A stretch of DNA of 64,000 bases from Gemmatimonadota bacterium. Lineage in GTDB: Bacteria; Gemmatimonadota; Gemmatimonadetes; Longimicrobiales; Gaopeijiaceae. Below are positions 1 through 64,000 of this stretch, piece after piece; position 1 is the stretch's first letter, and every line of letters starts with the position of its first letter. The position numbers and the translations under genes are program-made. Under the pieces are notes generated by a model. The model did not search any database. It was not told the DNA's origin and saw nothing but the letters and a program-made list of their open reading frames with translations. The stretch lies in NCBI GenBank assembly GCA_009838975.1, contig VXQO01000117.1:62001-126000 (forward strand), written 5' to 3'.

Positions 1-199
1 CGCTCGCCGCCTCGCCCGTCCCCAGGTGCCTCACGTAGAGCCCGGCGATCCCGGGGAACCTGCCGAGCTCCGCTTCGAGAAGGCGCGAGAGCGGGGAATC
101 CGGTGCCTCCTGGGCGGAGGCGCCTGCCCACCCGAAGGGCGCCGCGAGGAGTGCGTGCACGAGGAATACGGCCACGCTCACAGCTGTCCTGAATCGCAT
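1..199 (-). CDS. class A beta-lactamase-like serine hydrolase, N-terminal part (cut by window edge)
   Basis: Only the first 66 codons are present; the gene runs off the left edge. The ATG at 199-197 is preceded by a GGGAAAGAGG ribosome site on the minus strand. The N-terminus is a signal peptide (MRFRTAVSVAVFLVHALL..., ending near AGASAQ), so the product is exported. It is followed by a helix and strand of the type LLEAELGRFPG-IAGLYVRHLGTGE, which resembles the first helix and strand of class A beta-lactamase and related serine hydrolases. The catalytic SxxK, SDN and KTG motifs would lie outside the window, so beta-lactamase activity cannot be judged. It sits 43 bases downstream of the amidohydrolase on the same strand and may share its transcript. 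Confidence 0.65.
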   Translation of the reverse strand, partial: MRFRTAVSVAVFLVHALLAAPFGWAGASAQEAPDSPLSRLLEAELGRFPGIAGLYVRHLGTGEAAS

Positions 200-242
200 T
201 GTCGCCTCTTTCCCGGCGGCGGACGGACGGTCCGGCGGCCCG

Positions 243-1682
243 TCACCGCATTCCGACGAGCCCTTTCACCGCATCGGTGAGCCGCTTCGCGTCGTAGCCC
301 AGACCGTCCTTGAAGACGAGCAACACGTTGCGGATGTCGGACGCGTTGCTGCCGATGTCGCCCTCGATCACGAGCAGGTCCGCGAGCTTGCCCGCGGCCA
401 CCGTACCGACCTCGTCATCAATGCCGATCACCTTCGCGCCGTTGGCGCTCACGATCTGCACCGCGGTGGGCGCGTCGAAGCCCCCCTGCACGAGGAGTTC
501 GAAGTTGCGCTGGTCGCCGTAGCCGGGAAGCGCGCCCCAGGCCGGGTCGACGCCCGCCGCGAGCAGCCCGCCCGCCTCCACGAAGCGGCGTTCGAAGGCG
601 AACATGTTGTGCAGGAGGTCGATCATCCATTCCGTGGTCCCCGACCGGATCATCTGTCGGCGCTCCATTTCGGCCTGAACCACGTGATCGGGGAGCGCTT
701 CGAGATCCCTCGCCGTGAGATCGGGGACGGCCGGAGTCGCCTGCTCCGCGACGGCCAGCGTCGAGGTGATGGCCACACCCGCCTCGACGATCTCGTCGAT
801 CGTGACGTCCACGGCGGGGCTGTTGACGTCGAGCTCGGCCAGCGAGAAAGAGAGGTTGGGACTGCACTTGTCGGGTTCGCGCGTGGCATCGAAGTCCGAG
901 TTGGCCCAAAGGCTGTGCTCGAGGTTGTCGATGCCGAGCGCAGTGGCTTCGCGGAAGCTCACGGAGCAGAGGTGGCCCATCACCTTGATCCCCTGCCTGT
1001 GAGCTTCGTCGATGATCGTGCCCAGCGCCTCCCGGGAGATCTGCGTGTAGACCTTGACCCACTCCGCGCCTTCCGCGGCCCAGTAGCGAACGTACCGCCG
1101 CGCCGACTCCTCGTCCCGGATCACGTACATGCCCAGGTCCCTGAGCCGCTCGTCCGGTCCGGGGCTGATGACGTATGGCGCCGTGATGACGATACGGGGG
1201 CCGGGTGTCTCTCCCCGTTCGATCGAGCCCTTGAGCGAGATGTCCTGATACGGCGACATGCTGCCGGTCGTCCGCACAGTGGTGACGCCGGCACCCAGAT
1301 ACAGGCGAGGCCCCGAGTACTGCATCTGCGCCACCCTCGGGGCACTCTGGTAGTAGTACAGGTGGTTGTGGAGGCCGACCATTCCGGGCATGACCGAGTG
1401 GCCCGCCAGGTCCAGGCGCTCCGCATCGGCGGGGATGTCGACGGAGCCCGCCGCACCGACCGCCTCGATGCGGTTTCCGCGGATGACGATGGTCCGCCCG
1501 GCCTGCGCGGGTCCGCCGGTGCCGTCGAATAGGAGCACGTTTTCGAGCGCCACCACGGGCGCCGACACGCTCAGGTATGACCGCACCTCGTCCGAAAGTG
1601 CGTTCCCGTCCTGGCCGCTGGCCTGGACGGGGTGGAGGGCGACCGCTGTCGCCGCGAAAAACGCCCAAACACTCCTGCGCAT
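243..1682 (-). CDS. exported amidohydrolase (imidazolonepropionase-like metal-dependent hydrolase)
   Basis: The protein has 479 residues. The chosen ATG at 1682 follows an AGGAG site and opens a signal peptide (MRRSVWAFFAATAVALHPVQASGQ); an upstream ATG 13 codons earlier lacks these properties. An N-terminal beta-sandwich segment (about 43-100) leads into the barrel metal motif HNH (H105, H107). Further along are a WVKVY strand whose Lys is the likely carbamylated bridging ligand, a GHL His, a LEHSL His and a GVDPAW Asp, all typical of the amidohydrolase superfamily. The C-terminal GTVAAGKLADLLVIEGD strand closes the sandwich. Related exported proteins hydrolyse acyl-dipeptides or cyclic amides, but the substrate cannot be read from sequence. 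It is divergent from the S9 peptidase gene, and the two share a 155-base promoter region. Confidence 0.85.
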   Translation of the reverse strand: MRRSVWAFFAATAVALHPVQASGQDGNALSDEVRSYLSVSAPVVALENVLLFDGTGGPAQAGRTIVIRGNRIEAVGAAGSVDIPADAERLDLAGHSVMPGMVGLHNHLYYYQSAPRVAQMQYSGPRLYLGAGVTTVRTTGSMSPYQDISLKGSIERGETPGPRIVITAPYVISPGPDERLRDLGMYVIRDEESARRYVRYWAAEGAEWVKVYTQISREALGTIIDEAHRQGIKVMGHLCSVSFREATALGIDNLEHSLWANSDFDATREPDKCSPNLSFSLAELDVNSPAVDVTIDEIVEAGVAITSTLAVAEQATPAVPDLTARDLEALPDHVVQAEMERRQMIRSGTTEWMIDLLHNMFAFERRFVEAGGLLAAGVDPAWGALPGYGDQRNFELLVQGGFDAPTAVQIVSANGAKVIGIDDEVGTVAAGKLADLLVIEGDIGSNASDIRNVLLVFKDGLGYDAKRLTDAVKGLVGMR

Positions 1683-1716
1683 GTGATCTCCTGGTCTCGG
1701 GTCCCGGATACGGTAC

Positions 1717-1745
1717 AGCATACAGGGCGCCGCACGGGCCGTAAA
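1717..1745 (-). promoter_or_regulatory. sigma70-like promoter for the amidohydrolase gene
   Basis: On the minus strand TTTACG (1745-1740) and TATGCT (1722-1717) are separated by 17 bases, each matching four of six consensus positions. Transcription would start near 1710, giving a short leader of about 28 bases. This is pattern matching only. Confidence 0.4.
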
Positions 1746-1753
1746 GGAGCCGT

Positions 1754-1782
1754 TTGCGACGGGGTGCGGTGCGGTCTATTGT
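1754..1782 (+). promoter_or_regulatory. sigma70-like promoter for the S9 peptidase-GGT pair
   Basis: TTGCGA (1754-1759) and TATTGT (1777-1782) have a 17-base spacer and lie 56 bases before the S9 peptidase start. The element lies nine bases from the oppositely oriented amidohydrolase promoter, so the two could be co-regulated. Confidence 0.4.
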
Positions 1783-1837
1783 CCCGACAGTCGCACCCGG
1801 GCCCGGATGGCGCCGTATGCCGGATTGGAGCAACCCC

Positions 1838-4174
1838 ATGATTCTGTACTCGCGCCCGCTCGTCCCTTCCCTGCTGTTCCTGGCGGCCCTCGTCCCGCCT
1901 GCCTCCGCGCAGGTTACCCCGGACCAGGAGTCCGCGTATCAGCGCTACCTCGACTTTGGTTCGCTGATCCAAGGCGGCCGCGTCACCCCCAACTGGATGC
2001 CCGACGGCAACAGCTTCTGGTACGGGGAGGGCGGGGCGCAGCACACGGTCATTCACCGGGTCGATCCCGCGGCGGGTGCCATTGAAGAGCTGTTCGACAC
2101 GCCCCGGCTGCGCGCGGCGCTCACCGAGGCGCTGGGACACGAGCCCGCCGGCCTGGGAGTGCCGTTCCGGCAGTTTGCCTTCGTCGGTCCGTCGTCTGTT
2201 CAGTTCGCGGTCGAGGGGCAGACGTTCGTGCTGAACCTCGACACGTACACTGTCGAGAGGCAGCGTACGCCCTCCTCGCTGGGCCTGGTGTCGTACCTGG
2301 TAAGCGAGGTCGAGCGCGTCACGCCCAGGACGTTCATTCGTGAAGTGTTCCAGGGACTGGGGCCGAGGCCCTTCCCCGAGCGGCTGTCACCCGACGGGCA
2401 GTGGTTCGTGGGTCTCGACAACCACAACCTGACGCTGCGGGCCACGGTCGACGGCCGCGTCGTCCCGATCACGGACGACGGGACCGAATTCGAGCAGTGG
2501 GACGTGGAGACGACGCTGTGGAATCCGTGGTCGCCCGACTCGCAGCGCCTGGTGGTTGCCAGGATCAGTTCGCATGGCATGCCCCGGATTCCGACCATCA
2601 AATGGCTGAAGCCGCTCGAAGAGGCAGAGTTCATACCGACCATGCTCGCCGGCGGCGAACTCTACGACACTCGACTCCACATTCTCGATCTCCACACGCG
2701 CACGCCGATGCCCGTGGAACAGGATACCACCGCGGACTACTACTACCGCGTGCTCACCTGGCTGCCCGATGGTTCCGAGGTCGTGTTCGCGCGCTACAGC
2801 CGGGTGATGGACCGGGTGGACATCCAGGCTGCGGACGCTCTGACCGGCGCGGTGCGCACCCTTGCAACAGATGTTTCCGAGACCTTCGTGACCCACCATC
2901 ACGACTCGGTCTGGGGCTCGCGGACGGGCTTTTCGCTGTTGCCCGATGCCTCCGGGTTCATTCTGGTCTCCGAACGGGACGGTTGGCGGCACCTGTACCT
3001 GTACGACCTGGACGGCAACCTGGTCCGCCAGCTCACCGATGGTGAATTCCCCGTCGAAGCCGTAGTCGGCGTCGACCGGGAGAACGGGTGGGTGTATTTC
3101 ACGGCGCAAACCGATCCCGAGCGGCCCTATGACCTCCACCTGAACAGGGTGACCCTCGACGGGACCGACCGGACGCAGCTCACCGAGGGCAATGGGCGAC
3201 ACAACGTGGCCATGGCGCCCTCGCACGACTACTTCGTCGACACCTATTCGTCGGTGGACACCCCGCCGCGCTCCGTGCTGCGCCGCGCCGACGGCGACTT
3301 CGTGCTGACGCTGTCGGAGGCGGACATCGGCCAGCTGGAAGAGGTGGGGTGGACGCCGCCGCGTGAAGTCGTGGTGAAGGCGGCGGACGGAGAGACGGAC
3401 CTGTGGGTGACGATGTACCTGCCTCACGATTTCGATTCTTCGCGGCGCTATCCGGTGGTCGAGTACATCTACGGCGGTCCTCAGACCACCACGCGGCCGA
3501 TGGATTTCGGGGGCGAGCCGTTCCCCGGCCTCGGGAGTGACTTCGCCAGGATCGGCAACTTCAACCGCGCCCTGGCCAACCTGGGGTTCGTGGTCGTGAT
3601 TCTCGACGCACGCGGCACGCCCGGGCGTTCCAAGGCGTTCCACGACGTGATCGTCGGCAATTGGGGCAAGCCCGTCATCGACGATCATGCCGCGGCGATC
3701 CGCCAACTGATCGAGCGCTTCGACTTCCTCGACGGCGACCGCGTGGCGATCATGGGCGCGTCCTGGGGCGGATACCATTCCACCCGCGCCATCCTGCAGG
3801 AGCCGGATCTCTACAAGGTGTGCATCAGCGAGGTCCCCGGGTACGACATGTACGCCTTCCACCTCTATGAGCCGTACCTGGGGATGCCGCAGGAGAACCA
3901 CGAGCACTACGAGGCGGCGAACGTCTTCCGGATGGCGCCCGGCCTGAAGGGGAAGCTCCTGCTGACCGGCGGGATCAACGACACCGGCACCCAGGCGGAC
4001 CTCTTCCAGATGTCCGAGGTGCTGGTCCGGGCCGGGATCCAGCACGACATGATGGTCTACGCCAATACGGGGCACGGCGCGTTCGGCCAGACAGGCGAAT
4101 ACAACATGCAGCTGAAGAAGAACTACCTGGTCGAGCACCTGTTGGGCGTTCCCACTCCGGGAGTGGATCGCTGA
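1838..4174 (+). CDS. exported S9 family prolyl oligopeptidase / dipeptidyl peptidase IV-like
   Basis: The product is a 778-residue serine peptidase. The start at 1838 follows GGATTGGAG and begins a signal peptide (MILYSRPLVPSLLFLAALVPPASAQ); an in-frame ATG 28 codons upstream is unlikely. The N-terminal two thirds is a beta-propeller of the DPP IV N type (SPDGQWF, WSPDSQRL and similar WD-like strands). The C-terminal alpha/beta hydrolase domain carries the triad Ser642 (GASWGGYHS), Asp715 (GGINDTGT) and His746 (NTGHGAF). The family cleaves short peptides, often after proline, in the periplasm. It lies 28 bases upstream of a gamma-glutamyltransferase-family gene on the same strand, consistent with a peptide-degradation operon. 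Confidence 0.92.
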   Translation: MILYSRPLVPSLLFLAALVPPASAQVTPDQESAYQRYLDFGSLIQGGRVTPNWMPDGNSFWYGEGGAQHTVIHRVDPAAGAIEELFDTPRLRAALTEALGHEPAGLGVPFRQFAFVGPSSVQFAVEGQTFVLNLDTYTVERQRTPSSLGLVSYLVSEVERVTPRTFIREVFQGLGPRPFPERLSPDGQWFVGLDNHNLTLRATVDGRVVPITDDGTEFEQWDVETTLWNPWSPDSQRLVVARISSHGMPRIPTIKWLKPLEEAEFIPTMLAGGELYDTRLHILDLHTRTPMPVEQDTTADYYYRVLTWLPDGSEVVFARYSRVMDRVDIQAADALTGAVRTLATDVSETFVTHHHDSVWGSRTGFSLLPDASGFILVSERDGWRHLYLYDLDGNLVRQLTDGEFPVEAVVGVDRENGWVYFTAQTDPERPYDLHLNRVTLDGTDRTQLTEGNGRHNVAMAPSHDYFVDTYSSVDTPPRSVLRRADGDFVLTLSEADIGQLEEVGWTPPREVVVKAADGETDLWVTMYLPHDFDSSRRYPVVEYIYGGPQTTTRPMDFGGEPFPGLGSDFARIGNFNRALANLGFVVVILDARGTPGRSKAFHDVIVGNWGKPVIDDHAAAIRQLIERFDFLDGDRVAIMGASWGGYHSTRAILQEPDLYKVCISEVPGYDMYAFHLYEPYLGMPQENHEHYEAANVFRMAPGLKGKLLLTGGINDTGTQADLFQMSEVLVRAGIQHDMMVYANTGHGAFGQTGEYNMQLKKNYLVEHLLGVPTPGVDR

Positions 4175-4202
4175 GAAGGTGTCGTTGGACAGGAGGGTGA
4201 CC

Positions 4203-6020
4203 ATGACTTCGATTTCGCGACGCTCGTTCCTGAACTCGGCCGCCGGTGCGACAGTGTTGGGACTGTCCGGCCTCGCGGGGTGCGTCTACCCGCGGCGCGA
4301 CACCATGGACGTCAGTCTGTCTCCGATGACCTGGGGCGACGGAGTGGTGGATCGCTACTTCGCGCAGGACGACACCCCGCTGCTGGGCGGCGAGGCGATG
4401 AGGGCGCGCCATCCGCTCGCGATCGGGCACCAGGGCATCATTGCGGGGTCCACCGGCAACGTGGCCGTCCACGCCGGTCTTCTGGCGCTCGAGCGCGGTG
4501 GCAGCGCGGTCGATGCGGCGCTCGCCACGGCCCTGACCCAGATCTGCCTGGCGGGGGGATCCTGGGTGAGCTACGCGGGTTTCCTGCAGATGATGTACTA
4601 CGAGGCCGCGACCGGGCAGGTCCACAATCTGAATGCGGCGTTCAACACCGTGGGAAACGAGACCGATCCCTTCACGATTCCCACCGACGACCCGGAAGAC
4701 CCGTCCCGGCCGCTTCCCGACGGGCGCACCGCGCTGGTTCCGGGGTTCATGGCCGGGGTCGAGGCTGCCCACCAGCGCTGGGGTGTCCTGCCGTTCGAGA
4801 CGATCTTCGAGCCTGCGATCCACTTCGCGGAAAACGGATTCCCGGTCGGACAGCTGCTCGGCAGCGGGATCCAGCGCCGGAAGGACGTGCTGAGCCGACT
4901 GCCGGAAACCAGGGCCGTGTTCACCAGGGCGAACGGCGACTTCTACGAGAACGGTGACATCTTCACGCAACCCGCGCTTGCGGCCACCCTGCGGGGGTGC
5001 GCCGAGGAGGGTGTTCAGTCGCACTTCTACGAGGGGGAATGGGCGGAGAGGTTCGTGGACACAGTCCAGGCAGAGGGCGGCCACATGACGATGGACGACA
5101 TGCGGAACTACCGTGTGTCGTGGCCGGAGCCGCTCGTGGCCCGCTACAGCGGGGTCGACGTGCATACCGTGGGACTGCCGGCATACGGCGGTGCGCACGT
5201 TCATCAGGCTCTCAACCTGATGGACCTGATGGACGTTGGTGCCTACGGGCATTACGCGGAGTCGCCCGAGGCGCTGTTCCGGCTGATTCAGGCGTGCACG
5301 GCGCTCAGGACCCGGTCGTTCTGGGCGATGGAATCGCTGGAGGTGCCCGGCGTGGACCTGTCTCTCGCGGCGCGGGCCACCAGGGCTTCGGCCACAGCCC
5401 TCTGGGAAGCCGCCCGGGAGGGCAGGATTCCCGACGCGCTGGTGCCCCCGGTGACCCCCGCCGGGCATTCCGACTGCATCGCCGTCGTCGATTCGGCGGG
5501 CAACGTGGTGGGCATGACCCACACCATCAACACCGCGTCCTGGGGAACGACGGGCATCAACGTCGGAGGCGTGTCGGTCCCGGATTCGGCCAAGTTCCAG
5601 CAGCAGCAGATCGCGAATGTCGGGCCGGGAGTCCGCCTGCCCGATCCAACCAGTCCCCTGATCGTGACCCGTGACGGCGTACCGGTCGTTTCGATCGGTT
5701 CGATCGGCTCCGGGCTCCATTACAAGACGCTGTGCGCGCTGACCAGCCTGCTCGACTTCGGCCTGGATCCGAAGGAGGCAATCGATGTCGGCGCCCTCAT
5801 GGACAGCTTTGCGCTGGATGTGCAGTCGGTCGGCGAAGGCGAGTTCGACCCCGAGCTGATCGCGGCCGTAGAGGCGATGGGCCAGGAGTTCCGCGTCGAC
5901 AGCGGGGCGGCGATGGCCGGCGGGCGCGGTTACCTGGTGGTGGTCGGCATCGACCCCGGGACAGGGCGGCTGGAAGGGGCCGCGCCGGGCGAGTTCCTGG
6001 GAGGGGCTGAGGCCTACTGA
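4203..6020 (+). CDS. Tat-exported gamma-glutamyltransferase-family lipoprotein with Ser at the nucleophile position
   Basis: The protein has 605 residues. The start at 4203 is set by AGGAGGG five bases upstream. The N-terminus has a twin-arginine motif (SRRSFLN) and a lipobox (GLAGC), so it is probably a Tat-translocated lipoprotein. The body matches gamma-glutamyltranspeptidases: a large-subunit start (GNVAVHAGLLALERGGSAVDAALA), RYFA/TVGLP segments and a small-subunit region with AVVDSAGNVVG and THTIN. Where family members begin the self-processed subunit with Thr-Thr-His/Tyr, this protein reads Gly-His-Ser423-Asp-Cys, so the catalytic Thr appears to be Ser. It may still mature as an Ntn hydrolase, or may be inactive. 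It follows the S9 peptidase in an apparent operon. Confidence 0.85.
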   Translation: MTSISRRSFLNSAAGATVLGLSGLAGCVYPRRDTMDVSLSPMTWGDGVVDRYFAQDDTPLLGGEAMRARHPLAIGHQGIIAGSTGNVAVHAGLLALERGGSAVDAALATALTQICLAGGSWVSYAGFLQMMYYEAATGQVHNLNAAFNTVGNETDPFTIPTDDPEDPSRPLPDGRTALVPGFMAGVEAAHQRWGVLPFETIFEPAIHFAENGFPVGQLLGSGIQRRKDVLSRLPETRAVFTRANGDFYENGDIFTQPALAATLRGCAEEGVQSHFYEGEWAERFVDTVQAEGGHMTMDDMRNYRVSWPEPLVARYSGVDVHTVGLPAYGGAHVHQALNLMDLMDVGAYGHYAESPEALFRLIQACTALRTRSFWAMESLEVPGVDLSLAARATRASATALWEAAREGRIPDALVPPVTPAGHSDCIAVVDSAGNVVGMTHTINTASWGTTGINVGGVSVPDSAKFQQQQIANVGPGVRLPDPTSPLIVTRDGVPVVSIGSIGSGLHYKTLCALTSLLDFGLDPKEAIDVGALMDSFALDVQSVGEGEFDPELIAAVEAMGQEFRVDSGAAMAGGRGYLVVVGIDPGTGRLEGAAPGEFLGGAEAY

Positions 6021-6072
6021 CGGGGCTGGTCGGTCGGTGCGTGATGGTCCTGCACACCCCATGCGAACCAAC

Positions 6073-6095
6073 ACTAAACATTGTTGTTTAGTATT
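6073..6095. repeat. palindromic element, copy 1 (ACTAAACA-N4-TGTTTAGT)
   Basis: An 8-base inverted repeat with a TTGT centre lies in the 128-base gap between the convergent GGT and propeller genes. These 23 bases are identical to copy 2 at 7352-7374 and in the same orientation. On the plus strand it is followed by ATTTTT, so it could fold as a weak AT-rich terminator for the GGT gene. Next comes GGAGG (6099-6103) with no convincing gene behind it. The element is strikingly AT-rich for this genome. Confidence 0.8.
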
Positions 6096-6148
6096 TTTGG
6101 AGGTCGCTCGGTGTGTGGCGGTTGGCATTCGGTCTCCCGCCAGCCGTC

Positions 6149-7360
6149 TCAGCTCTCGCCGGACGGCGCCCGGAGTTGGGTGACCACGGCTCGCGGCACG
6201 TCGAGTTCGTCTACCTGCCGTAGCAGGACCAGGTCGCCCTGAGCGTCAAGCAGGATGTCCTCGCCATCCATCCTCGCTGTGAACAACAGTTCCTGCCGGT
6301 CAATGTCCCACACTCGCCAGGTTGCGCTGTCCTGGCCCGGGAGACGGTAATCCCTCGCCCAAAGCCGAGCGTCGAAGTCCGTCAGAAGCGTGTCGATCGC
6401 GGGGGCGACTTCGTTTATGGGCCAGTCCTCAAAGTCCGCGCGGGACACCGGGGATTCATCCGGATTCGCGCGCGAGGCCGGTATCTGACCGGATGCGGCG
6501 GCCCTCCTCAGCGCTTCGGAAAACTGTTCCCATTGCTCTGCAAGCAACTGAAGGCCCACGGTCCTGGCGTCGGGCACCCGTACTCCTGCTGGCAATGGGA
6601 TCTGCGCAACTTCTCGACCGCTCCAGTCCAGCACGGCGATCACGCCTCGTCGGGTCTCGGCGATGATGAGTCGGTCTGTGGTCGTGGCCTCGAAAGTCCG
6701 ATGCCCAAACACAACATCGCCGCTTCGTCTCAAGCCAAAGTAGACCTCATTCCCTGAAGCTTCCGCGAGCATTACAGGCTCGTCGTCGTCCCCGACGGTA
6801 ACGTACGTTGCCGGATTCCAGGTTCGTCCCTCGTAGTCCCGACCCATTTCCGCGATGCCGTCACGGAAGACGATTCGGCCGTCCGGATGAACGCCCAACG
6901 GATAAGCGCCGAAGAAATCCTGAAACTCCGCATCAAGAACGCTCTGCGAGCGCAGAAACTCGCCGTCGTACGAAATCAGCGACACTCGACGGCGAGGCAC
7001 GTCGGAGACCAGGACGCCCCCGGGAACGCGTTTTGCGCGTCCGATGTAGCGGAACTCCCTTGGTCCGTCGCCGTCCCTCCCGACCGCCTGGGCCCCTCCG
7101 GACGAAAGGTCAACCACGTGGATCTCGCTGCGTTCGACCAGAGCGAGACGGTTGTCGGGCAGGAAGAATCCGGCCACGACGGCGCTCAGTTCGGTGAGAT
7201 CGGGATGCTCCGACGAATCGAAGACCGATTGGTTGACCGGGCGTAGCCACGCCTGATCTTCCGCCGTTGGGCGCCCATTCCCCTCAGACTCGCACCCGCC
7301 GAGCGCAACCAACGCTCCGAGCGCGATCAAAGATGCGCTAACGTGATCGATACTAAACAT
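6149..7360 (-). CDS. six-bladed beta-propeller (NHL/TolB-like) lipoprotein
   Basis: The protein has 403 residues. A lipobox (VALGGC, Cys23) marks it as a surface or periplasmic lipoprotein. Repeated short segments such as GDGPREFRYIG, GEFLRSQSV, YPLGVHPDGRIVF and VIAVLDWSGREVAQIPLP are typical of 6-bladed propellers widespread in Gemmatimonadota and Bacteroidota. No catalytic residues can be identified. The only start that leaves a usable signal peptide is the ATG at 7360, which has no ribosome site and lies inside palindromic element copy 2; a leaderless message is therefore likely, with TACTAA as a -10-like sequence six bases before the ATG. Identical 23-base elements flank the gene. Confidence 0.75.
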   Translation of the reverse strand: MFSIDHVSASLIALGALVALGGCESEGNGRPTAEDQAWLRPVNQSVFDSSEHPDLTELSAVVAGFFLPDNRLALVERSEIHVVDLSSGGAQAVGRDGDGPREFRYIGRAKRVPGGVLVSDVPRRRVSLISYDGEFLRSQSVLDAEFQDFFGAYPLGVHPDGRIVFRDGIAEMGRDYEGRTWNPATYVTVGDDDEPVMLAEASGNEVYFGLRRSGDVVFGHRTFEATTTDRLIIAETRRGVIAVLDWSGREVAQIPLPAGVRVPDARTVGLQLLAEQWEQFSEALRRAAASGQIPASRANPDESPVSRADFEDWPINEVAPAIDTLLTDFDARLWARDYRLPGQDSATWRVWDIDRQELLFTARMDGEDILLDAQGDLVLLRQVDELDVPRAVVTQLRAPSGES

Positions 7361-7374
7361 TGTTGTTTAGTATT
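7352..7374. repeat. palindromic element, copy 2, spanning a start codon (probable operator)
   Basis: Nine-base arms (TACTAAACA and TGTTTAGTA) surround a TTGT centre at 7351-7372. The ATG of the propeller lipoprotein gene (7360-7358) is within it. A protein bound here would block both the promoter and the 5' end of the message. The dyad with ACA...TGT inner ends is reminiscent of BlaI/MecI/CopY-type operators, but no such regulator gene is in the window. Confidence 0.75.
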
Positions 7375-7406
7375 CGGTGCCCGCCCGGTGGCACTTCATT
7401 CGCCCG

Positions 7407-9053
7407 CTACCTGCTGCCACCGTCCGCCGATTCCACCGGGAACAGGATGGCGCCCGTTCCAGGGAACCGCCCACCGAGCTCCTGCAGTATCATCCTGGCT
7501 TCTTCCTCGGTCACCCGGGACGCCTCCGAACTCCAGAACCCGGTCACCTCGGCGTACCCGAGACCCACCTCGCTGATGTCCATCACGCCCTCCCTGAATG
7601 CGTCCGGATCCCAGTCGTCCCTCCACCCGGGCTGCACCCGCGTCGACGCGATCGCCTCCTCCAGCCCATCGGCCGGAATGTCGCCCTCGACGCCGACGTA
7701 CATCCCGAACATCGCGGCGTACATCGCACCCCGGACGTAGGACACCTTCCTCGCCCACTCCTCGGACGCCGCCATCAGCTCGATATCGGGAGGCGCGTTG
7801 GCGATCCACTCCTCGACCATGCTGGTGATCATGCCGCCCTCGGGCGACGGATCCGGCAGGCTCCACTGGTTGTGGGCCACCATGAGCGTCACGCCGAGTT
7901 CGGGCCACGCGAACCCCTCCGTCCTCCAGCCGAACATGTGGCCCCCCGCGTGATCGAATGACCACCGCCGCGTGCCGTAGTCGCTGAGCCGCCACACGAG
8001 GCCGCTGGTCATCGCGGGACCGATCGGATCCTCATACTGCGGCGTGAGCATCTCGGTCACGGTCTCCGCCTCGAGCACCCGGTAGCCCTCGTACTCGCCG
8101 CCGTTCATCATTGCCGTGAGCAGCCGGATGTGATCAGCCGGCTTTGCCACCACGCCGCCCGCCGGATAGTGGCTGAAGTACAGCGGCACGCTCGGAACCC
8201 AGGCCGACCCCATGCGCGCGTACCCCGTGCTCATGTTCTCCCAGATGTCCGGCCGCACATAGTCCACGTGCTGCGCCGGCGGATACTGCGAGGACTCCAT
8301 CCCAAGCGGATCCATGATGTGACGCTGCACATAGTCCGAGAACGAGAGCCCGTCCGGGTTCGCCGTCTGCACAATGAGCCCCAGCGTCGCAATGCCGGGG
8401 TTCGAGTAGTTGTATTGAGCTCCTACCTTGCCGATCCAGAACGGCGTTGTGCCTCCGAGCAGCGGGCTCGCGTCGCTGTCGTAGCTTGCCCTGAGTGCTT
8501 CTTCGAGCGGCACGGGCCTGTCCCATACCCCCTTGGCGCCGCCGCCCGACAGCCCGGAGCGATGTGTGAGCAGGTCGTGGACGGTGACGTCGCGGTCGCC
8601 GAGCGGGTTGTGCACCTCGAACGGCAAATGTTGGCTGATCGGATCGTCCAGCGCGATCACCCCCCTGTCGACCAGGTGCATGATGGCCGTGGCCGTGTAG
8701 GTCTTCCCCAGCGAGCCCGAGTGGTACACGGTCTCGGGCGTCATCGGCTTCGCCGCCGCGACGTCGGCCCATCCGAAGCCGGCCTCCCAGATGAGTTCGC
8801 CCCGGTATCCCATGGCGAGGTTGAGCCCGGGAGTGCCGTGCGCCCGCATGGCGTGCAGCACATGGTCGCGGGTCGCGTCGATGAGCGCTCGCTCGAAGGC
8901 GCGGTCGGTGTGGACGCTTTCCGTGACCGGGATCCCGGGTGACGCATCGTCGGCCTGTTGCTGCGTTCCGCATGCCGTGGCACCGGCAAGGAGAATGACG
9001 AGTGCCGCTGCATGCGCGGCGATGGGCTTCAGGGGTTGGGTTGACCGTTTCAT
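7407..9053 (-). CDS. serine hydrolase lipoprotein (class C beta-lactamase / penicillin-binding-protein-like)
   Basis: The protein has 548 residues, starts at 9053 behind a GGAGGA site, and has a signal peptide with lipobox (AGATAC, Cys28). The beta-lactamase fold motifs are SxxK (Ser114-Leu-Gly-Lys117) and YSN (Tyr216-Ser-Asn218), followed by a C-terminal region (about 430-548) outside the catalytic fold. This family (LACTB/esterase/D-aminopeptidase-like) more often acts on peptides or esters than on beta-lactams. The start codon overlaps the stop of the upstream ankyrin gene (ATGA), so translation is coupled. It is one of three serine hydrolases of this superfamily in the window. Confidence 0.88.
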   Translation of the reverse strand: MKRSTQPLKPIAAHAAALVILLAGATACGTQQQADDASPGIPVTESVHTDRAFERALIDATRDHVLHAMRAHGTPGLNLAMGYRGELIWEAGFGWADVAAAKPMTPETVYHSGSLGKTYTATAIMHLVDRGVIALDDPISQHLPFEVHNPLGDRDVTVHDLLTHRSGLSGGGAKGVWDRPVPLEEALRASYDSDASPLLGGTTPFWIGKVGAQYNYSNPGIATLGLIVQTANPDGLSFSDYVQRHIMDPLGMESSQYPPAQHVDYVRPDIWENMSTGYARMGSAWVPSVPLYFSHYPAGGVVAKPADHIRLLTAMMNGGEYEGYRVLEAETVTEMLTPQYEDPIGPAMTSGLVWRLSDYGTRRWSFDHAGGHMFGWRTEGFAWPELGVTLMVAHNQWSLPDPSPEGGMITSMVEEWIANAPPDIELMAASEEWARKVSYVRGAMYAAMFGMYVGVEGDIPADGLEEAIASTRVQPGWRDDWDPDAFREGVMDISEVGLGYAEVTGFWSSEASRVTEEEARMILQELGGRFPGTGAILFPVESADGGSR

Positions 9054-9865
9054 GGGATTCCTCCTTGCAACACTTTCCGAACCCGTGGGCTCGCATCTCT
9101 GAATAGCCGCTCGACATACGCGTCGCCGCCCGGATCACCCGGGTAGTGCAGGCTGGATCCGGCCGCAAGCAGCATCTCGACCAGGTCCACATATGCGTCC
9201 TGGCGCTCCTCGGCCGCGCCGGAACACCGGGAGCCGTGCACGGCCCAATGTATCGGCGATGCCTCGTGAACATCATCGAAGAGATCGAGGGGTGCGCCGG
9301 CGTCGATTAACAGGCGGCCGTTGCCGGGCTGGCCAAACCACGCGGCCTGATGCAACGGGGTGCCCGCGTCGAGGCCCGTTGCAGTCAGGTCCGCACCCGC
9401 ATCGACGAGGAACTTCACGGCCTGTCGGTCGTTGCGGCCGGCGACATCCGCCAGCAGCCGGTCTTCCTCGGGGTTGCCGGTGCGGGCGATGTCCGGGTGC
9501 GCTTCGAGGATCGCCCGCGCTCTATCGAGTTCTCCGTTGACGATCGCCACCGCGAATCGGTCGGCCTCGTTCAGTTCGGTGCTGGCGCCGCGTCCTGCGA
9601 GGAGCGCCGCGACCTCGTCGAACCCCCTCCGAATCGCGTGCGCATACGCGGTCTTGCCGCCTGCGGTCCTGGCATCGATGTCGGCGCCGCGGTCCAGGAG
9701 GATCGCCACCGCGGTCGAGCGCCGCCGACGGGTGGCCACATGAAGTGGCGTCTCGGCGTGTGGCCCGCCGCGAACGTTGGGGTCGGCCCCCTGGGCCAGC
9801 ACCCGCCGCAGCACATCGTCGCCATCCACGCCGTAATGGAAGTCCAGCAGCTCGTGAAGTGTCAT
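9050..9865 (-). CDS. cytoplasmic ankyrin repeat protein
   Basis: The protein has 271 residues. The start at 9865 follows AGGGGA; a longer in-frame version would add 49 residues of no recognisable character. Repeats of the form ETPLHVATRRRRSTAVAILLDRGADI and GTPLHQAAWFGQPGNGRLLIDAGA give roughly five to six ankyrin units and fill the protein. There is no signal peptide, unlike the other three ankyrin proteins here, so it should act in the cytoplasm as a binding protein. Its stop codon overlaps the start of the serine-hydrolase lipoprotein gene by four bases. A regulatory or immunity-like relation between the two products would be speculation. Confidence 0.85.
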   Translation of the reverse strand: MTLHELLDFHYGVDGDDVLRRVLAQGADPNVRGGPHAETPLHVATRRRRSTAVAILLDRGADIDARTAGGKTAYAHAIRRGFDEVAALLAGRGASTELNEADRFAVAIVNGELDRARAILEAHPDIARTGNPEEDRLLADVAGRNDRQAVKFLVDAGADLTATGLDAGTPLHQAAWFGQPGNGRLLIDAGAPLDLFDDVHEASPIHWAVHGSRCSGAAEERQDAYVDLVEMLLAAGSSLHYPGDPGGDAYVERLFRDASPRVRKVLQGGIP

Positions 9866-10026
9866 CGGGTCCCCTGGCCGGGCCGTGGCTGCCTGATCGC
9901 AGCTTTCCAATCCGCGCCGCCACGCCGTATCTTGCGACAATCTGTACAGTGCGACAGCGAGGCCTGCGTCCAAGGCTGAAGGGCGCCCTCGCGTGGCGCA
10001 ACCCGAGCGCACAAGGAGTGTCGGTC

Positions 10027-11703
10027 ATGCGCATCCTCCCCGCCGCCGCCGTCTTTCTCGCCGCCATCCCCAGCCAGTTCGTGCATGCCCAGATGGACCG
10101 GTCCGGCACGATGGCAGGCCGGTCCACCGTCTACGCGCCGAACGGGGTGGTCGCCAGCAGCCAGCCACTCGCCACCGGTGCCGGACTGGCCGTGCTTCAG
10201 CGGGGCGGCAATGCAATCGACGCGGCCGTGACCACCGCGGCCATGCTCAACGTGGTCGAGCCGATGATGACGGGCGTCGGCGGGGACATGTTCGCGATCA
10301 TCTGGCTGGCGGACGAGCAGCGCATGGTGGGGCTCAACGCCAGCGGCCGCGCCGGCGCCCTCATGACCCGGGAGAAGCTGGTGGACCGCGGTCACGAAAG
10401 CATGCCGCGCTCCGGCGCCGAGACGATCACCGTGCCCGGCGCGCTGGCCGGCTGGCAGACGCTGCTCAACGCCTACGGGACGATTTCGCTCGCCGACGCG
10501 CTCGAACCCGCGATCCAGATGGCGGAGCACGGCTTCCCCGCGAGCCCGGTGATCGTCGATTTCTGGGAGGGGGCGCAGGAGATGCTCAGTCGGGACGAGG
10601 GCGCGCGCGCGACCTTCCTGATCGACGGGGAGCGAGCCCCCAGCGCGGGCGAGTGGTTCAGCAACCCCGATTTCGCGCGCACGCTCCGCCTGATCGCCGA
10701 AGGCGGGCCGGACGTGCTCTATCGCGGCGAGCTGGGCGAAGCGATCGTGCAGCGCGTCGCGGAGCTGGGCGGATTCCTCACCATGGACGACCTGCGGTCG
10801 CACAGAGTGGACTGGGTGGAGCCTATCTCCGTCCCGTATCGGGGCTACCGCCTCCATGAACTGCCGCCCAACGGCCAGGGGATCGCCGCCCTTGAAATGC
10901 TAAGACTCCTGGAGCCGTTCGATCTGAAGGCGCTGGGACACAACTCGACGGCGTACCTGCACCACCTCATCGAGGCCAAGAAGCTGGCGTACGCCGACCT
11001 GGAGCACTTCGTCGGCGATCCCGGCAACATGAGGGTCACGCCGGACGATCTGCTGAGCGACGCGTTCATCGATGCGCGGCGGGCGCTGCTCGATCCCGAG
11101 CGTGCGATCGAGCGGGCCGATCCCGGGACCGCGATCACTGCGAGCGAGACGACGTACTTCACCGTCGCCGACCGCCACGGCAACATGGTGTCGTTCATCA
11201 ACAGCATCGCCAGCGCGTTCGGGTCGGGCGTGGTGGTGCCGGGGACCGGGTTTGCGCTGCAGAACCGGGGCGTGGGCTTTTCGCTCGATCCCGATCGGGC
11301 AAACGCGGTGGCGCCGGGGCGGCGGCCATTTCATACGATCATCCCGGCTTTCGTCACGAAGACCGCGGCCGACGGGCGGGAGGAGCCGTGGCTCAGCTAC
11401 GGCGTGATGGGAGGCGCGATGCAGCCCCAGGGACACGTCCAGGTGTTGATCAACCTCGTCGACTTCGGCATGGATCTTCAGCAGGCGTTCGATGCGGCGC
11501 GGTTCAACCACCTGGCCGGGAATCGCGTGGCAATCGAGTCCGTGGTCCCGCTCGAGGTGCGCCAGGAGCTCGAGGCAATGGGGCACGTCCTGGCCGATCC
11601 CGTGGGCGTGTTCTTCGGGGGCGGACAGGCGATCATGCGGCTGGAGCGCGGCTGGGCCGCCGCTTCGGAGCCGCGGATGGACGGGATGGCTGCGGGGCAC
11701 TGA
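10027..11703 (+). CDS. ggt: exported gamma-glutamyltransferase
   Basis: The protein has 558 residues. The ATG at 10027 is preceded by AAGGAG and starts a Sec signal peptide (MRILPAAAVFLAAIPSQFVHAQ). The large-subunit hallmark GLAVLQRGGNAIDAAVTTA appears near residue 55, and the autoprocessing site is Thr375-Thr376-Tyr (SETTYFTVADRHGN), with the usual small-subunit features VSFINSI, SGVVVPGTGFALQNRG and GGRRP-like PGRRPFHTIIP. It retains the nucleophilic Thr that the Tat-exported paralogue at 4203-6020 lacks. The family hydrolyses glutathione and gamma-glutamyl peptides or transfers the glutamyl group in the periplasm. It is divergent from the ankyrin/serine hydrolase pair and convergent with the next ankyrin gene. 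Confidence 0.93.
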   Translation: MRILPAAAVFLAAIPSQFVHAQMDRSGTMAGRSTVYAPNGVVASSQPLATGAGLAVLQRGGNAIDAAVTTAAMLNVVEPMMTGVGGDMFAIIWLADEQRMVGLNASGRAGALMTREKLVDRGHESMPRSGAETITVPGALAGWQTLLNAYGTISLADALEPAIQMAEHGFPASPVIVDFWEGAQEMLSRDEGARATFLIDGERAPSAGEWFSNPDFARTLRLIAEGGPDVLYRGELGEAIVQRVAELGGFLTMDDLRSHRVDWVEPISVPYRGYRLHELPPNGQGIAALEMLRLLEPFDLKALGHNSTAYLHHLIEAKKLAYADLEHFVGDPGNMRVTPDDLLSDAFIDARRALLDPERAIERADPGTAITASETTYFTVADRHGNMVSFINSIASAFGSGVVVPGTGFALQNRGVGFSLDPDRANAVAPGRRPFHTIIPAFVTKTAADGREEPWLSYGVMGGAMQPQGHVQVLINLVDFGMDLQQAFDAARFNHLAGNRVAIESVVPLEVRQELEAMGHVLADPVGVFFGGGQAIMRLERGWAAASEPRMDGMAAGH

Positions 11704-11706
11704 GAA

Positions 11707-11722
11707 CGCGGGCAAGCCCGCG
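11707..11722. terminator. short GC hairpin between convergent genes
   Basis: CGCGGGC-AA-GCCCGCG, a perfect 7-base stem with a very small loop, lies three bases after the ggt stop and 18 bases before the stop of the ankyrin gene on the other strand. There is no T-tract, so it may only be a weak bidirectional terminator or a 3' stabiliser. Confidence 0.35.
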
Positions 11723-11740
11723 AGGCCTGACCCCCGTTGC

Positions 11741-13246
11741 CTACCGGCAGCCCCCCCTCTGTCTCCGGTTCAGGAAATCGAACTCCGGATCGTCCGGACC
11801 CACTCCTCCGGGCGCGCCCGCGGCCACGAGCGCATCGACGACCGACTCGTACTTCAGTGCCCTTGCCTGGTCGAGAGCCGTGAGGCCCTCGGGAGTTTCC
11901 ACGGCGAGGTCGACGTCGGTGTCCAGGAGCAGCTGCACCTTCTCCAGTGTTGCCTGCTCGTGCTCCGGCGTGCAGACGTGCTGGTAGACCCAGGGCCTTC
12001 CGGCGTTGGCCATGCCCACGGCCGCCATCAGCGTGGTGGTGATCTCCAGCTGCCGCGCCGCGAAGATCCCCGACGTGAGGGCGCCGTCACTGCCGGCGAA
12101 GTACTCGCTGCGGTGCACGAAGCGGGGGTCGGCGCCGTGCTCCAGCAGGCTGCGCAGGATGTCCGCCGTGCCGAAGCGGGCGGCGAGCCACACCGGACGC
12201 GCGCCGATCCAGCCGTTGTGGAAAAAGAACGCCTGGTTCGACCCTCGCTGGTGGGGCGTGAAGGCTGCCACCGGGAGCGTGACATCGGCCCCGTGCTCCA
12301 GAAGCAGGTCCACCGAGCGCTGGTCGTGGCGCAGGATGGCGGCGTGCAGCGCCGTGAACCTCTCGGATCCTGCGTCGGGGTCCGCGCCTGCCGCCAGCAG
12401 GAACTCCACCAGTTCGCCGAAACGCCCGGGACGGAAGCCTTCGCGGCCACCCACCGTGTAGGGACCGCCGGACGAGTAGGTCGGCTCGGTCACCTGCGTG
12501 CGGAAGTTGGAATAGGCCGCCATGGCCAGGGCACTGACGCCGAACCCGGACGTGTCGTTCAGGTCCGCGCCGGCGGCCGCGAGGTGCCTCGCCGATTCCA
12601 CGTCTCCCACTCGTCCTGCGAACAACAGGGCGGTGTTGCCGCCGTGCTCGAACCAGCCCTGGTTCTGGATGTGCGTGTGCGGTTCGTGCGCCTTCATCTC
12701 CACCGTGACCACCGTCCGGGCATGCACGTCGGCTCCGTGGTCCAGCAGCACCTTCGTCACTTCCGGCGCGAGGTTCAGCGCCGCCCACATGAGAGCGGTC
12801 TGGTTGCGCGGACCCGTGGCGTTCGGGTTCGCTCCGTGCTCCAGGAGCAGTTGCGCCACCCGCGCACTCCCCGCCCGGGCGGAGGCCATTAGGGGGGTCT
12901 CGCCGTGGCGTAGCGCACGGTTCGGGTCCGTACCGGCGTCCAGCAGCAGTTCCACCACCGCCACGCCGCCGTTCTCGGCTGCCGCCCAGAGCGGCGTCGC
13001 GCCCAGGTCGTTGGCCCGGTTCACATCCGCTCCTGCCTCGATCAGCAACTCCACGCTCTCGGGCAGATCGCGGTGGCTGGCCCACAGGAGCGCCGTCGAT
13101 CCGTCGCCCGCCGTGGCGTTTACGTCCACGCCCTCCTCCACCAGTGCACGCAGTGCCGCCTCGTCGCCGTTCTTCGCGGCTTCCACCACCGGGGGCGGGT
13201 CGCCCGCTACGGCGAGGACCGCCATAAGTGCCAGGGACAGCATCAT
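11741..13246 (-). CDS. exported ankyrin repeat protein of the first DUF1592/DUF1552 operon
   Basis: The protein has 501 residues with a signal peptide (MMLSLALMAVLAVAG) followed directly by ankyrin repeats such as GSTALLWASHRDLPESVELLIEAGADVN and NQTALMWAALNLAPEVTKVLLDHGADV. About ten units are visible, interrupted by a non-repeat stretch around residues 255-275 (YSSGGPYTVGGREGFRPG). Tandem ATGs at 13246 and 13243 follow GAGAGGGG. The gene overlaps the stop of the preceding gene by four bases and is the last gene of the operon that starts with DUF1592 at 19269. Export of ankyrin repeats is unusual and points to protein binding in the periplasm. Unlike its relatives in the tandem cassettes it has no CVSC tail. 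Confidence 0.87.
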   Translation of the reverse strand: MMLSLALMAVLAVAGDPPPVVEAAKNGDEAALRALVEEGVDVNATAGDGSTALLWASHRDLPESVELLIEAGADVNRANDLGATPLWAAAENGGVAVVELLLDAGTDPNRALRHGETPLMASARAGSARVAQLLLEHGANPNATGPRNQTALMWAALNLAPEVTKVLLDHGADVHARTVVTVEMKAHEPHTHIQNQGWFEHGGNTALLFAGRVGDVESARHLAAAGADLNDTSGFGVSALAMAAYSNFRTQVTEPTYSSGGPYTVGGREGFRPGRFGELVEFLLAAGADPDAGSERFTALHAAILRHDQRSVDLLLEHGADVTLPVAAFTPHQRGSNQAFFFHNGWIGARPVWLAARFGTADILRSLLEHGADPRFVHRSEYFAGSDGALTSGIFAARQLEITTTLMAAVGMANAGRPWVYQHVCTPEHEQATLEKVQLLLDTDVDLAVETPEGLTALDQARALKYESVVDALVAAGAPGGVGPDDPEFDFLNRRQRGGCR

Positions 13247-13899
13247 CCGATCCCCTCTCTTCTCATCAGCATTTGCATGTGTTCCTGTGCCACGTACAGA
13301 CCACCTTCGCCCTCGTGCCAGGTGACCAGCCGGTCGCCGTTCGCATCCACGCCGTTCCTGAGCTGGAAGCCCAGGGTGTTGAGTTCGTCGGACAGTTCGT
13401 CGGCTTCGTGCGCAGACTCCGTCGCCAGGATGCCCTCGGTGATCTCCAGCATCCGGCGGGCGCGCTCCAGGGTGTTGCGCACACAGCTCACCACGTGGGC
13501 GGCGTGAGCCCGCAGATTTTCCGACGCGTCAGGCGCATCGGCCGCCATCCGGACGTGTTCGATGGTGTTGCGGGATGCGTTCAGGAGCCCGAACCCCAGG
13601 CCCGGACCGCTCTCCCGGCGGGTGGGATCCAGGGCGTGGAGCACGTTGCCCGCGTGTGTCTTCATGGCCTGGAGGTCGCCGGGGCGCTGCTGGCCCCCCG
13701 CGGCGAAGGCCGCGTATTCGGCGACCGTGCCCGCTTCGCCCAGGGCCTGCCTCAGGAACCCCAACTCCGCCACCGAGGTGGCCTCGGGATTCACCACCTG
13801 GAGAATGTGGGCGTGGGCGCCGTTCTGTGCGCCGGCGGTGGCGGCCGGGATGCCCAGGAGGATCGTGATTCCCGAGACGATCGCAGCACGCGTGGTCAC
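13243..13899 (-). CDS. exported His-rich helical protein of unknown function
   Basis: I do not recognise a family. The protein has 218 residues, starts with GTG at 13899 (overlapping the upstream stop as GTGA) and has a signal peptide ending near TAGAQ. The mature part is predicted mainly helical, with repeated His positions (GAHAHIL, KTHAGNVLHALDP, NTIEHVRM, LRAHAAHVVSCV) and a C-terminal TWHEGEGGLYVAQEHMQ segment. The spacing of His on helices would suit metal or haem binding, but there is no CxxCH. Its place between an NHL-propeller lipoprotein and an exported ankyrin protein, in an operon with a di-haem-type DUF1592 protein, suggests a periplasmic accessory role. This is an inference from context. 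Confidence 0.75.
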   Translation of the reverse strand: MTTRAAIVSGITILLGIPAATAGAQNGAHAHILQVVNPEATSVAELGFLRQALGEAGTVAEYAAFAAGGQQRPGDLQAMKTHAGNVLHALDPTRRESGPGLGFGLLNASRNTIEHVRMAADAPDASENLRAHAAHVVSCVRNTLERARRMLEITEGILATESAHEADELSDELNTLGFQLRNGVDANGDRLVTWHEGEGGLYVAQEHMQMLMRREGIG

Positions 13900-14849
13900 C
13901 TGTCTTCCACCTTCTGGTACTTCCTCAGATACCAGACCTCCGAAGGATCGTCCCAGAACTGGCCCGTGGAGGGTGCCGGAGTAGAGGCGTAAACGTTCCC
14001 CAGCCGGTCCGCCGCGACCCAGTGGATGGCCTTGGTGTCGTCGATGGTGCGCAGCAGTTCGCCATCGCTGGCCCGGGCGATCCAGATCCTGGCGTTCACG
14101 AGGTCGGCCACGTAGAGCTGGTCGCTGCCGTCGATCGACAGGCCGTACGGCGAGCCCAGATGCTCCCAGATCTCAAGGAGGTTGCCGTCGAGGTCGAAGA
14201 TCTGGATGCGGGCGTTCTCGCGATCACCCACGAACACCCGGTTGCGTGCGTCCACAACGATGGTGTGCGGCAGGTTGAACTGTCCCGGCTCGGTTCCCGC
14301 CTCGCCCCACGCCATGATGAACTCGCCGTTGCGGTCATACTTGGCGACCCGGTTGTTGCCGTAGCCGTCGGAGACGAAGAACTCCCCGTCGGGGCCAAAG
14401 CCGACATCCGTGGGCCGATTGAAGAGGTCGGGGGTCTCCCCGGCAACGCCGTACTCGCCCAGGGTCATGAGGAGTTCGCGGCCGTCGTGGCTCCACTTCT
14501 TGACCTGGTGCCCCTGCCCGTCGACGGTCCAGATCGACCCGTCGGGCCCGACCCGGATTCCGTGCGCCCACTGGTCGAAGTCCTGATCCCACTGCTCCAG
14601 CAGGGTCCCGTCGGCGTCCAGCTTCCACACATCGTTGGCGTCCCGGCGGAAGGCGTAGACGTTGCCGTCGTCGTCGACGTCCACGGCCGTTACGGTTCCC
14701 ACATCCTCGCGGGCGCCGCCCCAGCCTTCCACCAGCTCATAGGCGGCGGCTTGCCCAGGTGCGGGTTCGTTGTCGGGGGCAGCCCGGCAAGCCAGCCCGG
14801 TGCCGATGACGAGGCTTCCCGCCGCCAGCCCGATCGACCCCTTTCTCAT
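13896..14849 (-). CDS. NHL-repeat beta-propeller lipoprotein
   Basis: The protein has 317 residues. The start at 14849 follows CGGAGGCGACC; upstream in-frame starts lack a signal. A lipobox (GTGLAC) predicts a lipid anchor. NHL-type repeats are clear: FNRPTDVGFGPDGEFFVSDG, NRVAKYDRNGEFIMAWG, FNLPHTIVVDARNRVFVGD, and SPYGLSIDGSDQLYVADL, together making a six-bladed propeller. Such proteins bind partners or ligands, and some (peptidylglycine lyase-like) are enzymes, but no catalytic set is visible. It lies 28 bases after the FmdB-like gene, and its stop overlaps the next GTG start, so it is part of the DUF1592/DUF1552 operon. Confidence 0.85.
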   Translation of the reverse strand: MRKGSIGLAAGSLVIGTGLACRAAPDNEPAPGQAAAYELVEGWGGAREDVGTVTAVDVDDDGNVYAFRRDANDVWKLDADGTLLEQWDQDFDQWAHGIRVGPDGSIWTVDGQGHQVKKWSHDGRELLMTLGEYGVAGETPDLFNRPTDVGFGPDGEFFVSDGYGNNRVAKYDRNGEFIMAWGEAGTEPGQFNLPHTIVVDARNRVFVGDRENARIQIFDLDGNLLEIWEHLGSPYGLSIDGSDQLYVADLVNARIWIARASDGELLRTIDDTKAIHWVAADRLGNVYASTPAPSTGQFWDDPSEVWYLRKYQKVEDR

Positions 14850-14877
14850 GGTCGCCTCCGTCCGATGCCGGCCTGGG

Positions 14878-15135
14878 TCAGTGGTCTTCCGCGAGATGCT
14901 CATGAAGCTCCCTGTGATCCTCATGCTGCTTCTCGCGGCGAATCCCGCTCGCGTGCGCCCGTGCACTCCGGCGGGCCCGCTTCTTCGTGTAGTCGGAGCT
15001 GACCACGTACCGCGAGATCAGCTTCTCCAGGTCGCGGCTATCGCAGGCGGGACAATGCGGCGGTCCGGACGAGCGCAGGATCAGGCACTCGAACTCCTCA
15101 CCGCACGCCCCGCATCTGTACTCGAAGATGGGCAT
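14878..15135 (-). CDS. FmdB-like zinc ribbon protein with a basic, His-rich tail
   Basis: The protein has 85 residues. The N-terminus MPIFEYRCGACGEEFE with Cys8, Cys11, Cys28 and Cys31 is the FmdB/CxxC_CxxC_SSSS zinc ribbon. The second half is a basic stretch (KKRARRSARAH) followed by a tail with six His in the last 26 residues, which could bind metal. Family members are small and mostly uncharacterised; some have been proposed as regulators. There is no signal peptide, so it acts in the cytoplasm. It lies 17 bases downstream of DUF1552 and 28 bases upstream of the NHL lipoprotein gene on the same strand. Confidence 0.82.
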   Translation of the reverse strand: MPIFEYRCGACGEEFECLILRSSGPPHCPACDSRDLEKLISRYVVSSDYTKKRARRSARAHASGIRREKQHEDHRELHEHLAEDH

Positions 15136-15152
15136 GGCTCAGCCAAGGCGGC

Positions 15153-16511
15153 TCAGAGCTCGCCGAGGGTGTCGATGGGAAGCCGGCCGGTGCTGCCACC
15201 GACCTTGTCCATCGGCATGTCCATCTTGTCCATCAGCGTCGCCAGAAGGTTGGCGTGCGTCGGTCCGCCCTCGTACCTGATGTGCTGCCCACCGTTCAAT
15301 TTGCCGTTGCCTCCGCCCACGACGACCAGAGGGATGTTGTCGCCGGCGTGCCGCTGGCTGTTGGAGATCCCCGACCCGTACAGCCCGGTGATCGAGTCCA
15401 GCAGCGAGCCATCCCCGTCGGGGGTCTCGCTCAGCTTGGTCAGGTGACGCGTGAAAAGCTCCACGTGGTACCGGTTGATCTTCGAGAGGTATTTCACGAT
15501 GTCCGGCCGGTTGCCGTGGTGCGATAGCGGATGCCACGCCTCGGGCACACCGATCTGCGGATACGGCCGCGCGTTGACTTCGCGCCCGATCATCATCGTC
15601 GAAACCCTGGTGATGTCCGCCTGATAGGCCAGAATCTGCATGTCCAGCAGCAGTTCCAGGTGGTCCTCCAGCGTCTCCGGAATGCCCTGTGGCTGCTCCA
15701 TGTTCGGGAGGTCGACGTCCAGTTGCTGCTCGGCCACCTGGATCCGCCGTTCGACATCCCGCACTGCCTCGGTGTACTGCTCCACGCTGCGCTGGTCCTG
15801 CGGACCCAGCTCGCGCGCCAGCGCCCGCAACTTGTCATTGACCGAGTCCAGCAGGCTCTTCTGTTGGTGCAGACGCCGCTCCCGCGGCCCGCGATCCGTG
15901 GTGCCGGTGTCGCCGAAGAGCCGCTCGAAGACGGTTCGGGGATGGTTCTCCATCGGGAGCGGCTGTGTGGGGCTCCGCCAGGAGATGGTGTGCGTGTAGG
16001 CGCAGTTAAGGATGGCACAGGTGCCGGCGTTGGGCGGGCCGTCCAGGGACAGTTCGAGGGAGCCCAGCTGGGTTTCCCTGCCCCACTCGCGCGCCAGCAT
16101 CTGGTCGATCGACTCCGCCGCGATGATGTCGGTGTTGTCCACCGCCTCGATGTCGCCGAGCGACCTCCCAATCATCCCGGTGAGGAAGCTGGTGGGACCG
16201 CCGGCATGGTTGAAGTTCCACGACGCGTTCACGCCAGTCGGAATGATGATCCTGTCCCTGAACGGCTCCAGCGGGCCCAGGATTTCGGAGAGCACGAAGT
16301 CACGGCCCTCGCCGGTCGGGGTCCAGTGGGGCATGGCCTGCCCGTTCGGCGTGTAGTAGGCGAGGAACCTGTGGGGAGACCTGCGCCTGGAGCCGCTCAC
16401 CGCCGTCAGACGGGCGGGCGTCATCGCGTCCAGGAAGGGCAGCATCAGCGCCGCTCCGGCGCCGCGAAGTACCGTCCTCCGCGAGATGTGCCTACCGGTG
16501 ATAAAGTCCAT
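15153..16511 (-). CDS. DUF1552 family Tat-exported protein (cassette 1)
   Basis: The protein has 452 residues. It begins with a Tat signal (SRRTVLRGAGAALMLPFLDA), so it is exported folded, probably with a cofactor or metal. Family landmarks shared with the two other copies in the window are the GRHISRRT start, a FSRD-like domain start (RFLAYYTPNGQAMPHW), GATSF-like loops, YTEAVRDVERRI, and the C-terminal YGSGISNSQRHAGDNIPLVVVGGGNGKLNGGQH. The fold resembles DUF1501/sulfatase-like proteins, but no activity is established. Its start lies inside the 3' end of the DUF1592 gene (20-base overlap), and the FmdB-like gene follows after 17 bases. Confidence 0.88.
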   Translation of the reverse strand: MDFITGRHISRRTVLRGAGAALMLPFLDAMTPARLTAVSGSRRRSPHRFLAYYTPNGQAMPHWTPTGEGRDFVLSEILGPLEPFRDRIIIPTGVNASWNFNHAGGPTSFLTGMIGRSLGDIEAVDNTDIIAAESIDQMLAREWGRETQLGSLELSLDGPPNAGTCAILNCAYTHTISWRSPTQPLPMENHPRTVFERLFGDTGTTDRGPRERRLHQQKSLLDSVNDKLRALARELGPQDQRSVEQYTEAVRDVERRIQVAEQQLDVDLPNMEQPQGIPETLEDHLELLLDMQILAYQADITRVSTMMIGREVNARPYPQIGVPEAWHPLSHHGNRPDIVKYLSKINRYHVELFTRHLTKLSETPDGDGSLLDSITGLYGSGISNSQRHAGDNIPLVVVGGGNGKLNGGQHIRYEGGPTHANLLATLMDKMDMPMDKVGGSTGRLPIDTLGEL

Positions 16512-19269
16512 TTTCCTCTCCGGATTCCTTGTTCTGCAAAACGGATTGCTCCGTCTTGGGAGCCGTGGGCGCGCTCATCCGCATCAGGAACTGCGGACTT
16601 TCCACAATCCTGAGGATGATGGACGACCAGGTATGGTTCTCCGCCGCCGCGTCGCGAATGATCCTGCGAATGACCGGCTGGTCATAGTACTCGACGTCGC
16701 GCCCGAGGGCATACTGCATGAGCTTCGTAGTCACGGTGCGGACGAACTGCTCCCGGTTCTCAAGGAGGAGACCGCGGAGACCCGCCAAACCCCTGATCTC
16801 CTGCTCCGTCTCCGGCCAGAGACCGGTGTCGTCCACGGGGTTGCCGAGCTCGTCGATGTACCGGAGGCCACCCGCGGCATCGTAGGCTTCCAGCGAGAAA
16901 CCCAGCGGATCGATCGTCCGGTGGCAGCTGGCGCACATCGGTTCCGTGCGGTGCTTCGCGAGCCGCTCCCGGATGGTAGGCTTGCGCACCGTCCCCTCGT
17001 CTTCGGGTATCTCCAGGCTGGTGTCGAGGTTGGGCGGCGGTGGCGGAACATGGCGGCCCAGGATGTTCTCGAGAATCCACTTGCCTCTGAGCACCGGGGT
17101 GGTCCGCTCCGGATACGACGTGAGCGTCAGGATGCTGGCGTGGCCCAGCACACCGCCCCGCTTCTCAAGATCGGGGAGCACGACGCGCCGGAAGCGACTT
17201 CCGGCCACATTGGGAATGTTGTAGTGCTCCGCCAGCCGCTCGTTGACGAACGTGTAGTCGGCGTCGAGAAGCTCCACGATGCTCCTGTCTTCGCGGATCG
17301 TGTGATCGATGAAGAGCCTGGTTTCCTCTTCCATGGCCTCGCGAAGGTTGTGATCGTACTCCAGGTAGATATCGTCCTGCAGGAGGCGATCGTCCAGTTC
17401 GCGCAGCTTCAACCATTGGCTGGCGAAGTCGTCCACGAGAGTCTCGCGGGCCTGGGCATTGTTCAGCATCCGCCGGGCTTGCTCCCGCAGGACCTCGGGA
17501 TCGGTAAGCCGGCCACGCTCGGCCTCCCGTAGAAGCGTCTCGTCGGGAATGCTGCTCCACAGGAAGAAGGAAAGTCGGGACGCGATCTCCAGGTCGTTCA
17601 GCGGATAGGGCTCGCCCCCGTTGAACACCTGCGGCGCCTGCACTGCCGCGAAGTGGACCACGGCTTCGCCCTGTGGGCCGTCGGCGTTCGGTGTCACGTC
17701 CGTCGCGCGTACCCCGGGTTCCCGGTAGACGCGCAGCAGAAAGTCCGGATCAACCAGGACGCGCTCGAGTCCCAGCTGTATTCCGTGATCGAAGCTCCCA
17801 CCCTCCTCCCGGCCCATCCGGAAGAAGCCGAGTAGAATGTCCGTGTCCTCGCGGGTCACCGGCCGGCGGTAGGCGCGCCGTGCCATCCGCGAAAGGATCT
17901 CTTCGGCACAGGCCTCTTCCTCGGAGGTCGACCCGGGCTCGCAGACGAAGATCGTCTCGCGGCTCCGTGTGTTGTCGGCGATGTCGGTCCGGCCGAACGG
18001 GCCGTCGATCTCCATGCCGATCACACCCGACATGCCGAAGTACTCGTTGTTGAAATAGTCGATCTGGCTGCGGGTCTGAACCGGAGCCTGCGGGAGGAGG
18101 TACTCCTCGCCGTAGCCGATGTCCCTGGCATAGGAGAGACCGACCAGTCGGCTTCCCGCTTCTACTGGGACCGAAGCCAACAGGGCCGCCTCGGCTTCGA
18201 ACTTCGCGTAGTCCTCCCACTCGGGCGATCCGGGCCAGCCCGGGCCTCCACCCGCTCCGGCGTAGCTGTTGGCGACTGCCCGATGCTGTAGCGCGTCACC
18301 ACCGAACGCGAGCGTGGCCGCAAGTTCTCCGTCGATGCGGACCTCGAGTTCCTGCCTCCACCCCAGCCCACGCGCGTACCCGGCATAGTTCTTCTGGAGA
18401 CGAACCCGGATCCTGTACTCGCCGTCCACCGGGAACGTGTGGCGGACCGCCATGCCGCCGCGGGAACCAAGCGGAAGATCGTCGCTCATCCGCACGTTCT
18501 GGCGCATCGCGTCGTCGGCTGCGTAGCGGGTTGATCCCGGTCCGGCCGGAGGAAGTCCCACCGCCAGCCGGGTGACCGTTCGAGCCACCGACAGGTATCG
18601 CTCCATGTGGAGCGGCGATATGCTGAGCGCGTCCGCCACATTGTCGAAGCCGCCGCCCATCGTCTCGTCGCCGGGCAGCGCATCGATGACATCGACATCC
18701 AGCCCCAGCAGGTCGTTGACGGCGTTGTTGTATTCGGTCCGATTCAGCCGGTGCACGGCGTTGATGCGGCCCACGTTCGGACTCTGCGCCCAGGCGGCGT
18801 CCAGCTCGGACTCGAGCCACCCCGCCACCGCCTCGTAGGTCCGGACGTCGGGCCGACGCACTCCACCCGGCGGCATGGCGCGCGCGCGCAGCTTGGCGGC
18901 CACCTTCTCCCAGATGTCGGGGCGGGCCGCCGGATCTGCGGCATCGTATTGATCCAGCTCCAGCGATGCCGTACGACGGACATCGTTATGGCACCGCAGG
19001 CAGTACTCGTTGACCATGGCCTGCGCTTCGGCGCCCGTCGCCATGGGTGCCGGCGGAGGCTCGGGCGCCTGGGCCACCATGGAACTTCCATCTCCCGCGG
19101 GCTCCATGGCACCACCTGTCGGCGTCGACACGAACCTCGAGCACGAGATGAGAACCAGTCCGGCAAGGGCCAACACCACCGCCCACCCGCCCGGGAGGAC
19201 AAGGCGACCCTTCACCAGACCGGTTTGACGCATTGACGGCAGGCGCTTCTTCGGCCCTGCAGGCGCCAT
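16492..19269 (-). CDS. DUF1592 family protein with two CxxCH haem motifs, probable lipoprotein (cassette 1)
   Basis: The protein has 925 residues. The ATG at 19269 follows GGGGGT; further upstream in-frame ATGs run into the promoter. A hydrophobic stretch ends in LVLISC, a possible lipobox (Cys43). Domains in order: planctomycete-type cytochrome segment with Cys90-Leu-Arg-Cys93-His94, DUF1587 (VHRLNRTEYNNAVNDLLG), carbohydrate-binding-like segment, DUF1595 (MARRAYRRPVT), DUF1592 (LSFFLWSSIPDETLL), DUF1588 (RGGVLGHASILTLTSYPERTTPVLRGKW) with CASCH starting at Cys779, and DUF1585 at the C-terminus (YALGRDVEYYD). Two CxxCH motifs suggest two c-type haems. It is first in a six-gene operon with a good promoter at 19314-19342. 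Confidence 0.88.
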   Translation of the reverse strand: MAPAGPKKRLPSMRQTGLVKGRLVLPGGWAVVLALAGLVLISCSRFVSTPTGGAMEPAGDGSSMVAQAPEPPPAPMATGAEAQAMVNEYCLRCHNDVRRTASLELDQYDAADPAARPDIWEKVAAKLRARAMPPGGVRRPDVRTYEAVAGWLESELDAAWAQSPNVGRINAVHRLNRTEYNNAVNDLLGLDVDVIDALPGDETMGGGFDNVADALSISPLHMERYLSVARTVTRLAVGLPPAGPGSTRYAADDAMRQNVRMSDDLPLGSRGGMAVRHTFPVDGEYRIRVRLQKNYAGYARGLGWRQELEVRIDGELAATLAFGGDALQHRAVANSYAGAGGGPGWPGSPEWEDYAKFEAEAALLASVPVEAGSRLVGLSYARDIGYGEEYLLPQAPVQTRSQIDYFNNEYFGMSGVIGMEIDGPFGRTDIADNTRSRETIFVCEPGSTSEEEACAEEILSRMARRAYRRPVTREDTDILLGFFRMGREEGGSFDHGIQLGLERVLVDPDFLLRVYREPGVRATDVTPNADGPQGEAVVHFAAVQAPQVFNGGEPYPLNDLEIASRLSFFLWSSIPDETLLREAERGRLTDPEVLREQARRMLNNAQARETLVDDFASQWLKLRELDDRLLQDDIYLEYDHNLREAMEEETRLFIDHTIREDRSIVELLDADYTFVNERLAEHYNIPNVAGSRFRRVVLPDLEKRGGVLGHASILTLTSYPERTTPVLRGKWILENILGRHVPPPPPNLDTSLEIPEDEGTVRKPTIRERLAKHRTEPMCASCHRTIDPLGFSLEAYDAAGGLRYIDELGNPVDDTGLWPETEQEIRGLAGLRGLLLENREQFVRTVTTKLMQYALGRDVEYYDQPVIRRIIRDAAAENHTWSSIILRIVESPQFLMRMSAPTAPKTEQSVLQNKESGEENGLYHR

Positions 19270-19313
19270 ACTACCCCCAATCGAACGCCTTGAATCCGAG
19301 ACTGCATACCAAC

Positions 19314-19342
19314 ATTGTACGCTAGCGATCTTGCAGTCACAA
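19314..19342 (-). promoter_or_regulatory. sigma70-like promoter for the six-gene DUF1592/DUF1552/ankyrin operon
   Basis: On the minus strand TTGTGA (19342-19337) and TACAAT (19319-19314) are 17 bases apart; TACAAT matches five of six -10 positions. The leader to the ATG at 19269 would be about 38 bases. The divergent methyltransferase gene starts at 19367, so its own promoter must overlap this one. Confidence 0.5.
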
Positions 19343-19366
19343 GTCCACTTGAACGAAACGGGACCG

Positions 19367-20785
19367 ATGTCCGGAACGCCTGTGCGTGAAGGCACGGAGC
19401 GCGGTTCGCAGGCGCGCTTACGCGGTCTTCTGGACGCGGTCCGTTGCCCGCTGTGCTCCTCGAAGATCGACCTGGCTGCGCAGGCCGTCAGGTGCCGCAA
19501 GTGCGGGCAGGTCTACCCCCGCCTGGGGGCCATTCCGGTTCTGCTGCCCGAGCCGCTCGACTACTTCGCGTCGTGCATGCGACAGCTGGCCGGGCTGGAG
19601 GAACAGGTCGAGCGAGTGGTTCAGGATGTCGGGGAGCAACTGCGGTCGACGGAACTGCTGCCGTCCACCAGGATGCGATGCCGGATCATCATCGAGGGTA
19701 TCACCGGTCAGTTGGCCGATGTGCGCGGCATTCTCGAGCCCGGACTGCCGGCAGCGGCTCGTGCCGGTGCCGGTGGCCAGTCGGAGCGGATACCTGCGAC
19801 GCTCGACCACCTGCCCTACCTGTACCGGGACTGGGGGTGGCCACCGCAGGCGGACGGCGAGACCGAGCGCGCACTGGCCCTTGTGGAAACTCTCCTCGAA
19901 AACAGGTGTCCGGGACGAATGCTCGTAATGGGTGCCGGCGCGTGCCGCCTCGCGTACGACGTGTACCACCGACACCCCGACTCGGAACTCCTGGTCATGG
20001 ACCTCGACCCGGTCCTCTTCTCCGCCGCGCACGCCGTCACCCATGGCGAGTCCGTGACCGTTCGCGAGGCCAATCTCGAGATGGGCGACCTCGACCAGGC
20101 CGTGAAGGAGTGGGCGTTGTCGGCACCGCGGGGTCCGGTGGACGACGCACGCTTTCACTTCCTCGTGGCCGACGCCGTCGATCCCCCGCTGGCTCCCGGG
20201 ATCTTCGACACGGTGCTCACCCCGTGGTTTATCGACCAAGGACCCGAAGACGTGCGTGATTTGATCAGCACCCTCCACCGAATGCTGAAGCCGGGTGGGC
20301 GATGGGTGAACCTTGGACCGCTCAAGTACAACCTGGACGTTCCCTTCTCGCGTCGTTTCGCTCGCGAGGAGCTGTTCGACCTGGCCAAGCGCGCGGGGTT
20401 CCACGTGGGACCCTGGCACAGCGAGAGCGGGCCCTACCTGGTCTCCCAACTCAACGGTCGTGGCAAGACCGAGTGGGTGCTGGCATTCTCCGCCACGAAA
20501 CTCGAAGCGGCGGAGGAGGACTCGAGCGCTGGCAGCGGACCGCCCCCGTGGCTCCTCTTCCGGCACTTGCCCATTCCCGCGTTCGAAGGCCAGGCGCACT
20601 TCTGGTCCGAAGCGGCCATGGTTCGCATGGTGGTCTCTTCCATAGACGGACGCAGAACGCTGGATGACATAGCGGTCATGGTCTCCGAGCGTGCGCGCCA
20701 GCCCGACATCACCATGAGCCAGGTTCGTGCAGCCGTCCGCCAGTGCCTCCAGAAGGTCCACCCGGCCTGCGGAGCGGCCGGCTGA
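19367..20785 (+). CDS. three-part protein: Trm112-like zinc ribbon, N2227/carnosine-type methyltransferase, PqqD-like C-terminus
   Basis: The protein has 472 residues. The ATG at 19367 is preferred over a TTG at 19331. Residues 25-58 form a Trm112-like zinc ribbon (Cys27, Cys30, Cys43, Cys46; then YPRLGAIPVLL). Residues about 185-385 are a class I SAM methyltransferase: VMGAGACRLAYDV, then LLVMDLDP, and near 285 PWFIDQGPEDV followed by LKPGGRWVNLGPLKYN, which closely recalls the N2227 (carnosine N-methyltransferase) signature FFIDTA...LKPGG.WINLGPLLYH. The last 75 residues (VVSSIDGRRTLDDIAVMVSE) look like a PqqD/RRE-type winged helix. No signal peptide is present. The target is unknown. It is divergent from the DUF1592 operon and ends 10 bases from the convergent serine hydrolase gene. 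Confidence 0.7.
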   Translation: MSGTPVREGTERGSQARLRGLLDAVRCPLCSSKIDLAAQAVRCRKCGQVYPRLGAIPVLLPEPLDYFASCMRQLAGLEEQVERVVQDVGEQLRSTELLPSTRMRCRIIIEGITGQLADVRGILEPGLPAAARAGAGGQSERIPATLDHLPYLYRDWGWPPQADGETERALALVETLLENRCPGRMLVMGAGACRLAYDVYHRHPDSELLVMDLDPVLFSAAHAVTHGESVTVREANLEMGDLDQAVKEWALSAPRGPVDDARFHFLVADAVDPPLAPGIFDTVLTPWFIDQGPEDVRDLISTLHRMLKPGGRWVNLGPLKYNLDVPFSRRFAREELFDLAKRAGFHVGPWHSESGPYLVSQLNGRGKTEWVLAFSATKLEAAEEDSSAGSGPPPWLLFRHLPIPAFEGQAHFWSEAAMVRMVVSSIDGRRTLDDIAVMVSERARQPDITMSQVRAAVRQCLQKVHPACGAAG

Positions 20786-20795
20786 CTCAAAACAG

Positions 20796-22418
20796 CTATT
20801 CGCGGGCCGCCCTTACGAAACCACCGGCGTTGACATGCGCGAACATGTGCATCGACCCGTCGCTCTGTCGCGCGAACACGTAGCGGTTGGAGTCCCTGAA
20901 GCCGGCCTCCACCGGAAGTTGGCCATCGAGGGTGAACGCGTCGGGTCCCGAAGGACGGTAGGGCCCGAGCCCGTCGATCACGAGTCCACCGTCACCGCTG
21001 TCCGCCACGAGCCGGCCGCCACCTCCCGGCGTTTCGCCCTGATCCGCGGGGATACGGTGGTAGAGTCCGGTATACTGGCCGACATCGACCTCCAGGCTCT
21101 CGTCGATCGGCAGCCGCCCGAGGAAATGCTCCAGAACGAGGGCCCGGACGCCGCTGTGCGACGCCTGCGGAAGGACCGGCCCTGCGACGGGCTCCAGCGA
21201 CGTGTCCGCCGCGGCCAGCTCGTCCGGGTTCGGTTCGCCGCCGCCGGCCATCGTGACGAAGACCCCCACCTGCGCATCCAGCATGATGATCTCCAGCGAG
21301 CGGTAGCGGATGCTCCCGTAGTGCTCGATCACCGGCTCGCCGTTGTGGTCATAGCGAAAAAACTGGATGCCGAAGCCGCTGGCATCCGGATGATTGCCCC
21401 GGTCCCAGCGGTGCATGACCTCGTAGCTCTCGGGCGCCATCAGCGATAGTGTGCTACCCGATCCTTGCAAGGCGTGGGCCCGAACGAAGCGCGCCATGTC
21501 GCCGGCCGTGGAGTTAATGTCCCCCGCATAGGAAATGAATGGCGTAAGAGAGGGATAAACGAGCGCGACCGGTGGTTCGCCGGTAGCGAATGCGTACTGG
21601 GTCACCACGTCGGCACTGGGCGCCTGCAGGGAATTCACCAGTGTGGTGTGCGTCATGCCGAGCGGCTCGTACACGTTCTCGCGCAGGTACTCCTCCAGCG
21701 TCCGTCCGGTGATGTCCTCCACCATGAACCCCATCACGGCGCTGCAGGCGTTGCAGTAGTCGGAGAAGGTGCCAGGGTCGCGAACCACGGGCGGCAGATT
21801 GGCTTCCAGGACCGCCGCCGAGAGTGGCGGTTGGGGACGCTCCTCACCCACCGAAGTGAACGGGGAGCGGGACCCTCGCGGGACCATGCCCCCCTGGTGG
21901 GTAACCATGTCGCGAATGGTGATCTCGTCGTCTCCGAAGGGGTTTTGCAGCTGGATGCGGGTCAGGTACCGGTTGACCGGGTCGTCGAGAGACGCGATCT
22001 CGCCGCGCTCCAGGAGCTGGGCGATCGCCGTCCCGAAAAACGTCTTGGTGAGCGACCCGATGCGGAACTGGGACACATCCGGATCGATGGGCCGCCTGGT
22101 GGCGTAGTCGTGGTAGCCGTAGCCCTTCTTGAAGACGACTTTGTCTCCGTGGGTCACCGAAATGGCGAGCGCCGAGATCCGGTGCTCCTCCAGAAGCGCG
22201 CCGAAGGTCTCGTCGGCCCAGCGTTCCAGGTTGGACGGCTCCAGCGTCTCCGGCGCGATTCTGCCGGTGACCGCGGCCTGTGACCCCTGATCGCGTGAGT
22301 CACACGCGGCCAGTACCCCCGTGAGCCCAACGAGGATGGCAACCGCCGACAGGCGGCCCGCGGGACGCCGGGACATTGTACGCGGATCATCGGGTTTGGC
22401 AAATCTTGTCAAACTCAC
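20796..22418 (-). CDS. serine hydrolase lipoprotein (beta-lactamase superfamily) in a SusC-SusD operon
   Basis: The protein has 540 residues if started at the GTG at 22418, chosen because GGGAGAG lies six bases upstream. An ATG 14 codons later (22376) also gives a signal peptide but no ribosome site. Lipobox VLAAC (Cys39). The SxxK motif is Ser122-Leu-Thr-Lys125 (IGSLTKTFFG), with an active-site Tyr region FSDYCNACSAV and a C-terminal lipocalin-like stretch (about 440-540). The family includes esterases, D-aminopeptidases and class C beta-lactamases. It follows the SusD-like gene by 79 bases on the same strand, so it probably processes whatever that receptor pair imports. Confidence 0.85.
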   Translation of the reverse strand: MSLTRFAKPDDPRTMSRRPAGRLSAVAILVGLTGVLAACDSRDQGSQAAVTGRIAPETLEPSNLERWADETFGALLEEHRISALAISVTHGDKVVFKKGYGYHDYATRRPIDPDVSQFRIGSLTKTFFGTAIAQLLERGEIASLDDPVNRYLTRIQLQNPFGDDEITIRDMVTHQGGMVPRGSRSPFTSVGEERPQPPLSAAVLEANLPPVVRDPGTFSDYCNACSAVMGFMVEDITGRTLEEYLRENVYEPLGMTHTTLVNSLQAPSADVVTQYAFATGEPPVALVYPSLTPFISYAGDINSTAGDMARFVRAHALQGSGSTLSLMAPESYEVMHRWDRGNHPDASGFGIQFFRYDHNGEPVIEHYGSIRYRSLEIIMLDAQVGVFVTMAGGGEPNPDELAAADTSLEPVAGPVLPQASHSGVRALVLEHFLGRLPIDESLEVDVGQYTGLYHRIPADQGETPGGGGRLVADSGDGGLVIDGLGPYRPSGPDAFTLDGQLPVEAGFRDSNRYVFARQSDGSMHMFAHVNAGGFVRAARE

Positions 22419-22497
22419 TTTCGCTCTCCCTGATTCCGCTCCGCCCCGCGGGCCGGTCTGCCGGGTCAACTCATTACGACACCCCATGGTGCCCAGT

Positions 22498-23745
22498 CTA
22501 GGGAATGTTCTCGTTGTTCTCCCTCTCGATGTCGGGCAGGGGGAAGCATGTCGTCTCGCCGTACCGCCGGTCGTTGAACTGATCCGCCCCGGAAGGGAAC
22601 GGTATGTTCAGCCGCAGCATGTCGTTCATGCGATGGCCCTCGATGAACAACTCCCGCCTCCGTTCCTCGTAGACCTGAGCCATGATCTCGGCCGGGTCGT
22701 CACTGGCGAAAAGAGGCAACCCCGCACGGCTATGGAGCTCGTTGATGTTGTCGACCGCCGTCTGACCACCTGCGGCTTCGGCGATGATCAGTAGCGCTTC
22801 GGCGTACCGCCCGATTGGAATGTCCGCGTCGTAGTCCGGGTACTTGGTCTGGAGCACCTCGGGGTTCAGTCCGTTTCGACCGGTGTTGCCTGTGTGGATC
22901 AACTCCACCCGGGGGTCAGGAACCCCTTCAAACTCCAGGTTCCAGAAAGGCACGTCGACCTCGATGTTCCGGTCGATCCAGTTGCTGCCGTACAGGTGGT
23001 TCTGGCGGCTGTTGTCCGCGGACGAGCGGGTCGCGTAGTAGGCAAATCCGTCGGGCACCTGCTGCGCATCGGAAATCGCGCCGGCCATGTCGCCCTGGTT
23101 GAGCCTCACGCGGGCGCGACCCAGGTAGGCCAGGGTCTGCAGGTCGCCGGATCCACTGGAGATCGCTGTGGAGAAGCGGTCCTCGGCCAGCTCAAGGCTC
23201 TGCGGCGGAAAGACCTCGGGGCCTCCGTCGTAGGCCGCTGAGCAGAACCCCTCACCGAACAGCGTATAGGCGTAGCCGGCCAGCACGGCGGATCGTGCGA
23301 CCATACCCTGTGATCCCTCCTCCTGGGCGCGCTGGAGGTTCGAGTCCGTGAACCAGCGGGCCTGCGAGAGAGGCGTGTAGAGACCCGCGAGCTGGCCTCC
23401 GGGACAGCCACCGCTCGAGTACGTGCCGGTGGCGGGAGTGATCTCGCGCTGATCGTAGATGTAGTAGGCACCATCGGAGCCGCCGCTCATGAACTCATCG
23501 ATGAGTTGAGCGGAAAGCAGTACGTACTGTTGGTAGGCGCACTCGAACACACCCTCGGCGCTGGTGACCAGCAGGGGAAGGTCTTCCGGCTGCTCCAGCT
23601 CCTCGGCCGTGATATCACCGGGCAACTCCACGGCCAGGTCGCACGCCCCCAGCATCAGGCTCAGGCACAGGACGGCGAGCCAGGCCGGATCCCCGGAGGA
23701 CGGCCTCCCGCGGCGGCCTCGTTCACGTTGCGTCACTCTATTCAT
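22498..23745 (-). CDS. SusD/RagB-like outer membrane lipoprotein
   Basis: The protein has 415 residues from the ATG at 23745 (behind GAGGGAGC). An ATG at 23808 also has a good site (GAGAGGAAG) and would lengthen the N-region by 21 residues, so the start is not certain. Lipobox LMLGAC. The body has SusD character: LLVTSAEGVFECAYQQYVLL, tetratricopeptide-like helices around YLGRARVRLNQGDMAGAISDAQQVP, and the C-terminal RYAEALLIIAEAAGG...INELHSRAGL and EERRRELFIEGHRMNDMLR motifs. SusD proteins cap the TonB-dependent SusC channel and bind substrate at the cell surface. It lies 79 bases after the SusC stop. Confidence 0.88.
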   Translation of the reverse strand: MNRVTQRERGRRGRPSSGDPAWLAVLCLSLMLGACDLAVELPGDITAEELEQPEDLPLLVTSAEGVFECAYQQYVLLSAQLIDEFMSGGSDGAYYIYDQREITPATGTYSSGGCPGGQLAGLYTPLSQARWFTDSNLQRAQEEGSQGMVARSAVLAGYAYTLFGEGFCSAAYDGGPEVFPPQSLELAEDRFSTAISSGSGDLQTLAYLGRARVRLNQGDMAGAISDAQQVPDGFAYYATRSSADNSRQNHLYGSNWIDRNIEVDVPFWNLEFEGVPDPRVELIHTGNTGRNGLNPEVLQTKYPDYDADIPIGRYAEALLIIAEAAGGQTAVDNINELHSRAGLPLFASDDPAEIMAQVYEERRRELFIEGHRMNDMLRLNIPFPSGADQFNDRRYGETTCFPLPDIERENNENIP

Positions 23746-23824
23746 GTCTTGCTCCCTCAGTTCCTTGGTCAATGAACGGTTCGTTGATGGATGAAGCGTG
23801 TGCTGCATGGCTTCCTCTCATTCT

Positions 23825-26806
23825 TCAAAACGTCACGCGGAGTGATCCTTCAAACCGCGTAAGCTGAGGGAAGATGTTCTGGCGCTGGTGGTAGTAGAAG
23901 TCGCTGCTTCCCCGGCTTTCGGGATCGGTGTCAGCGACCTCGTCGTGCACGTAGAGGAACCCGGGATTGCGGGCCAGGACGCCGAGGCTGGCGCGTGACG
24001 CCCCGATCCTGGAAGCCAGATCGGTGGGAAGCGTGTATTGCGCCGAGATCTCGCGAATCCGGATGTAGTCGTTCCGGTTGATCCAGTAGCCATAGGCGTT
24101 GGAGGTCTGGATCGCAGCCGCCAACAGCGGGTTCTCATCCAGCATCGCGGCCTCCGGACTGTTTCGGAAAACCTCGTCACGCGCCCACTCCTGAACGCTC
24201 ATGACGCGCATCTGGAAGAAGCCTTCGGCCAACGCCGTAAGCCTCAGATTCTGGCCGACTTGCACCGAGGTACCGAGCGACGCATTCCAATCAGGTCCGG
24301 GAGAGCCCAGATAGACCTCGCCAGCCTGGCTACAGGGCATGGGGCCGCCGTTCTCGCTGGCGCAGAGAATGTTGACGGCCCGCCGAGTCACCGGATCCCA
24401 GTCCGCAGAAACCACGTTGTGGGCCCACATGCCACCGACGGGGTAGCCCTCGGCATGGGCGTTACCCCGTCCGCGGCTGATGAAGTCGATGTCCCCCATG
24501 TCAATGATCTCGTTCGAGTTGTGGCTCAAGTTCAGGGTGACGTCCCAGCTCAGCCCGGACAGCACGAGGGGCACGACAGTCGTGGAGAAATCAAAACCCT
24601 GGTTGTCCACCCGGCCGAGATTGACCCACTGCTGACCCGAGAAGCCGCTCGACGGTGCCACATCCTTTTCCAGCAGCGCGTCCGTCGTCTTTTGCGTGTA
24701 GCCAGTGAACTCCAGCGACCAGCGGCCGTTGAAGAGCTCGGCGTCGAAACCGACCTCGATCTCCGAACTGCGCTCAGGCTTCAGGTTGGGGTTTCCGGGG
24801 TTCGACGGGCGCACACCCGGCTGGTCGTTGCGTGCGATCGCCGGAGCGTACGTTCGGATCGCGTCGAATGAGCCGGGCTGACGGCCCGCCTCACCCCAGG
24901 CCGCACGAACCTGGAACTGGTCCACCCAGTTCACGTCGAAGAAATCGGCGTCGCTCAGCACCCACGAGCCGCTCAGCTTGGGATAGATGACCGGATCGAT
25001 CTCCACGCCGAATGCGCTGTTGTCGTCGCCTCGGATGGCGGCGGTGATGAAGAGCTGGTCCCGCCACTCGAACCGCTCCTGGATGTAGGCGCCCCAGGTC
25101 TTGTTCTCACTGAAGAACTCACCGGCGAACCTCTGTGAAGCCGTGGTCACCGTCGTCAGCGCCGGTGCCGGAAAGTTCCGCCCCAGCGCGTCGGTGTTGT
25201 GCGTCTCACGCGTGTAGTACTGAATGCCCGCCGACGTCGCCGACCGGATGTCCGACGTCACGTCGAAGGTCGCCGTGGCGGCATAGTCCAGTGTGGTCTG
25301 AAGCTCAGTACCGTCATTCACCTGGCGCTCGCCCTGGGCCAGGCGCCGGCCCCACATGTGATTCGCGGGGTCCTCCTGACGTGGGAAGAGTCGCCCGTTC
25401 TGCTCGTAAACCAGGTCGATACCGCTGGTCAGCCGATGCGTGAACCAGTCGAACGGGTCGTGAGTGACGTTGATGTTCCACGTCGTGTGGTGGATGTTGT
25501 CACGGTGGCGCACCTTCCAGGTCTCTTCCGGCACCGACTGCAGGAAGCCGCGGCGCGTCGTGTTCAACGTCAATGGGCTGGCGAAGATCACCTGGCCGAA
25601 GTAGCCGAGGGTGCCGGTGAACCCCTCTGGCGCCTCTCCACGATCCACCTTGGCGTAGCTGATACCCGCGTTGATCTGCAGGTCGTCTCTGGCCCGCGCG
25701 TTGACGTTCACGCGGCCTGCGAGCTGCTCGATCCAGTTGTTGGGTATGATGCCCTCGTCGTCCTGGTATGAGAGCGACGCGTAGTAGCCGAAGTCGCCCG
25801 TCCCCCCCGTCACATCCAGGTTGTACGACTGGGTCATGCCGTTGAAGATCACGCTGCGGCCCGCGGCTTCTTCGGCCAGCAGCGGGTGGTGGAGTATGAC
25901 GTTGCCAGTGGCTGGATCACGCGCACCGTTAGTGGGAATCCACTCTGACGCGTCGTTCCAGAACTGCGAGCCGAGACGCATCTGGGCTGTGAACTGCGCT
26001 TGGCCGGACCGACCCTTCTTGGTGATGATCTGGACGACGCCGTTGCTCGCCTCGCTCCCGTAGAGCGTCGAAGCAGCGGGACCCTTCACAACCTCTATGC
26101 TCTCGATGTCGCTCGGACTCAGGTCATTCAGACGGGCGGTGTTGTTCGTCACGCGCACCCCGTCGATGTAGAAGAGCGGCGTCGATCTCATCTCCACGCT
26201 GGAGATCCCGCGCAGCGCCATCGTGGTACCCCTGCCGATGTTGCCGGATTGCTGCAGGATGGACGCGCCGGCGATGCGCCCCTGCAGCAGCTGATTGACC
26301 GTCGTGATGGGGGCGATTTCCACGAGTTCCGCAGCCTCGACGATGCCGATCGAGTGGCCGATCTGACGGCGCTCCGTCACGCCTGCCGTCCCCGTCACAA
26401 CGATCTCGTCCAACGCGAACGCCTGCTGGCGGAGATTGAACTCCAGCAGCGTCGTCTCGCCGGCCACCACCTGGATCTCCTGACTGGCGGTGGCGTAACC
26501 GATGTATTCCACCGTCACCGTGTGCGTACCCACCGGAACGCCATCCAGCAGGAATCGGCCGCCAGCTCCCGCCAGAACACCCCGTTGCAATTCCGAAATG
26601 GTCACCTGCGCCCCCTGGAGGGCATTCCCGCTGCCCTCCTCACGGACGAGACCCGTAATGCTGCCCTGTTGGGCCTGAAGCTCGCCCACCCCTGGCAGCA
26701 GCATGAGACCGGCCGCCAGGAAGGTGAACAACCCCCGGGCCAGCCACCTCCGACTCTCATGTCGGGGGGGCTGCGCCGACCGTTCGTTCAAACCTCTCAA
26801 CCACAT
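23825..26806 (-). CDS. SusC/RagA-like TonB-dependent outer membrane receptor
   Basis: The protein has 993 residues. The start at 26806 follows GGGAGCG; the signal peptide ends near GELQAQ. N-terminal CarboxypepD_reg-like domain (ITGLVREEGSGNALQGAQVTI) with a TonB-box-like DEIVVTG near residue 135, then the plug (LLQGRIAGASILQ, IDGVRVTN, IEVVKGPAASTLYGSEASNGV) and a long beta-barrel ending in aromatic Phe (SLRVTF). SusC receptors import oligosaccharides or peptides using the ExbB-ExbD-TonB complex, which is encoded at 59.5-61.8 kb. It is transcribed with the SusD and serine hydrolase genes. The substrate is not deducible. Confidence 0.92.
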   Translation of the reverse strand: MWLRGLNERSAQPPRHESRRWLARGLFTFLAAGLMLLPGVGELQAQQGSITGLVREEGSGNALQGAQVTISELQRGVLAGAGGRFLLDGVPVGTHTVTVEYIGYATASQEIQVVAGETTLLEFNLRQQAFALDEIVVTGTAGVTERRQIGHSIGIVEAAELVEIAPITTVNQLLQGRIAGASILQQSGNIGRGTTMALRGISSVEMRSTPLFYIDGVRVTNNTARLNDLSPSDIESIEVVKGPAASTLYGSEASNGVVQIITKKGRSGQAQFTAQMRLGSQFWNDASEWIPTNGARDPATGNVILHHPLLAEEAAGRSVIFNGMTQSYNLDVTGGTGDFGYYASLSYQDDEGIIPNNWIEQLAGRVNVNARARDDLQINAGISYAKVDRGEAPEGFTGTLGYFGQVIFASPLTLNTTRRGFLQSVPEETWKVRHRDNIHHTTWNINVTHDPFDWFTHRLTSGIDLVYEQNGRLFPRQEDPANHMWGRRLAQGERQVNDGTELQTTLDYAATATFDVTSDIRSATSAGIQYYTRETHNTDALGRNFPAPALTTVTTASQRFAGEFFSENKTWGAYIQERFEWRDQLFITAAIRGDDNSAFGVEIDPVIYPKLSGSWVLSDADFFDVNWVDQFQVRAAWGEAGRQPGSFDAIRTYAPAIARNDQPGVRPSNPGNPNLKPERSSEIEVGFDAELFNGRWSLEFTGYTQKTTDALLEKDVAPSSGFSGQQWVNLGRVDNQGFDFSTTVVPLVLSGLSWDVTLNLSHNSNEIIDMGDIDFISRGRGNAHAEGYPVGGMWAHNVVSADWDPVTRRAVNILCASENGGPMPCSQAGEVYLGSPGPDWNASLGTSVQVGQNLRLTALAEGFFQMRVMSVQEWARDEVFRNSPEAAMLDENPLLAAAIQTSNAYGYWINRNDYIRIREISAQYTLPTDLASRIGASRASLGVLARNPGFLYVHDEVADTDPESRGSSDFYYHQRQNIFPQLTRFEGSLRVTF

Positions 26807-26879
26807 GTTGCGCTCCCTGATGAAGAGAAGTCGCGCGTGCGCATCCCGCGCACGATGTCCCATCTATCCGACACGCGAA

Positions 26880-26945
26880 CAGCCAGGAACAGCCCGGTTG
26901 TGCACGATTGTATTTGGATATGTATTCCGATATGGGGTCTTGGAC
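26880..26945 (-). promoter_or_regulatory. AT-rich promoter region upstream of the SusC-SusD operon
   Basis: The 242 bases between the PF20091-like gene end (27049) and susC (26806) contain an unusually AT-rich block. On the minus strand TACAAT (26912-26907) is a good -10 candidate, but no clear -35 lies at 16-18 bases. A GATATG direct repeat is also present at about 26917-26932. Nothing else of note was found in this gap. Confidence 0.3.
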
Positions 26946-27048
26946 GGATTCTCGCAAGGGCTTGGGACCATGGGACATGTCAGAAGGAGAAGCCGCACGT
27001 ATGCGCCGACGAGAGTGGGTCAGAAACGGACGAGCCCCCCGGCCCGTG

Positions 27049-29136
27049 TCACCAGGCCCGCGCTGCAGCCTCCCTGATCAGCGCCGGTGCGTCCCGCTCC
27101 AGCAGGTACCCCCCTGCCACGAGTTCCCGGCACACGCGCTCGACGTGAGCCACGTATTCGTCGTGCGTCCGGTAGCGCTCCTCGACGGACCTCCGCGGGT
27201 CCGACAGTTGCGACCCCTCCGCCTGTGTCCGGGGGAACGCCAGATACGACCCCATCCAACGGGTCAGCATGCCCCCGGCGCCCCAGGAGGCGTCCCGCAG
27301 ATTCCAGCCGGTCCAGGTCGCGAGCGGCACCGCCACATGCGGCAGCCGGATACCCGCCAGCTCGTTTCCGTCCGCGTCGACCATCGGTACGAGCGTCTCG
27401 AACGCCGGTCCGATCTTCGGCGGCACATCGTCGGCGATCCCCTCGGTGTACCAACGGGGACCGGGATCGAGCCGCAAGGGCCGATAGTGGCCCTCCGGCG
27501 CCGCAGCCCCCGGAATCCGGGGCCAGCCCTCGCGGAATGCCGCCAGATCCACCAGCGTTCCGTCGTCGATGCGCGGATAGCGGCTCGCGGGCGGCTCGAC
27601 CCCGTCGGCGGCCCACCGATCGAGCGCCACGAGCAACGCCCTCATGGCAGGCCGGGTCGTGGCCCGGTTGACCGGACTCTGATAGGCCCCGCCGGTCATC
27701 GAGTTGTGCGCCGTACCGGCGATCATGTAGATGCGCACCGACTGGTCGATGTCGGCATCTACCTTGCCCTCGACGTCGGTGTGGAGCAGCGAAGCCGCCC
27801 GCGACCAGTACTCGGTGGACGTCTGGGTGAAGAACACCCGTGGCACATGACCGCTCGCGCGTGCCCGGTCGAGCATCGACCCGCTGGCGCCAGTCACCGG
27901 ATCCCGTTGCCGGACGGAGTTGAAGGGGAAGAAGTCCGACGGATACAGCCCCTCCTCGTGATGGCTTCCGTGGCGCGTGGTCTGGCCAAAGCGATGGTTG
28001 AAGATCCCCTTCCCCGCTCCGGCGACATGGGGCATGATGGCGTCGAAGACGATTCGGCCCCCCGGATCCGCATTGAACCCTTCGTAGACGAAGTGGTGCA
28101 GGAAGCGGCCGGACTGCGATCCACCGTAGCCGTAGGCTAACTCAACCGTCCCGGCGAGCGGGTTGGCGCGCGGTCCCTCCCGCTCCGTCGCATGGCGGAA
28201 GAACGAGATGACGTCGCGCGTAGCCGCGAGCCCCAGCCCCGTGACCCTGGGGTCCCTGCCCTCGTACACGAGGTCGTAGAGCCAGCCCGGCTCGAACCCT
28301 TCCTCCACATACACCCAGCTCGGATCGGGCACGACCGCACCGTTCTCCAGACGGCCGAAGCTCCACTTGTCCCGTGGAATCTCCGCCCCCTCCGCGCCGC
28401 GTCGAGGCCGCTTCACCAGGGTCGCGCTGCTGTTATCCAGCTCTACAGACGGATAGGGCAGCGAACTTCCCCAATCGAAGGGAAGGCTGTGGTACCTGCG
28501 CATCGCGGCGTCGCTCCCCGGCTCCAGCACGTTCGCGACGTAGAGGCCGTAGACGGTCGACTCCAACTCGGCGTAGATCCGCCCGACGATCGAGCTTCCG
28601 CCGGCGTTGCGGGCGACCGGCACCCCGATCTGGACCCGGTCGTTGCCGGCCTGGACATCCCCGCTCCACCCGCTCCACAGGATCGAGTAGCCCTGTTCCA
28701 TGAGGAATCCGTCGCCGGCGTCCTCCAGCGTGCTCGGGTCGTTGCCGCCCCCTCCGTTGAAGGTGCCGAGCGCGACCTTGTTGCCGCGGTTGGCCACGTC
28801 GTAGAGCAGCCGCCCGTTGCCGCGGCCGGCATCAAGGGGCTTGAGCAGGAAGAAGTCGGTCCAGACCTCCACGCGTCCACGCTCGTTCGTCGGGGCCAGG
28901 CCCAGGTCGCTCACGCGGGAGTTGGCGGGGTGGTCGGGATCGACCTCGATGTGGAGCCTCCCGACGATCTTCTCGTACGGTCCGGTATCGCCGAACGCGT
29001 GGCCACCGGCGAAGGGGGCTCGCTTGTCGATCTCCACGCGGACGACCTGCGTGTCCGGGGTGGGGGTACATGCGGCGTGCGCGATGGCGACGGTGAATCC
29101 GGCGACGAGCGGGGCGAAAACGGCGCGTGCGGTCAT
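27049..29136 (-). CDS. exported alpha/beta hydrolase domain protein (PF20091-like)
   Basis: The protein has 695 residues. The start at 29136 follows TGGAGGC and a signal peptide (MTARAVFAPLVAGFTVAIAHAAC). The N-terminal HAFGDTGPYEKIVGRLHIEVDPDHP and LLYDVANRGNK segments and the nucleophile elbow GYGGSQSGRFLHHF (G-x-S-x-S-G) match the large exported alpha/beta hydrolases of the Abhydrolase_10 type. A GTAHNSMTG His motif is near residue 475. The reaction is unknown for most of the family. The gene lies 50 bases after a propeller lipoprotein gene on the same strand and before the SusC operon. Confidence 0.85.
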   Translation of the reverse strand: MTARAVFAPLVAGFTVAIAHAACTPTPDTQVVRVEIDKRAPFAGGHAFGDTGPYEKIVGRLHIEVDPDHPANSRVSDLGLAPTNERGRVEVWTDFFLLKPLDAGRGNGRLLYDVANRGNKVALGTFNGGGGNDPSTLEDAGDGFLMEQGYSILWSGWSGDVQAGNDRVQIGVPVARNAGGSSIVGRIYAELESTVYGLYVANVLEPGSDAAMRRYHSLPFDWGSSLPYPSVELDNSSATLVKRPRRGAEGAEIPRDKWSFGRLENGAVVPDPSWVYVEEGFEPGWLYDLVYEGRDPRVTGLGLAATRDVISFFRHATEREGPRANPLAGTVELAYGYGGSQSGRFLHHFVYEGFNADPGGRIVFDAIMPHVAGAGKGIFNHRFGQTTRHGSHHEEGLYPSDFFPFNSVRQRDPVTGASGSMLDRARASGHVPRVFFTQTSTEYWSRAASLLHTDVEGKVDADIDQSVRIYMIAGTAHNSMTGGAYQSPVNRATTRPAMRALLVALDRWAADGVEPPASRYPRIDDGTLVDLAAFREGWPRIPGAAAPEGHYRPLRLDPGPRWYTEGIADDVPPKIGPAFETLVPMVDADGNELAGIRLPHVAVPLATWTGWNLRDASWGAGGMLTRWMGSYLAFPRTQAEGSQLSDPRRSVEERYRTHDEYVAHVERVCRELVAGGYLLERDAPALIREAAARAW

Positions 29137-29186
29137 GGTGCCTCCAGGAGATCGCGGGCGACGTGCCTACACGATGGCAATCCTTG

Positions 29187-30374
29187 TCAATTGCGGCGAA
29201 TCCCGTGTACGTGCACCGACTCGACGCCGAGTTCGTCCCGCCGGATCCCGACCACGCTCGTGCGGGTGATCTGCGTCAATTCGAGGCCATCGGGGACTTC
29301 GATCGATCCGGCGCTTTGTCCCTCGGTAGCAAGGACCGACCACGTACCACCGTTTCCGGTCCCTCCGACGTATCTGCCTCCCAAAGCGAAGGCATGGGCC
29401 ACGGGCTCATAGGGCTGGATCCAGAGGAAGCCTTCCGGATCCACGAGGAAGTCCCAGAACACCGACAGTTGGTCCGGCACGGGTGCTGCCTCGTGTCTGG
29501 CCCGGGTGGCCGACGCCTGGTCCGCCGGAGCTTCGGATACCGCCTGATCGAGTACCCGGTCGAGGGCGTTGCGCACCGCCAACGACCCCGTCGGCTCCCA
29601 TGCGATCTCCCCGTCCGCCACTGCAGGCGCGGAAGTGCGGCGAATCACGGGCTCGAGAGTGTCCCCGTAGTAGAGATAGGTCCCATCTGACACGGCCACC
29701 GACCGCGGAGACAGCGGCTCGGGGCCACCGCCGAAACTGCCGGCAGTATACCGGACGATGCCACCGGTCGAGACCAGCTCGCCGAGGTGGCCGCCGTCCC
29801 GGTCGAAGTGATGAACCGCAATAAGGTCACGCTGTCCGTAGCCGGCAGCGATAACGCCACCCAGCGCCCAGCCTCGACCGAGCGGACCCGCGCCCAGCCC
29901 GAGGTCGGGATACTCCCCGCCCAGGATCGGGACAACTTCCGTTGAGCCGTCCGGCAGGAAACGCGTTACCCGCCGCAGTTCCCTGTCGAAGGCTTCGACG
30001 GTATCTCCCCGCGGCCAGGCCGAGTCGAGGTCCAGGAACTCGCCGGGACCTTCACCCCGACCGCCCAGGGCTTCCAGGAAATCCCCCTGCGCGGTGAAGA
30101 CGCGGATGTCGTAGCCTCCGGTATTCGGCACCACCAGCCGTCCGTCGGGCAGGACGAACGGCCTGACCACCCGGTCGAACTCCTGGTGCAGGTCGCCCCC
30201 AAGCACTCCCACGCTCAGCGCAGGCACTGCCTCGATCTCCGATGGCGCGCCCGGCACGAGCCCACCAATCGGCCCCGCTTCCGGCTCGGCCTCACATCCC
30301 CCCAGCGCAAGCATGCCGCCAAGCGCAATGAGAGACTGGGTCGCCCAACCCCGGCGACACCTGCTTCGCATCAT
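29187..30374 (-). CDS. six-bladed beta-propeller lipoprotein
   Basis: The protein has 395 residues. Lipobox MLALGGC. Repeats such as RPFVLPDGRLVVPNTGGYDIRVF, FLEALGGRGEGPGEF and RRVTRFLPDGSTEVVP are six-bladed propeller blades of the same type as the gene at 6149-7360, of which it is a diverged paralogue (the tail AEPEAGP and the blade order are alike). No ribosome site precedes the ATG pair at 30374/30371; a TTG at 30389 with GGAG six bases upstream is an alternative start. It lies 72 bases after the dimethylformamidase-like gene and 50 bases before the hydrolase gene. The function is unknown. Confidence 0.75.
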   Translation of the reverse strand: MMRSRCRRGWATQSLIALGGMLALGGCEAEPEAGPIGGLVPGAPSEIEAVPALSVGVLGGDLHQEFDRVVRPFVLPDGRLVVPNTGGYDIRVFTAQGDFLEALGGRGEGPGEFLDLDSAWPRGDTVEAFDRELRRVTRFLPDGSTEVVPILGGEYPDLGLGAGPLGRGWALGGVIAAGYGQRDLIAVHHFDRDGGHLGELVSTGGIVRYTAGSFGGGPEPLSPRSVAVSDGTYLYYGDTLEPVIRRTSAPAVADGEIAWEPTGSLAVRNALDRVLDQAVSEAPADQASATRARHEAAPVPDQLSVFWDFLVDPEGFLWIQPYEPVAHAFALGGRYVGGTGNGGTWSVLATEGQSAGSIEVPDGLELTQITRTSVVGIRRDELGVESVHVHGIRRN

Positions 30375-30446
30375 TTTGTACACGCGCAACGATTCTCCGG
30401 CAGAGTCGACGTGACCGGTCACGAATCCCACCGAAACTATGTTCCG

Positions 30447-32582
30447 TCAGTTCGGCCGGCGAGCCCGGATCTCCACCGTGACGCCCTCTCCAGCCACCTC
30501 CAGATTCCCGCTATCGTCCACCGCTCGAACCATGATCGAAACCTCTCTCGCCGCCGCATCGGGCTGCCAGGAGTAGGACCACTTCTCCCGTCCACGCGCC
30601 GGGTGCCACGTGGCGCCTCCGTCCACCGAAACCTCGAGGGCCGCCACCACGCCACCGCCTCCGTCCGACGCCGCCCCGGTCACGTAGGCGGTGACGTCAT
30701 CCCCGCGTAGCACAAACGAAACCGTGTCGATCCACGACATCGGCGCCTCGTCGTCCCCCGAAGCCTCCGCCGCCACCAGACCCTCCTCCAGCGTCGCGGG
30801 CTGCACACGCATGTCCGCGAACAGGTTGACCGTGGCCTGCTGCAGCACCCGATCCGGACCGTGCGGGTCCACGCCCACCCGCGTGTCGCTGCCGTTCTGT
30901 CTCTCGGGCGGCACGCCGGTCTCGGTGTCGTGGTGCGCATCGAGCCCCCACGACCACTGCAGCGTCCCCGCGCCGAACACCAGCGCCCCGCTCTCGTGCC
31001 GGTACATCACCGCGTGATGCGTCGCCGAACCCGTCTCGCACCCCCGCCCCGGATGCACACAGTAGAGCACGTTGTCGAAGGTGCTCGCCGCCACCCGGAA
31101 CAGCCCCGGCGGCCGGAACCCGTTGTCGATGTCCGAGTCCCATTCGTGGCCCAGGATCCCCTTGATCGACACGTAGCGCTCGCCGGACCGCAGCCGCGCC
31201 ACCTGCGTGTTTCGCCAGAAGCGCAGCCCCGCGAACTCCGCGTCCACGATGATCGGGTCGTTCCGCCACGCGTTGACCGTGAAGAGCGTCCCCGTGAGCG
31301 CGTTCTCGGGCCACGCGCCCTCGGCGTTGATCGACCGGTGATCGCGGAACTCCCCCGTCCACTCCACCGGGTCCAGCCGCCTGTGATCCTGCGAGTCCTT
31401 GTAGGTCACCAGCGTCCGGTACGGCTGGCCCGAGCCGTCGATGCTCGTCTCCCAGCGCACCTTCCAGTAGACCTCGTTGGAGCTGAAGAAGGCCAGGTGC
31501 ACGCCCGCCGCACGCGCGGCCTCGACATTGCGGCGCTGCCGGCCGGTCCAGTACTCGTCATGCCCAACCGACAGGAAGACCCTGTGTTCCAGCAGCTCTT
31601 CCCCGCGCCGGTCGGTATCCACGCCGGACGAATAGCTGACGTCGTAGCCGTTCCGCTCCAGCCAGCGCACCATCGGGTACTCGGAGTTGAAGGGCATGTT
31701 CACCGCCCGGTAGTGCCGGGTCTCGAAGGGCCGGTTGTAGCTGACCTTCGGTGCGCGCGGCTCCCCGCCGTGCAGGCGCAGCCGCTCCGGGTTGAGCCGG
31801 CCGTAGACGCTGTGGCCGCCATAGCGGTTGTACGCCTGCCAGGTCAGGTCCGACGTCTGGAAGAGCAGATCCGACCTGCCGTCGTCGTCCCGCACGACGA
31901 AGTAGACGTGGCTCGCCCGGGGCTCACGCAGCGGATTCCGCATGACCGCGCGGAAGCCGTCGGCCTCCCACAGGGAATCCCGCCCCGTCGGCGGTAGCGG
32001 CGAGCGCCCGAACCGGTCATTCCTGACCCACCCCTCGACGGGGTCCTCTCGCACCAGCCGCGCGAAGTAGATCCCGGAGGTCGCGTCCTCCGGCGCCCGC
32101 CACGAAGCCGAGACCGCCCAGTTGCCGCAGTCCACGAGAGGCGCCGGCCACGTGTCAAGCCCTCCCCCCTCGGCCAGCACCGGAATCGCCCCGCGCAGAC
32201 ACTCGGGCTGGACCTGGGGAAGGACGGCCGATGGCTCGACCGAGTCCACTTTCCGCGCCCCCATGCCGCCGTAGTAGCCCATCCGGTAGATGTCGATCCG
32301 GTAGTCGTCCGAGTCCGTATCGATCTTGAAGTCGATCGACTCGCCCAGCGCGACCGAGATATCCGTGCCGAATCCCTGAATGCTCGGATCGCCGTAGCCG
32401 TTGATGTCCCATTCGGTCGCGGGGTGCCCGCCGAGACAGTTTTCGGCCACGATCTCGTTGGCTGGCGTGTCACAGGGATACGCCACCGCCAGGTCGGGCA
32501 GTCCGCAGCCTCCGGCAAGCGGAAGAACTGCAGGAATGGCGGCCAGGGACAAACAGGTGCGCAAGCGTTGCTGGATCAACAC
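30447..32582 (-). CDS. N,N-dimethylformamidase beta-subunit-like lipoprotein
   Basis: The protein has 711 residues. It starts with GTG at 32582 behind GGAGGAGG and has a lipobox (LAGGC). An N-terminal beta-sandwich (IDFKIDTDSDDYRIDIYRMGYYGG) precedes the large domain shared with the beta subunit of N,N-dimethylformamidase: DLTWQAYNRYGGHSVYG, SYSSGVDTDR, SVGHDEYWTGRQRRNVEAAR and GVHLAFFSSNEVYWKVRWE. A C-terminal Ig-like domain (residues about 610-711) ends in VTVEIRARRPN. In characterised enzymes this domain is an iron-dependent amidohydrolase; here it is fused to sandwich domains and exported, so substrate is open. Palindromic element copy 3 lies about 85 bases upstream of the start. Confidence 0.82.
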   Translation of the reverse strand: MLIQQRLRTCLSLAAIPAVLPLAGGCGLPDLAVAYPCDTPANEIVAENCLGGHPATEWDINGYGDPSIQGFGTDISVALGESIDFKIDTDSDDYRIDIYRMGYYGGMGARKVDSVEPSAVLPQVQPECLRGAIPVLAEGGGLDTWPAPLVDCGNWAVSASWRAPEDATSGIYFARLVREDPVEGWVRNDRFGRSPLPPTGRDSLWEADGFRAVMRNPLREPRASHVYFVVRDDDGRSDLLFQTSDLTWQAYNRYGGHSVYGRLNPERLRLHGGEPRAPKVSYNRPFETRHYRAVNMPFNSEYPMVRWLERNGYDVSYSSGVDTDRRGEELLEHRVFLSVGHDEYWTGRQRRNVEAARAAGVHLAFFSSNEVYWKVRWETSIDGSGQPYRTLVTYKDSQDHRRLDPVEWTGEFRDHRSINAEGAWPENALTGTLFTVNAWRNDPIIVDAEFAGLRFWRNTQVARLRSGERYVSIKGILGHEWDSDIDNGFRPPGLFRVAASTFDNVLYCVHPGRGCETGSATHHAVMYRHESGALVFGAGTLQWSWGLDAHHDTETGVPPERQNGSDTRVGVDPHGPDRVLQQATVNLFADMRVQPATLEEGLVAAEASGDDEAPMSWIDTVSFVLRGDDVTAYVTGAASDGGGGVVAALEVSVDGGATWHPARGREKWSYSWQPDAAAREVSIMVRAVDDSGNLEVAGEGVTVEIRARRPN

Positions 32583-32665
32583 GAGGCCTCCTCCCCGCTA
32601 CATTGGGGCACCGGGATCGTCGGTCGGTCGCGGGGAGATTGCCGACCGGAGCCCGAATCGTCAAT

Positions 32666-32685
32666 ACTAAACAATATTGTTTAGC
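32666..32685. repeat. palindromic element, copy 3 (ACTAAACA-ATAT-TGTTTAGC), between divergent genes
   Basis: The same arms and spacing as copies 1 and 2, with one mismatch in the outer right arm and a different centre. It lies in the 165-base divergent region, about 83 bases from the dimethylformamidase-like start and 62 bases from the DUF3500 start, an ideal place for an operator controlling both. Confidence 0.75.
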
Positions 32686-32747
32686 ATTTGGCGCGCCTGA
32701 CGTGACCAGCGACCCATAGACCGGACCCGAAGGAGGCCGACGGCGCA

Positions 32748-33908
32748 ATGCAAACCAGTTCCCGCCGCACCCATCTGCCGATACTCGCCCTCATCTCCGC
32801 CGCGGTGCTCGCCGGCTGTCGCGGAGACGGCACCCAGGCGCAGCCGGACAGCGCCGAGACGACTCCTGCCATCTCATCCGCCGCCGGAGCCGGTGCCTCG
32901 TCCGAGCGCATGGCCCAGGCAGCCCGCGAGTTCCTCGACGCCCTTTCACCCCAACAACGTACCGACGCCGAATTCCCCTTCGACGCCGACTCGGAGCGCA
33001 CGCGCTGGAGCAACCTGCCGGCGAGCATGGTGGAGCGCGCGGGGGTCAGGTTCGGTGATCTGACCGACGGGCAGAGGCGCCGGTTCCACGACCTGCTGCG
33101 CGCGTCGACCAGCAGCCAGGGGTATCAGAAGATCGTGGGCGTGATTCGTTTGGATGAGGTGTTGCACGAGGACGCGTCCGCGGCCGTCGCGCGTGGTGAG
33201 CGACGCCTTCCGGGGAGCCTGCTGGAAAGCTGGACATCCGCCAACTACTGGATCTCGTTCTTTGGCCGGCCCGGCGATCCGGCCTGGGGTTGGCTCGTCA
33301 ACGGTCATCACCTGGCGGCCAGCTTCACAGTCGCAGGCGACCGGGTGGCATTCACGCCGCTGTTCCTGGGGGCCGAACCGCACGAGATCGATAGCGGGCT
33401 GGAAGCCGGCTGGCGGGTGCTCGCCAACGAGGGTGAGCGGGGCTGGCAGCTGTTGCAGGCGCTCGACGAGGGGCAGCGGTCGATCGCGGTCCTCGGCGGC
33501 GAGATTCCGGGCGACGTACTCACCGGTCCCGGGCGCAAGGGAAGCCTGACCGAGTTCTCAGGACTTGCCGCTTCCGCGTTGGACGACGGCCAGCGCAAGC
33601 TGTTGTGGCAGCTCGTCGAGGAGTATGCGGCGAACGCGGACCATGGAGCGGCCGACGCGCAGCTGGCGAAGATCCGTGCGGACGGGCTGGACGCCCTGCA
33701 TTTCGCCTGGATCGGACCGGTGGACGACCCGTCGGCGCGCTACTACTACCGGGTGCACGGCCCTTCCCTGCTCATCGAGTACATCGTCGAGGAGGGCGTC
33801 GGCGGCGCCGCGGCCAACCACGTGCACAGCATCATGCGGGACCCCGGTAACGACTACGGCGAGGACTGGCTGGGCAAGCACTACGAGGAGCATCACCAGC
33901 GGCGCTAG
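32748..33908 (+). CDS. DUF3500 family lipoprotein
   Basis: The protein has 386 residues. AGGAGG precedes the ATG at 32748. Lipobox AVLAGC. The family pattern is clear: FLDALSPQQRTDAEFPFDADSERTRWSNLP near the N-terminus, LTDGQRRRFHDLLRASTSSQGYQKI, the central YWISFFGRPGDPAWGWLVNGHHLAASFTV, and the C-terminal WIGPVDDPSARYYYRVHGPSLLIEYI followed by NHVHSIMRDPGNDYGEDWLGKHYEEHH. DUF3500 proteins have no established activity; the conserved His and Asp of the tail could bind metal. It is divergent from the dimethylformamidase-like gene with a palindromic element between them. Confidence 0.9.
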   Translation: MQTSSRRTHLPILALISAAVLAGCRGDGTQAQPDSAETTPAISSAAGAGASSERMAQAAREFLDALSPQQRTDAEFPFDADSERTRWSNLPASMVERAGVRFGDLTDGQRRRFHDLLRASTSSQGYQKIVGVIRLDEVLHEDASAAVARGERRLPGSLLESWTSANYWISFFGRPGDPAWGWLVNGHHLAASFTVAGDRVAFTPLFLGAEPHEIDSGLEAGWRVLANEGERGWQLLQALDEGQRSIAVLGGEIPGDVLTGPGRKGSLTEFSGLAASALDDGQRKLLWQLVEEYAANADHGAADAQLAKIRADGLDALHFAWIGPVDDPSARYYYRVHGPSLLIEYIVEEGVGGAAANHVHSIMRDPGNDYGEDWLGKHYEEHHQRR

Positions 33909-34099
33909 GAGCGCGCCGCGCCCAGGCTCAACACGCTGGGGCACCAGACATCAGGCCAGGACGCGGGGTGGCAAGCTGTCGAGTCGATGCTCTTGCATCC
34001 ATACACGTATACGTCCCACCTTGTCCCGGGAGGCACCAGGTCACCTGCAAGCAGTCTGGAGTCCTGTTCCCCTTCGGTAGCCGAAGCAAAGGAGGCCCC

Positions 34100-37042
34100 A
34101 TGCGGTTCGTCCTCGGAGTAACGGCCACGATGCTCCTGTTTCTGTCGGCCCCCACGTCCCTCGCGAGTCAGGAGCAGGTCGTCTCGGGGGTCGTGGTAGA
34201 CGATCAGGGCATTCCCGTCCCCAGCATTCAGGTCACCGTCGATGGCGCGGATCTGGGCGTTCTCACCAACTCGGCGGGCAGCTTCCGACTCGCCGGCGTG
34301 CCTGCCGGCACGTTCACCTTGCGCGTGAGCGGAATCGGCATCCGGACCGAGTTGATCGAGACACAGGGAGGCACGATGGACCTGCGCATCGCGGTGACGC
34401 GCACGGCGATCAGTCTCGACGAGATCGTGGTGACGGGCACGCCCGGAGGCGCACGCAGGCGGTCGCTCGGGAATGCCCTGGGCTCCATCGAAGCCTCCGC
34501 GCTCATCGAGTCGGCACCCGTATCTTCCACCGGCGAACTCCTGAACGCCCGCGTTCCCGGAGTGGTTGTCCGCACCGGTGAGGGGTACGCCGGCGGCGGC
34601 AGCCGAATCCTGATCCGGGGCCGGGGCAGCATGCAGTTCGGCGGAAACCCACTGCTGTACATCGACGGCGTTCGCGTGAACAACGACGTGCCGACCGGTG
34701 GGATCGGCTCCAGCCTCTCCCGATTCAATGACATCGATCCCGCCGACATCGAGAGCATCGAGATCATCAAGGGGCCGGCCGCGTCGACCCTGTATGGCAC
34801 CGAGGCCTCGGCCGGCGTGATTCAGATCATCACGAAGAAGGGGCGCGCCGGCAGCGCGCGCTTCGCCATGAGCGTCCGCCAGGGCGCGAGCTGGCTGGGC
34901 GACCCACACGACAAGGTGGGCCTGGTTTGGGGCACGGACCCCGTCTCGGGCCAGTCCTTCAGCCTGGACATGCTGGACGTGGCGGAGGAACGCGGCAGCC
35001 CCATGTTCCGGACCGGCCACCTTCAGGGCTACGGCCTCAGCGTGTCGGGCGGCTCGGACAATATCCAGTACTTCGTATCGGCCAACTACGATGCCGACGA
35101 GGGGATCATCCCGAGCAACGTGGCCGAGAGATTCACGGGCAGGGCCACCCTGTCGTTCCAACCGCGCGAGACGGTGACCATGAACGCCCAGATCGGTGTC
35201 ACGACAGGCGAGACCTATCTGGATCCCGGATTCTACTTCGGCCGTGCCCGGTACGCCCTCCCGTTCCTGAGGGACACGCCCGGCCAGGGATTCCTGATCA
35301 ACCCGCCCGACGTCGCGCTTGCGACCGAGGAGACCTGGCAGGACGTGCAGCGGTACATGGGAAGTCTCACCGTCGATCACCGTCCGTCGGAATGGCTCAA
35401 CCATCAACTCACGGTGGGGCTGGATCTCACCCATCTCGATAACACCAGCCTCACGCCCTTCGTTCCGAACGAGTTCGCCGAGTTCTTCCCGCCGACCAGT
35501 CGCCTGGGTTCAAAAACCATCCAGGGGGTCGATACCGAGTACACGACGTTCACCTACAATGCGAACGGCACCCTCGGCATCACGGACCGGATCGGGTCGA
35601 CCACTTCCGCAGGAGCGCAGTACTACCGGCGGCTCGTGGGGACGGAGAACCTCTCCGGGCAGGAGTTCCCGGCCCCGGGGGTGACGTCGCTGGCGGGGAT
35701 CACCGGACAGCGTCAGGTCAGCGAGGACCTCGTCGAGAACACCACACTCGGGCTCTACGTTCAGCAGCAGTTCAGCTGGGACGACCGCCTGTTCCTGACC
35801 GGGGCGATTCGAGCGGACGACAACAGCGCATTTGGCGCCGACTTCGACATCGTCACCTACCCCAAGCTGAGCGCGAGCTGGGTCATCAGCGAGGAAGGCT
35901 TCTGGAATCTGGGCCTGGTCAACGCGCTCAAGCTCCGGGCTGCCTACGGCGAGTCCGGGCAGCAGCCGGACAACTTCGCGGCGCTCCGGACCTACGAACC
36001 CGTTTCAGGCGAGTACGACCAGCCCGGCGGAAGCCCCAACTTCGTTGGCAACCCGGAGCTGGGGCCCGAGCGGGGGCAGGAGATCGAGGTGGGATTCGAG
36101 GCCGGACTGCTCGACGACCGGATCGGACTGGACTTCACCTACTACAACCAGAAGACCACCGACGCGATCGTCTCCCGCGAAGTGGCGCCCTCCTCGGGCT
36201 TTCCGCTCACCCAGTTCGTGAACGTCGGCGAGGTACAGAACACCGGTTTCGAGGTCCTGCTCGACGCCCGGCCGATCCAGACGGATATCTTCGGCTGGGA
36301 TTTCACGGTCAACCTCTCGAAGAACGACAACGAGATTCTGAGCCTGAACATCCCCGGCGTCCCGTTCCTTTCGGCGGGCAACTTCCAGAATCGACACCAG
36401 CCGGGCTACCCGGTGGCGGCATTCTTCGGGAAGCGCATCGTCCGCGCGGAACTCGACGCCAACGGCAACGCAACCAACCTCGCCTGTGACGACGGTTCGG
36501 GCGGGACGACATCGTGCCTGACGGCTCCGTTCGTGTACTTCGGCAACCAGGCGCCCGATGTGGAAGGCGCGGTCTCGACGACTTTCACGTTCTTCGAAGA
36601 CCTGAGGCTGAGCGCCCTGGTCGACTTCAAGCGCGGTGGTCGCTACTTCAGTGCCGACCGGGCGATCCGGTGCCGGGACTTCCGCATCCACGAGGTCGTG
36701 GTGAACCCGACCAACTTCGATCCGATCGACGTGGCCTACTGCCAGGACCCCGAAGGCACGGGTCCATTCGCGGAAGGCTTCATCATGGACGCCAGCTTCG
36801 CGAAGCTCAGGGAGGTGTCGCTCAACTACGGGCTCCCCGATCGGGTGACAGGCCTGCTCGGCGCGGGTCGCGCCAGCATTACCCTCGCGGCGCGGAATGT
36901 TCTGACCTTCGCCCACGATACGAGCCCGTTCAAGTCTCCCGACCCCGAGACATTCAACTTCCAGTTCGAGTCAGGCGTCATGGATCAGGCGGCCTTGCCG
37001 ATCCCGATCCAGTTCCTGACCACGCTCAACATTTCATTCTGA
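34100..37042 (+). CDS. second SusC/RagA-like TonB-dependent receptor
   Basis: The protein has 980 residues. AAAGGAGG lies just upstream of the ATG at 34100; earlier in-frame codons are not used. Signal peptide ending SLASQ. CarboxypepD_reg-like domain (VSGVVVDDQGIPVPSIQVTVDG), TonB-box-like DEIVVTGTPGG near residue 112, plug (ARVPGVVVRTGEG, IDGVRVNND, IEIIKGPAASTLYGTEASAGVIQIITKKGR) and a barrel ending with LNISF. It is related to but clearly different from the receptor at 23.8-26.8 kb, so the two should recognise different ligands. The SusD partner starts 38 bases after its stop. The upstream 191 bases hold no other gene and no convincing promoter. Confidence 0.92.
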   Translation: MRFVLGVTATMLLFLSAPTSLASQEQVVSGVVVDDQGIPVPSIQVTVDGADLGVLTNSAGSFRLAGVPAGTFTLRVSGIGIRTELIETQGGTMDLRIAVTRTAISLDEIVVTGTPGGARRRSLGNALGSIEASALIESAPVSSTGELLNARVPGVVVRTGEGYAGGGSRILIRGRGSMQFGGNPLLYIDGVRVNNDVPTGGIGSSLSRFNDIDPADIESIEIIKGPAASTLYGTEASAGVIQIITKKGRAGSARFAMSVRQGASWLGDPHDKVGLVWGTDPVSGQSFSLDMLDVAEERGSPMFRTGHLQGYGLSVSGGSDNIQYFVSANYDADEGIIPSNVAERFTGRATLSFQPRETVTMNAQIGVTTGETYLDPGFYFGRARYALPFLRDTPGQGFLINPPDVALATEETWQDVQRYMGSLTVDHRPSEWLNHQLTVGLDLTHLDNTSLTPFVPNEFAEFFPPTSRLGSKTIQGVDTEYTTFTYNANGTLGITDRIGSTTSAGAQYYRRLVGTENLSGQEFPAPGVTSLAGITGQRQVSEDLVENTTLGLYVQQQFSWDDRLFLTGAIRADDNSAFGADFDIVTYPKLSASWVISEEGFWNLGLVNALKLRAAYGESGQQPDNFAALRTYEPVSGEYDQPGGSPNFVGNPELGPERGQEIEVGFEAGLLDDRIGLDFTYYNQKTTDAIVSREVAPSSGFPLTQFVNVGEVQNTGFEVLLDARPIQTDIFGWDFTVNLSKNDNEILSLNIPGVPFLSAGNFQNRHQPGYPVAAFFGKRIVRAELDANGNATNLACDDGSGGTTSCLTAPFVYFGNQAPDVEGAVSTTFTFFEDLRLSALVDFKRGGRYFSADRAIRCRDFRIHEVVVNPTNFDPIDVAYCQDPEGTGPFAEGFIMDASFAKLREVSLNYGLPDRVTGLLGAGRASITLAARNVLTFAHDTSPFKSPDPETFNFQFESGVMDQAALPIPIQFLTTLNISF

Positions 37043-37080
37043 CCCGCTGAGCGATGCGGACTCCACGGGAGAAACTGACC

Positions 37081-38409
37081 ATGGCAAACCATACATCCCG
37101 CAACGGAGCGACCACGACCCGGGGGCCGGGTCGTTGGCGGTGTACCCGTCTGGCCACGTTCACGCTGGCAACGGCTGTTGGCGTCTCCGGCTGTGACGTC
37201 CTCGACGAACTGGTCGCGGTGGACGCCCCATCGCGCATCGTGGCGGAGATTCTCGAGGAACCGGGCAACGCCGCCACGCTCATGGCAAGCGTAGTGGGCG
37301 ACTTCGAGTGCGCGTTCGCCCAGTACGTCAGCGCTGTCGGCGCTACAACCCAGGAGTTCCAATACGCCACCGGCGGCTTCGGCTGGAGATCGTACGATCA
37401 GCGCGACTTCGAGCCGTCCGGCTTTAACGCGGCGTACGTGAATTCCACCTGTAGCACACCCCAACAGGGCGTCATCCCGGGCGTATACAAAACACTGTCG
37501 ACCGCCCGCTGGCAGGCGGATCATTTCACTGAACTGCTCGAGACGTGGCCCGCAGCGGAGGTGCCCGAGCGAGAAGGCTTCCTGGCGCGTTCGGCGGCCT
37601 TCTCCGGGTATAGCCACCTGTTGCTCGGAGAGGCGATGTGCTCGGCAGCGTTCGACGTTGGCGACGAACTCATGCCGCCGCAGATCTTCGAGCTGGCCGT
37701 GGCGCGGTTCAACACGGCGATCACCGGCGCACAGGCCCAGGGCGACGCAGCCACCCTGAACATGGCCAGGATCGGCCGGGCACGGGCGCTGATCAGCCTG
37801 GGACGCCACTCGGAGGCGAACTCCGATGCCCAGCAGGTACCGGGCGGCTTTGTGCACAACGCAGGGTACTCCTCGATCTCCGCCCGGCGCGAGAACAATG
37901 TCTTTGTGGTGAATCACCGAACCGAAAACGTCACTCCCGAGGAGTACTTCCGAACCATCGGGGATCCGCGGGTCCGACTGGAGGACCAGGGGCGGGATTC
38001 ACCCCTCGGGATCCCGCTGTTCTACCAGACCAAGTACCCGACCGCCTCCTCGCCGATTCCGATCGCGCGCTGGGAGGAAGCGCAGCTCATGATCGCCGAG
38101 GCCGAGTTGCAGGCCGGGAACATGGCGGGGGCCGTTGCGGCCATCAACGCGGTACGTACGCGTCCCGGAGTGGACCTCCCGCCGTTCGAGAGTTCCAGCG
38201 CGGACGAGATCCGGGAGCAGCTGCTCTTCGAGCGCCAGGTGGAACTCTTCCTGGAGGGGCATGCACTCGGAGACATCCACCGCTACGACCTTCCGCTGGT
38301 CCCCCCGCCGGATACGCCGTATCCGACGGGTGGGTTCTACGGCGGAGACCGATGCATTCCCATGCCCGACGTGGAGCGCGTGAACAACCCGAACGTGCCT
38401 TCTTCGTAG
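37081..38409 (+). CDS. second SusD/RagB-like outer membrane lipoprotein
   Basis: The protein has 442 residues. The ATG at 37081 (GGGAG ten bases upstream) is preferred over 37054. Lipobox GVSGC follows a hydrophobic segment. It resembles the SusD-like protein at 22.5-23.7 kb: ATLMASVVGDFECAFAQYV, TARWQADHF, FNTAITGAQAQGDAATLNMARIGRARALISLG, and a C-terminal IARWEEAQLMIAEAELQAGNMAGAVAAIN followed by EQLLFERQVELFLEGHALGDIHRYD. The two ends, DRCIPMPDVERVNNPNVP here and ETTCFPLPDIERENNENIP there, are alike, so the two SusCD pairs are paralogous units. No hydrolase gene follows this pair on the same strand; a Bor-like gene is convergent 22 bases away. Confidence 0.87.
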   Translation: MANHTSRNGATTTRGPGRWRCTRLATFTLATAVGVSGCDVLDELVAVDAPSRIVAEILEEPGNAATLMASVVGDFECAFAQYVSAVGATTQEFQYATGGFGWRSYDQRDFEPSGFNAAYVNSTCSTPQQGVIPGVYKTLSTARWQADHFTELLETWPAAEVPEREGFLARSAAFSGYSHLLLGEAMCSAAFDVGDELMPPQIFELAVARFNTAITGAQAQGDAATLNMARIGRARALISLGRHSEANSDAQQVPGGFVHNAGYSSISARRENNVFVVNHRTENVTPEEYFRTIGDPRVRLEDQGRDSPLGIPLFYQTKYPTASSPIPIARWEEAQLMIAEAELQAGNMAGAVAAINAVRTRPGVDLPPFESSSADEIREQLLFERQVELFLEGHALGDIHRYDLPLVPPPDTPYPTGGFYGGDRCIPMPDVERVNNPNVPSS

Positions 38410-38431
38410 TGGCACGCAGGGCCGTCGATTG

Positions 38432-38854
38432 TCATTCGTGGCCGCGGTCGCCTGACTTCGCAACATCCCTGGAAGGTGTGGTATCCCCGGATACTGCCGG
38501 AGAATCCGAGGACGCTGCAGCGTCTTCTTCGGCCCCCCTCCCGCATGTGACCACGATCTCCATGGGAGTGAAGATGCTGAAGGTCAGGCCGGCCACCAGC
38601 TGGTTCAGGAAGGAGTGCTTCGTCTCTACGCGCGCCACTCCGCTCTCGCCGCACTGCTCTTCCGCGTAGACGGGGTCAGGCGGCACGAGACCACCAATGT
38701 AGCCCATCGCCCACTTTTCTTCGACAGTGCGCGGTCCTGGTTGGATGCCCGTGTTGATGACTGCGTGGTAGCAGCCACTGAGCACGATGGCGCCTACCAG
38801 TGTTGATGTCGCGACCATACCCCGAGTCCGGATTCCGTTGTTCCCTTGCGACAT
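38432..38854 (-). CDS. Bor/Iss-like surface lipoprotein
   Basis: The protein has 140 residues. The start at 38854 follows AAAGGAT; lipobox VLSGC. After the lipid Cys come YHAVINTGIQPGPRTVEEKWAMGYIGGLVPP, then EEQCGESGVARVETKHSFLNQLVAGLTFSIFTPMEIVVTCG. The order of one Cys, an ET..SF.N.L..ITLGIYTP-like segment and a final Cys matches lambda Bor and E. coli Iss lipoproteins, which are associated with serum resistance. A 30-residue Ser/Asp/Glu-rich tail is additional. It stands alone on the minus strand beside a SusCD pair; the 164 bases upstream hold no gene. Confidence 0.72.
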   Translation of the reverse strand: MSQGNNGIRTRGMVATSTLVGAIVLSGCYHAVINTGIQPGPRTVEEKWAMGYIGGLVPPDPVYAEEQCGESGVARVETKHSFLNQLVAGLTFSIFTPMEIVVTCGRGAEEDAAASSDSPAVSGDTTPSRDVAKSGDRGHE

Positions 38855-39018
38855 TGCGATCCTTTTCGGCTGATGGGGTGATTCCGATTCGTCGACCCCT
38901 ATGACACTTCAGGGCCTGATTTGATCCCCCGCGCACGCCATCGCCCCGTAGAACACTCTAACAGCGGATTGGGCTATCCGGAGATTCCGACTTCGCTACC
39001 CGCCCGATCGTTGCTGGA

Positions 39019-40809
39019 CTAGCAGCTCACGCAACGATGGTTGTTCTTCGCCCCCAGGCGTTCGAGTAGCGCCACGGTCTCGACAAACGGCTGAATCCTC
39101 TGCACCGGGCCGTTGGCCATGTCCACGGTGGTCTGGCCGCTGCGGGCCACGGCGGTGACGTCGGCACCCTTCTCGACCAGATAGAGAATCATCTCGTTAT
39201 CGCCGCGGGCGGCGGCGTGGTGGACCGGGGTGTAGCCGTTGAGGTCACGCGCGTTGACGTCGGCGCCGAGTTCCTCCACCAGGAACCGCATCGTGGGCAT
39301 CCAGCCGTCCGGTGCATGACGGTGGGAGTTGCCCGCGAATCCCTGGCCGTAACCGACTCCGGCCGCGGCATGGATCGGATAGACTGCGGGGCCCCCTATG
39401 GGAACGGGAGGCAGCCCGGAGTGATCGGTCTCGTCGCGGGAACCGAAGCTCCGCCGCGGGACCCTGATGGTCGGGAGGCCGGGGTCGGCCCCGTACTCCA
39501 GAAGCAGCTTCATGGCGGGTACGTCGGTCGCGTGCGCGGCGCGCCAGAAGGCTGTAGCGCCGGTGCGGTCCACTCCCAGCAGGTCGCGGTTGTAGGTGGT
39601 GAACCAGAGGGTGCGCTCGAGGCGGGCGTTCACATCCGCGCCGGCTTCCAGAAGGGCACGCATCAGCTTCAGGTAGCCCGTCTCCTGTTGCTCGTATTCG
39701 AGCGGCTGGGGATGCCGGGCCTTCGGCGCCCACTGCATGTTGAGGACCGCGTAGAGTGGCGCTGCCCCGGCGTCACTGGTGAGGTTGGGGTCGGCCCCAC
39801 GCTCCAGGAGTTGAACAACGAGATCGAAGTAGCCGTTGATCGCGGCCATCAGCATCGGCGTGGTGTTGTCCGCCGCGCTGGGCAGGTCGATGTCGACGCC
39901 GCGGTCCAGCAGGGCCATCACGGTGGACATGTGACCCTCACGGGCCGCGAGATGGATCGCCGAGAGGCCGCCATGCTTGCCGACAAGATCGGCGTAGTTG
40001 AGGGGGATGGGTTCCCCCGTCTGGCGCCGTGCTTCCAACGCTTCCTGGGCAGCCTGTCGCGCCTGCTCCTCGCGCGAAGTGAGCGGGGCGGTCGACCCCT
40101 GCGGCGTACGGCCCGCCACGCCCGACTCGACCGGGTAGCTCAAAACGTCCGCGCCGCCGCGCAGCGCCGCGATCTCCGTCCGCCGCCGCCGCTCCGAAAA
40201 CCGGTCGAGGATGTCGCGCTCGACGAGGTCCATAACCTGGGCGGTGATGGTCGGGTCGGCGCCCGCCTCGACAAGCGCCACGACCGCGTTCGTACGCCCG
40301 AGCGCCGCCGCGAACATGAGGGGGGTCTGTCCCCACTCGGGCTCCATCGCGTCCACCCGAGCACCATGGTCGAGCAGCGCGGTGACTGCCCGCACATCCC
40401 CCGACGCCGCGGCGAAATGCAGCGGCGTAGCCCCCGTTTCGGTCACCGCCTCCACATCCGCTCCCGCATCCGCCAGGACCGCGACGATCTCGCCGTTGCC
40501 TTCCCTGCCCGCAACGTGGAGGGCCGTGTGGGCGCCGATGCGGGTCGCCGCTTCCAGATCGGCACCGGCGCCGATGAGCATCCGAGCGATCTCCGAGCTG
40601 CCGTTCAGCGCCGCCCAGTGCAGCCCGGTCATGCCATCGCCATGGGGGGCATTCACGTCGGCGCCTTCAGCCAGCAGGGCACGCACGGCCGCGACATCGT
40701 CCCGCATGGCCGCGTCGGCGACCGGGGAATCGATGCGCGGATCCCCGGCCAGGCCGACCAGCGCGGTCAGGAGAACAACTCCCAGCCAGTCCACGCGCAA
40801 CATCCTCAT
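39019..40809 (-). CDS. exported ankyrin repeat protein with C-terminal CVSC (cassette 3)
   Basis: The protein has 596 residues with a signal peptide (MRMLRVDWLGVVLLTALVGLAG). N-terminal ankyrin units (residues about 30-190) start with SPVADAAMRDDVAAVRALLAEGADVN. A charged coiled segment (about 205-270, DRFSERRRRTEIAAL, REEQARQAAQEALEARRQ) separates them from the C-terminal units. The signature GPAVYPIHAAAGVGYGQGF is shared with the cassette 2 protein, and the chain ends NNHRCVSC. The start overlaps the DUF1552 stop (ATGA). A periplasmic, possibly redox-active or metal-binding adaptor for the DUF1592/DUF1552 proteins is plausible but unproven. Confidence 0.9.
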   Translation of the reverse strand: MRMLRVDWLGVVLLTALVGLAGDPRIDSPVADAAMRDDVAAVRALLAEGADVNAPHGDGMTGLHWAALNGSSEIARMLIGAGADLEAATRIGAHTALHVAGREGNGEIVAVLADAGADVEAVTETGATPLHFAAASGDVRAVTALLDHGARVDAMEPEWGQTPLMFAAALGRTNAVVALVEAGADPTITAQVMDLVERDILDRFSERRRRTEIAALRGGADVLSYPVESGVAGRTPQGSTAPLTSREEQARQAAQEALEARRQTGEPIPLNYADLVGKHGGLSAIHLAAREGHMSTVMALLDRGVDIDLPSAADNTTPMLMAAINGYFDLVVQLLERGADPNLTSDAGAAPLYAVLNMQWAPKARHPQPLEYEQQETGYLKLMRALLEAGADVNARLERTLWFTTYNRDLLGVDRTGATAFWRAAHATDVPAMKLLLEYGADPGLPTIRVPRRSFGSRDETDHSGLPPVPIGGPAVYPIHAAAGVGYGQGFAGNSHRHAPDGWMPTMRFLVEELGADVNARDLNGYTPVHHAAARGDNEMILYLVEKGADVTAVARSGQTTVDMANGPVQRIQPFVETVALLERLGAKNNHRCVSC

Positions 40810-42200
40810 ATCGAGAGCGGGAAGGTCCCGGTGCTGTCGCCGAAGCTCCTCATGTCGTCCATCCCCAGCTTGTGCATCAGGCTGAGCATGACGTTGGCCA
40901 TCGGCGTGCCGGCGTCGGCACGCAGGTGCAGGTTTCCGTCCATGCGGCCGTTCGCTCCACCGACCACGAAGAGCGGGCAGCGCTTGTGGTTGTGCACGTT
41001 CGAGTCGCCCATCGGCGAGCCGTAGATCACCATGGTCTTGTCGAGCAGGTTTCCGTCGCCCTCCTGGATGCTGGCCAGCCGGTCCAGGAAGTACGGGACC
41101 AGCCCCACGTGATACCGGTTGATCTCGGCGAACTCAAGGACGGCGTCGGGCCTGCCGCCGTGGTGTGACGACGGATGGAAACCCTTGTCGACACCGCTCT
41201 CCGGGTAGACGCGGCTGGAGGCGTCCCGGCCCATCTTGAACGAGAAGATGCCCGTCACGTCCGCCTGGAAGGCGAGCGCTTGCAGGTCGAACATCAGCTT
41301 GACGTGCTCGTCGAAGGAGTCGGGGACTCCGGCGGGCGCACCCGGCAGTTCGCGCTCTTCCCCGCTCTCGTTGCGCGCCACCACGCGCGCGATCCGGCGC
41401 TCAAGCTCCCGGATGTCGTTCAGATAGCGATCCACGCGGCGTCCGTCCACCGGATCGAGCTCCCGCTTGAGCGCGCGCACCTCGCCCACAATGAAGTCGA
41501 GGATACTGGCGCTTGCCCGGCGGCGGGCTTCCCGGGCTTCGGGCGTACCGCCTGCTCCGAAGAGCTGGTCAAAGGCGACCCGCGGGTCCCGCACCATGGG
41601 CAGAGGCTGGTCCGGCGCCGACCAGGAGATGGTGTCGGTGTAGACGCACGCGTAGCCGTAGGCGCAGCCGCCGGCCTGATCCACATTCTCGATGCAAAGC
41701 TGCATGGACGGGATCGGCGTGTCCTGGCCGAACCGCTGGGCGTAGAACTGGTCCAGAGAAGTACCGACCCAGACATCCGAACTCTCGGTCTGCTTGGGGT
41801 GGGACTGGGTCAGGAAGGTCGCGCTGGAGCGGAAGTGGTCGCCCCCGATCTCCTTGGGCTTTCTGGCCTCGGCGCCCTCGACGTCGGTGTCGCTGACGAT
41901 CGTGAGGTAGTCCCGGTACGGCTCGAGCGAACTGAGGACGCTGGGACCGAAGTCGAAGCCGCGTCCGGTCTCCGGGGGCGACCAGAGGTGCTCAGTCGCT
42001 CCCCACGCGTTGCTGCCCGCCGAGCCGTGCACCATCTCGATGGCGACGAGGCGCGTGCGGTCGAGCGCCGTGCGCGCGCGCGTGACCGCCCACCGCTCCC
42101 GGGCGGGCGCCATGGCATCCAGGAACGGCAACGCGACACTCGCACCAACGCCGCGCAGGAAGGTCCGGCGGGGCAGGTGCCGTCCCGTAATGAGATGCAT
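40806..42200 (-). CDS. DUF1552 family Tat-exported protein (cassette 3)
   Basis: The protein has 464 residues. Tat signal PRRTFLRGVGASVALPFLDA after MHLITGRHL. Closely similar to the cassette 2 copy: LVAIEMVHGSAGSNAWGATEHLW, FRSSATFLTQSHPKQTESSDVWVGTSLDQ, CIENVDQAGGCAYGYACVYTDTISW, and a C-terminus with YGSPMGDSNVHNHKRCPLFVVGGANGRMDG. Conserved Cys in the GGCAYGYAC loop, not present in cassette 1, may bind metal or form disulfides. It starts five bases after the DUF1592 stop and is coupled to the ankyrin gene. No catalytic activity is known for the family. Confidence 0.9.
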   Translation of the reverse strand: MHLITGRHLPRRTFLRGVGASVALPFLDAMAPARERWAVTRARTALDRTRLVAIEMVHGSAGSNAWGATEHLWSPPETGRGFDFGPSVLSSLEPYRDYLTIVSDTDVEGAEARKPKEIGGDHFRSSATFLTQSHPKQTESSDVWVGTSLDQFYAQRFGQDTPIPSMQLCIENVDQAGGCAYGYACVYTDTISWSAPDQPLPMVRDPRVAFDQLFGAGGTPEAREARRRASASILDFIVGEVRALKRELDPVDGRRVDRYLNDIRELERRIARVVARNESGEERELPGAPAGVPDSFDEHVKLMFDLQALAFQADVTGIFSFKMGRDASSRVYPESGVDKGFHPSSHHGGRPDAVLEFAEINRYHVGLVPYFLDRLASIQEGDGNLLDKTMVIYGSPMGDSNVHNHKRCPLFVVGGANGRMDGNLHLRADAGTPMANVMLSLMHKLGMDDMRSFGDSTGTFPLSI

Positions 42201-42205
42201 CGTGC

Positions 42206-44728
42206 TCAGCCTCCGTTTCCGTTCGCGGGTTCCTCGTCGACGACGGCGGGAGCTGCCTTCAAGAGGAAGGCGTCGCTGGTAGCCACGCCCACGATGAACG
42301 AGGAGACCCGGTAGTCCTGTTCAGCGGCCATGCGCGCGATCCGGCGCACTGCCGACATGTCATAATACTCCAGGCGGCGTCCGAGCGCATACGCCATGAG
42401 GTTTTCGGTAAAGGTGCGAACCAGCGGCTGGGGTCGCTTCAGGAGCGCAGCGCGCAGCTCGGAGGGCGACGCGATGGGTGTGCCGTCGTAGAAGTCGCTC
42501 GCCGCGTCGATCGCCACGCCCTGATCCCTGATGCGCCACGCTCCCGTCACGTCGAAGTTCTCCAGCGCCAGCCCGATCGGGTCGATCATGCGGTGGCAGG
42601 AGTTGCAGGTCGGGTTGGCGGCGTGCATCTCGAGCCGCTCCCGCACAGTCAGGAATCGACCGTCCTCCACTGCCTCCTCTTCCAATTCGGGAACGTCGGG
42701 TGGAGGGGGCGGAGGCGGAGTGCCCAGCAGGACCTCCATCACCCACTTGCCCCGCAGAACGGGCGAGGTCCGGCCCGCGTGCGAGGTGAGGGTAAGGATG
42801 CTCCCGTGGCCCAGAATCCCGCGGCGCTCGTCGTGCAGTTGGTCCACGCGCCGGAAACGCTCTCCGGCCACGTCCGGAATCCCGTAGTGACGCGCCAGCC
42901 GCTCGTTTACGAAGGTGTAGTCCGCCGTATACAGGTCCATGATCGACCGGTCTTCACGGACCAGGTTGTCGAAGAAGGTCTCGGTTTCCTCTACCATCGC
43001 GCGCTTCAGCGGCTCGTCGAAGTCCGGGTTGACGCGCACGTCGGGCTGGATCTTCTCCAGGTCCTGCAGGCGCAGCCACTGTCCGGCGAATCGCGTCGAA
43101 AGCGCCGCGGAGCGCGGGTCGCGGAGCATTCGGCGCACCTGCTCCTCAAGCACGGCCGGGTCGGCGAGGCGCCCTTCTTCCGCTACCGCCATCAGCTCCC
43201 CGTCTGGCCCCGATCCCCAGAGGAAGAACGACAACCGCGCGGCCAGATCGTGGGCGCCGAGCCGGTAGGCGCCAGCCTGACCCGTGCCCGTACCGCCAGC
43301 CTCCGCACCGGCCACCCTCGGCTCCTCGAAACGGAAGACGAAGTGCGGGCTGGCCAGAATGCCTTCGAGCGCCATTCGCACCCCGCCCTCGAAGCCCTCG
43401 ACTTCGGCGCCCGCATCGTACAGCCCCATCAGCGCGATCACGTTGCCCTCGGTCAGCGGGCGTCTGTAGGCCCGGGTCGCCAACCGGGTGACGATTTCAC
43501 GCGCGCAGCGCCGTGCCTCGGCCTCGGGCGCGCCGGGGTCCGGACGGCAGCTGAACACCGCCTGGCGGCTGGGGGTGTCGGACACACCCTGCGGGTCGTA
43601 CGGGCCGCCGATCGCCAGGTCGCGCAGGTGCGGGAGGACCGTGAAACCGTAGCTGCCCGCGATGCTGGTGCTGGCCAGCGACCAGTCGTGCGGCGAGATC
43701 AGGTCCTGCAGCGGCCCTTCGTAGCGCCGGATGAACGCCGCCGACACCTGTCTCGGGCCCGCACGCACGAATATGCGGCCGGACCGGATATTGACGCCGT
43801 CCGGGTCCGACGTGTGCATCCACCGGTTGACCTCGAGAAGCGCCACCCGCTCACCGTCGACCGAGATATCCAGCAGCTCGGGTTCGCCGTCTTCCGTGTG
43901 CAGCGCGTTACGTCCATTGCCGACGAGCGCACCGGTGGTCTCGTGATGGAACGAGACGCGGAAGGCGTAGTAGCCGTCCGCCGGGAAGTTGTGCAGCACC
44001 GAAACCCCACCCCGAGTGCCGTAGGGGGCTCCCGGCACCCGCTCGTTCTGCGAATCCCAGCGCGACACGCGGTAGGTCGCCTCGCTCGCACTTACGTGGG
44101 GATCGCCAAGGGCCAGCCGGCTGATCTCGGCGGCCGCCCGCAGGTAGCCGTCGGTCAGCGTCGCAGACAGCAGTTGGGCGTCCGCAATGTTGTCGAAGTT
44201 CGCGCTCTTGGTGTCCAGGGGAAGATAGGCGCCCGCGTCGATCTCGAGATCCAGCAGGTCGCGGACCGATGCCTGGTATTCGGCCCGGTTGAGGCGCTGG
44301 AAGGTTCGGCGCCCCGGGTTGGGATTCTCCGCGGCGGCCCGATCCATCTGCCCCTCCAACGACTCGACAAGCTCGGTCAGGTCCTCCTCTTCGGGTCTCC
44401 GGTTGCCCGGTGGAGGCATCAGGCCCGCGCGCAGCTTGCGGATGACCCTCTCGGCCAGTTCGCCGTTGGCTGGCGCGTTGGCCGCGTCGAAGTCCTCCAG
44501 GGACATGTTTCCGAGCAGGCGGCGCTCGTTGTGACAACGGACGCAGTACTGCTGGATCACTTCGTTCTCGGTGGCGGCACCAAAGGCGGACGCCGACGCA
44601 GGGTATGAGTGGCCGGTCAGCGGCGTCGATGCAGCCGCAAACTGCGAACCCGGAACCGCGTCACGCGAAACCCCCAGGCCGGCGAGGACCAGGCCTGCCG
44701 CAGCGAGGGGAGCCGCCTGCTTCAGCAT
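42206..44728 (-). CDS. DUF1592 family protein with two CxxCH haem motifs (cassette 3)
   Basis: The protein has 840 residues with a signal peptide (MLKQAAPLAAAGLVLAGLGV). Cytochrome-like motif Cys62-Val-Arg-Cys65-His66 is followed by NERRLLGNMSLEDFDAANAP, DUF1587 (FQRLNRAEYQASVRDLLDL), DUF1595 (LATRAYRRPLTEG), DUF1592 (AARLSFFLWGSGPDGEL), DUF1588 (RRGILGHGSILTLTSHAGRTSPVLRGKW) and CNSCHRMIDPIG starting at Cys708, with DUF1585 at the end (YALGRRLEYYDMSAVRRIA). The two haem motifs are at equivalent positions in all three copies. It begins seven bases after the ankyrin gene of the previous cassette. Confidence 0.9.
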   Translation of the reverse strand: MLKQAAPLAAAGLVLAGLGVSRDAVPGSQFAAASTPLTGHSYPASASAFGAATENEVIQQYCVRCHNERRLLGNMSLEDFDAANAPANGELAERVIRKLRAGLMPPPGNRRPEEEDLTELVESLEGQMDRAAAENPNPGRRTFQRLNRAEYQASVRDLLDLEIDAGAYLPLDTKSANFDNIADAQLLSATLTDGYLRAAAEISRLALGDPHVSASEATYRVSRWDSQNERVPGAPYGTRGGVSVLHNFPADGYYAFRVSFHHETTGALVGNGRNALHTEDGEPELLDISVDGERVALLEVNRWMHTSDPDGVNIRSGRIFVRAGPRQVSAAFIRRYEGPLQDLISPHDWSLASTSIAGSYGFTVLPHLRDLAIGGPYDPQGVSDTPSRQAVFSCRPDPGAPEAEARRCAREIVTRLATRAYRRPLTEGNVIALMGLYDAGAEVEGFEGGVRMALEGILASPHFVFRFEEPRVAGAEAGGTGTGQAGAYRLGAHDLAARLSFFLWGSGPDGELMAVAEEGRLADPAVLEEQVRRMLRDPRSAALSTRFAGQWLRLQDLEKIQPDVRVNPDFDEPLKRAMVEETETFFDNLVREDRSIMDLYTADYTFVNERLARHYGIPDVAGERFRRVDQLHDERRGILGHGSILTLTSHAGRTSPVLRGKWVMEVLLGTPPPPPPPDVPELEEEAVEDGRFLTVRERLEMHAANPTCNSCHRMIDPIGLALENFDVTGAWRIRDQGVAIDAASDFYDGTPIASPSELRAALLKRPQPLVRTFTENLMAYALGRRLEYYDMSAVRRIARMAAEQDYRVSSFIVGVATSDAFLLKAAPAVVDEEPANGNGG

Positions 44729-44735
44729 CGCGTGT

Positions 44736-46544
44736 TCAACAGGAAACGCAGTTGTGGTTGTTTACCGCGCCGAGACTTTCGAGCAGAGCAATGGTCTCCG
44801 GGAACGGCTGGATCCGCTGCACCGGGCCGTTGGCCATATCCACCGTCGTCTGCCCGCGTCTGCTGACGAGAGTGACGTCGGCGCCCTGCTCCACCAGATA
44901 GAGGATCAGTTCGTTGTCGCCACGGGCGGCGGCGTGGTGAATCGGGCTGAATCCCTCAAGGTCGCGGGCGTTCACATCGGCACCCAGCTCCTCGACGAGG
45001 TAGCGGACCGCCGGTACCCAGCCATCGGGCACGTGGCGGTGCGCATTCGCCGCGAACCCCTGACCATAGCCGACCCCCGATGCCGCGTGGATCGGGTAGA
45101 CAGCCGGACCGCCCACGGGTACGGGCGGCAGGCCCGAGTGGTCGACCTCTTCGCCGCCGCCCCGGCCGAACCGCCGCGAAGGGACTCTCTCGGTCGCCAT
45201 GGAAGGGTCGGCTCCGCGAGCGACAAGCAGCTGCATCGCCTCCACGTCGAGCGCGTAGGCGGCCCGCCAGAACGGCGTGGCTCCCTTCGCGTCGATCTGG
45301 AGCAGGTCGAAGTTGTAGGACATGAACCAGAGGTGCCTGGTGAGCCGCGCGTTCGGGTCGGCACCGGCCGCCAGCAGCTTCTCCATGACCTCGAGGTAGG
45401 TGTGGTCCTGCTGCATGTAGATGTGCTGCTGCGGGTAGCGCGACTTGGGTGCCCAGTGGGTGTTGATCGCGGCAAAGAGCGGCGTGGCGCCGGCGTGGCT
45501 CGCAATCGTGGGGTCGGCACCGAGCTCCAGGAACCGCATGGCCAGGTCGTAGTGCCCGTTGATGGTGGCCATGAGGATCGGGCTGGTTCCGTCGCCCGCA
45601 CTCACCTGGTTGATGTCCGCGCCCCCGTCGATCAGCGCCAGCGCCGTCTCGGCGTGCCCCTCGCGAACCGCGTGCAGCAACGCGGTGAGGCCGCCGTGGC
45701 CGCCCACGAGCTCGCCGTAGGACAGCGGCTCGGGCTCCTCGATCATGCGCGTCTCGGCTTCCGCCGCCGATGCAGCTTCGGCCAGTTCGCGCCGGCGGCT
45801 TTCCTCCTCGTGCTGACGGCGCACCTCGGCTGCGACCTCAGGTCCCCAGGGCTGCCCCTCCCGGATTCGCCGGTTGCGCTCGGCACGCTCGATCCGGTCG
45901 TAGACGGCACGCGACGTGACATCCATCACCCTGGTGTGGATCGCGGGATCGGCGCCGGCATCCAGCAACGCGGCGACGACCTCGGTCCTCCCCTTCGACG
46001 CCGCGAAGATCAGCGGAGTCTGCGCCCAGGACTCCTCGGCCGCGTTCACGTCGGCCCCGGCCGCCACCAGGGCCCAGACGGCCCGCTCGCTCCCTGACGC
46101 CGCCGCAAGGTGCAGGGGGCGCGCGCCGCCACCCACAGTGATCGCCGCGTCGGGTTCGGCACCGGCACCGAGGAGGACCTCGGCGACCTCCCCCGCACCG
46201 GCTTGCGCCGCCACGTGAAGCGGCGTGTAGCGCCCGATGCGGGTCCCGGCACCGATGTCCGCGCCGGCCTCCACAAGCATTCGGGCAAGCCCCGGATCCC
46301 GGTTGCTTGCCGCCCAGTGCAGGGCCGTCATGCCGTCACCCTGGGCCACGTTGACATCCGCTCCGTCGGCGATGAGGGCACGGACCGCAGCCGCGTCGCC
46401 ACGCATGGCCGCATCGGCCACGGGACTGTCGTGACCAACCCCGGCGGGGAGCAGCAGCGCCAGCAACAACGCCGAGACCCAGCCGCTCGCACGCAGGGCG
46501 CCGGTACTCGTTGCCGGTGGCCGGGGGTGACGCGTCGCGCCCAT
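44736..46544 (-). CDS. exported ankyrin repeat protein with C-terminal CVSC (cassette 2)
   Basis: The protein has 602 residues; GGAGG precedes the ATG at 46544, and the signal peptide runs to about residue 37 (ALLLALLLPAGVGHD). The layout equals that of its cassette 3 paralogue: N-terminal ankyrin units from SPVADAAMRGDAAAVRALIADGADVN, a charged linker (EEESRRRELAEAASAAEAETR), C-terminal units with VYPIHAASGVGYGQGFAANAHRHVPDG, and the end NNHNCVSC. The conservation of the last residues in two otherwise diverged proteins suggests that the Cys pair matters. It follows DUF1552 by 13 bases. Confidence 0.9.
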   Translation of the reverse strand: MGATRHPRPPATSTGALRASGWVSALLLALLLPAGVGHDSPVADAAMRGDAAAVRALIADGADVNVAQGDGMTALHWAASNRDPGLARMLVEAGADIGAGTRIGRYTPLHVAAQAGAGEVAEVLLGAGAEPDAAITVGGGARPLHLAAASGSERAVWALVAAGADVNAAEESWAQTPLIFAASKGRTEVVAALLDAGADPAIHTRVMDVTSRAVYDRIERAERNRRIREGQPWGPEVAAEVRRQHEEESRRRELAEAASAAEAETRMIEEPEPLSYGELVGGHGGLTALLHAVREGHAETALALIDGGADINQVSAGDGTSPILMATINGHYDLAMRFLELGADPTIASHAGATPLFAAINTHWAPKSRYPQQHIYMQQDHTYLEVMEKLLAAGADPNARLTRHLWFMSYNFDLLQIDAKGATPFWRAAYALDVEAMQLLVARGADPSMATERVPSRRFGRGGGEEVDHSGLPPVPVGGPAVYPIHAASGVGYGQGFAANAHRHVPDGWVPAVRYLVEELGADVNARDLEGFSPIHHAAARGDNELILYLVEQGADVTLVSRRGQTTVDMANGPVQRIQPFPETIALLESLGAVNNHNCVSC

Positions 46545-46557
46545 CGAGCCTCCTCGC

Positions 46558-47940
46558 CTACACCGTCAGCGAAAAGTCGGACGTACTGTTGCCGAACTTC
46601 TTCATATCGTCCATGCCGAGCTTGTGAGCCAGGCCCAGCATGACGTTGGCCATCGGCGTTCCGGGCGTCGCGCGCAGATGGAGGTTGCCGTCCAGCCCGC
46701 CGTTCGCGCCGCCGACCACGAACAGCGGACAGCGCTTGTGGTTGTGGATGTTCGGATCCCCCATGGGCGACCCGTAGACGATCATCGTCCGGTCAAGCAG
46801 ATGCGCGTCTCCATCCATCGTGCTCCCGAGCTTCTCCAGGAAGTAGGGGAGCATCCCGACGTGATATCGGTTGATCTGGGCGAAGTCGGTGATGTTGCCC
46901 TCGTTGCCGCCGTGGTGCGAAGCGGGGTGGAAGGGCTTCTCGACGCCGCTCTCGGGGAAGATCCGGGCCGACGAGTCACGTCCCATCTTGAAGGAGAACA
47001 CCCGGGTCACGTCGGATGCGAAGGCCAGCGCCTGCAGGTCGAACATGAGTTCCACATGCTCCCGGAACGAGTCGGGCACGCCGGCCGGCGCCTCGGGCAG
47101 TTCGCGCGCCTCGCCGCTGGCGTTCTGCGCCTCCACGCGTTCGATCCTCCGTTCGAGTTCGCGCACATGCTCGAGGTATCGGTCGAGGCGGACCATATCG
47201 GCCGGCCCCAACTGGCGCTTCAGCTGCGAAACCCTGCCTGTAATGAAGTCCAGGATGCTCCTGTTCACTCGTCGGCGCGCCGCCCGCTGCTCCGGGCTGC
47301 CCCCGGCGCCGAAGAGCTGGTCGAAGGCCACGCGCGGATCGCGCACCATCGGCAGCGGGTCGGTCGGCGACGCCCAGCTGATCGTGTCGGTGTAGACACA
47401 GGCGTACCCGTACGCGCACCCTCCAGACTGGTCCACGTTCTCGATGCACAGCTGCATCGACGGGATCGGCGTGTCCTGTCCGAAGCGCTTCGCGAACATC
47501 TGGTCGAGCGACTCCCCGACGAAGATGTCGGACCCCTCCGTCTGCCGGGGATGCGACTGGGTCAGGAAGGTCGCGCTGGAGCGGAAGTGGTCGCCGCCGA
47601 TCTCCTTCGGCTTCTTGGCCTCGGCGGGCTCGATGTCCGTATCGCTGATGATCGTCAGGTAGTCACGGAACGGCTCCAGCGGGCTGAGCGAACTCGGGCC
47701 CAGGTCGAAGTCGCGGCCGGTTGCCGCCGGCGACCAGTAGTTCTGCGTCCTGCCCCAGGCGTTGCTGCCGGCCGCTCCGTGCACCATCTCGATCGCGACG
47801 AGCCGCGTCGGGCCCTCGGCCGCCGCGGCCCAGCCCCGTCCGGCCGGGACCATTGCGTCGAGGAAGGGCAGCGAAATCGAGGCGCCGACGCCCTTGAGGA
47901 AGGTTCGGCGGGGAATCGCTTTACCGGTGATGTATTGCAT
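46558..47940 (-). CDS. DUF1552 family Tat-exported protein (cassette 2)
   Basis: The protein has 460 residues. Tat signal PRRTFLKGVGASISLPFLDA after MQYITGKAI. Shares with cassette 3 the segments MVHGAAGSNAWGRTQNYW, SSATFLTQSHPRQTEGSDIFVGESLDQ, NVDQSGGCAYGYACVYTDTISW and YGSPMGDPNIHNHKRCPLFVVGGANGGLDG. The mature part resembles the DUF1501 group, whose members are Tat-exported in planctomycetes and related phyla. It lies 29 bases after the DUF1592 stop and 13 bases before the ankyrin gene. Confidence 0.9.
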   Translation of the reverse strand: MQYITGKAIPRRTFLKGVGASISLPFLDAMVPAGRGWAAAAEGPTRLVAIEMVHGAAGSNAWGRTQNYWSPAATGRDFDLGPSSLSPLEPFRDYLTIISDTDIEPAEAKKPKEIGGDHFRSSATFLTQSHPRQTEGSDIFVGESLDQMFAKRFGQDTPIPSMQLCIENVDQSGGCAYGYACVYTDTISWASPTDPLPMVRDPRVAFDQLFGAGGSPEQRAARRRVNRSILDFITGRVSQLKRQLGPADMVRLDRYLEHVRELERRIERVEAQNASGEARELPEAPAGVPDSFREHVELMFDLQALAFASDVTRVFSFKMGRDSSARIFPESGVEKPFHPASHHGGNEGNITDFAQINRYHVGMLPYFLEKLGSTMDGDAHLLDRTMIVYGSPMGDPNIHNHKRCPLFVVGGANGGLDGNLHLRATPGTPMANVMLGLAHKLGMDDMKKFGNSTSDFSLTV

Positions 47941-47969
47941 ATTCGCTCCGTTCTATCGGCTTTTCGCCG

Positions 47970-50429
47970 TCAGTCGTCCTTCCCGGGGCCCGCCGGCTCC
48001 TCCACCACCACATCGGCCTTCGACATCCGGAAGGGGTCGCTCCGCACCACTTCCTTCACGAACGCCGCAAGCCGGTAGTCGCCTTCACCCGCCGCAGTCG
48101 CCACGCGCCGCACCGCCGGCATGTCGTAGTACTCGATCCTCCGCCCCAGCGCGTAGGCCATCAGGTTCTCGGTGAACGTCCTGACCAGCGACTCCGGGCG
48201 CCGCAACAACGCGGCGCGCAGGTCGGCGGGCCCGTTCAGCGGCGTCCCGTCGTAGAGTTCGCCGAGCGTTTCGACGAGCGTGCCCGTGTCGCGGACGCGC
48301 CAGGTCCCCGTGACGTCGTAGTTCTCAAGGGCGATTCCGATGGGGTCGATGAACCGGTGGCAGGAATTGCAGGTCGGATTGGCCGCGTGTTGTTCGAGTC
48401 GCTCCCGCACCGTGAGAAAGCGGCCGTCACTCGCCTCGGCGGTCGCGTCGAGTTCCGGAACGTCTGGCGGCGGCGGGGGCGGGGGTGTTCCCAGCAACAC
48501 TTCCATCACCCACTTCCCCCTCAGCACGGGCGAGGTGCGATTGGCGTGGGAGGTAAGGGTGAGGATGCTGCCGTGGCCGAGGATCCCGCGCCTGGCGTCA
48601 TCGGTGTACCGCACCCGGCGGAAGTGCTCGCCGGACACCCCGGGAATGCCGTAGTGCCTGGCCAGCCGCTCGTTCATGTACGAAAAGTCGGCGGTGAGGA
48701 AGTCCTCCAGGGTGCCGCCCTCGCGCAATAGGGCGTTGAAGAATGTGACCGTCTCACGCTTCATGTCGCGCGCCAACTGGTCGTAGAAGTCCGGATAGCG
48801 CAACGCGTCGGGGTGGACCTTGTCGAGATCCTGGAGGCGCAGCCACTGGGCGGCGAAGCGCGTGCCCAGCGCCTCGGCCCGCGGATCTGCGAGCATGCGC
48901 TCCACCTGTGCCTCGAGAATGTCCGGATCGGACAGCCCGCCCTCGCCTGCGACGTCGACAAGCTCCTCATCGGGAAGGCGTCCCCAAAGGAAGAACGAAA
49001 GTCGCGAGGCCAGCGCGATATCGCTGATCGGGCGCATCCCTCCCGGGGCCGTGGCGCCTGCCGCGGCTTCCTCGAAGCGGAAGACGAAGTCGGGGCTCGC
49101 GAGGATCCCCTGGAGGGCCGTCCGCACGCCGATGTCGAAGCCGCCCTCGGCGGTGCCCTGTTCGTACAGGCCCATGAGCCCGTCTACCTCTGTTCCGGTG
49201 ACCGGACGGCGGAAGGCACGAGCACCCAGTTCGCCGATGATCCGGCGCGCGCAGTCGGGCTCCTCTGCGGCGGTGGCCGGGCGGCAGGTCATCACCCGCT
49301 CCCACGCCGGCGTGGGCGTCACCCCCGTGATGTCGTACGGACCCCCGATCGTGAGATCGCGCAGGTGTGGCACCCCGGTGATCCCGTACGAGTATCCGAT
49401 CTTCTTGTCGGCGAGCGACCACTCGTGCGGCGAGGTCAGGTCCTCCACCGGCCCCTCGGTCACCTTGATGAAGGCAGCGGAGACGCGGTGGGGCCCGGCT
49501 GTCACCGGGATGCGGTCGGTCACGACTTCGACGCCGTTCGGGTCCTGCCGGTGCATCCACCGGTCGAGCGGGATCAGCGCGACCCGCTCCCCGTCGATCG
49601 ACACCTCGACCTCTTCGTCGAAGGGCGCCGTCTGGCCGAAGAAGTTGCCGGTCGACTCGTGCTGGAACGCCAGCCGGAAGAAGTACTCGCCGTCGGCCAC
49701 GAAGTTGTGGATGACGGAGATCCCGCCGCGGGTGCCGAAAGGCGTCCCGGGCACGTGTTCACGCTGTTCGGCGTACCGTGACACCTCGTAGGTGGCCTCT
49801 GCCGGAGTCGCGTTGGCGTCCCCCAGGGCCAGCCGGCTCACCTCGCTCGCGGCCGTCAGATACGAATCGAGCAGCGTGGCCGACAGGTTCTGCACGTCGG
49901 CGATGTTGTCGAAGCCCGCGCTGACCGTCTCGTTGGGAAGGTAGGCCGACGCGTCGATCTCGATCCCCAGCAGATCGTGGATCGCCGCCGCGTATTCCGC
50001 GCGGTTCAGCCGCTGGAAGGTGCGGCTTCCAGGGTTGGGATTGCGCGCGGCGGCCGCGTCGAGGTCCCCTTCGAGCCGCGTTACGAAGGCGGTGACCTCC
50101 TCTTCCGGCGGGCGAGCGACGCCCGGGGGCGGCATCATCCCGGCGCGCAGCTTGCGGATCATCTTTTCCGCAATCGGCGCGTTGGCAACCGGGTTCGCGG
50201 CATCGAAGTCCTCGAGCGACATGTTGCCGAGAAGGCGCCGCTCGTTGTGGCAGCGGACGCAATACTGCTGGACAAGGTCGTCGCTTGCGGCGGCCACGCT
50301 CGCACCCGCGAAGTCGCCCACATGGAGAAAAGCCCCTCGCTGATCGCCAACGGGGGGCGCGTCGGGCCTCGTAGCGAGGATCGACGGGACAGCCACTGCG
50401 AGTAGAAGCGCGGGGGCGAGTTTCGTCAT
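47970..50429 (-). CDS. DUF1592 family protein with two CxxCH haem motifs (cassette 2)
   Basis: The protein has 819 residues, a signal peptide (MTKLAPALLLAVAVPSILA) and the haem-type motif Cys57-Val-Arg-Cys60-His61. The domain series is DUF1587 (FQRLNRAEYAAAIHDLLGI), a carbohydrate-binding-like insert with RGGISVIHNFVADGEYFFRLAF, DUF1595 (ARAFRRPVTGTEV), DUF1592 (ASRLSFFLWGRLPDEELV), DUF1588 (RRGILGHGSILTLTSHANRTSPVLRGKW), a second motif CNSCH at Cys687-His691, and DUF1585 (YALGRRIEYYDMPAVRRVA). It is the first gene of the six-gene tandem operon. Confidence 0.9.
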   Translation of the reverse strand: MTKLAPALLLAVAVPSILATRPDAPPVGDQRGAFLHVGDFAGASVAAASDDLVQQYCVRCHNERRLLGNMSLEDFDAANPVANAPIAEKMIRKLRAGMMPPPGVARPPEEEVTAFVTRLEGDLDAAAARNPNPGSRTFQRLNRAEYAAAIHDLLGIEIDASAYLPNETVSAGFDNIADVQNLSATLLDSYLTAASEVSRLALGDANATPAEATYEVSRYAEQREHVPGTPFGTRGGISVIHNFVADGEYFFRLAFQHESTGNFFGQTAPFDEEVEVSIDGERVALIPLDRWMHRQDPNGVEVVTDRIPVTAGPHRVSAAFIKVTEGPVEDLTSPHEWSLADKKIGYSYGITGVPHLRDLTIGGPYDITGVTPTPAWERVMTCRPATAAEEPDCARRIIGELGARAFRRPVTGTEVDGLMGLYEQGTAEGGFDIGVRTALQGILASPDFVFRFEEAAAGATAPGGMRPISDIALASRLSFFLWGRLPDEELVDVAGEGGLSDPDILEAQVERMLADPRAEALGTRFAAQWLRLQDLDKVHPDALRYPDFYDQLARDMKRETVTFFNALLREGGTLEDFLTADFSYMNERLARHYGIPGVSGEHFRRVRYTDDARRGILGHGSILTLTSHANRTSPVLRGKWVMEVLLGTPPPPPPPDVPELDATAEASDGRFLTVRERLEQHAANPTCNSCHRFIDPIGIALENYDVTGTWRVRDTGTLVETLGELYDGTPLNGPADLRAALLRRPESLVRTFTENLMAYALGRRIEYYDMPAVRRVATAAGEGDYRLAAFVKEVVRSDPFRMSKADVVVEEPAGPGKDD

Positions 50430-50473
50430 GCCGGCGATTTCGTGGTCAGTGGGCGGATCCGTACTCCGTATGC

Positions 50474-50481
50474 CTTATATA
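50474..50481 (-). promoter_or_regulatory. -10-like sequence upstream of the tandem cassette operon
   Basis: On the minus strand TATATAAG lies 45-52 bases before the ATG at 50429, in the only AT-rich patch of the 132-base gap. No -35 hexamer is found at 16-18 bases, but a partial dyad around CCATGG (about 50497-50502) sits just upstream and could be an activator site. Weak support. Confidence 0.25.
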
Positions 50482-50561
50482 ATGGACACCGATACCATGG
50501 ATATTGCTGGAGTCGGGTGGGCGCCGCAAGGGTGCGACGGGCCGTGCAGACGGTGTCCCGC

Positions 50562-51893
50562 TCAGCCTCCGCCCGCGGCGAGCACGACCTTGAACGACAC
50601 GCGCTCGCCTTCCCGCAGCACGACGATCTCGACCTCGTCGCCCGGATCGAATCCGCCCAGCGCCGCCATGTAGTCGTAGACGTCGTCCACGTCGTGCGGG
50701 CCGAACCGCACGATGATGTCGCCGCCCTGCATGCCGGCGTCGGCGGCGGGGCTGTCCGGGCGCACGGCCGTGATCGCCATCCCACCCGATTCGCGCGAGT
50801 AGTCCGGGATCGTGCCCAGCCGCACCCGGAACCCGCTGCGAATCGAGTTCTCGTCGCCGGACGCCCCGACTCCGTGCGGATTGCCCGCCCCTTCCACGGG
50901 GGTGAGCGCCGCGAGCCCGGCAGCCGGGATCACTTCGCGGACCACAGCCGTGACGAGCTCCGTGACCCGGTCCATCCCCTCGACGTTCACGAGCTCCCAG
51001 TCGTCCTCGACCCGGTGGTAGTCGGGGTGGGTGTTCGAGAAGAAGTGCAGCACCGGAATGCCCCGGGCATAGAACGAGGTGTGGTCCGAGGCCCCGAATC
51101 CGTCGCTGTTGAGGCGCAGATCGAGGGGCGCACCCAGGCGTGCGTTGGCCCGCTCGAGGATGCCGTTCCACTCCTCCGCGGTGCCGGTGCCGAAGACGGT
51201 CAGCAAGTCGTCCCGGACGCGACCGACCATGTCCAGGTTTAGCATGGCCACCGTGCCTTCGAGCGGCAGCAGCGGCGAACTCACGTAGTGCGCCGAGCCC
51301 CACAGGCCGCGCTCCTCGCCGGTGAACGCAATGAAGAGGACGTCCTGCGCGAGGGGCGGGCCGGAAGCCAGCGCGCGTGCCGCTTCCAGCAGCACGGCCG
51401 TCCCCGACGCGTTGTCGTCGGCGCCGTTGTGGACCGCGCCGTCCGCGTCGGGCGAGAGCGAGCCGGGGCCGCCGAACCCGAGGTGGTCGTAGTGCGCGCC
51501 GATGACGAGCGCCTGCTCGCGGGCGGCATCGGTGCCGCGCAGGATGGCCACCACGTTTCGAGCCTCGCCGTGCACCGCGCCGGCGTGCGGGTCGTTGGAG
51601 TTCACCGTCCAGCTCTGGAACCAGCCGCCGTCGTCACCGGCGGGCTCGAGACCCAGGGCGCGGAACCGGGCAGCGATGTAGTCGCCGGCGCACCGCTCTC
51701 CACGGGTGGCGACCGCGCGGCCCTCCAGAAGGTCGTCCGCCAGGTAGCGAACGTGGGCGAGGGTGCCCTCCAGGTCGCCGATCAGGGATTCGGGATCGGG
51801 GCATCGCCAGGCGGATTCCTGGGCCTGCGAGGGGAAGGGTGCCGCGGCGGCACCGAGCAGGAGGGCGATCAACCCCGCGTTGGACCAGCGCAT
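50562..51893 (-). CDS. exported M28 family aminopeptidase with C-terminal PDZ domain
   Basis: The protein has 443 residues. The start at 51893 is chosen for the signal peptide (MRWSNAGLIALLLGAAAAPFPSQAQ). Two-zinc site: His134 and Asp136 (GAHYDHLG), Asp159/160 (GADDNASG), Glu193-Glu194 (TGEERG), the Asp in MLNLDMVG, and His in THPDYHRVEDD. The last 90 residues form a PDZ domain (ITAVRPDSPAADAGMQGGDIIVRF). M28 enzymes of this layout are periplasmic aminopeptidases acting on peptides. The gene lies eight bases after the small membrane protein and is the last of the downstream genes transcribed with ileS and rluD. Confidence 0.92.
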   Translation of the reverse strand: MRWSNAGLIALLLGAAAAPFPSQAQESAWRCPDPESLIGDLEGTLAHVRYLADDLLEGRAVATRGERCAGDYIAARFRALGLEPAGDDGGWFQSWTVNSNDPHAGAVHGEARNVVAILRGTDAAREQALVIGAHYDHLGFGGPGSLSPDADGAVHNGADDNASGTAVLLEAARALASGPPLAQDVLFIAFTGEERGLWGSAHYVSSPLLPLEGTVAMLNLDMVGRVRDDLLTVFGTGTAEEWNGILERANARLGAPLDLRLNSDGFGASDHTSFYARGIPVLHFFSNTHPDYHRVEDDWELVNVEGMDRVTELVTAVVREVIPAAGLAALTPVEGAGNPHGVGASGDENSIRSGFRVRLGTIPDYSRESGGMAITAVRPDSPAADAGMQGGDIIVRFGPHDVDDVYDYMAALGGFDPGDEVEIVVLREGERVSFKVVLAAGGG

Positions 51894-51901
51894 CTTCCGC
51901 T

Positions 51902-52096
51902 TCAAAGTATGATCGCCGCCGGCAGCAGGACGGCGTAGCCGAGGACCAGGAGAACCGGTGCGAGCGTGATCGAGCCCTGGCCCAGCATGTAGTAGCCCAG
52001 AGCGATCGTCGCCAATCCGCCGACGGCGAACCACAGGTTGATCTTCGAGAACTTCAGCGTCGGTTCGGAGCCGCGCTTCCTTCGTTGTCGCGCCAT
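51902..52096 (-). CDS. small two-helix membrane protein, DUF3098-like
   Basis: The protein has 64 residues from the ATG at 52096. A basic N-terminus (MARQRRKRGSEPTLKFSKIN) is followed by two transmembrane helices (LWFAVGGLATIALGYYML and LAPVLLVLGYAVLLPAAIIL) joined by a short GQGSIT turn. This layout, with a basic N-terminus, FSKINLWF and a GYYML helix end, resembles DUF3098 proteins, which have no known function. It lies between a peptidase-MA gene and the M28 gene. Confidence 0.65.
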   Translation of the reverse strand: MARQRRKRGSEPTLKFSKINLWFAVGGLATIALGYYMLGQGSITLAPVLLVLGYAVLLPAAIIL

Positions 52097-52165
52097 GGTT
52101 GGGACGCTACAGAGACGCGGTCCCGGGGTCAACCTTGGACCGCTCCGCGCAGACCGCCCGGACGG

Positions 52166-53143
52166 TCACGCGTCCGACCAGAAATCCGGGTCGTCCGGGG
52201 GCTCACCCGCGCGCAGCCGCGCCATCTGCTCGCGGCGGTAGCGCCGTCGGACGAGGAACATCGCCGACAGGGCGGCGGCCAGCACGGTCCAGAACACGGC
52301 CGAGTGGGACAGCACCGCGAGCCAGCCGTATCGCCTGCCGACCCACTTGCGCCAGGCGGTTTCGAGCTGCCCGGGTGTGGCGCCGTAGACTCCTCGCAGG
52401 GCTCCGTCGAACGATCCGCCCTGCTTCCACGCCGCAATGAAGGCCTCCAGACCCGCGATCCCGCTCGACTCCACGAGGTAGTGAATCACGGACGCCGACA
52501 GGAGGTAGGCCACCTCGGCGGGCACGGGGTCGCGTGGCCATGAGAGCGCGATGGAATCCAGCGGAGGGGCGCCGCCGAACGCCAGCGCCAGACTCAGCTT
52601 CAGGCCGCCGTCCTCCCGCCAGCTTCCCGCCGCCCACTCCGCGTAGCCCTCGTTGAACCACCTGGGGATCCGGAGTCGTCCCATTTCGGAGGCCAGCGCC
52701 AGGTGGGCCCATTCATGGCGGAGCACACGCACCTCCTCGACCCGCGACCCCGGCCAGAAGCGTCCGCTGGGGACGATCATCTCCATGCGCTCGGACAGCG
52801 CGACGGCTCCGGCCCACTCCGGCACTCGCCCTCCGACCAGCGAGTCCATGACCTCACGGTTGGGCGCGACGGTGAGCGTGGCGTGAAGGCCGGTGCCGGA
52901 CAGGGCAGGAAGGGGTCCCATGGCTTCGAGCGTCGCCACGGCCCTGGCGGCCCGGAGCGAGTCGCTTCCCTGGTAGCGGGCGGTCACCCTGATTTCCCCG
53001 CTGACTCCGGCTCCTTCGAGGTAACGCCAGGCGCTTCCCGTATCCTGTTGCGCCACAACGACAACCGGCGCGACCATTGCGATTGCCATGATTGTGCATA
53101 GTTGTTGCACATGTACAATGATATTGCACAACTTCCTTACCAT
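52166..53143 (-). CDS. peptidase MA-like (gluzincin) membrane protein
   Basis: The protein has 325 residues. The ATG at 53143 follows AAGAGGGG; Met19 (53089) would be an alternative and would put the repeat cluster at 53091-53131 upstream of the gene. Signal peptide to about residue 31. The zinc motif is His143-Glu144-Trp-Ala-His147, with Glu165 (NEGYAEW) as third ligand, as in the peptidase MA superfamily. A C-terminal transmembrane helix (AVLSHSAVFWTVLAAALSAMFLV, about 278-300) and a basic tail (RRRYRREQMARL) anchor it, probably in the inner membrane. The substrate is unknown. Confidence 0.82.
   Translation of the reverse strand: MVRKLCNIIVHVQQLCTIMAIAMVAPVVVVAQQDTGSAWRYLEGAGVSGEIRVTARYQGSDSLRAARAVATLEAMGPLPALSGTGLHATLTVAPNREVMDSLVGGRVPEWAGAVALSERMEMIVPSGRFWPGSRVEEVRVLRHEWAHLALASEMGRLRIPRWFNEGYAEWAAGSWREDGGLKLSLALAFGGAPPLDSIALSWPRDPVPAEVAYLLSASVIHYLVESSGIAGLEAFIAAWKQGGSFDGALRGVYGATPGQLETAWRKWVGRRYGWLAVLSHSAVFWTVLAAALSAMFLVRRRYRREQMARLRAGEPPDDPDFWSDA
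53091..53131. repeat. cluster of TTGTGCA / TGCACAA half-sites around a near-palindrome
   Basis: Plus-strand TTGTGCA (53092-53098), a 14-base dyad TTGCAC-AT-GTACAA with one mismatch (53105-53118) and TTGCACAA (53124-53131) lie close together in an AT-rich patch at the 5' end of the peptidase-MA gene. They could be an operator if translation starts at Met19, or a coincidence in signal-peptide codons. Confidence 0.35.
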
Positions 53144-53158
53144 CGTTCCCCTCTTTCG

Positions 53159-54160
53159 TCAACCACCCGCCGTGGCCCACTCGCACACTTCGGCGAGATC
53201 GGGGGGCAGCCGTGCCTCGAAGGTCATCGCCGCGCCGGTTACGGGATGATCGAACCCGAGCCGGTGCGCATGCAGGAACTGCCGCGGCGTCCGCCTTGCC
53301 AGGGCCGCCGCCCACCCCCGCTGAAGCCCCGCGAAGCCGCGCTCCCGCCCCGCGCCGTAGAGCGTGTCGCCGACCACCGGGTGGCCGACCGCGGCCGCGT
53401 GCACACGGATCTGGTGGGTACGGCCGGTGCCCAGTTCGGCTTCGCAAAGGGAGGCCGCGGGGCCCACCGCGGCCGCACCGGATCCGGCGGGCCAGCTCTC
53501 CAGGTGCCGGAAACGCGTCAGCGCCGGCCGTCCCTGCGGCACCACCGCCATGCGCACCCGGTCGCGGGGGTGCCGCCCGATCGGCCGGTCGACCTCGAGG
53601 CGCGGCTCCCCGAGTGTTCCCCAGATCGCCGCCAGGTACACGCGCCTCACCCGGCGTGCCTTCAGCGCCTCCGAGAACGCCCGGTGCGCGCGGTCGGTCT
53701 TCGCCACCACGATCAGCCCCGAGGTGTCGCGGTCGAGCCGGTGCACGATCCCGGGGCGCAGCGTGCCCCCGACGCCCGACAGGTCACGCACATGGTGCAG
53801 GAGCGCGTTCACCAGCGTCCCGTCGGGGTGGCCCGGCGCGGGGTGCACCACGAGGCCGGGCTGCTTGTTCACCACGGCCAGCTCGGCGTCCTGGAAGACG
53901 ATGTCGACCGGTATGTCCTGTGCCTCCGCCCGGGCGGGCACCGGTGCCGGAACGCGTGCCTCGACGCTTTGGCCGGGAACGACCGGGTCCGACTTCTTCG
54001 GCACGCGCCCGTCGACGAGAACATCGCCCGCCACCACGAGCGCCGCGGCCCGGCTGCGCGACAGCCCCAGCCTTGCCGCCACATAGCGGTCCAGGCGACC
54101 AGCCGCTTCCGCCCCGGCAGTCCACCGATGCAGCGTCACGGCGAGCGGCCCCCGGCGCAT
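53159..54160 (-). CDS. rluD: RluD/RluA-family 23S rRNA pseudouridine synthase
   Basis: The protein has 333 residues from the ATG at 54160; no good ribosome site precedes it, and the reading frame is open further upstream, so the start is approximate. An S4 RNA-binding domain (RLDRYVAARLGLSRSRAAALVVAGDVLVDGR, about 22-75) is followed by the catalytic domain with HRLDRDTSGL, where Asp143 is the catalytic Asp, and GRTHQIRVHAAAVGHPVVGD. The enzyme makes pseudouridines in 23S rRNA helix 69 if truly RluD, but family members overlap. It lies 35 bases after ileS and 15 bases before the peptidase gene, all on the minus strand. Confidence 0.88.
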   Translation of the reverse strand: MRRGPLAVTLHRWTAGAEAAGRLDRYVAARLGLSRSRAAALVVAGDVLVDGRVPKKSDPVVPGQSVEARVPAPVPARAEAQDIPVDIVFQDAELAVVNKQPGLVVHPAPGHPDGTLVNALLHHVRDLSGVGGTLRPGIVHRLDRDTSGLIVVAKTDRAHRAFSEALKARRVRRVYLAAIWGTLGEPRLEVDRPIGRHPRDRVRMAVVPQGRPALTRFRHLESWPAGSGAAAVGPAASLCEAELGTGRTHQIRVHAAAVGHPVVGDTLYGAGRERGFAGLQRGWAAALARRTPRQFLHAHRLGFDHPVTGAAMTFEARLPPDLAEVCEWATAGG

Positions 54161-54195
54161 CGGACCAACGCAGCGGGGGCGGGCGGCACGATCCG

Positions 54196-57100
54196 CTACG
54201 CCGAAACGGACAGCCCCAGGATCGCGGCCTCCCCGTCCAGCGCGGCCTCCTTGCGGAAGTCGAAGCCGTCGGCGATCCGCGGGGTGACGTCGACCGCGAG
54301 GGCGAGCGTCTCGCGCGCGATGACCTCGCCGTGCGCCAGCGCAGCCGCGCGCACCGCGTCGCTGCCGCCGATGCCCAGGCGGATCCGGTCCGAGACCGCG
54401 AGTCCGGAGTCGCGCCTGAGGCGCTGAATGCGGTTGACGAGTTCCCGTGCCAGGCCCTCCAGCCTCAACTCGTCGCTGATGGCGGGATCGAGGCCGACCG
54501 TGCAGCGGCCTTCGGAGCGCACGACCCAGTCGCCCCGGGCTTCCTCCACCACCTCCAACTCGTCGGCACCGACCTCGTGCCATGCGCCGTTCACCTCGAT
54601 GCGCACGGTCCCGCCGTCGCGGACCGTCCGGAGGGCCTCGTCGTCGAGGGCCCGTATCCGTGCGGCCGCCTTCGGGGTGAGCTTGCGGAAGCGGCGGCCC
54701 AGCGCGCGGAAATCGGGCCGGGCGGCGAGCGTGACCAGCCCCTCCGAGGAAGCGGCGAACTCGACCCGCTTGACGTTGATCTCGGCGCGGAGAAGCGCCA
54801 GCACGTCGTCGGCGGGAGGCGTCCCGGGAACCACCGCGAGCAGCCGGCCCAGCGGCTGGCGGACGCGGACTCCGATCTGTTCCCGCGCGGCCCGCCCCAG
54901 CGTGCTCAGGGTGCGCACGTGGGTCATGTCGGCCTCCAACCGATCGTCGATCAACTCCGCGTCGGCCTCGGGAAACCGCTCGGTGTGGCTGGAACGGCCC
55001 GTCAGCGCCCGGTGCAGCCAGTCGGAGGTGAAGGGTGTGACCGGGGCGACCAGCAGTGCGGTGATGCGCAACGCGTCGTGCAGGGTCGCAAAGGCGGCCG
55101 CTGAATCGGCGCTCTCGGCGTTTCCCCAGAACCGCGAGCGTGAGCGGCGCACATACCAGTTGGAGAGTTCGCCGTCCACGAAGGCGGCCACGGCGCGGTA
55201 GGCGCGGGTGGGGTTGTAGGCGTCCAGTTCGTCCCTGACGGTCCCGATCAGACGGTGCAGGCGCGAGTGGAGCCAGCGGTCGAGCGGGGAGCGCGAGGCG
55301 CCAGGTGCGTGGCGAGCCGCCGGCGCCCAGTCCTCAAGGTTGGCGTAGAGCGCGAAGAAGCGATAGGTGTTGAGCAGGGTGTCGAAGAACCGCGCGGCCG
55401 ACTCGCGCACGCCTTCCGGATCGAAGCGGGTGGGCAGCCACGGGTTGCTGACCGTAATCATGTACCAGCGCACACCGTCGGCGCCGTGATCCGCGACCGC
55501 GTCCCACGGGTCCACCACATTGCCCCTGGACTTGGACATCTTCTGCCCGGCCGCATCCAGGATCAGGTCGTTCACGATCACGTTGCGGAAGGCGGGGCCG
55601 AGTCCCAGCATGGTCGAGATCGCGTGCAGCGAGTAGAACCATCCGCGTGTCTGGTCTACCGCCTCGCAGATGAAGTCGGCCGGGAAATGGCGATCGTACT
55701 CCTCGCGGTTCTCGAAGGGGTAGTGCCACTGCGCCCAGGGCATCGCGCCCGAGTCGAACCAGACGTCGATCACCTCGGGCGTTCGGCGCATGACCGATCC
55801 CGTCTCCGGGCAGCGCCAGGTTATCTCGTCGATGAACGGCCTGTGGGGGTCGAAGTCGTCGGGGAGCCCCCCGGCCTTCTCGGCCAACTCGGCGAAGCTG
55901 CCGATCCACACCACGTGCTCGGGATCGTCCTCCGAGACCCAGGCGGGCAGTGGCGTTCCCCAGTAGCGGTCGCGCGACAGCGCCCAGTCGACATTCCCCT
56001 TCAGCCAGTCGCCGAAGCGTCCCTCGCCGACCTGCGCGGGGTGCCAGTTCACTTGCGCGTTGTTGGCGAGCAGGTCGTCGCGCAGGGTGGACGTGCGCGC
56101 GAACCAGCTGTGCCTCGCCATGTAGACGAGCGGCGCGTCGCAGCGCCAGCAGTGGGGATAAGAGTGGGTCTCGCTGGTGCACGCGAACACGAGGCCGCGC
56201 TCCTCCAGGTCCCGCACCAGACGGCCGTCGGCCTCCTTGAAGAACAGCCCCCCGATGAGGGGCAGGTCGGCCGCGAAGGTGCCATCGTTCTGCACCGGCT
56301 CCATGACCGCCAGCCCGAAGTCCTTCCCGGCCTGGTAGTCGTCGGCGCCGTAGGCGGGTGACATGTGCACCACACCCGACCCCTCCTCGTCCGACACGAA
56401 GTCGGCCGCCACGATCTCCCAGGCGCGCCCGCGGACCGCCTTGGCCGGAATGATTTCGAAGGGCCGCCGGTACCGGGCCCCGATCAGCTCCGAGACCGGA
56501 ACCGTGTCGCCGATCCGCTCCCCGCCGAAGAGCGCCTCGGCCCGCTTGCGCGCCAGAACGAGCCGCTTGCCCCGATCCTCGACCTCCACGTATTCGATCT
56601 CCGGGTGCACCGCCAGGGCCGCGTTGGAGACCAGCGTCCACGGCGTCGTTGTCCACACCAGCGCGTGCCTTCCCGAACCGTCGAGGAGTTCGAGGGTGAC
56701 CCAGAGCGACGGATCCTTCACGTCCCGGTATCCGAGCGAGAGCTCGTGAGACGACAGCACGGTCTGGTCGGAGGGGCACCATGGCACCACCTTGTGGCCC
56801 TTGTACAGAAGTCCCTTTTCGGCCATCCGCGACAGGATCCACCAGATCGACTCGATGTACTCGGCGTGGAAGGTCACGTAGGGGCGCGAGTAGTCCTGCC
56901 AGTACCCGATCCGCTCCGAGAAGCGCTCCCATTCGTCCGTGTAGGCGAGGACGGACTCCCTGCAGCGCTCGTTGAACCAGGCAATGCCGCGCTCCTCGAT
57001 CTCCCTCTTGTCCTCGATCCCGAGCTGCTTCTGCGCCTCGATCTCGACGGGCAGGCCGTGCGTGTCCCACCCGGCGATCCTGGTTACGTGCCTGCCGAGC

Positions 57101-57318
57101 ATGGTCTGGTAGCGGCAGACCAGGTCCTTGATGGCCCGGCTGATCACGTGGTGCAGGCCGGGCCGGCCGTTGGCGGTGGGCGGGCCTTCGAAGAAGACGA
57201 ACTGCTCGCCGTCCGCGGTGGCCTGAAGAGTGCGGCGGAAGGTGTCCTCCCTGCGCCAGCGTTCCAGGACGGCCTCCTCGAGGGCGACGAGGGTGGACGG
57301 AAGTTCGGGGTAGCGCAT
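54196..57318 (-). CDS. ileS: isoleucyl-tRNA synthetase, type 2
   Basis: The protein has 1040 residues. The ATG at 57318 overlaps the preceding stop (TGATG). The signature PPTANGRPGLHH (His56-His57), editing domain, GWFYSLHAISTMLG and KMSKS (Lys593-Ser597) are complete. The type 2 form of the first signature (GRPGLHH rather than GTPHIGH-like HIGH with downstream zinc finger) and the absence of a C-terminal Cys4 zinc finger place it with the eukaryote-like IleS2 group, which is typically insensitive to mupirocin. The C-terminal anticodon-binding domain runs to the end. It charges tRNA-Ile in the cytoplasm. It is transcribed with purine nucleoside phosphorylase. Confidence 0.95.
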   Translation of the reverse strand: MRYPELPSTLVALEEAVLERWRREDTFRRTLQATADGEQFVFFEGPPTANGRPGLHHVISRAIKDLVCRYQTMLGRHVTRIAGWDTHGLPVEIEAQKQLGIEDKREIEERGIAWFNERCRESVLAYTDEWERFSERIGYWQDYSRPYVTFHAEYIESIWWILSRMAEKGLLYKGHKVVPWCPSDQTVLSSHELSLGYRDVKDPSLWVTLELLDGSGRHALVWTTTPWTLVSNAALAVHPEIEYVEVEDRGKRLVLARKRAEALFGGERIGDTVPVSELIGARYRRPFEIIPAKAVRGRAWEIVAADFVSDEEGSGVVHMSPAYGADDYQAGKDFGLAVMEPVQNDGTFAADLPLIGGLFFKEADGRLVRDLEERGLVFACTSETHSYPHCWRCDAPLVYMARHSWFARTSTLRDDLLANNAQVNWHPAQVGEGRFGDWLKGNVDWALSRDRYWGTPLPAWVSEDDPEHVVWIGSFAELAEKAGGLPDDFDPHRPFIDEITWRCPETGSVMRRTPEVIDVWFDSGAMPWAQWHYPFENREEYDRHFPADFICEAVDQTRGWFYSLHAISTMLGLGPAFRNVIVNDLILDAAGQKMSKSRGNVVDPWDAVADHGADGVRWYMITVSNPWLPTRFDPEGVRESAARFFDTLLNTYRFFALYANLEDWAPAARHAPGASRSPLDRWLHSRLHRLIGTVRDELDAYNPTRAYRAVAAFVDGELSNWYVRRSRSRFWGNAESADSAAAFATLHDALRITALLVAPVTPFTSDWLHRALTGRSSHTERFPEADAELIDDRLEADMTHVRTLSTLGRAAREQIGVRVRQPLGRLLAVVPGTPPADDVLALLRAEINVKRVEFAASSEGLVTLAARPDFRALGRRFRKLTPKAAARIRALDDEALRTVRDGGTVRIEVNGAWHEVGADELEVVEEARGDWVVRSEGRCTVGLDPAISDELRLEGLARELVNRIQRLRRDSGLAVSDRIRLGIGGSDAVRAAALAHGEVIARETLALAVDVTPRIADGFDFRKEAALDGEAAILGLSVSA

Positions 57319-58199
57319 CAGGCCGAGGGCTCCGGAGCGAGGGTGGGCGCATCGGCGGTCGCCGACTCGGTTGCGATCGAGCGGACCACGCCGGACACCA
57401 CACGCGTGAGGTCCGGGCCGGCTGCCGTTGCCGTGGCGATGATCTTCCGGATGTCGACCTCGTCTAGCGCATCGGGAAGGCACTGGTCGGTGATGACGGC
57501 GATCGCAAGCACGCGCATGTCCATGTGGCGGGCGGCGATGACCTCGGGCACGGTGGACATCCCCACCACATCCGCCCCCGTCGCCCGGAGCATGCGGTAC
57601 TCGGCGCGGGTCTCGAGCTGCGGCCCGGGCACGGCCACGTAGACGCCGTGGCGCAGCGCCAGGCGCTCGTCCATGGCCACCTGGGCGGCGACCTCCCGCA
57701 GGCCGGGGTCGTACGGCGCGGACATGTCCGGGAAGCGGGGACCCAGCTCGTCGAGGTTGGGGCCGATGAGCGGGCTGTCCCCCATGAAGTTGATGTGGTC
57801 GTCGAGGAGAACCAGGTCGCCGGGCCCCCAGAGCGGGTTCATGCCGCCGCACGCCGCCGAGACGATGAGGGTGTCGGCGCCGAGGACGCGCATGACACGG
57901 ACGGGGAAGACGATCTGCCGGAGCGTGTAGCCCTCGTACCGGTGGAAACGCCCCTGCATTGCCGCCACCGGCACGCCTTCGAGGGTTCCGAGGATCAGCC
58001 TGCCGTGGTGGGTCGTCACTGTGGAGACCGGGAAGTGTGGGAGGTCCTCGTAGTCGATCGCGGCATCGACCTCGATCGCGTCGGCCAGGCCGCCCAGCCC
58101 GGTGCCGAGGATGATCCCGACCCGGGGCGCGGTGTCGGCCAGGTTGCGCACTGCGAGCGCCGCCTCGCGGATGCGGTCCATTTCGCTGTGTAGGTTCAT
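57318..58199 (-). CDS. punA: purine nucleoside phosphorylase, trimeric type
   Basis: The protein has 293 residues. The start is taken at the ATG at 58199 for lack of a clear ribosome site; Met7 (58181) is an alternative. Landmarks of the trimeric class are GIILGTGLGGLADAI, the TTHHGRLILGTLEGVPVAAMQGRFHRYEG stretch, SAACGGMNPLWGPGDLVLLDDHINFMG, and VPGPQLETRAEYRMLRATGADVVGMSTVPEV. It phosphorolyses inosine and guanosine nucleosides. The 28 residues after VSGVVRSIATES are extra and of low complexity. Its stop overlaps the ileS start. A strong hairpin at 58263-58302 separates it from the upstream TonB-like fragment. Confidence 0.93.
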   Translation of the reverse strand: MNLHSEMDRIREAALAVRNLADTAPRVGIILGTGLGGLADAIEVDAAIDYEDLPHFPVSTVTTHHGRLILGTLEGVPVAAMQGRFHRYEGYTLRQIVFPVRVMRVLGADTLIVSAACGGMNPLWGPGDLVLLDDHINFMGDSPLIGPNLDELGPRFPDMSAPYDPGLREVAAQVAMDERLALRHGVYVAVPGPQLETRAEYRMLRATGADVVGMSTVPEVIAARHMDMRVLAIAVITDQCLPDALDEVDIRKIIATATAAGPDLTRVVSGVVRSIATESATADAPTLAPEPSA

Positions 58200-58262
58200 G
58201 CGGGTCGTTTCGTGGTACGGGTTGGGGCCTTGTTCTGAATCTGGCGCGATCCGATTGGACGA

Positions 58263-58302
58263 GGGAACGCCCCGCCAGCCCCTCGGCCGGCGGGGCGTTC
58301 CC
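58263..58302 (-). terminator. 14-base-pair GC hairpin downstream of the stand-alone TonB C-terminal gene
   Basis: GGGAACGCCCCGCC and its perfect complement enclose a 12-base loop, 22 bases after the TonB-like stop. Nearly the same arms form the hairpin at 59428-59461 after the full-length tonB. There is no T-run, so termination may need other factors. Confidence 0.6.
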
Positions 58303-58324
58303 CGCTGCGGGCTGCCAGGTGCGC

Positions 58325-58609
58325 CTAGTTCGCTCTGAAGGTAATCGGAAGCGATACCCAGACCGGAACCGCCCTGTCGCGATTCAGGGCCGGAGTGAAG
58401 CTGAAGACGAGGGCCACGCGGAGCGCGGCTTCGTCGAGGGCCGGGTGTCCGGAACCCGTATGCACCCTCTGGTCTCGAACCACCCCGCTCTCGTCGATGC
58501 GGAACCACACCAGGACGGTGCCGCCGATCCCGGCGTCGCGAAGCAGCGGCGGGTATTCGCGCTCCAGCGCCCGACGTACTTCGTCGACGTTGGTGTAGCG
58601 GGGAGCCAC
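58325..58609 (-). CDS. stand-alone TonB C-terminal domain
   Basis: The reading frame has 94 codons from the GTG at 58609. It matches the last 90 residues of the TonB at 59486-60166 almost throughout (ALEREYPPLLRDAGIGGTV, RVHTGSGHPALDEAALRVA, FTPALNRD, PVWVSLPITFR), while many codons differ synonymously, so the protein sequence appears to be under selection. It lacks the transmembrane anchor and proline-rich region and has no ribosome site. It lies 58 bases after yggS and is followed by a hairpin like that after tonB. It could be a soluble TonB-like domain, a coupled product, or a decaying duplicate. Confidence 0.65.
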   Translation of the reverse strand: MAPRYTNVDEVRRALEREYPPLLRDAGIGGTVLVWFRIDESGVVRDQRVHTGSGHPALDEAALRVALVFSFTPALNRDRAVPVWVSLPITFRAN

Positions 58610-58667
58610 GGTGTAGACGCTGAAGCCCGGCGCGTCCGTGCGGTGACCGCCCTGGTGCGGGAAACGC

Positions 58668-59390
58668 TCAGGCGGGACGCGGTCCGAACAGGGTCGTGCC
58701 CAGCCGCACCATCGTGCTCCCCTCCTCCACCGCGATCTCGTAGTCGTTGGACATGCCCATAGAGAGTTCGCGCCCCGCGAGGCCGTCGATCGAGGAGGCG
58801 GCCTCGAGGGTCGCGCGCGTCCTTGCGAAGGTGGTGCGCAGGGTGGCCTCGTCGGCGACGAAGGGGGCCATGGTCATGAGGCCCATGACGCGCAGTCCCG
58901 GCAGCACGGCGATCGCGCCGATCCCGTCCAGGGCGGCTTCCGGGTCGAGGGCTGCGGGGAGGCCGCCCTTGGCGGCTTCCCCGGAGGCGTTGACCTGGAC
59001 GAGCACGGGGACCCGCCGCGCCTGAGCCTCGCCGAGACGCGACAGCTTCTCGGCGAGGCGGACCGAGTCGACGCTGTGAATCAGCGCCGCGAGGCGGGCG
59101 GCTCCGGCCGCCTTGCGGCGCTGAATGTGGCCGATCGCGTGCCAGGTGACCGTCCCGGCCTGGAAGAGCGGGACCTTGCGCTGCAATTCCTCCACGCGGT
59201 TCTCGCCGATGTCGCGCAGCCCCGCGGCGAGCGCGGCCTCGATCGCACCGGGGGCATGTCCCTTCGTGACTGCCACCACCCGCACGGTATCCGGATCGCG
59301 CCCGCTTCGCTCGGCGGCCGCGGCGATGCGCTCGCGTACGTGTGGCAGGTTCGTCTCGAGAGCGGCGTGGTAGGTCGCCTGGGTTGCCAT
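58668..59390 (-). CDS. yggS: YggS/PLPBP family pyridoxal phosphate homeostasis protein
   Basis: The protein has 240 residues. The ATG at 59390 follows CGGAG; 18 further in-frame codons upstream would cross the tonB hairpin. PLP lysine is Lys43 (VVAVTKGH), followed by the family segments GENRVEEL, WHAIGHIQRRKA, SVDSVRLAEKL, VQVNASGEAAKGG, GLMTMAPF and the C-terminal SMGMSNDYEIAVEEGSTMVRLGTTLFG. The protein binds PLP in the cytoplasm and keeps its pool balanced. It separates the tonB gene from its partial copy and may be transcribed with the latter. Confidence 0.93.
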   Translation of the reverse strand: MATQATYHAALETNLPHVRERIAAAAERSGRDPDTVRVVAVTKGHAPGAIEAALAAGLRDIGENRVEELQRKVPLFQAGTVTWHAIGHIQRRKAAGAARLAALIHSVDSVRLAEKLSRLGEAQARRVPVLVQVNASGEAAKGGLPAALDPEAALDGIGAIAVLPGLRVMGLMTMAPFVADEATLRTTFARTRATLEAASSIDGLAGRELSMGMSNDYEIAVEEGSTMVRLGTTLFGPRPA

Positions 59391-59427
59391 GGTCTCCGTG
59401 GGAAGAGCGGGGATGCCGGGCATAAGG

Positions 59428-59461
59428 AACGCCCCGCCGGCCACCCGGCCGGCGGGGCGTT
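59428..59461 (-). terminator. 15-base-pair GC hairpin downstream of tonB
   Basis: AACGCCCCGCCGGCC and GGCCGGCGGGGCGTT enclose an ACCC tetraloop, 25-58 bases after the tonB stop. It shares 11 bases of each arm with the hairpin after the TonB-domain copy. The very stable stem should terminate or stabilise the exbB-exbD-exbD-tonB message. Confidence 0.65.
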
Positions 59462-59485
59462 GCCCGCGCGCAGCGAGCGACTGCG

Positions 59486-60166
59486 TCAGTTGGTCCTGAA
59501 GGTAATCGGAAACGCGACCCAGACCGGTACAGCATTGTCGCGGTTCAACGCCGGAGTGAACCTGAAGACCGGTGCCACCCGCAACGCCGCGTCGTCAAGG
59601 GCCTGGTGGCCCGAACTTGTGTGCACCCGCTGGTTCTGCACTATGCCCGTCTCGTCGATGAAGAACCAGACCTGGACGGTTCCGCCGATCCCCGCGTCGC
59701 GGAGCAGCGGCGGGTATTCCCGCTCCAGGGCCCTCACGATCTCGTTGTCGTTGATACGGTCCGGAGCGACGGTGTACGGCGTGAACGCCGGCGCAGCCGA
59801 GATGTCGGTCTCCACTTCGTCCGGAGGAGGAGGAAGGTTCTCGACCGGGTTCTCGTCGAAGGTCACCGGCGCGATCGTGATGTCCTCGTCGATCGTGGCG
59901 GTCGCCACCACCGGGGTGGCCGGCCGTGCGATGGCCTCGGGCGGAGGAGGAATCTCGACCTCGGGCGGAATGTCGATCATTTCGATCTCTTCCATGCTGA
60001 AGCTGACATCGTCCGGCTCACCGAAGTCCAGAAACGCGAAGAAGACGAAGTGGAGGACCGTGGCGGTGATCATCGATCCCCAGAACCAGGTCGAGAATGA
60101 ACTCTTGAAGCGGTCGTTCGCGGTCTCGGTTACCAGGGATTGCTGTTGGATTTCTTGCTCGTTCAT
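59486..60166 (-). CDS. tonB: TonB family energy transducer
   Basis: The protein has 226 residues. A cytoplasmic N-terminus is followed by one transmembrane helix (residues about 28-48, WFWGSMITATVLHFVFFAFL). A proline-rich periplasmic linker (IPPEVEIPPPPEAIARP, NLPPPPDEV) leads to the TonB C-terminal domain (residues 140-226) with YPPLLRDAGIGGTVQVWFFIDETG. The start overlaps the second exbD stop by four bases (ATGA). It links the inner-membrane ExbB-ExbD motor to the SusC receptors. A strong hairpin follows. Confidence 0.92.
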   Translation of the reverse strand: MNEQEIQQQSLVTETANDRFKSSFSTWFWGSMITATVLHFVFFAFLDFGEPDDVSFSMEEIEMIDIPPEVEIPPPPEAIARPATPVVATATIDEDITIAPVTFDENPVENLPPPPDEVETDISAAPAFTPYTVAPDRINDNEIVRALEREYPPLLRDAGIGGTVQVWFFIDETGIVQNQRVHTSSGHQALDDAALRVAPVFRFTPALNRDNAVPVWVAFPITFRTN

Positions 60167-60609
60167 CGTCTCTCCCTCGTCATGTCCTGTTCCAGCTCGG
60201 TCGCAAAAACGACCCGGAGAAGTCCCGCCGCCACCAGTTCCTGCTGTACGGCGTCAATGTAGAGGTATGGTGCGGCCCGGTCGGATCGGATCGAGACCAG
60301 CAGTTCGCGATTGCTCGCGTACATGGGCCTGATGAGATCGCTGACTTCCTCCATGGGAATGGGCAGGTCGTTGATGTAGACGTCGCCGTTCGACTCGACC
60401 CAGATGTTCTGAATGTTCTTCTGCTTCTGATCCATCTTCTCGGTGGCCGCCGCCTGCGTCCACTCGATGGGCCGGTTCCGGTCCTTCTGGAAGACCGTCG
60501 AGACCATGAAGAAGATCAGAAGCAGGAAGGCGATGTCCGCCATCGAAGAAGAGGGGATCTCCTGTGATGCCTTGGACTTCCGTTCCAGTCCTCCTCCGCC
60601 TTTGACCAT
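60163..60609 (-). CDS. exbD: ExbD/TolR-like biopolymer transport protein
   Basis: The protein has 148 residues. The N-terminal SKASQEIPSSSMADIAFLLLIFFMVSTVF contains the conserved membrane Asp25 of the ExbD proton channel. The periplasmic domain (SNGDVYINDLPIPMEEVSDLIRPM to the end) has the usual ExbD fold. It lies six bases after the first exbD, so this is a two-ExbD arrangement as in other Gemmatimonadota and Bacteroidota. The gene overlaps tonB. The two ExbD proteins may form a hetero-dimer. Confidence 0.92.
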   Translation of the reverse strand: MVKGGGGLERKSKASQEIPSSSMADIAFLLLIFFMVSTVFQKDRNRPIEWTQAAATEKMDQKQKNIQNIWVESNGDVYINDLPIPMEEVSDLIRPMYASNRELLVSIRSDRAAPYLYIDAVQQELVAAGLLRVVFATELEQDMTRERR

Positions 60610-60615
60610 TGGGCT

Positions 60616-61038
60616 CTACTCCAGGATTTGCAGCGAGATACGTTCGGAGCCCGCCGACTGGAGGGCGTCAAGGACATCGATCATGAAGCGGTAGGGCGCA
60701 TCGGGGTGCGTCTTGACCGCCGCGATCAGGTTCTCGTTCTGTGCCACGTCCTGTCGCCAGATGGCCTCCACATCGTCCGGCCGCACGGTCTGCTCCTGCT
60801 GGCTTTCACCCCGCCGAATGGTGACGGCGCCGGTGGGATTGATGAGGATATGGAGGATGTTCCTCTGGCTGACCTCCTGCGTCTCGCCCTGCTCGGGGAG
60901 CACGATCGCGAGCCCCTTGTCCTTCGGGAAGGTCGTCGTGACCAGGAAGAAGATGAGCAGAAGGAACGCGATATCGGCCATTGACGAGGATGGGATCTCG
61001 TCCGAGACCTTGGACTTCTTGCCGCCGAGAACCGCCAT
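60616..61038 (-). CDS. exbD: ExbD/TolR-like biopolymer transport protein, first copy
   Basis: The protein has 140 residues. The start at 61038 follows CGGGAGAAG. KSKVSDEIPSSSMADIAFLLLIFFLVTTTF carries the conserved membrane Asp22, and the periplasmic domain includes NILHILINPTGAVTIRRGE. It is about equally close to the second copy and to other ExbD proteins, so the duplication is old. It is separated from exbB by 100 bases containing a hairpin (61103-61121). Confidence 0.92.
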   Translation of the reverse strand: MAVLGGKKSKVSDEIPSSSMADIAFLLLIFFLVTTTFPKDKGLAIVLPEQGETQEVSQRNILHILINPTGAVTIRRGESQQEQTVRPDDVEAIWRQDVAQNENLIAAVKTHPDAPYRFMIDVLDALQSAGSERISLQILE

Positions 61039-61102
61039 GAGTGCTTCTCCCGTCCGTTGTTAACCCGACCCTTGGGGTCTTCTACCGCTTGTCGGGCCGG
61101 AA

Positions 61103-61121
61103 GGTTCCCCTGCCGGGAACC
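61103..61121 (-). other. hairpin in the exbB-exbD gap
   Basis: GGTTCCC-CTGCC-GGGAACC, a perfect 7-base stem with five-base loop, lies in the 100 bases between exbB and the first exbD. It has no T-tract on either side, so it is more likely a processing or stability element that lowers exbD relative to exbB than a full terminator. Confidence 0.4.
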
Positions 61122-61138
61122 CGCCACTGCCCGAACCA

Positions 61139-61798
61139 TCAGGATATTACCGTCAGTTTCCCTTCACGTTCAAGATCCCAGGCGATGTTCAGAATCTGCT
61201 GGGTGCTTTCCTCCATGTCGACGACCAGCTTGTCGATCCGCGACACGAAGTAATTGTATCCGATGTTGACGGGAATCGCGATCGTCAGTCCCGCCGCCGT
61301 GGTCAGTAGCGCCACCTTGATCCCGCCCGCCACCGTCGCCGGGTCGACGTCACCCTGCGCGGCGATGGAATCGAAGGCCAGGATCATCCCGGCAACCGTT
61401 CCGAGAAAGCCCATCAGCGGGGCCACGTTCGCGATGGTTGCCAGGACCACCAGGCCGCGCTCGAGGAAGCTGAGCTCGATCGCGCCCGTCGTCGACACGA
61501 CCTGCTCCAGTTCGCCCTTGCTCAGGGTCAGGTGTCTGATCCGGCGCAGCCCGGCCAGGAGGATGGCCGCGGCCGGGCCCGGGGTGGATGCCGCGATATC
61601 GGCGGCATCGTCCAGACGGCCGTCCATTGCCGCCTCTTCAACCTGCTCGATCACACTCACCGCGCTTCGGTGGGCGACCCACAGGGTCCAGGTCTTGGCG
61701 ATGATGACTCCAAGGCCGATCAGAGAACAGATGACGAGCGGGTACATCATCATGCCGCCGTCGGCAAAGAGTGTGAGAAGGTCGTAGCTGTTGCTCAC
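61139..61798 (-). CDS. exbB: ExbB/TolQ/MotA-family proton channel protein
   Basis: The protein has 219 residues, starting with GTG at 61798 behind GGAGC. Three transmembrane segments are visible (MMMYPLVICSLIGLGVIIAKTW, VVLATIANVAPLMGFLGTVAGMILAF and VALLTTAAGLTIAIPVNIGYNYF), with the conserved TxPLLG-like NVAPLMGFLGTVAGM motif and a cytoplasmic loop between them. It pairs with the ExbD proteins to drive TonB. It is the first gene of the exbB-exbD-exbD-tonB operon and has a well-formed promoter at 61846-61874. Confidence 0.93.
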   Translation of the reverse strand: MSNSYDLLTLFADGGMMMYPLVICSLIGLGVIIAKTWTLWVAHRSAVSVIEQVEEAAMDGRLDDAADIAASTPGPAAAILLAGLRRIRHLTLSKGELEQVVSTTGAIELSFLERGLVVLATIANVAPLMGFLGTVAGMILAFDSIAAQGDVDPATVAGGIKVALLTTAAGLTIAIPVNIGYNYFVSRIDKLVVDMEESTQQILNIAWDLEREGKLTVIS

Positions 61799-61845
61799 GG
61801 TCTGCTCCGTTTGAGCCGTGATCGATTGCGTGGGGAACCGGCGCC

Positions 61846-61874
61846 AATGTACGGCCTGAGCAGGTGCGCGTCAA
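61846..61874 (-). promoter_or_regulatory. sigma70 promoter of the exbB-exbD-exbD-tonB operon
   Basis: On the minus strand TTGACG (61874-61869) and TACATT (61851-61846) have a 17-base spacer, the best promoter match in the window. The leader to the GTG start is about 41 bases. It lies in the 155-base divergent region shared with the diadenylate cyclase gene. Confidence 0.6.
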
Positions 61875-61953
61875 CGATGGTGTGCGCGGGCACATCGTCG
61901 AACCGGCGTCCGGTTGGATTGACCCTTCCGCGGACTGTTACTGTTGAGGGATC

Positions 61954-62757
61954 ATGAACGGACTTCTGCGGCAACTGCAGTTCCTGAGTCCGGGATGGAA
62001 CGACCTCGTCGAGATCGTGATCGTCTCGGTGCTGATCTACAGGATCCTGCTGCTGATCCGGCAAACCCGCGCCATGCAGATGCTGTTCGGCATCCTGTTG
62101 CTGGCCGGGCTCTATCTCATGGCGGTGATCGCCGATTTCTCGCTGATCCGGCGGCTCATCGAGGCGCTTCTGCAGTATGGCGCGATCGCGGCCCTGGTGG
62201 TCTTCCAGCCCGAGATGCGCGCCGCCCTTGCTCGCCTCGGGCGTAGCCGGCTGGTCGGATTGCTGGCATCGGCACGCGAAGCGCGGCTGGTCGACCGGCT
62301 GGTCGAAGGCGTCGAACAGCTTTCGCAGGCCGGTGTCGGGGCGATCGTCGCGGTGCAGCGGGAGACGGGACTGCGGGAATACGCACAGACCGGGAGGAGC
62401 GTGGAAGCAGTTGTGTCCCCGGAGCTTCTCAGCACGATCTTCGCGCCGCAGTCACCTCTTCACGACGGCGCGGTGATCATTGTGGGCGACAGGATCAGGG
62501 CTGCTGCGGCCATCCTGCCGCTCACGCAGAATCCCGTCCGCGACCGCTCGCTCGGGACGCGCCACCGTGCAGCCATTGGTCTCAGCGAGGAGACCGACGC
62601 GGTCGTGATCGTGGTCAGCGAGGAGACGTCCCGCATCTCTGTCGCCTACGGCGGCAGCATCGATACGGGTGTGGACGCCGAGCGCCTGCGCCAACTGTTG
62701 GAGCGCACCCTGCCCAAGCCCGCCGGGTTGAGTCCGCCTCCGTACGAATCCGCCTGA
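61954..62757 (+). CDS. dacA: diadenylate cyclase, CdaA/DacA type
   Basis: The protein has 267 residues. The ATG at 61954 follows TGAGGGAT. Three N-terminal transmembrane helices (to about residue 75) precede the DAC domain with LHDGAVIIV (DGA motif) and GTRHRAAIGLSEETDAVVIVVSEETS (RHR motif). The enzyme makes cyclic di-AMP from two ATP at the inner face of the membrane. In many bacteria cdaA is followed by the regulator cdaR/ybbR and glmM; here the next gene is convergent ftsH, 16 bases away, so no CdaR partner is adjacent. Confidence 0.94.
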   Translation: MNGLLRQLQFLSPGWNDLVEIVIVSVLIYRILLLIRQTRAMQMLFGILLLAGLYLMAVIADFSLIRRLIEALLQYGAIAALVVFQPEMRAALARLGRSRLVGLLASAREARLVDRLVEGVEQLSQAGVGAIVAVQRETGLREYAQTGRSVEAVVSPELLSTIFAPQSPLHDGAVIIVGDRIRAAAAILPLTQNPVRDRSLGTRHRAAIGLSEETDAVVIVVSEETSRISVAYGGSIDTGVDAERLRQLLERTLPKPAGLSPPPYESA

Positions 62758-62773
62758 CCGGGAAGCGGGGGGG

Positions 62774-64000
62774 TCAGCCCGGCGACGGCAGCGGGTCTGC
62801 GCTTCCCAGGCCGGGACGGGGCTTCGCGGCAGGCTTGGCCGCGGCACCGGGCAGCTCCAGCGACCCCTGTTCAGAATCGAAATCGCTGGTCAGCGGAGCC
62901 AGCGCCTTCCCCTCGACGAGAAGCTGGATCTCGGACGCGTCGAGCGTTTCCCTTTCCAGCAGGGCATTCGCGATGTCGGCCAGCAGCTCGCGGTTCTCCT
63001 CGACGATCCCTCTCGCCCTGGAGTGCGCCTCGTCGAGGATCCGCTTGACCTCCTGGTCGACCTGGCGGGCGGTGAAATCGGAAACCTCCCTGCGCTGAAC
63101 CAGTTCGCGGCCCAGGAAGACTTCCTGCTCGCTGTCTCCCACCGCCATGAGGCCGATCCGGTCCGACATGCCGAAGCGGGTCACCATGCGCCGAGCCATC
63201 GCGGTGGCGCGCTCGATGTCGTTGCCCGCCCCCGTGGTGACCTTTTCGGGCCCGAACTCCAGCTCCTCCGCGACCCGGCCGCCGAAGAGCATCGCAAGCT
63301 GTCCGTTGAGCCAGTCCAGGGTGTGCGAGTGGCGGTCCTCCTCGGGGAGCGATGCCGTCAGCCCCAGGGCGCGTCCGCGGGGCACGATGGTCACCTTGTG
63401 GACGGGGTCGAGGCCGGGGACCTTCACCCCGATCACGACGTGTCCCGCTTCGTGGAAGGCGGTGAGCCGCCGCTCGGCGTCGGTCAGCACCATGCTCCGC
63501 CGTTCGGTTCCCAGCATGACCTTGTCCTTGGCCTGCTCGAAGTCCTCCATCGCCACGCGGTCGACCCCGCGACGCGCAGCAAAGAGGGCGGCCTCGTTGC
63601 AGATGTTGGACAGGTCGGCGCCGCTCAATCCGGGCGTCCCGCGGGCGACGAGGGACAACTCGACATCCTCCGCCAGGGGGAGCTTCTTCGCGTGGACACG
63701 CAGGATCCCTTCCCTGCCCTTGACGTCGGGCAGGTCGACCACGACCTGGCGGTCGAAGCGGCCGGGACGCAGGAGCGCGGGATCGAGGACGTCCGGGCGG
63801 TTGGTCGCCGCCAGCAGAATCACGCCCTCGTTGGCCTCGAAGCCGTCCATCTCCACCAGCAGCGCGTTGAGCGTCTGCTCGCGTTCGTCATGTCCGCCCC
63901 CGAGTCCGGCCCCCCGGTGCCGTCCGACGGCGTCGATCTCGTCGACGAAGATGATGCAGGGCGCGTGTGCCTTGCCCTGTTCGAAGAGATCGCGTACTCG
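62774..64000 (-). CDS. ftsH: FtsH ATP-dependent zinc metalloprotease, C-terminal part (cut by window edge)
   Basis: The gene enters from the right edge with frame [23 protein letters not shown] (Walker B) and continues through the second region of homology ([21 protein letters not shown]), the AAA lid, and the zinc site HEAGH with downstream Asp region. The 408 codons present lack the transmembrane part and Walker A. FtsH degrades damaged membrane and regulatory proteins. After the protease domain there is a 45-residue tail rich in Pro, Ala and Gly ([17 protein letters not shown]), as in many FtsH proteins. Confidence 0.97.

What the first reader, a model, noticed from the sequence alone, without database searches (positions are those of the whole stretch)
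39019..50429. Tandemly duplicated secreted DUF1592-DUF1552-ankyrin cassette
Two three-gene units with the same order (5694 and 5710 bases, gaps no larger than 29 bases) are arranged head to tail on one strand. Every product is exported: DUF1592 by a Sec signal with two CxxCH motifs, DUF1552 by a Tat signal, and ankyrin by a Sec signal. Paralogues are well diverged but the order has been kept, so the three proteins probably work together as an extracytoplasmic complex. I know of no experimental description of such a trio; DUF1552 and DUF1592 have been noted as neighbours in planctomycetes and related phyla, but their function is unknown.
Basis: partly seen in the sequence, partly recalled or inferred. 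Interest (0 to 1): 0.82.

Follow-up and report, generated by a model that had tools for sequence, protein, structure and literature searches.

The report
Secreted cytochrome, sulfatase-fold, ankyrin trio
Two neighbouring copies of an exported three-protein set (a two-haem cytochrome with a sugar-binding-like domain, a sulfatase-fold protein and an ankyrin-repeat protein) belong to a widely conserved bacterial gene unit of unknown chemistry, and the ankyrin third partner, not described in the papers I could search, suggests that many 'host-manipulating' ankyrins of sponge bacteria may really be parts of this redox machinery.

Summary
Six minus-strand genes at 39019-50429 form two head-to-tail units DUF1592 > DUF1552 > ankyrin, and all six N-termini look like export signals. 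It is not a local oddity: the genome has seven DUF1592-DUF1552 pairs, six with the ankyrin directly downstream and the seventh with one 1.9 kb away. In 65 of 68 Gemmatimonadota loci chosen by DUF1552 alone, the trio is intact and in this order. The three gene trees agree, and the tandem predates the split of at least 11 relatives. In Acidobacteriota a more distant DUF1552 branch also carries a secreted ankyrin, in three different arrangements, which argues for a functional link rather than inherited operon order. One Novosphingobium plasmid also has the trio. DUF1552 is predicted to have an alkaline-phosphatase/sulfatase fold with a histidine cluster instead of the sulfatase signature; DUF1592 has two CxxCH motifs and a CBM36/6/35-like module. 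Best reading: a periplasmic haem-c redox system, perhaps acting on a glycan or glycoside, with the ankyrin as dedicated partner. A physical complex, the substrate and the chemistry are unproven. The DUF1592-DUF1552 pair is known from planctomycetes and Verrucomicrobia; the ankyrin coupling appears undescribed in the literature searched.

The parts
47970..50429 (-). Unit A DUF1592-type di-haem cytochrome c (DUF1587/1595/1592/1588/1585), 819 aa, N-terminal hydrophobic signal
50247..50261 (-). first haem motif CVRCH (residues 57-61) of unit A cytochrome
   Evidence: C57, C60, H61 invariant in 45 sequences
48357..48371 (-). second haem motif CNSCH (residues 687-691) of unit A cytochrome
   Evidence: C687, C690, H691 invariant
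49323..49814 (-). CBM36/6/35-like beta-sandwich module (residues about 206-369) inside unit A DUF1592 protein
   Evidence: AlphaFold2 model; VIA-align Z up to 8.9 over 106 residues
46558..47940 (-). Unit A DUF1552 (HXXSHH) protein, 460 aa, twin-arginine signal, predicted alkaline-phosphatase/sulfatase fold
44736..46544 (-). Unit A secreted ankyrin-repeat protein, 602 aa
44739..44750 (-). C-terminal CVSC (CxxC) tail of unit A ankyrin
   Evidence: CxxC in the last 14 residues of 146 of 161 relatives of this class
42206..44728 (-). Unit B DUF1592-type di-haem cytochrome c, 840 aa
44531..44545 (-). first haem motif CVRCH (residues 62-66) of unit B cytochrome
40806..42200 (-). Unit B DUF1552 protein, 464 aa, twin-arginine signal
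39019..40809 (-). Unit B secreted ankyrin-repeat protein, 596 aa
39022..39033 (-). C-terminal CVSC tail of unit B ankyrin
16492..19500 (-). Third DUF1592 cytochrome of the window, divergent (37% to unit A; the ORF start is probably too early)
15153..16511 (-). Third DUF1552 of the window, divergent (40% to unit A)
11741..13246 (-). Ankyrin-repeat protein of the third unit, 1.9 kb downstream of its DUF1552, without the CxxC tail

Best explanation
The trio is one functional unit: a periplasmic, haem-c-dependent redox system with three dedicated components, present here as a tandem pair of paralogous units. (1) The DUF1592 protein is exported by Sec, receives two c-type haems and carries a carbohydrate-binding-like module, so it can hold a substrate and move electrons. 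(2) The DUF1552 protein is exported folded by Tat. It has an alkaline-phosphatase/sulfatase-type fold whose usual catalytic signature is replaced by a conserved histidine cluster (H118, H338, H342, H399 of unit A), most simply a metal site, and it is the likely substrate-handling or catalytic subunit. (3) The ankyrin protein is exported by Sec and is the dedicated scaffold or assembly partner of the other two. Multiple copies per genome most likely serve different substrates; glycans or glycosides are the leading guess, with electrons passed through the cytochrome towards the respiratory chain. Shown here: the families, export signals, conserved linkage in several arrangements, co-inheritance and predicted folds. 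Inferred: haem loading, the metal, physical association, direction of electron flow and substrate class.
For: Linkage: all 7 DUF1592-DUF1552 pairs of this genome have an ankyrin, 6 directly adjacent; 65 of 68 DUF1552-anchored Gemmatimonadota loci hold the intact trio in the same order; 74 of 75 ankyrin-anchored loci have DUF1552 next to the ankyrin. In six genomes 64 of 76 ankyrin genes lie beside a DUF1552 gene, and 64 of 67 DUF1552 genes have an ankyrin. Independent arrangements: in distant Acidobacteriota pairs 18 of 24 have an ankyrin within 250 bases, placed downstream, divergently upstream, or upstream on the same strand. Co-inheritance: 135 trios, tree-distance correlations 0.84-0.87 (permuted maximum 0.18), 44 strongly supported splits shared by all three trees. 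Chemistry: two CxxCH, with invariant Met99 in a cytochrome-like MPP context; CBM36/6/35-like module, Z 8.9; Tat motif and AP-superfamily fold, Z about 15 over 244-288 residues; invariant or near-invariant histidines. The genome has TatC and cytochrome c assembly genes. In Sphingobium the same pair is followed by cytochrome c and cytochrome b561, which fits electron transfer to or from quinones; in Planctomyces it is followed by a 3-keto-disaccharide hydrolase-family gene, which fits sugar oxidation.
Against: No interaction, haem or activity data exist here. Flanking genes are not conserved: TonB/SusC in 11 and SusD in 7 of 54 dereplicated units. The carbohydrate link therefore rests on a predicted module plus one Planctomyces neighbour, while the Sphingobium neighbours look like steroid or side-chain catabolism. 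The DUF1552 model is of medium confidence (pLDDT 75; 110-140 and 170-191 poor). The Planctomyces and Sphingobium pairs lack an ankyrin, so it is not needed in every lineage.
Confidence: 0.5

Rival explanations
1. The ankyrin is a periplasmic stability or maturation factor for the haem protein and not a stoichiometric subunit, as AnkB is for the catalase KatB in Pseudomonas aeruginosa.
For: There is a direct precedent for a periplasmic ankyrin encoded beside a haem enzyme and needed for its full activity (Howell et al. 2000, cited in PMC2830190). The gene is last in the unit, and its position varies in Acidobacteriota.
Against: Nearly every DUF1552 copy keeps its own ankyrin and the ankyrin co-diverges with its unit, whereas a general maturation factor could be shared between paralogous units.
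Confidence: 0.25
2. The unit is basically hydrolytic: DUF1552 is an active alkaline-phosphatase-superfamily hydrolase (phospho- or sulfoester), and the cytochrome is a binding partner.
For: AP/sulfatase fold; sulfatases were noted beside PSCyt genes in freshwater Verrucomicrobia (PMC5615132).
Against: No PF00884 match and no conserved C-x-P-x-R sulfatase signature in the family alignment; the conserved residues are a different histidine set. Haem motifs are conserved in 137 of 141 partners.
Confidence: 0.12
3. The ankyrin is a host-interaction effector of sponge symbionts that merely sits in the same operon.
For: Ankyrins of these phyla have been counted as host-association proteins in sponge microbiomes (PMC8163846); some of the closest relatives are probably sponge-derived MAGs (from isolate names, not verified).
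Against: The same trio occurs in a Novosphingobium from soil, in Bacterium HR33 and in a groundwater Gemmatimonadota assembly (L097). Linkage to the cytochrome genes is near one-to-one and is kept through rearrangement.
Confidence: 0.07
4. The linkage only reflects whole-operon duplication and transfer without functional dependence.
For: The trees show that units duplicate and descend as blocks.
Against: Three different gene arrangements in Acidobacteriota, and the fact that most ankyrin genes of these genomes are linked, are hard to get from inherited order alone.
Confidence: 0.05

Closest known systems
Planctomycete-type PSCyt3/PSD cytochromes (DUF1592 proteins) paired with DUF1552 in Planctomycetes and Verrucomicrobia
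   Same: Same domain series and direct adjacency to DUF1552; PSCyt3 genes are reported next to one unknown gene family in Verrucomicrobia (PMC5615132).
   Different: The pairs read or annotated elsewhere have no ankyrin. Here a secreted ankyrin is a near-obligate third gene, and the unit is multi-copy.
PSCyt2/PSD1 (DUF1549-DUF1553) with DUF1501
   Same: An analogous pairing of a planctomycete cytochrome with a Tat-exported partner (partly from my own knowledge; PMC5615132 reports PSCyt2 next to another unknown family). DUF1552 and DUF1501 share a homologous C-terminal part (hhalign probability 96%, E 3e-9).
   Different: Different domain families and a different histidine motif; no ankyrin is described.
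AnkB-KatB of Pseudomonas aeruginosa
   Same: A periplasmic ankyrin encoded beside a haem enzyme and needed for its optimal activity (PMC2830190).
   Different: The partner there is a catalase. Here it is a di-haem c cytochrome plus DUF1552, and the ankyrins carry a C-terminal CxxC tail.
LacABC lactose 3-dehydrogenase with DUF1080 hydrolase in Caulobacter
   Same: Periplasmic oxidation of glycosides next to a PF06439 protein (PMC9007349); a PF06439 gene lies beside the Planctomyces DUF1592-DUF1552 pair.
   Different: The trio holds none of the Lac components; only the context is comparable, in one relative.
Alkaline phosphatase / sulfatase superfamily
   Same: Predicted fold of DUF1552 (Z about 15).
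   Different: No sulfatase Pfam match or signature; a different conserved histidine set.

Membership tests
Planctomycete-type DUF1592 (PSCyt3/PSD) cytochromes | DUF1587-DUF1595-DUF1592-DUF1588-DUF1585 domain series | tested here: met
   all five over the curated cut-off in both proteins
Planctomycete-type DUF1592 (PSCyt3/PSD) cytochromes | c-type haem motifs CxxCH | tested here: met
   two in each; two in 137 of 141 relatives
Planctomycete-type DUF1592 (PSCyt3/PSD) cytochromes | covalently bound haem | not testable with these tools
   needs haem stain or spectra; cytochrome c assembly genes are present
DUF1552 (PF07586, HXXSHH) | Pfam match over cut-off and the HxxSHH motif | tested here: met
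   264 and 286 bits against cut-off 30; H338-x-x-S-H-H
Alkaline phosphatase superfamily | core fold | tested here: met
   VIA-align Z 14-15, 241-288 residues, rmsd 3.7-5.7, on a model of pLDDT 75
Type I sulfatase (PF00884) | PF00884 match and C/S-x-P-x-R nucleophile signature | tested here: not met
   no PF00884 hit; no conserved C-x-P-x-R in the alignment
AnkB-KatB type pair | exported ankyrin next to a haem protein | tested here: met
AnkB-KatB type pair | partner is a catalase | tested here: not met
   partner is the DUF1592 cytochrome
CBM36/6/35-like module | beta-sandwich fold | tested here: inconclusive
   Z up to 8.9 over about 106 residues; sugar binding not tested

The most novel reading that the evidence does not exclude
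In Gemmatimonadota and Acidobacteriota, including sponge symbionts, most ankyrin-repeat proteins are not host-manipulating 'eukaryote-like' effectors. They are dedicated periplasmic subunits of a previously unrecognised, multi-copy haem-c oxidoreductase family whose catalytic partner is an alkaline-phosphatase-fold protein repurposed with a histidine metal site.
Probability: 0.35. Interest if true: 0.8.

Novelty: new variant of a known kind. Interest (0 to 1): 0.62.

Why it matters
DUF1552/DUF1592 pairs are highly amplified genes of unknown function: 36-37 DUF1552 copies were found in single Acidobacteriota genomes. A conserved third partner and predicted folds give a concrete, testable unit. 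The near one-to-one coupling of ankyrin to DUF1552 (64 of 76 ankyrin genes in six genomes) also bears on an open question. Ankyrin enrichment in sponge symbionts of these phyla has been read as host manipulation although few of the lineages have the usual secretion systems (PMC8163846); Sec export to the periplasm as a cytochrome partner would explain that.

Tried and rejected
Conserved flanking genes to identify a substrate: none; only SusC/SusD in a minority. Sequence search for solved structures of DUF1552 and DUF1592: no credible match. Fold search for the helical remainder of DUF1592: only the CBM-like part gave matches; this does not show the rest is a new fold. Co-variation of the CxxC tail with residues of DUF1552 (F119, D185 and others): real in counts but only 2-3 changes on the tree, mostly one clade, so no weight is given. 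Papers naming DUF1552 together with DUF1592: none held. Sphingobium steroidal-glycoalkaloid and bile-acid papers: no mention of these genes. Promoter and terminator scan: nothing above shuffled expectation. 'Gammaproteobacteria' as a further host class was rejected: those six records are about 94-99.8% identical to genomes placed in the window's own family. My first ankyrin signal-peptide heuristic used a wrong anchor and was replaced (versus 36).

Full report
WHAT IS THERE. Six genes on the minus strand, read from 50429 down to 39019, are DUF1592, DUF1552, ankyrin, DUF1592, DUF1552, ankyrin with gaps of 29, 13, 7, 5 and -4 bases. Pfam confirms the domain series DUF1587-1595-1592-1588-1585 in both cytochrome proteins, HXXSHH/DUF1552 in both middle genes and ankyrin repeats in both last genes. 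Each cytochrome has CVRCH near its N-terminus and CNSCH near residue 690-710. The DUF1552 proteins begin with a twin-arginine signal (PRRTFLKG / PRRTFLRG). The ankyrins have a hydrophobic N-terminal stretch and end exactly in CVSC. A third, more divergent pair lies at 15153-19500 of the same window, with an ankyrin at 11741-13246.

IN THE SAME GENOME. PF07586 and PF07631 each occur seven times, always as neighbours. Six pairs are followed directly by an ankyrin of the same family and the seventh has one 1.9 kb away. One DUF1592 copy (L025) is broken in the draft by a run of N in its proline stretch. Only two other ankyrin genes were found in the genome.

IN RELATIVES. Seventy-five ankyrin-anchored loci were fetched from 477 matches in a collection of species genomes. 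In 74 the DUF1552 gene is directly upstream on the same strand; the exception starts at a contig end. To avoid choosing by ankyrin, I searched 61 Gemmatimonadota genomes for PF07586. It occurs in 21 of them, so the family is patchy. Of 68 loci read around those genes, 65 hold the trio in the same order. Two lack a recognisable DUF1592 and one has the ankyrin 1.8 kb away. Over all fetched sequence, 178 of 182 genes of this DUF1552 class show the order DUF1592 > DUF1552 > ankyrin; some contigs were fetched twice, and 135 distinct complete trios remain after removing duplicates.

A MORE DISTANT BRANCH. Acidobacteriota genomes carry up to 36-37 DUF1552 genes, most of a second class about 38-46% identical to the window's. 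Of 24 such pairs read away from contig ends, 18 have an ankyrin gene within 250 bases: downstream on the same strand, divergently upstream, or upstream on the same strand. In one of these genomes 33 of the 35 listed ankyrin genes lie within 3.5 kb of one of 36 DUF1552 genes, with about 3 expected. Adding five Gemmatimonadota genomes, 64 of 76 ankyrin genes and 64 of 67 DUF1552 genes are coupled. A complete Novosphingobium plasmid also has the trio. A Planctomyces plasmid has the pair plus a PF06439 gene, and Sphingobium plasmids have the pair plus cytochrome c and cytochrome b561; neither has an ankyrin.

HISTORY. Trees of the three families over 135 units agree: distance correlations are 0.84-0.87, and 44 strongly supported splits are common to all three, with few conflicts. 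Upstream units and downstream units of 11 tandem loci form two separate clades with full support in all three trees, so the tandem arose once, as a block, before these genomes split. Export signals and haem motifs are kept throughout: 137 of 141 cytochromes have two CxxCH, 159 of 160 DUF1552 proteins have a Tat-like motif, and 144 of 147 ankyrins have the N-terminal hydrophobic stretch. The C-terminal CxxC tail is in 146 of 161 ankyrins of the main class and in none of 29 of the second.

STRUCTURE. The DUF1552 model (pLDDT 75) matches alkaline-phosphatase-superfamily structures at Z about 15 over 244-288 residues, with Foldseek in agreement. Its C-terminal part is homologous to DUF1501. No sulfatase Pfam match or signature is present. 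Instead H118, H338, H342 and H399 are conserved across nearly all members, down to 23-25% identity (numbers are one lower because its reference lacked the first residue). I infer a metal site, but the tools did not give residue-level superposition with known metal ligands. The DUF1592 model (pLDDT 83) holds a CBM36/6/35-like beta sandwich at residues about 206-369 (Z up to 8.9); the helical rest found no match, which says nothing about novelty. Neither protein has a relative of known structure by sequence.

MECHANISM. Shown: family membership, export signals, conserved linkage in several arrangements, co-inheritance and predicted folds; TatC and cytochrome c assembly genes are present in the genome. 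Inferred: the haems are attached; DUF1552 carries a metal and handles the substrate; the cytochrome passes electrons to or from the respiratory chain, for which the b561 neighbour in Sphingobium is the best hint; the ankyrin holds or matures the other two, for which AnkB-KatB is the precedent (PMC2830190). Substrate: a glycan or glycoside is favoured by the CBM-like module, by SusC/SusD next to the window's unit (window 33968-38409) and by the PF06439 neighbour in Planctomyces, because that family is tied to periplasmic 3-keto-glycoside cleavage (PMC9007349). But flanks are not conserved, and the Sphingobium context looks more like steroid or side-chain catabolism, so the substrate is open.

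KNOWN AND NEW. PSCyt3-type genes next to an unknown family are reported for Verrucomicrobia (PMC5615132); I identify that family as DUF1552 from general knowledge and from the Planctomyces plasmid. No paper in the held library names DUF1552 and DUF1592 together or ties planctomycete cytochromes to ankyrin in this sense. The third partner, its near one-to-one coupling and the fold assignments are therefore new as far as I could search; most subscription journals and preprints are not held. Sponge-microbiome work counts ankyrins of these phyla as host-association proteins and notes the lack of matching secretion systems (PMC8163846); the present data offer a plainer reading.

LIMITS. Export was judged by motif and hydrophobicity, not by a trained predictor. 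Most genomes are MAGs, and submitter names are unreliable: six 'Gammaproteobacteria' loci are about 94-99.8% identical to Gemmatimonadota of the window's own family, and one is labelled Euryarchaeota. I therefore claim only Gemmatimonadota, Acidobacteriota and one alphaproteobacterial plasmid; a Woeseiaceae-labelled contig (L086) is left open. Ankyrin counts were assembled by hand from listed matches; for the Acidobacteriota genome the list was cut, so a few weak ankyrin genes may be missing.

Noticed in passing
L028-L102, L133-L192; window 39022-39033 and 44739-44750: The secreted ankyrins of the main class end in a conserved CxxC, usually as the last four residues (NNxxCxSC). It resembles a haem motif that stops before the histidine. 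Function unknown.
   Followed up: partly
window 33968-38409: A SusC-type TonB receptor and a SusD gene on the plus strand, convergent with the trio; SusC/SusD occur near a minority of other trios.
   Followed up: partly
window 50562-52034: M28 peptidase with PDZ domain directly upstream of the first DUF1592 gene on the same strand.
   Followed up: no
window 11741-19500: A third, divergent DUF1592-DUF1552 pair whose ankyrin is separated by another gene or gap; the same arrangement is seen in a relative (L143).
   Followed up: partly
L255 11983-17516 and L256 9093-14530: In Sphingobium plasmids a shorter DUF1592-DUF1552 pair is followed by cytochrome c (c' in L256) and cytochrome b561, preceded by genes without Pfam match, beside TonB receptors and steroid-type catabolic genes.
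   Followed up: partly
L254 7834-14081: In a Planctomyces plasmid the cytochrome is split into two genes (PSCyt1-DUF1587 and DUF1592), followed by DUF1552 and a 3-keto-disaccharide hydrolase-family gene.
   Followed up: partly
L043, L055, L066, L075, L098, L100; L068: Records titled Gammaproteobacteria are about 94-99.8% identical to Gemmatimonadota of the window's family; L068 is titled Euryarchaeota although it carries a Gemmatimonadota-type trio. Probably mislabelled bins.
   Followed up: partly
window 30447-33908: A DMFA2_C-domain protein (N,N-dimethylformamidase beta-subunit-like) and, near it, a DUF3500 protein.
   Followed up: no
G092 (Acidobacteriota): A genome with 59 matches to DUF1501, the counterpart of DUF1552, showing a similarly large expansion of that family.
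   Followed up: no
L241, L251, L252: Very divergent DUF1592-DUF1552 pairs (DUF1552 profile scores about 100-127) without ankyrin.
   Followed up: no
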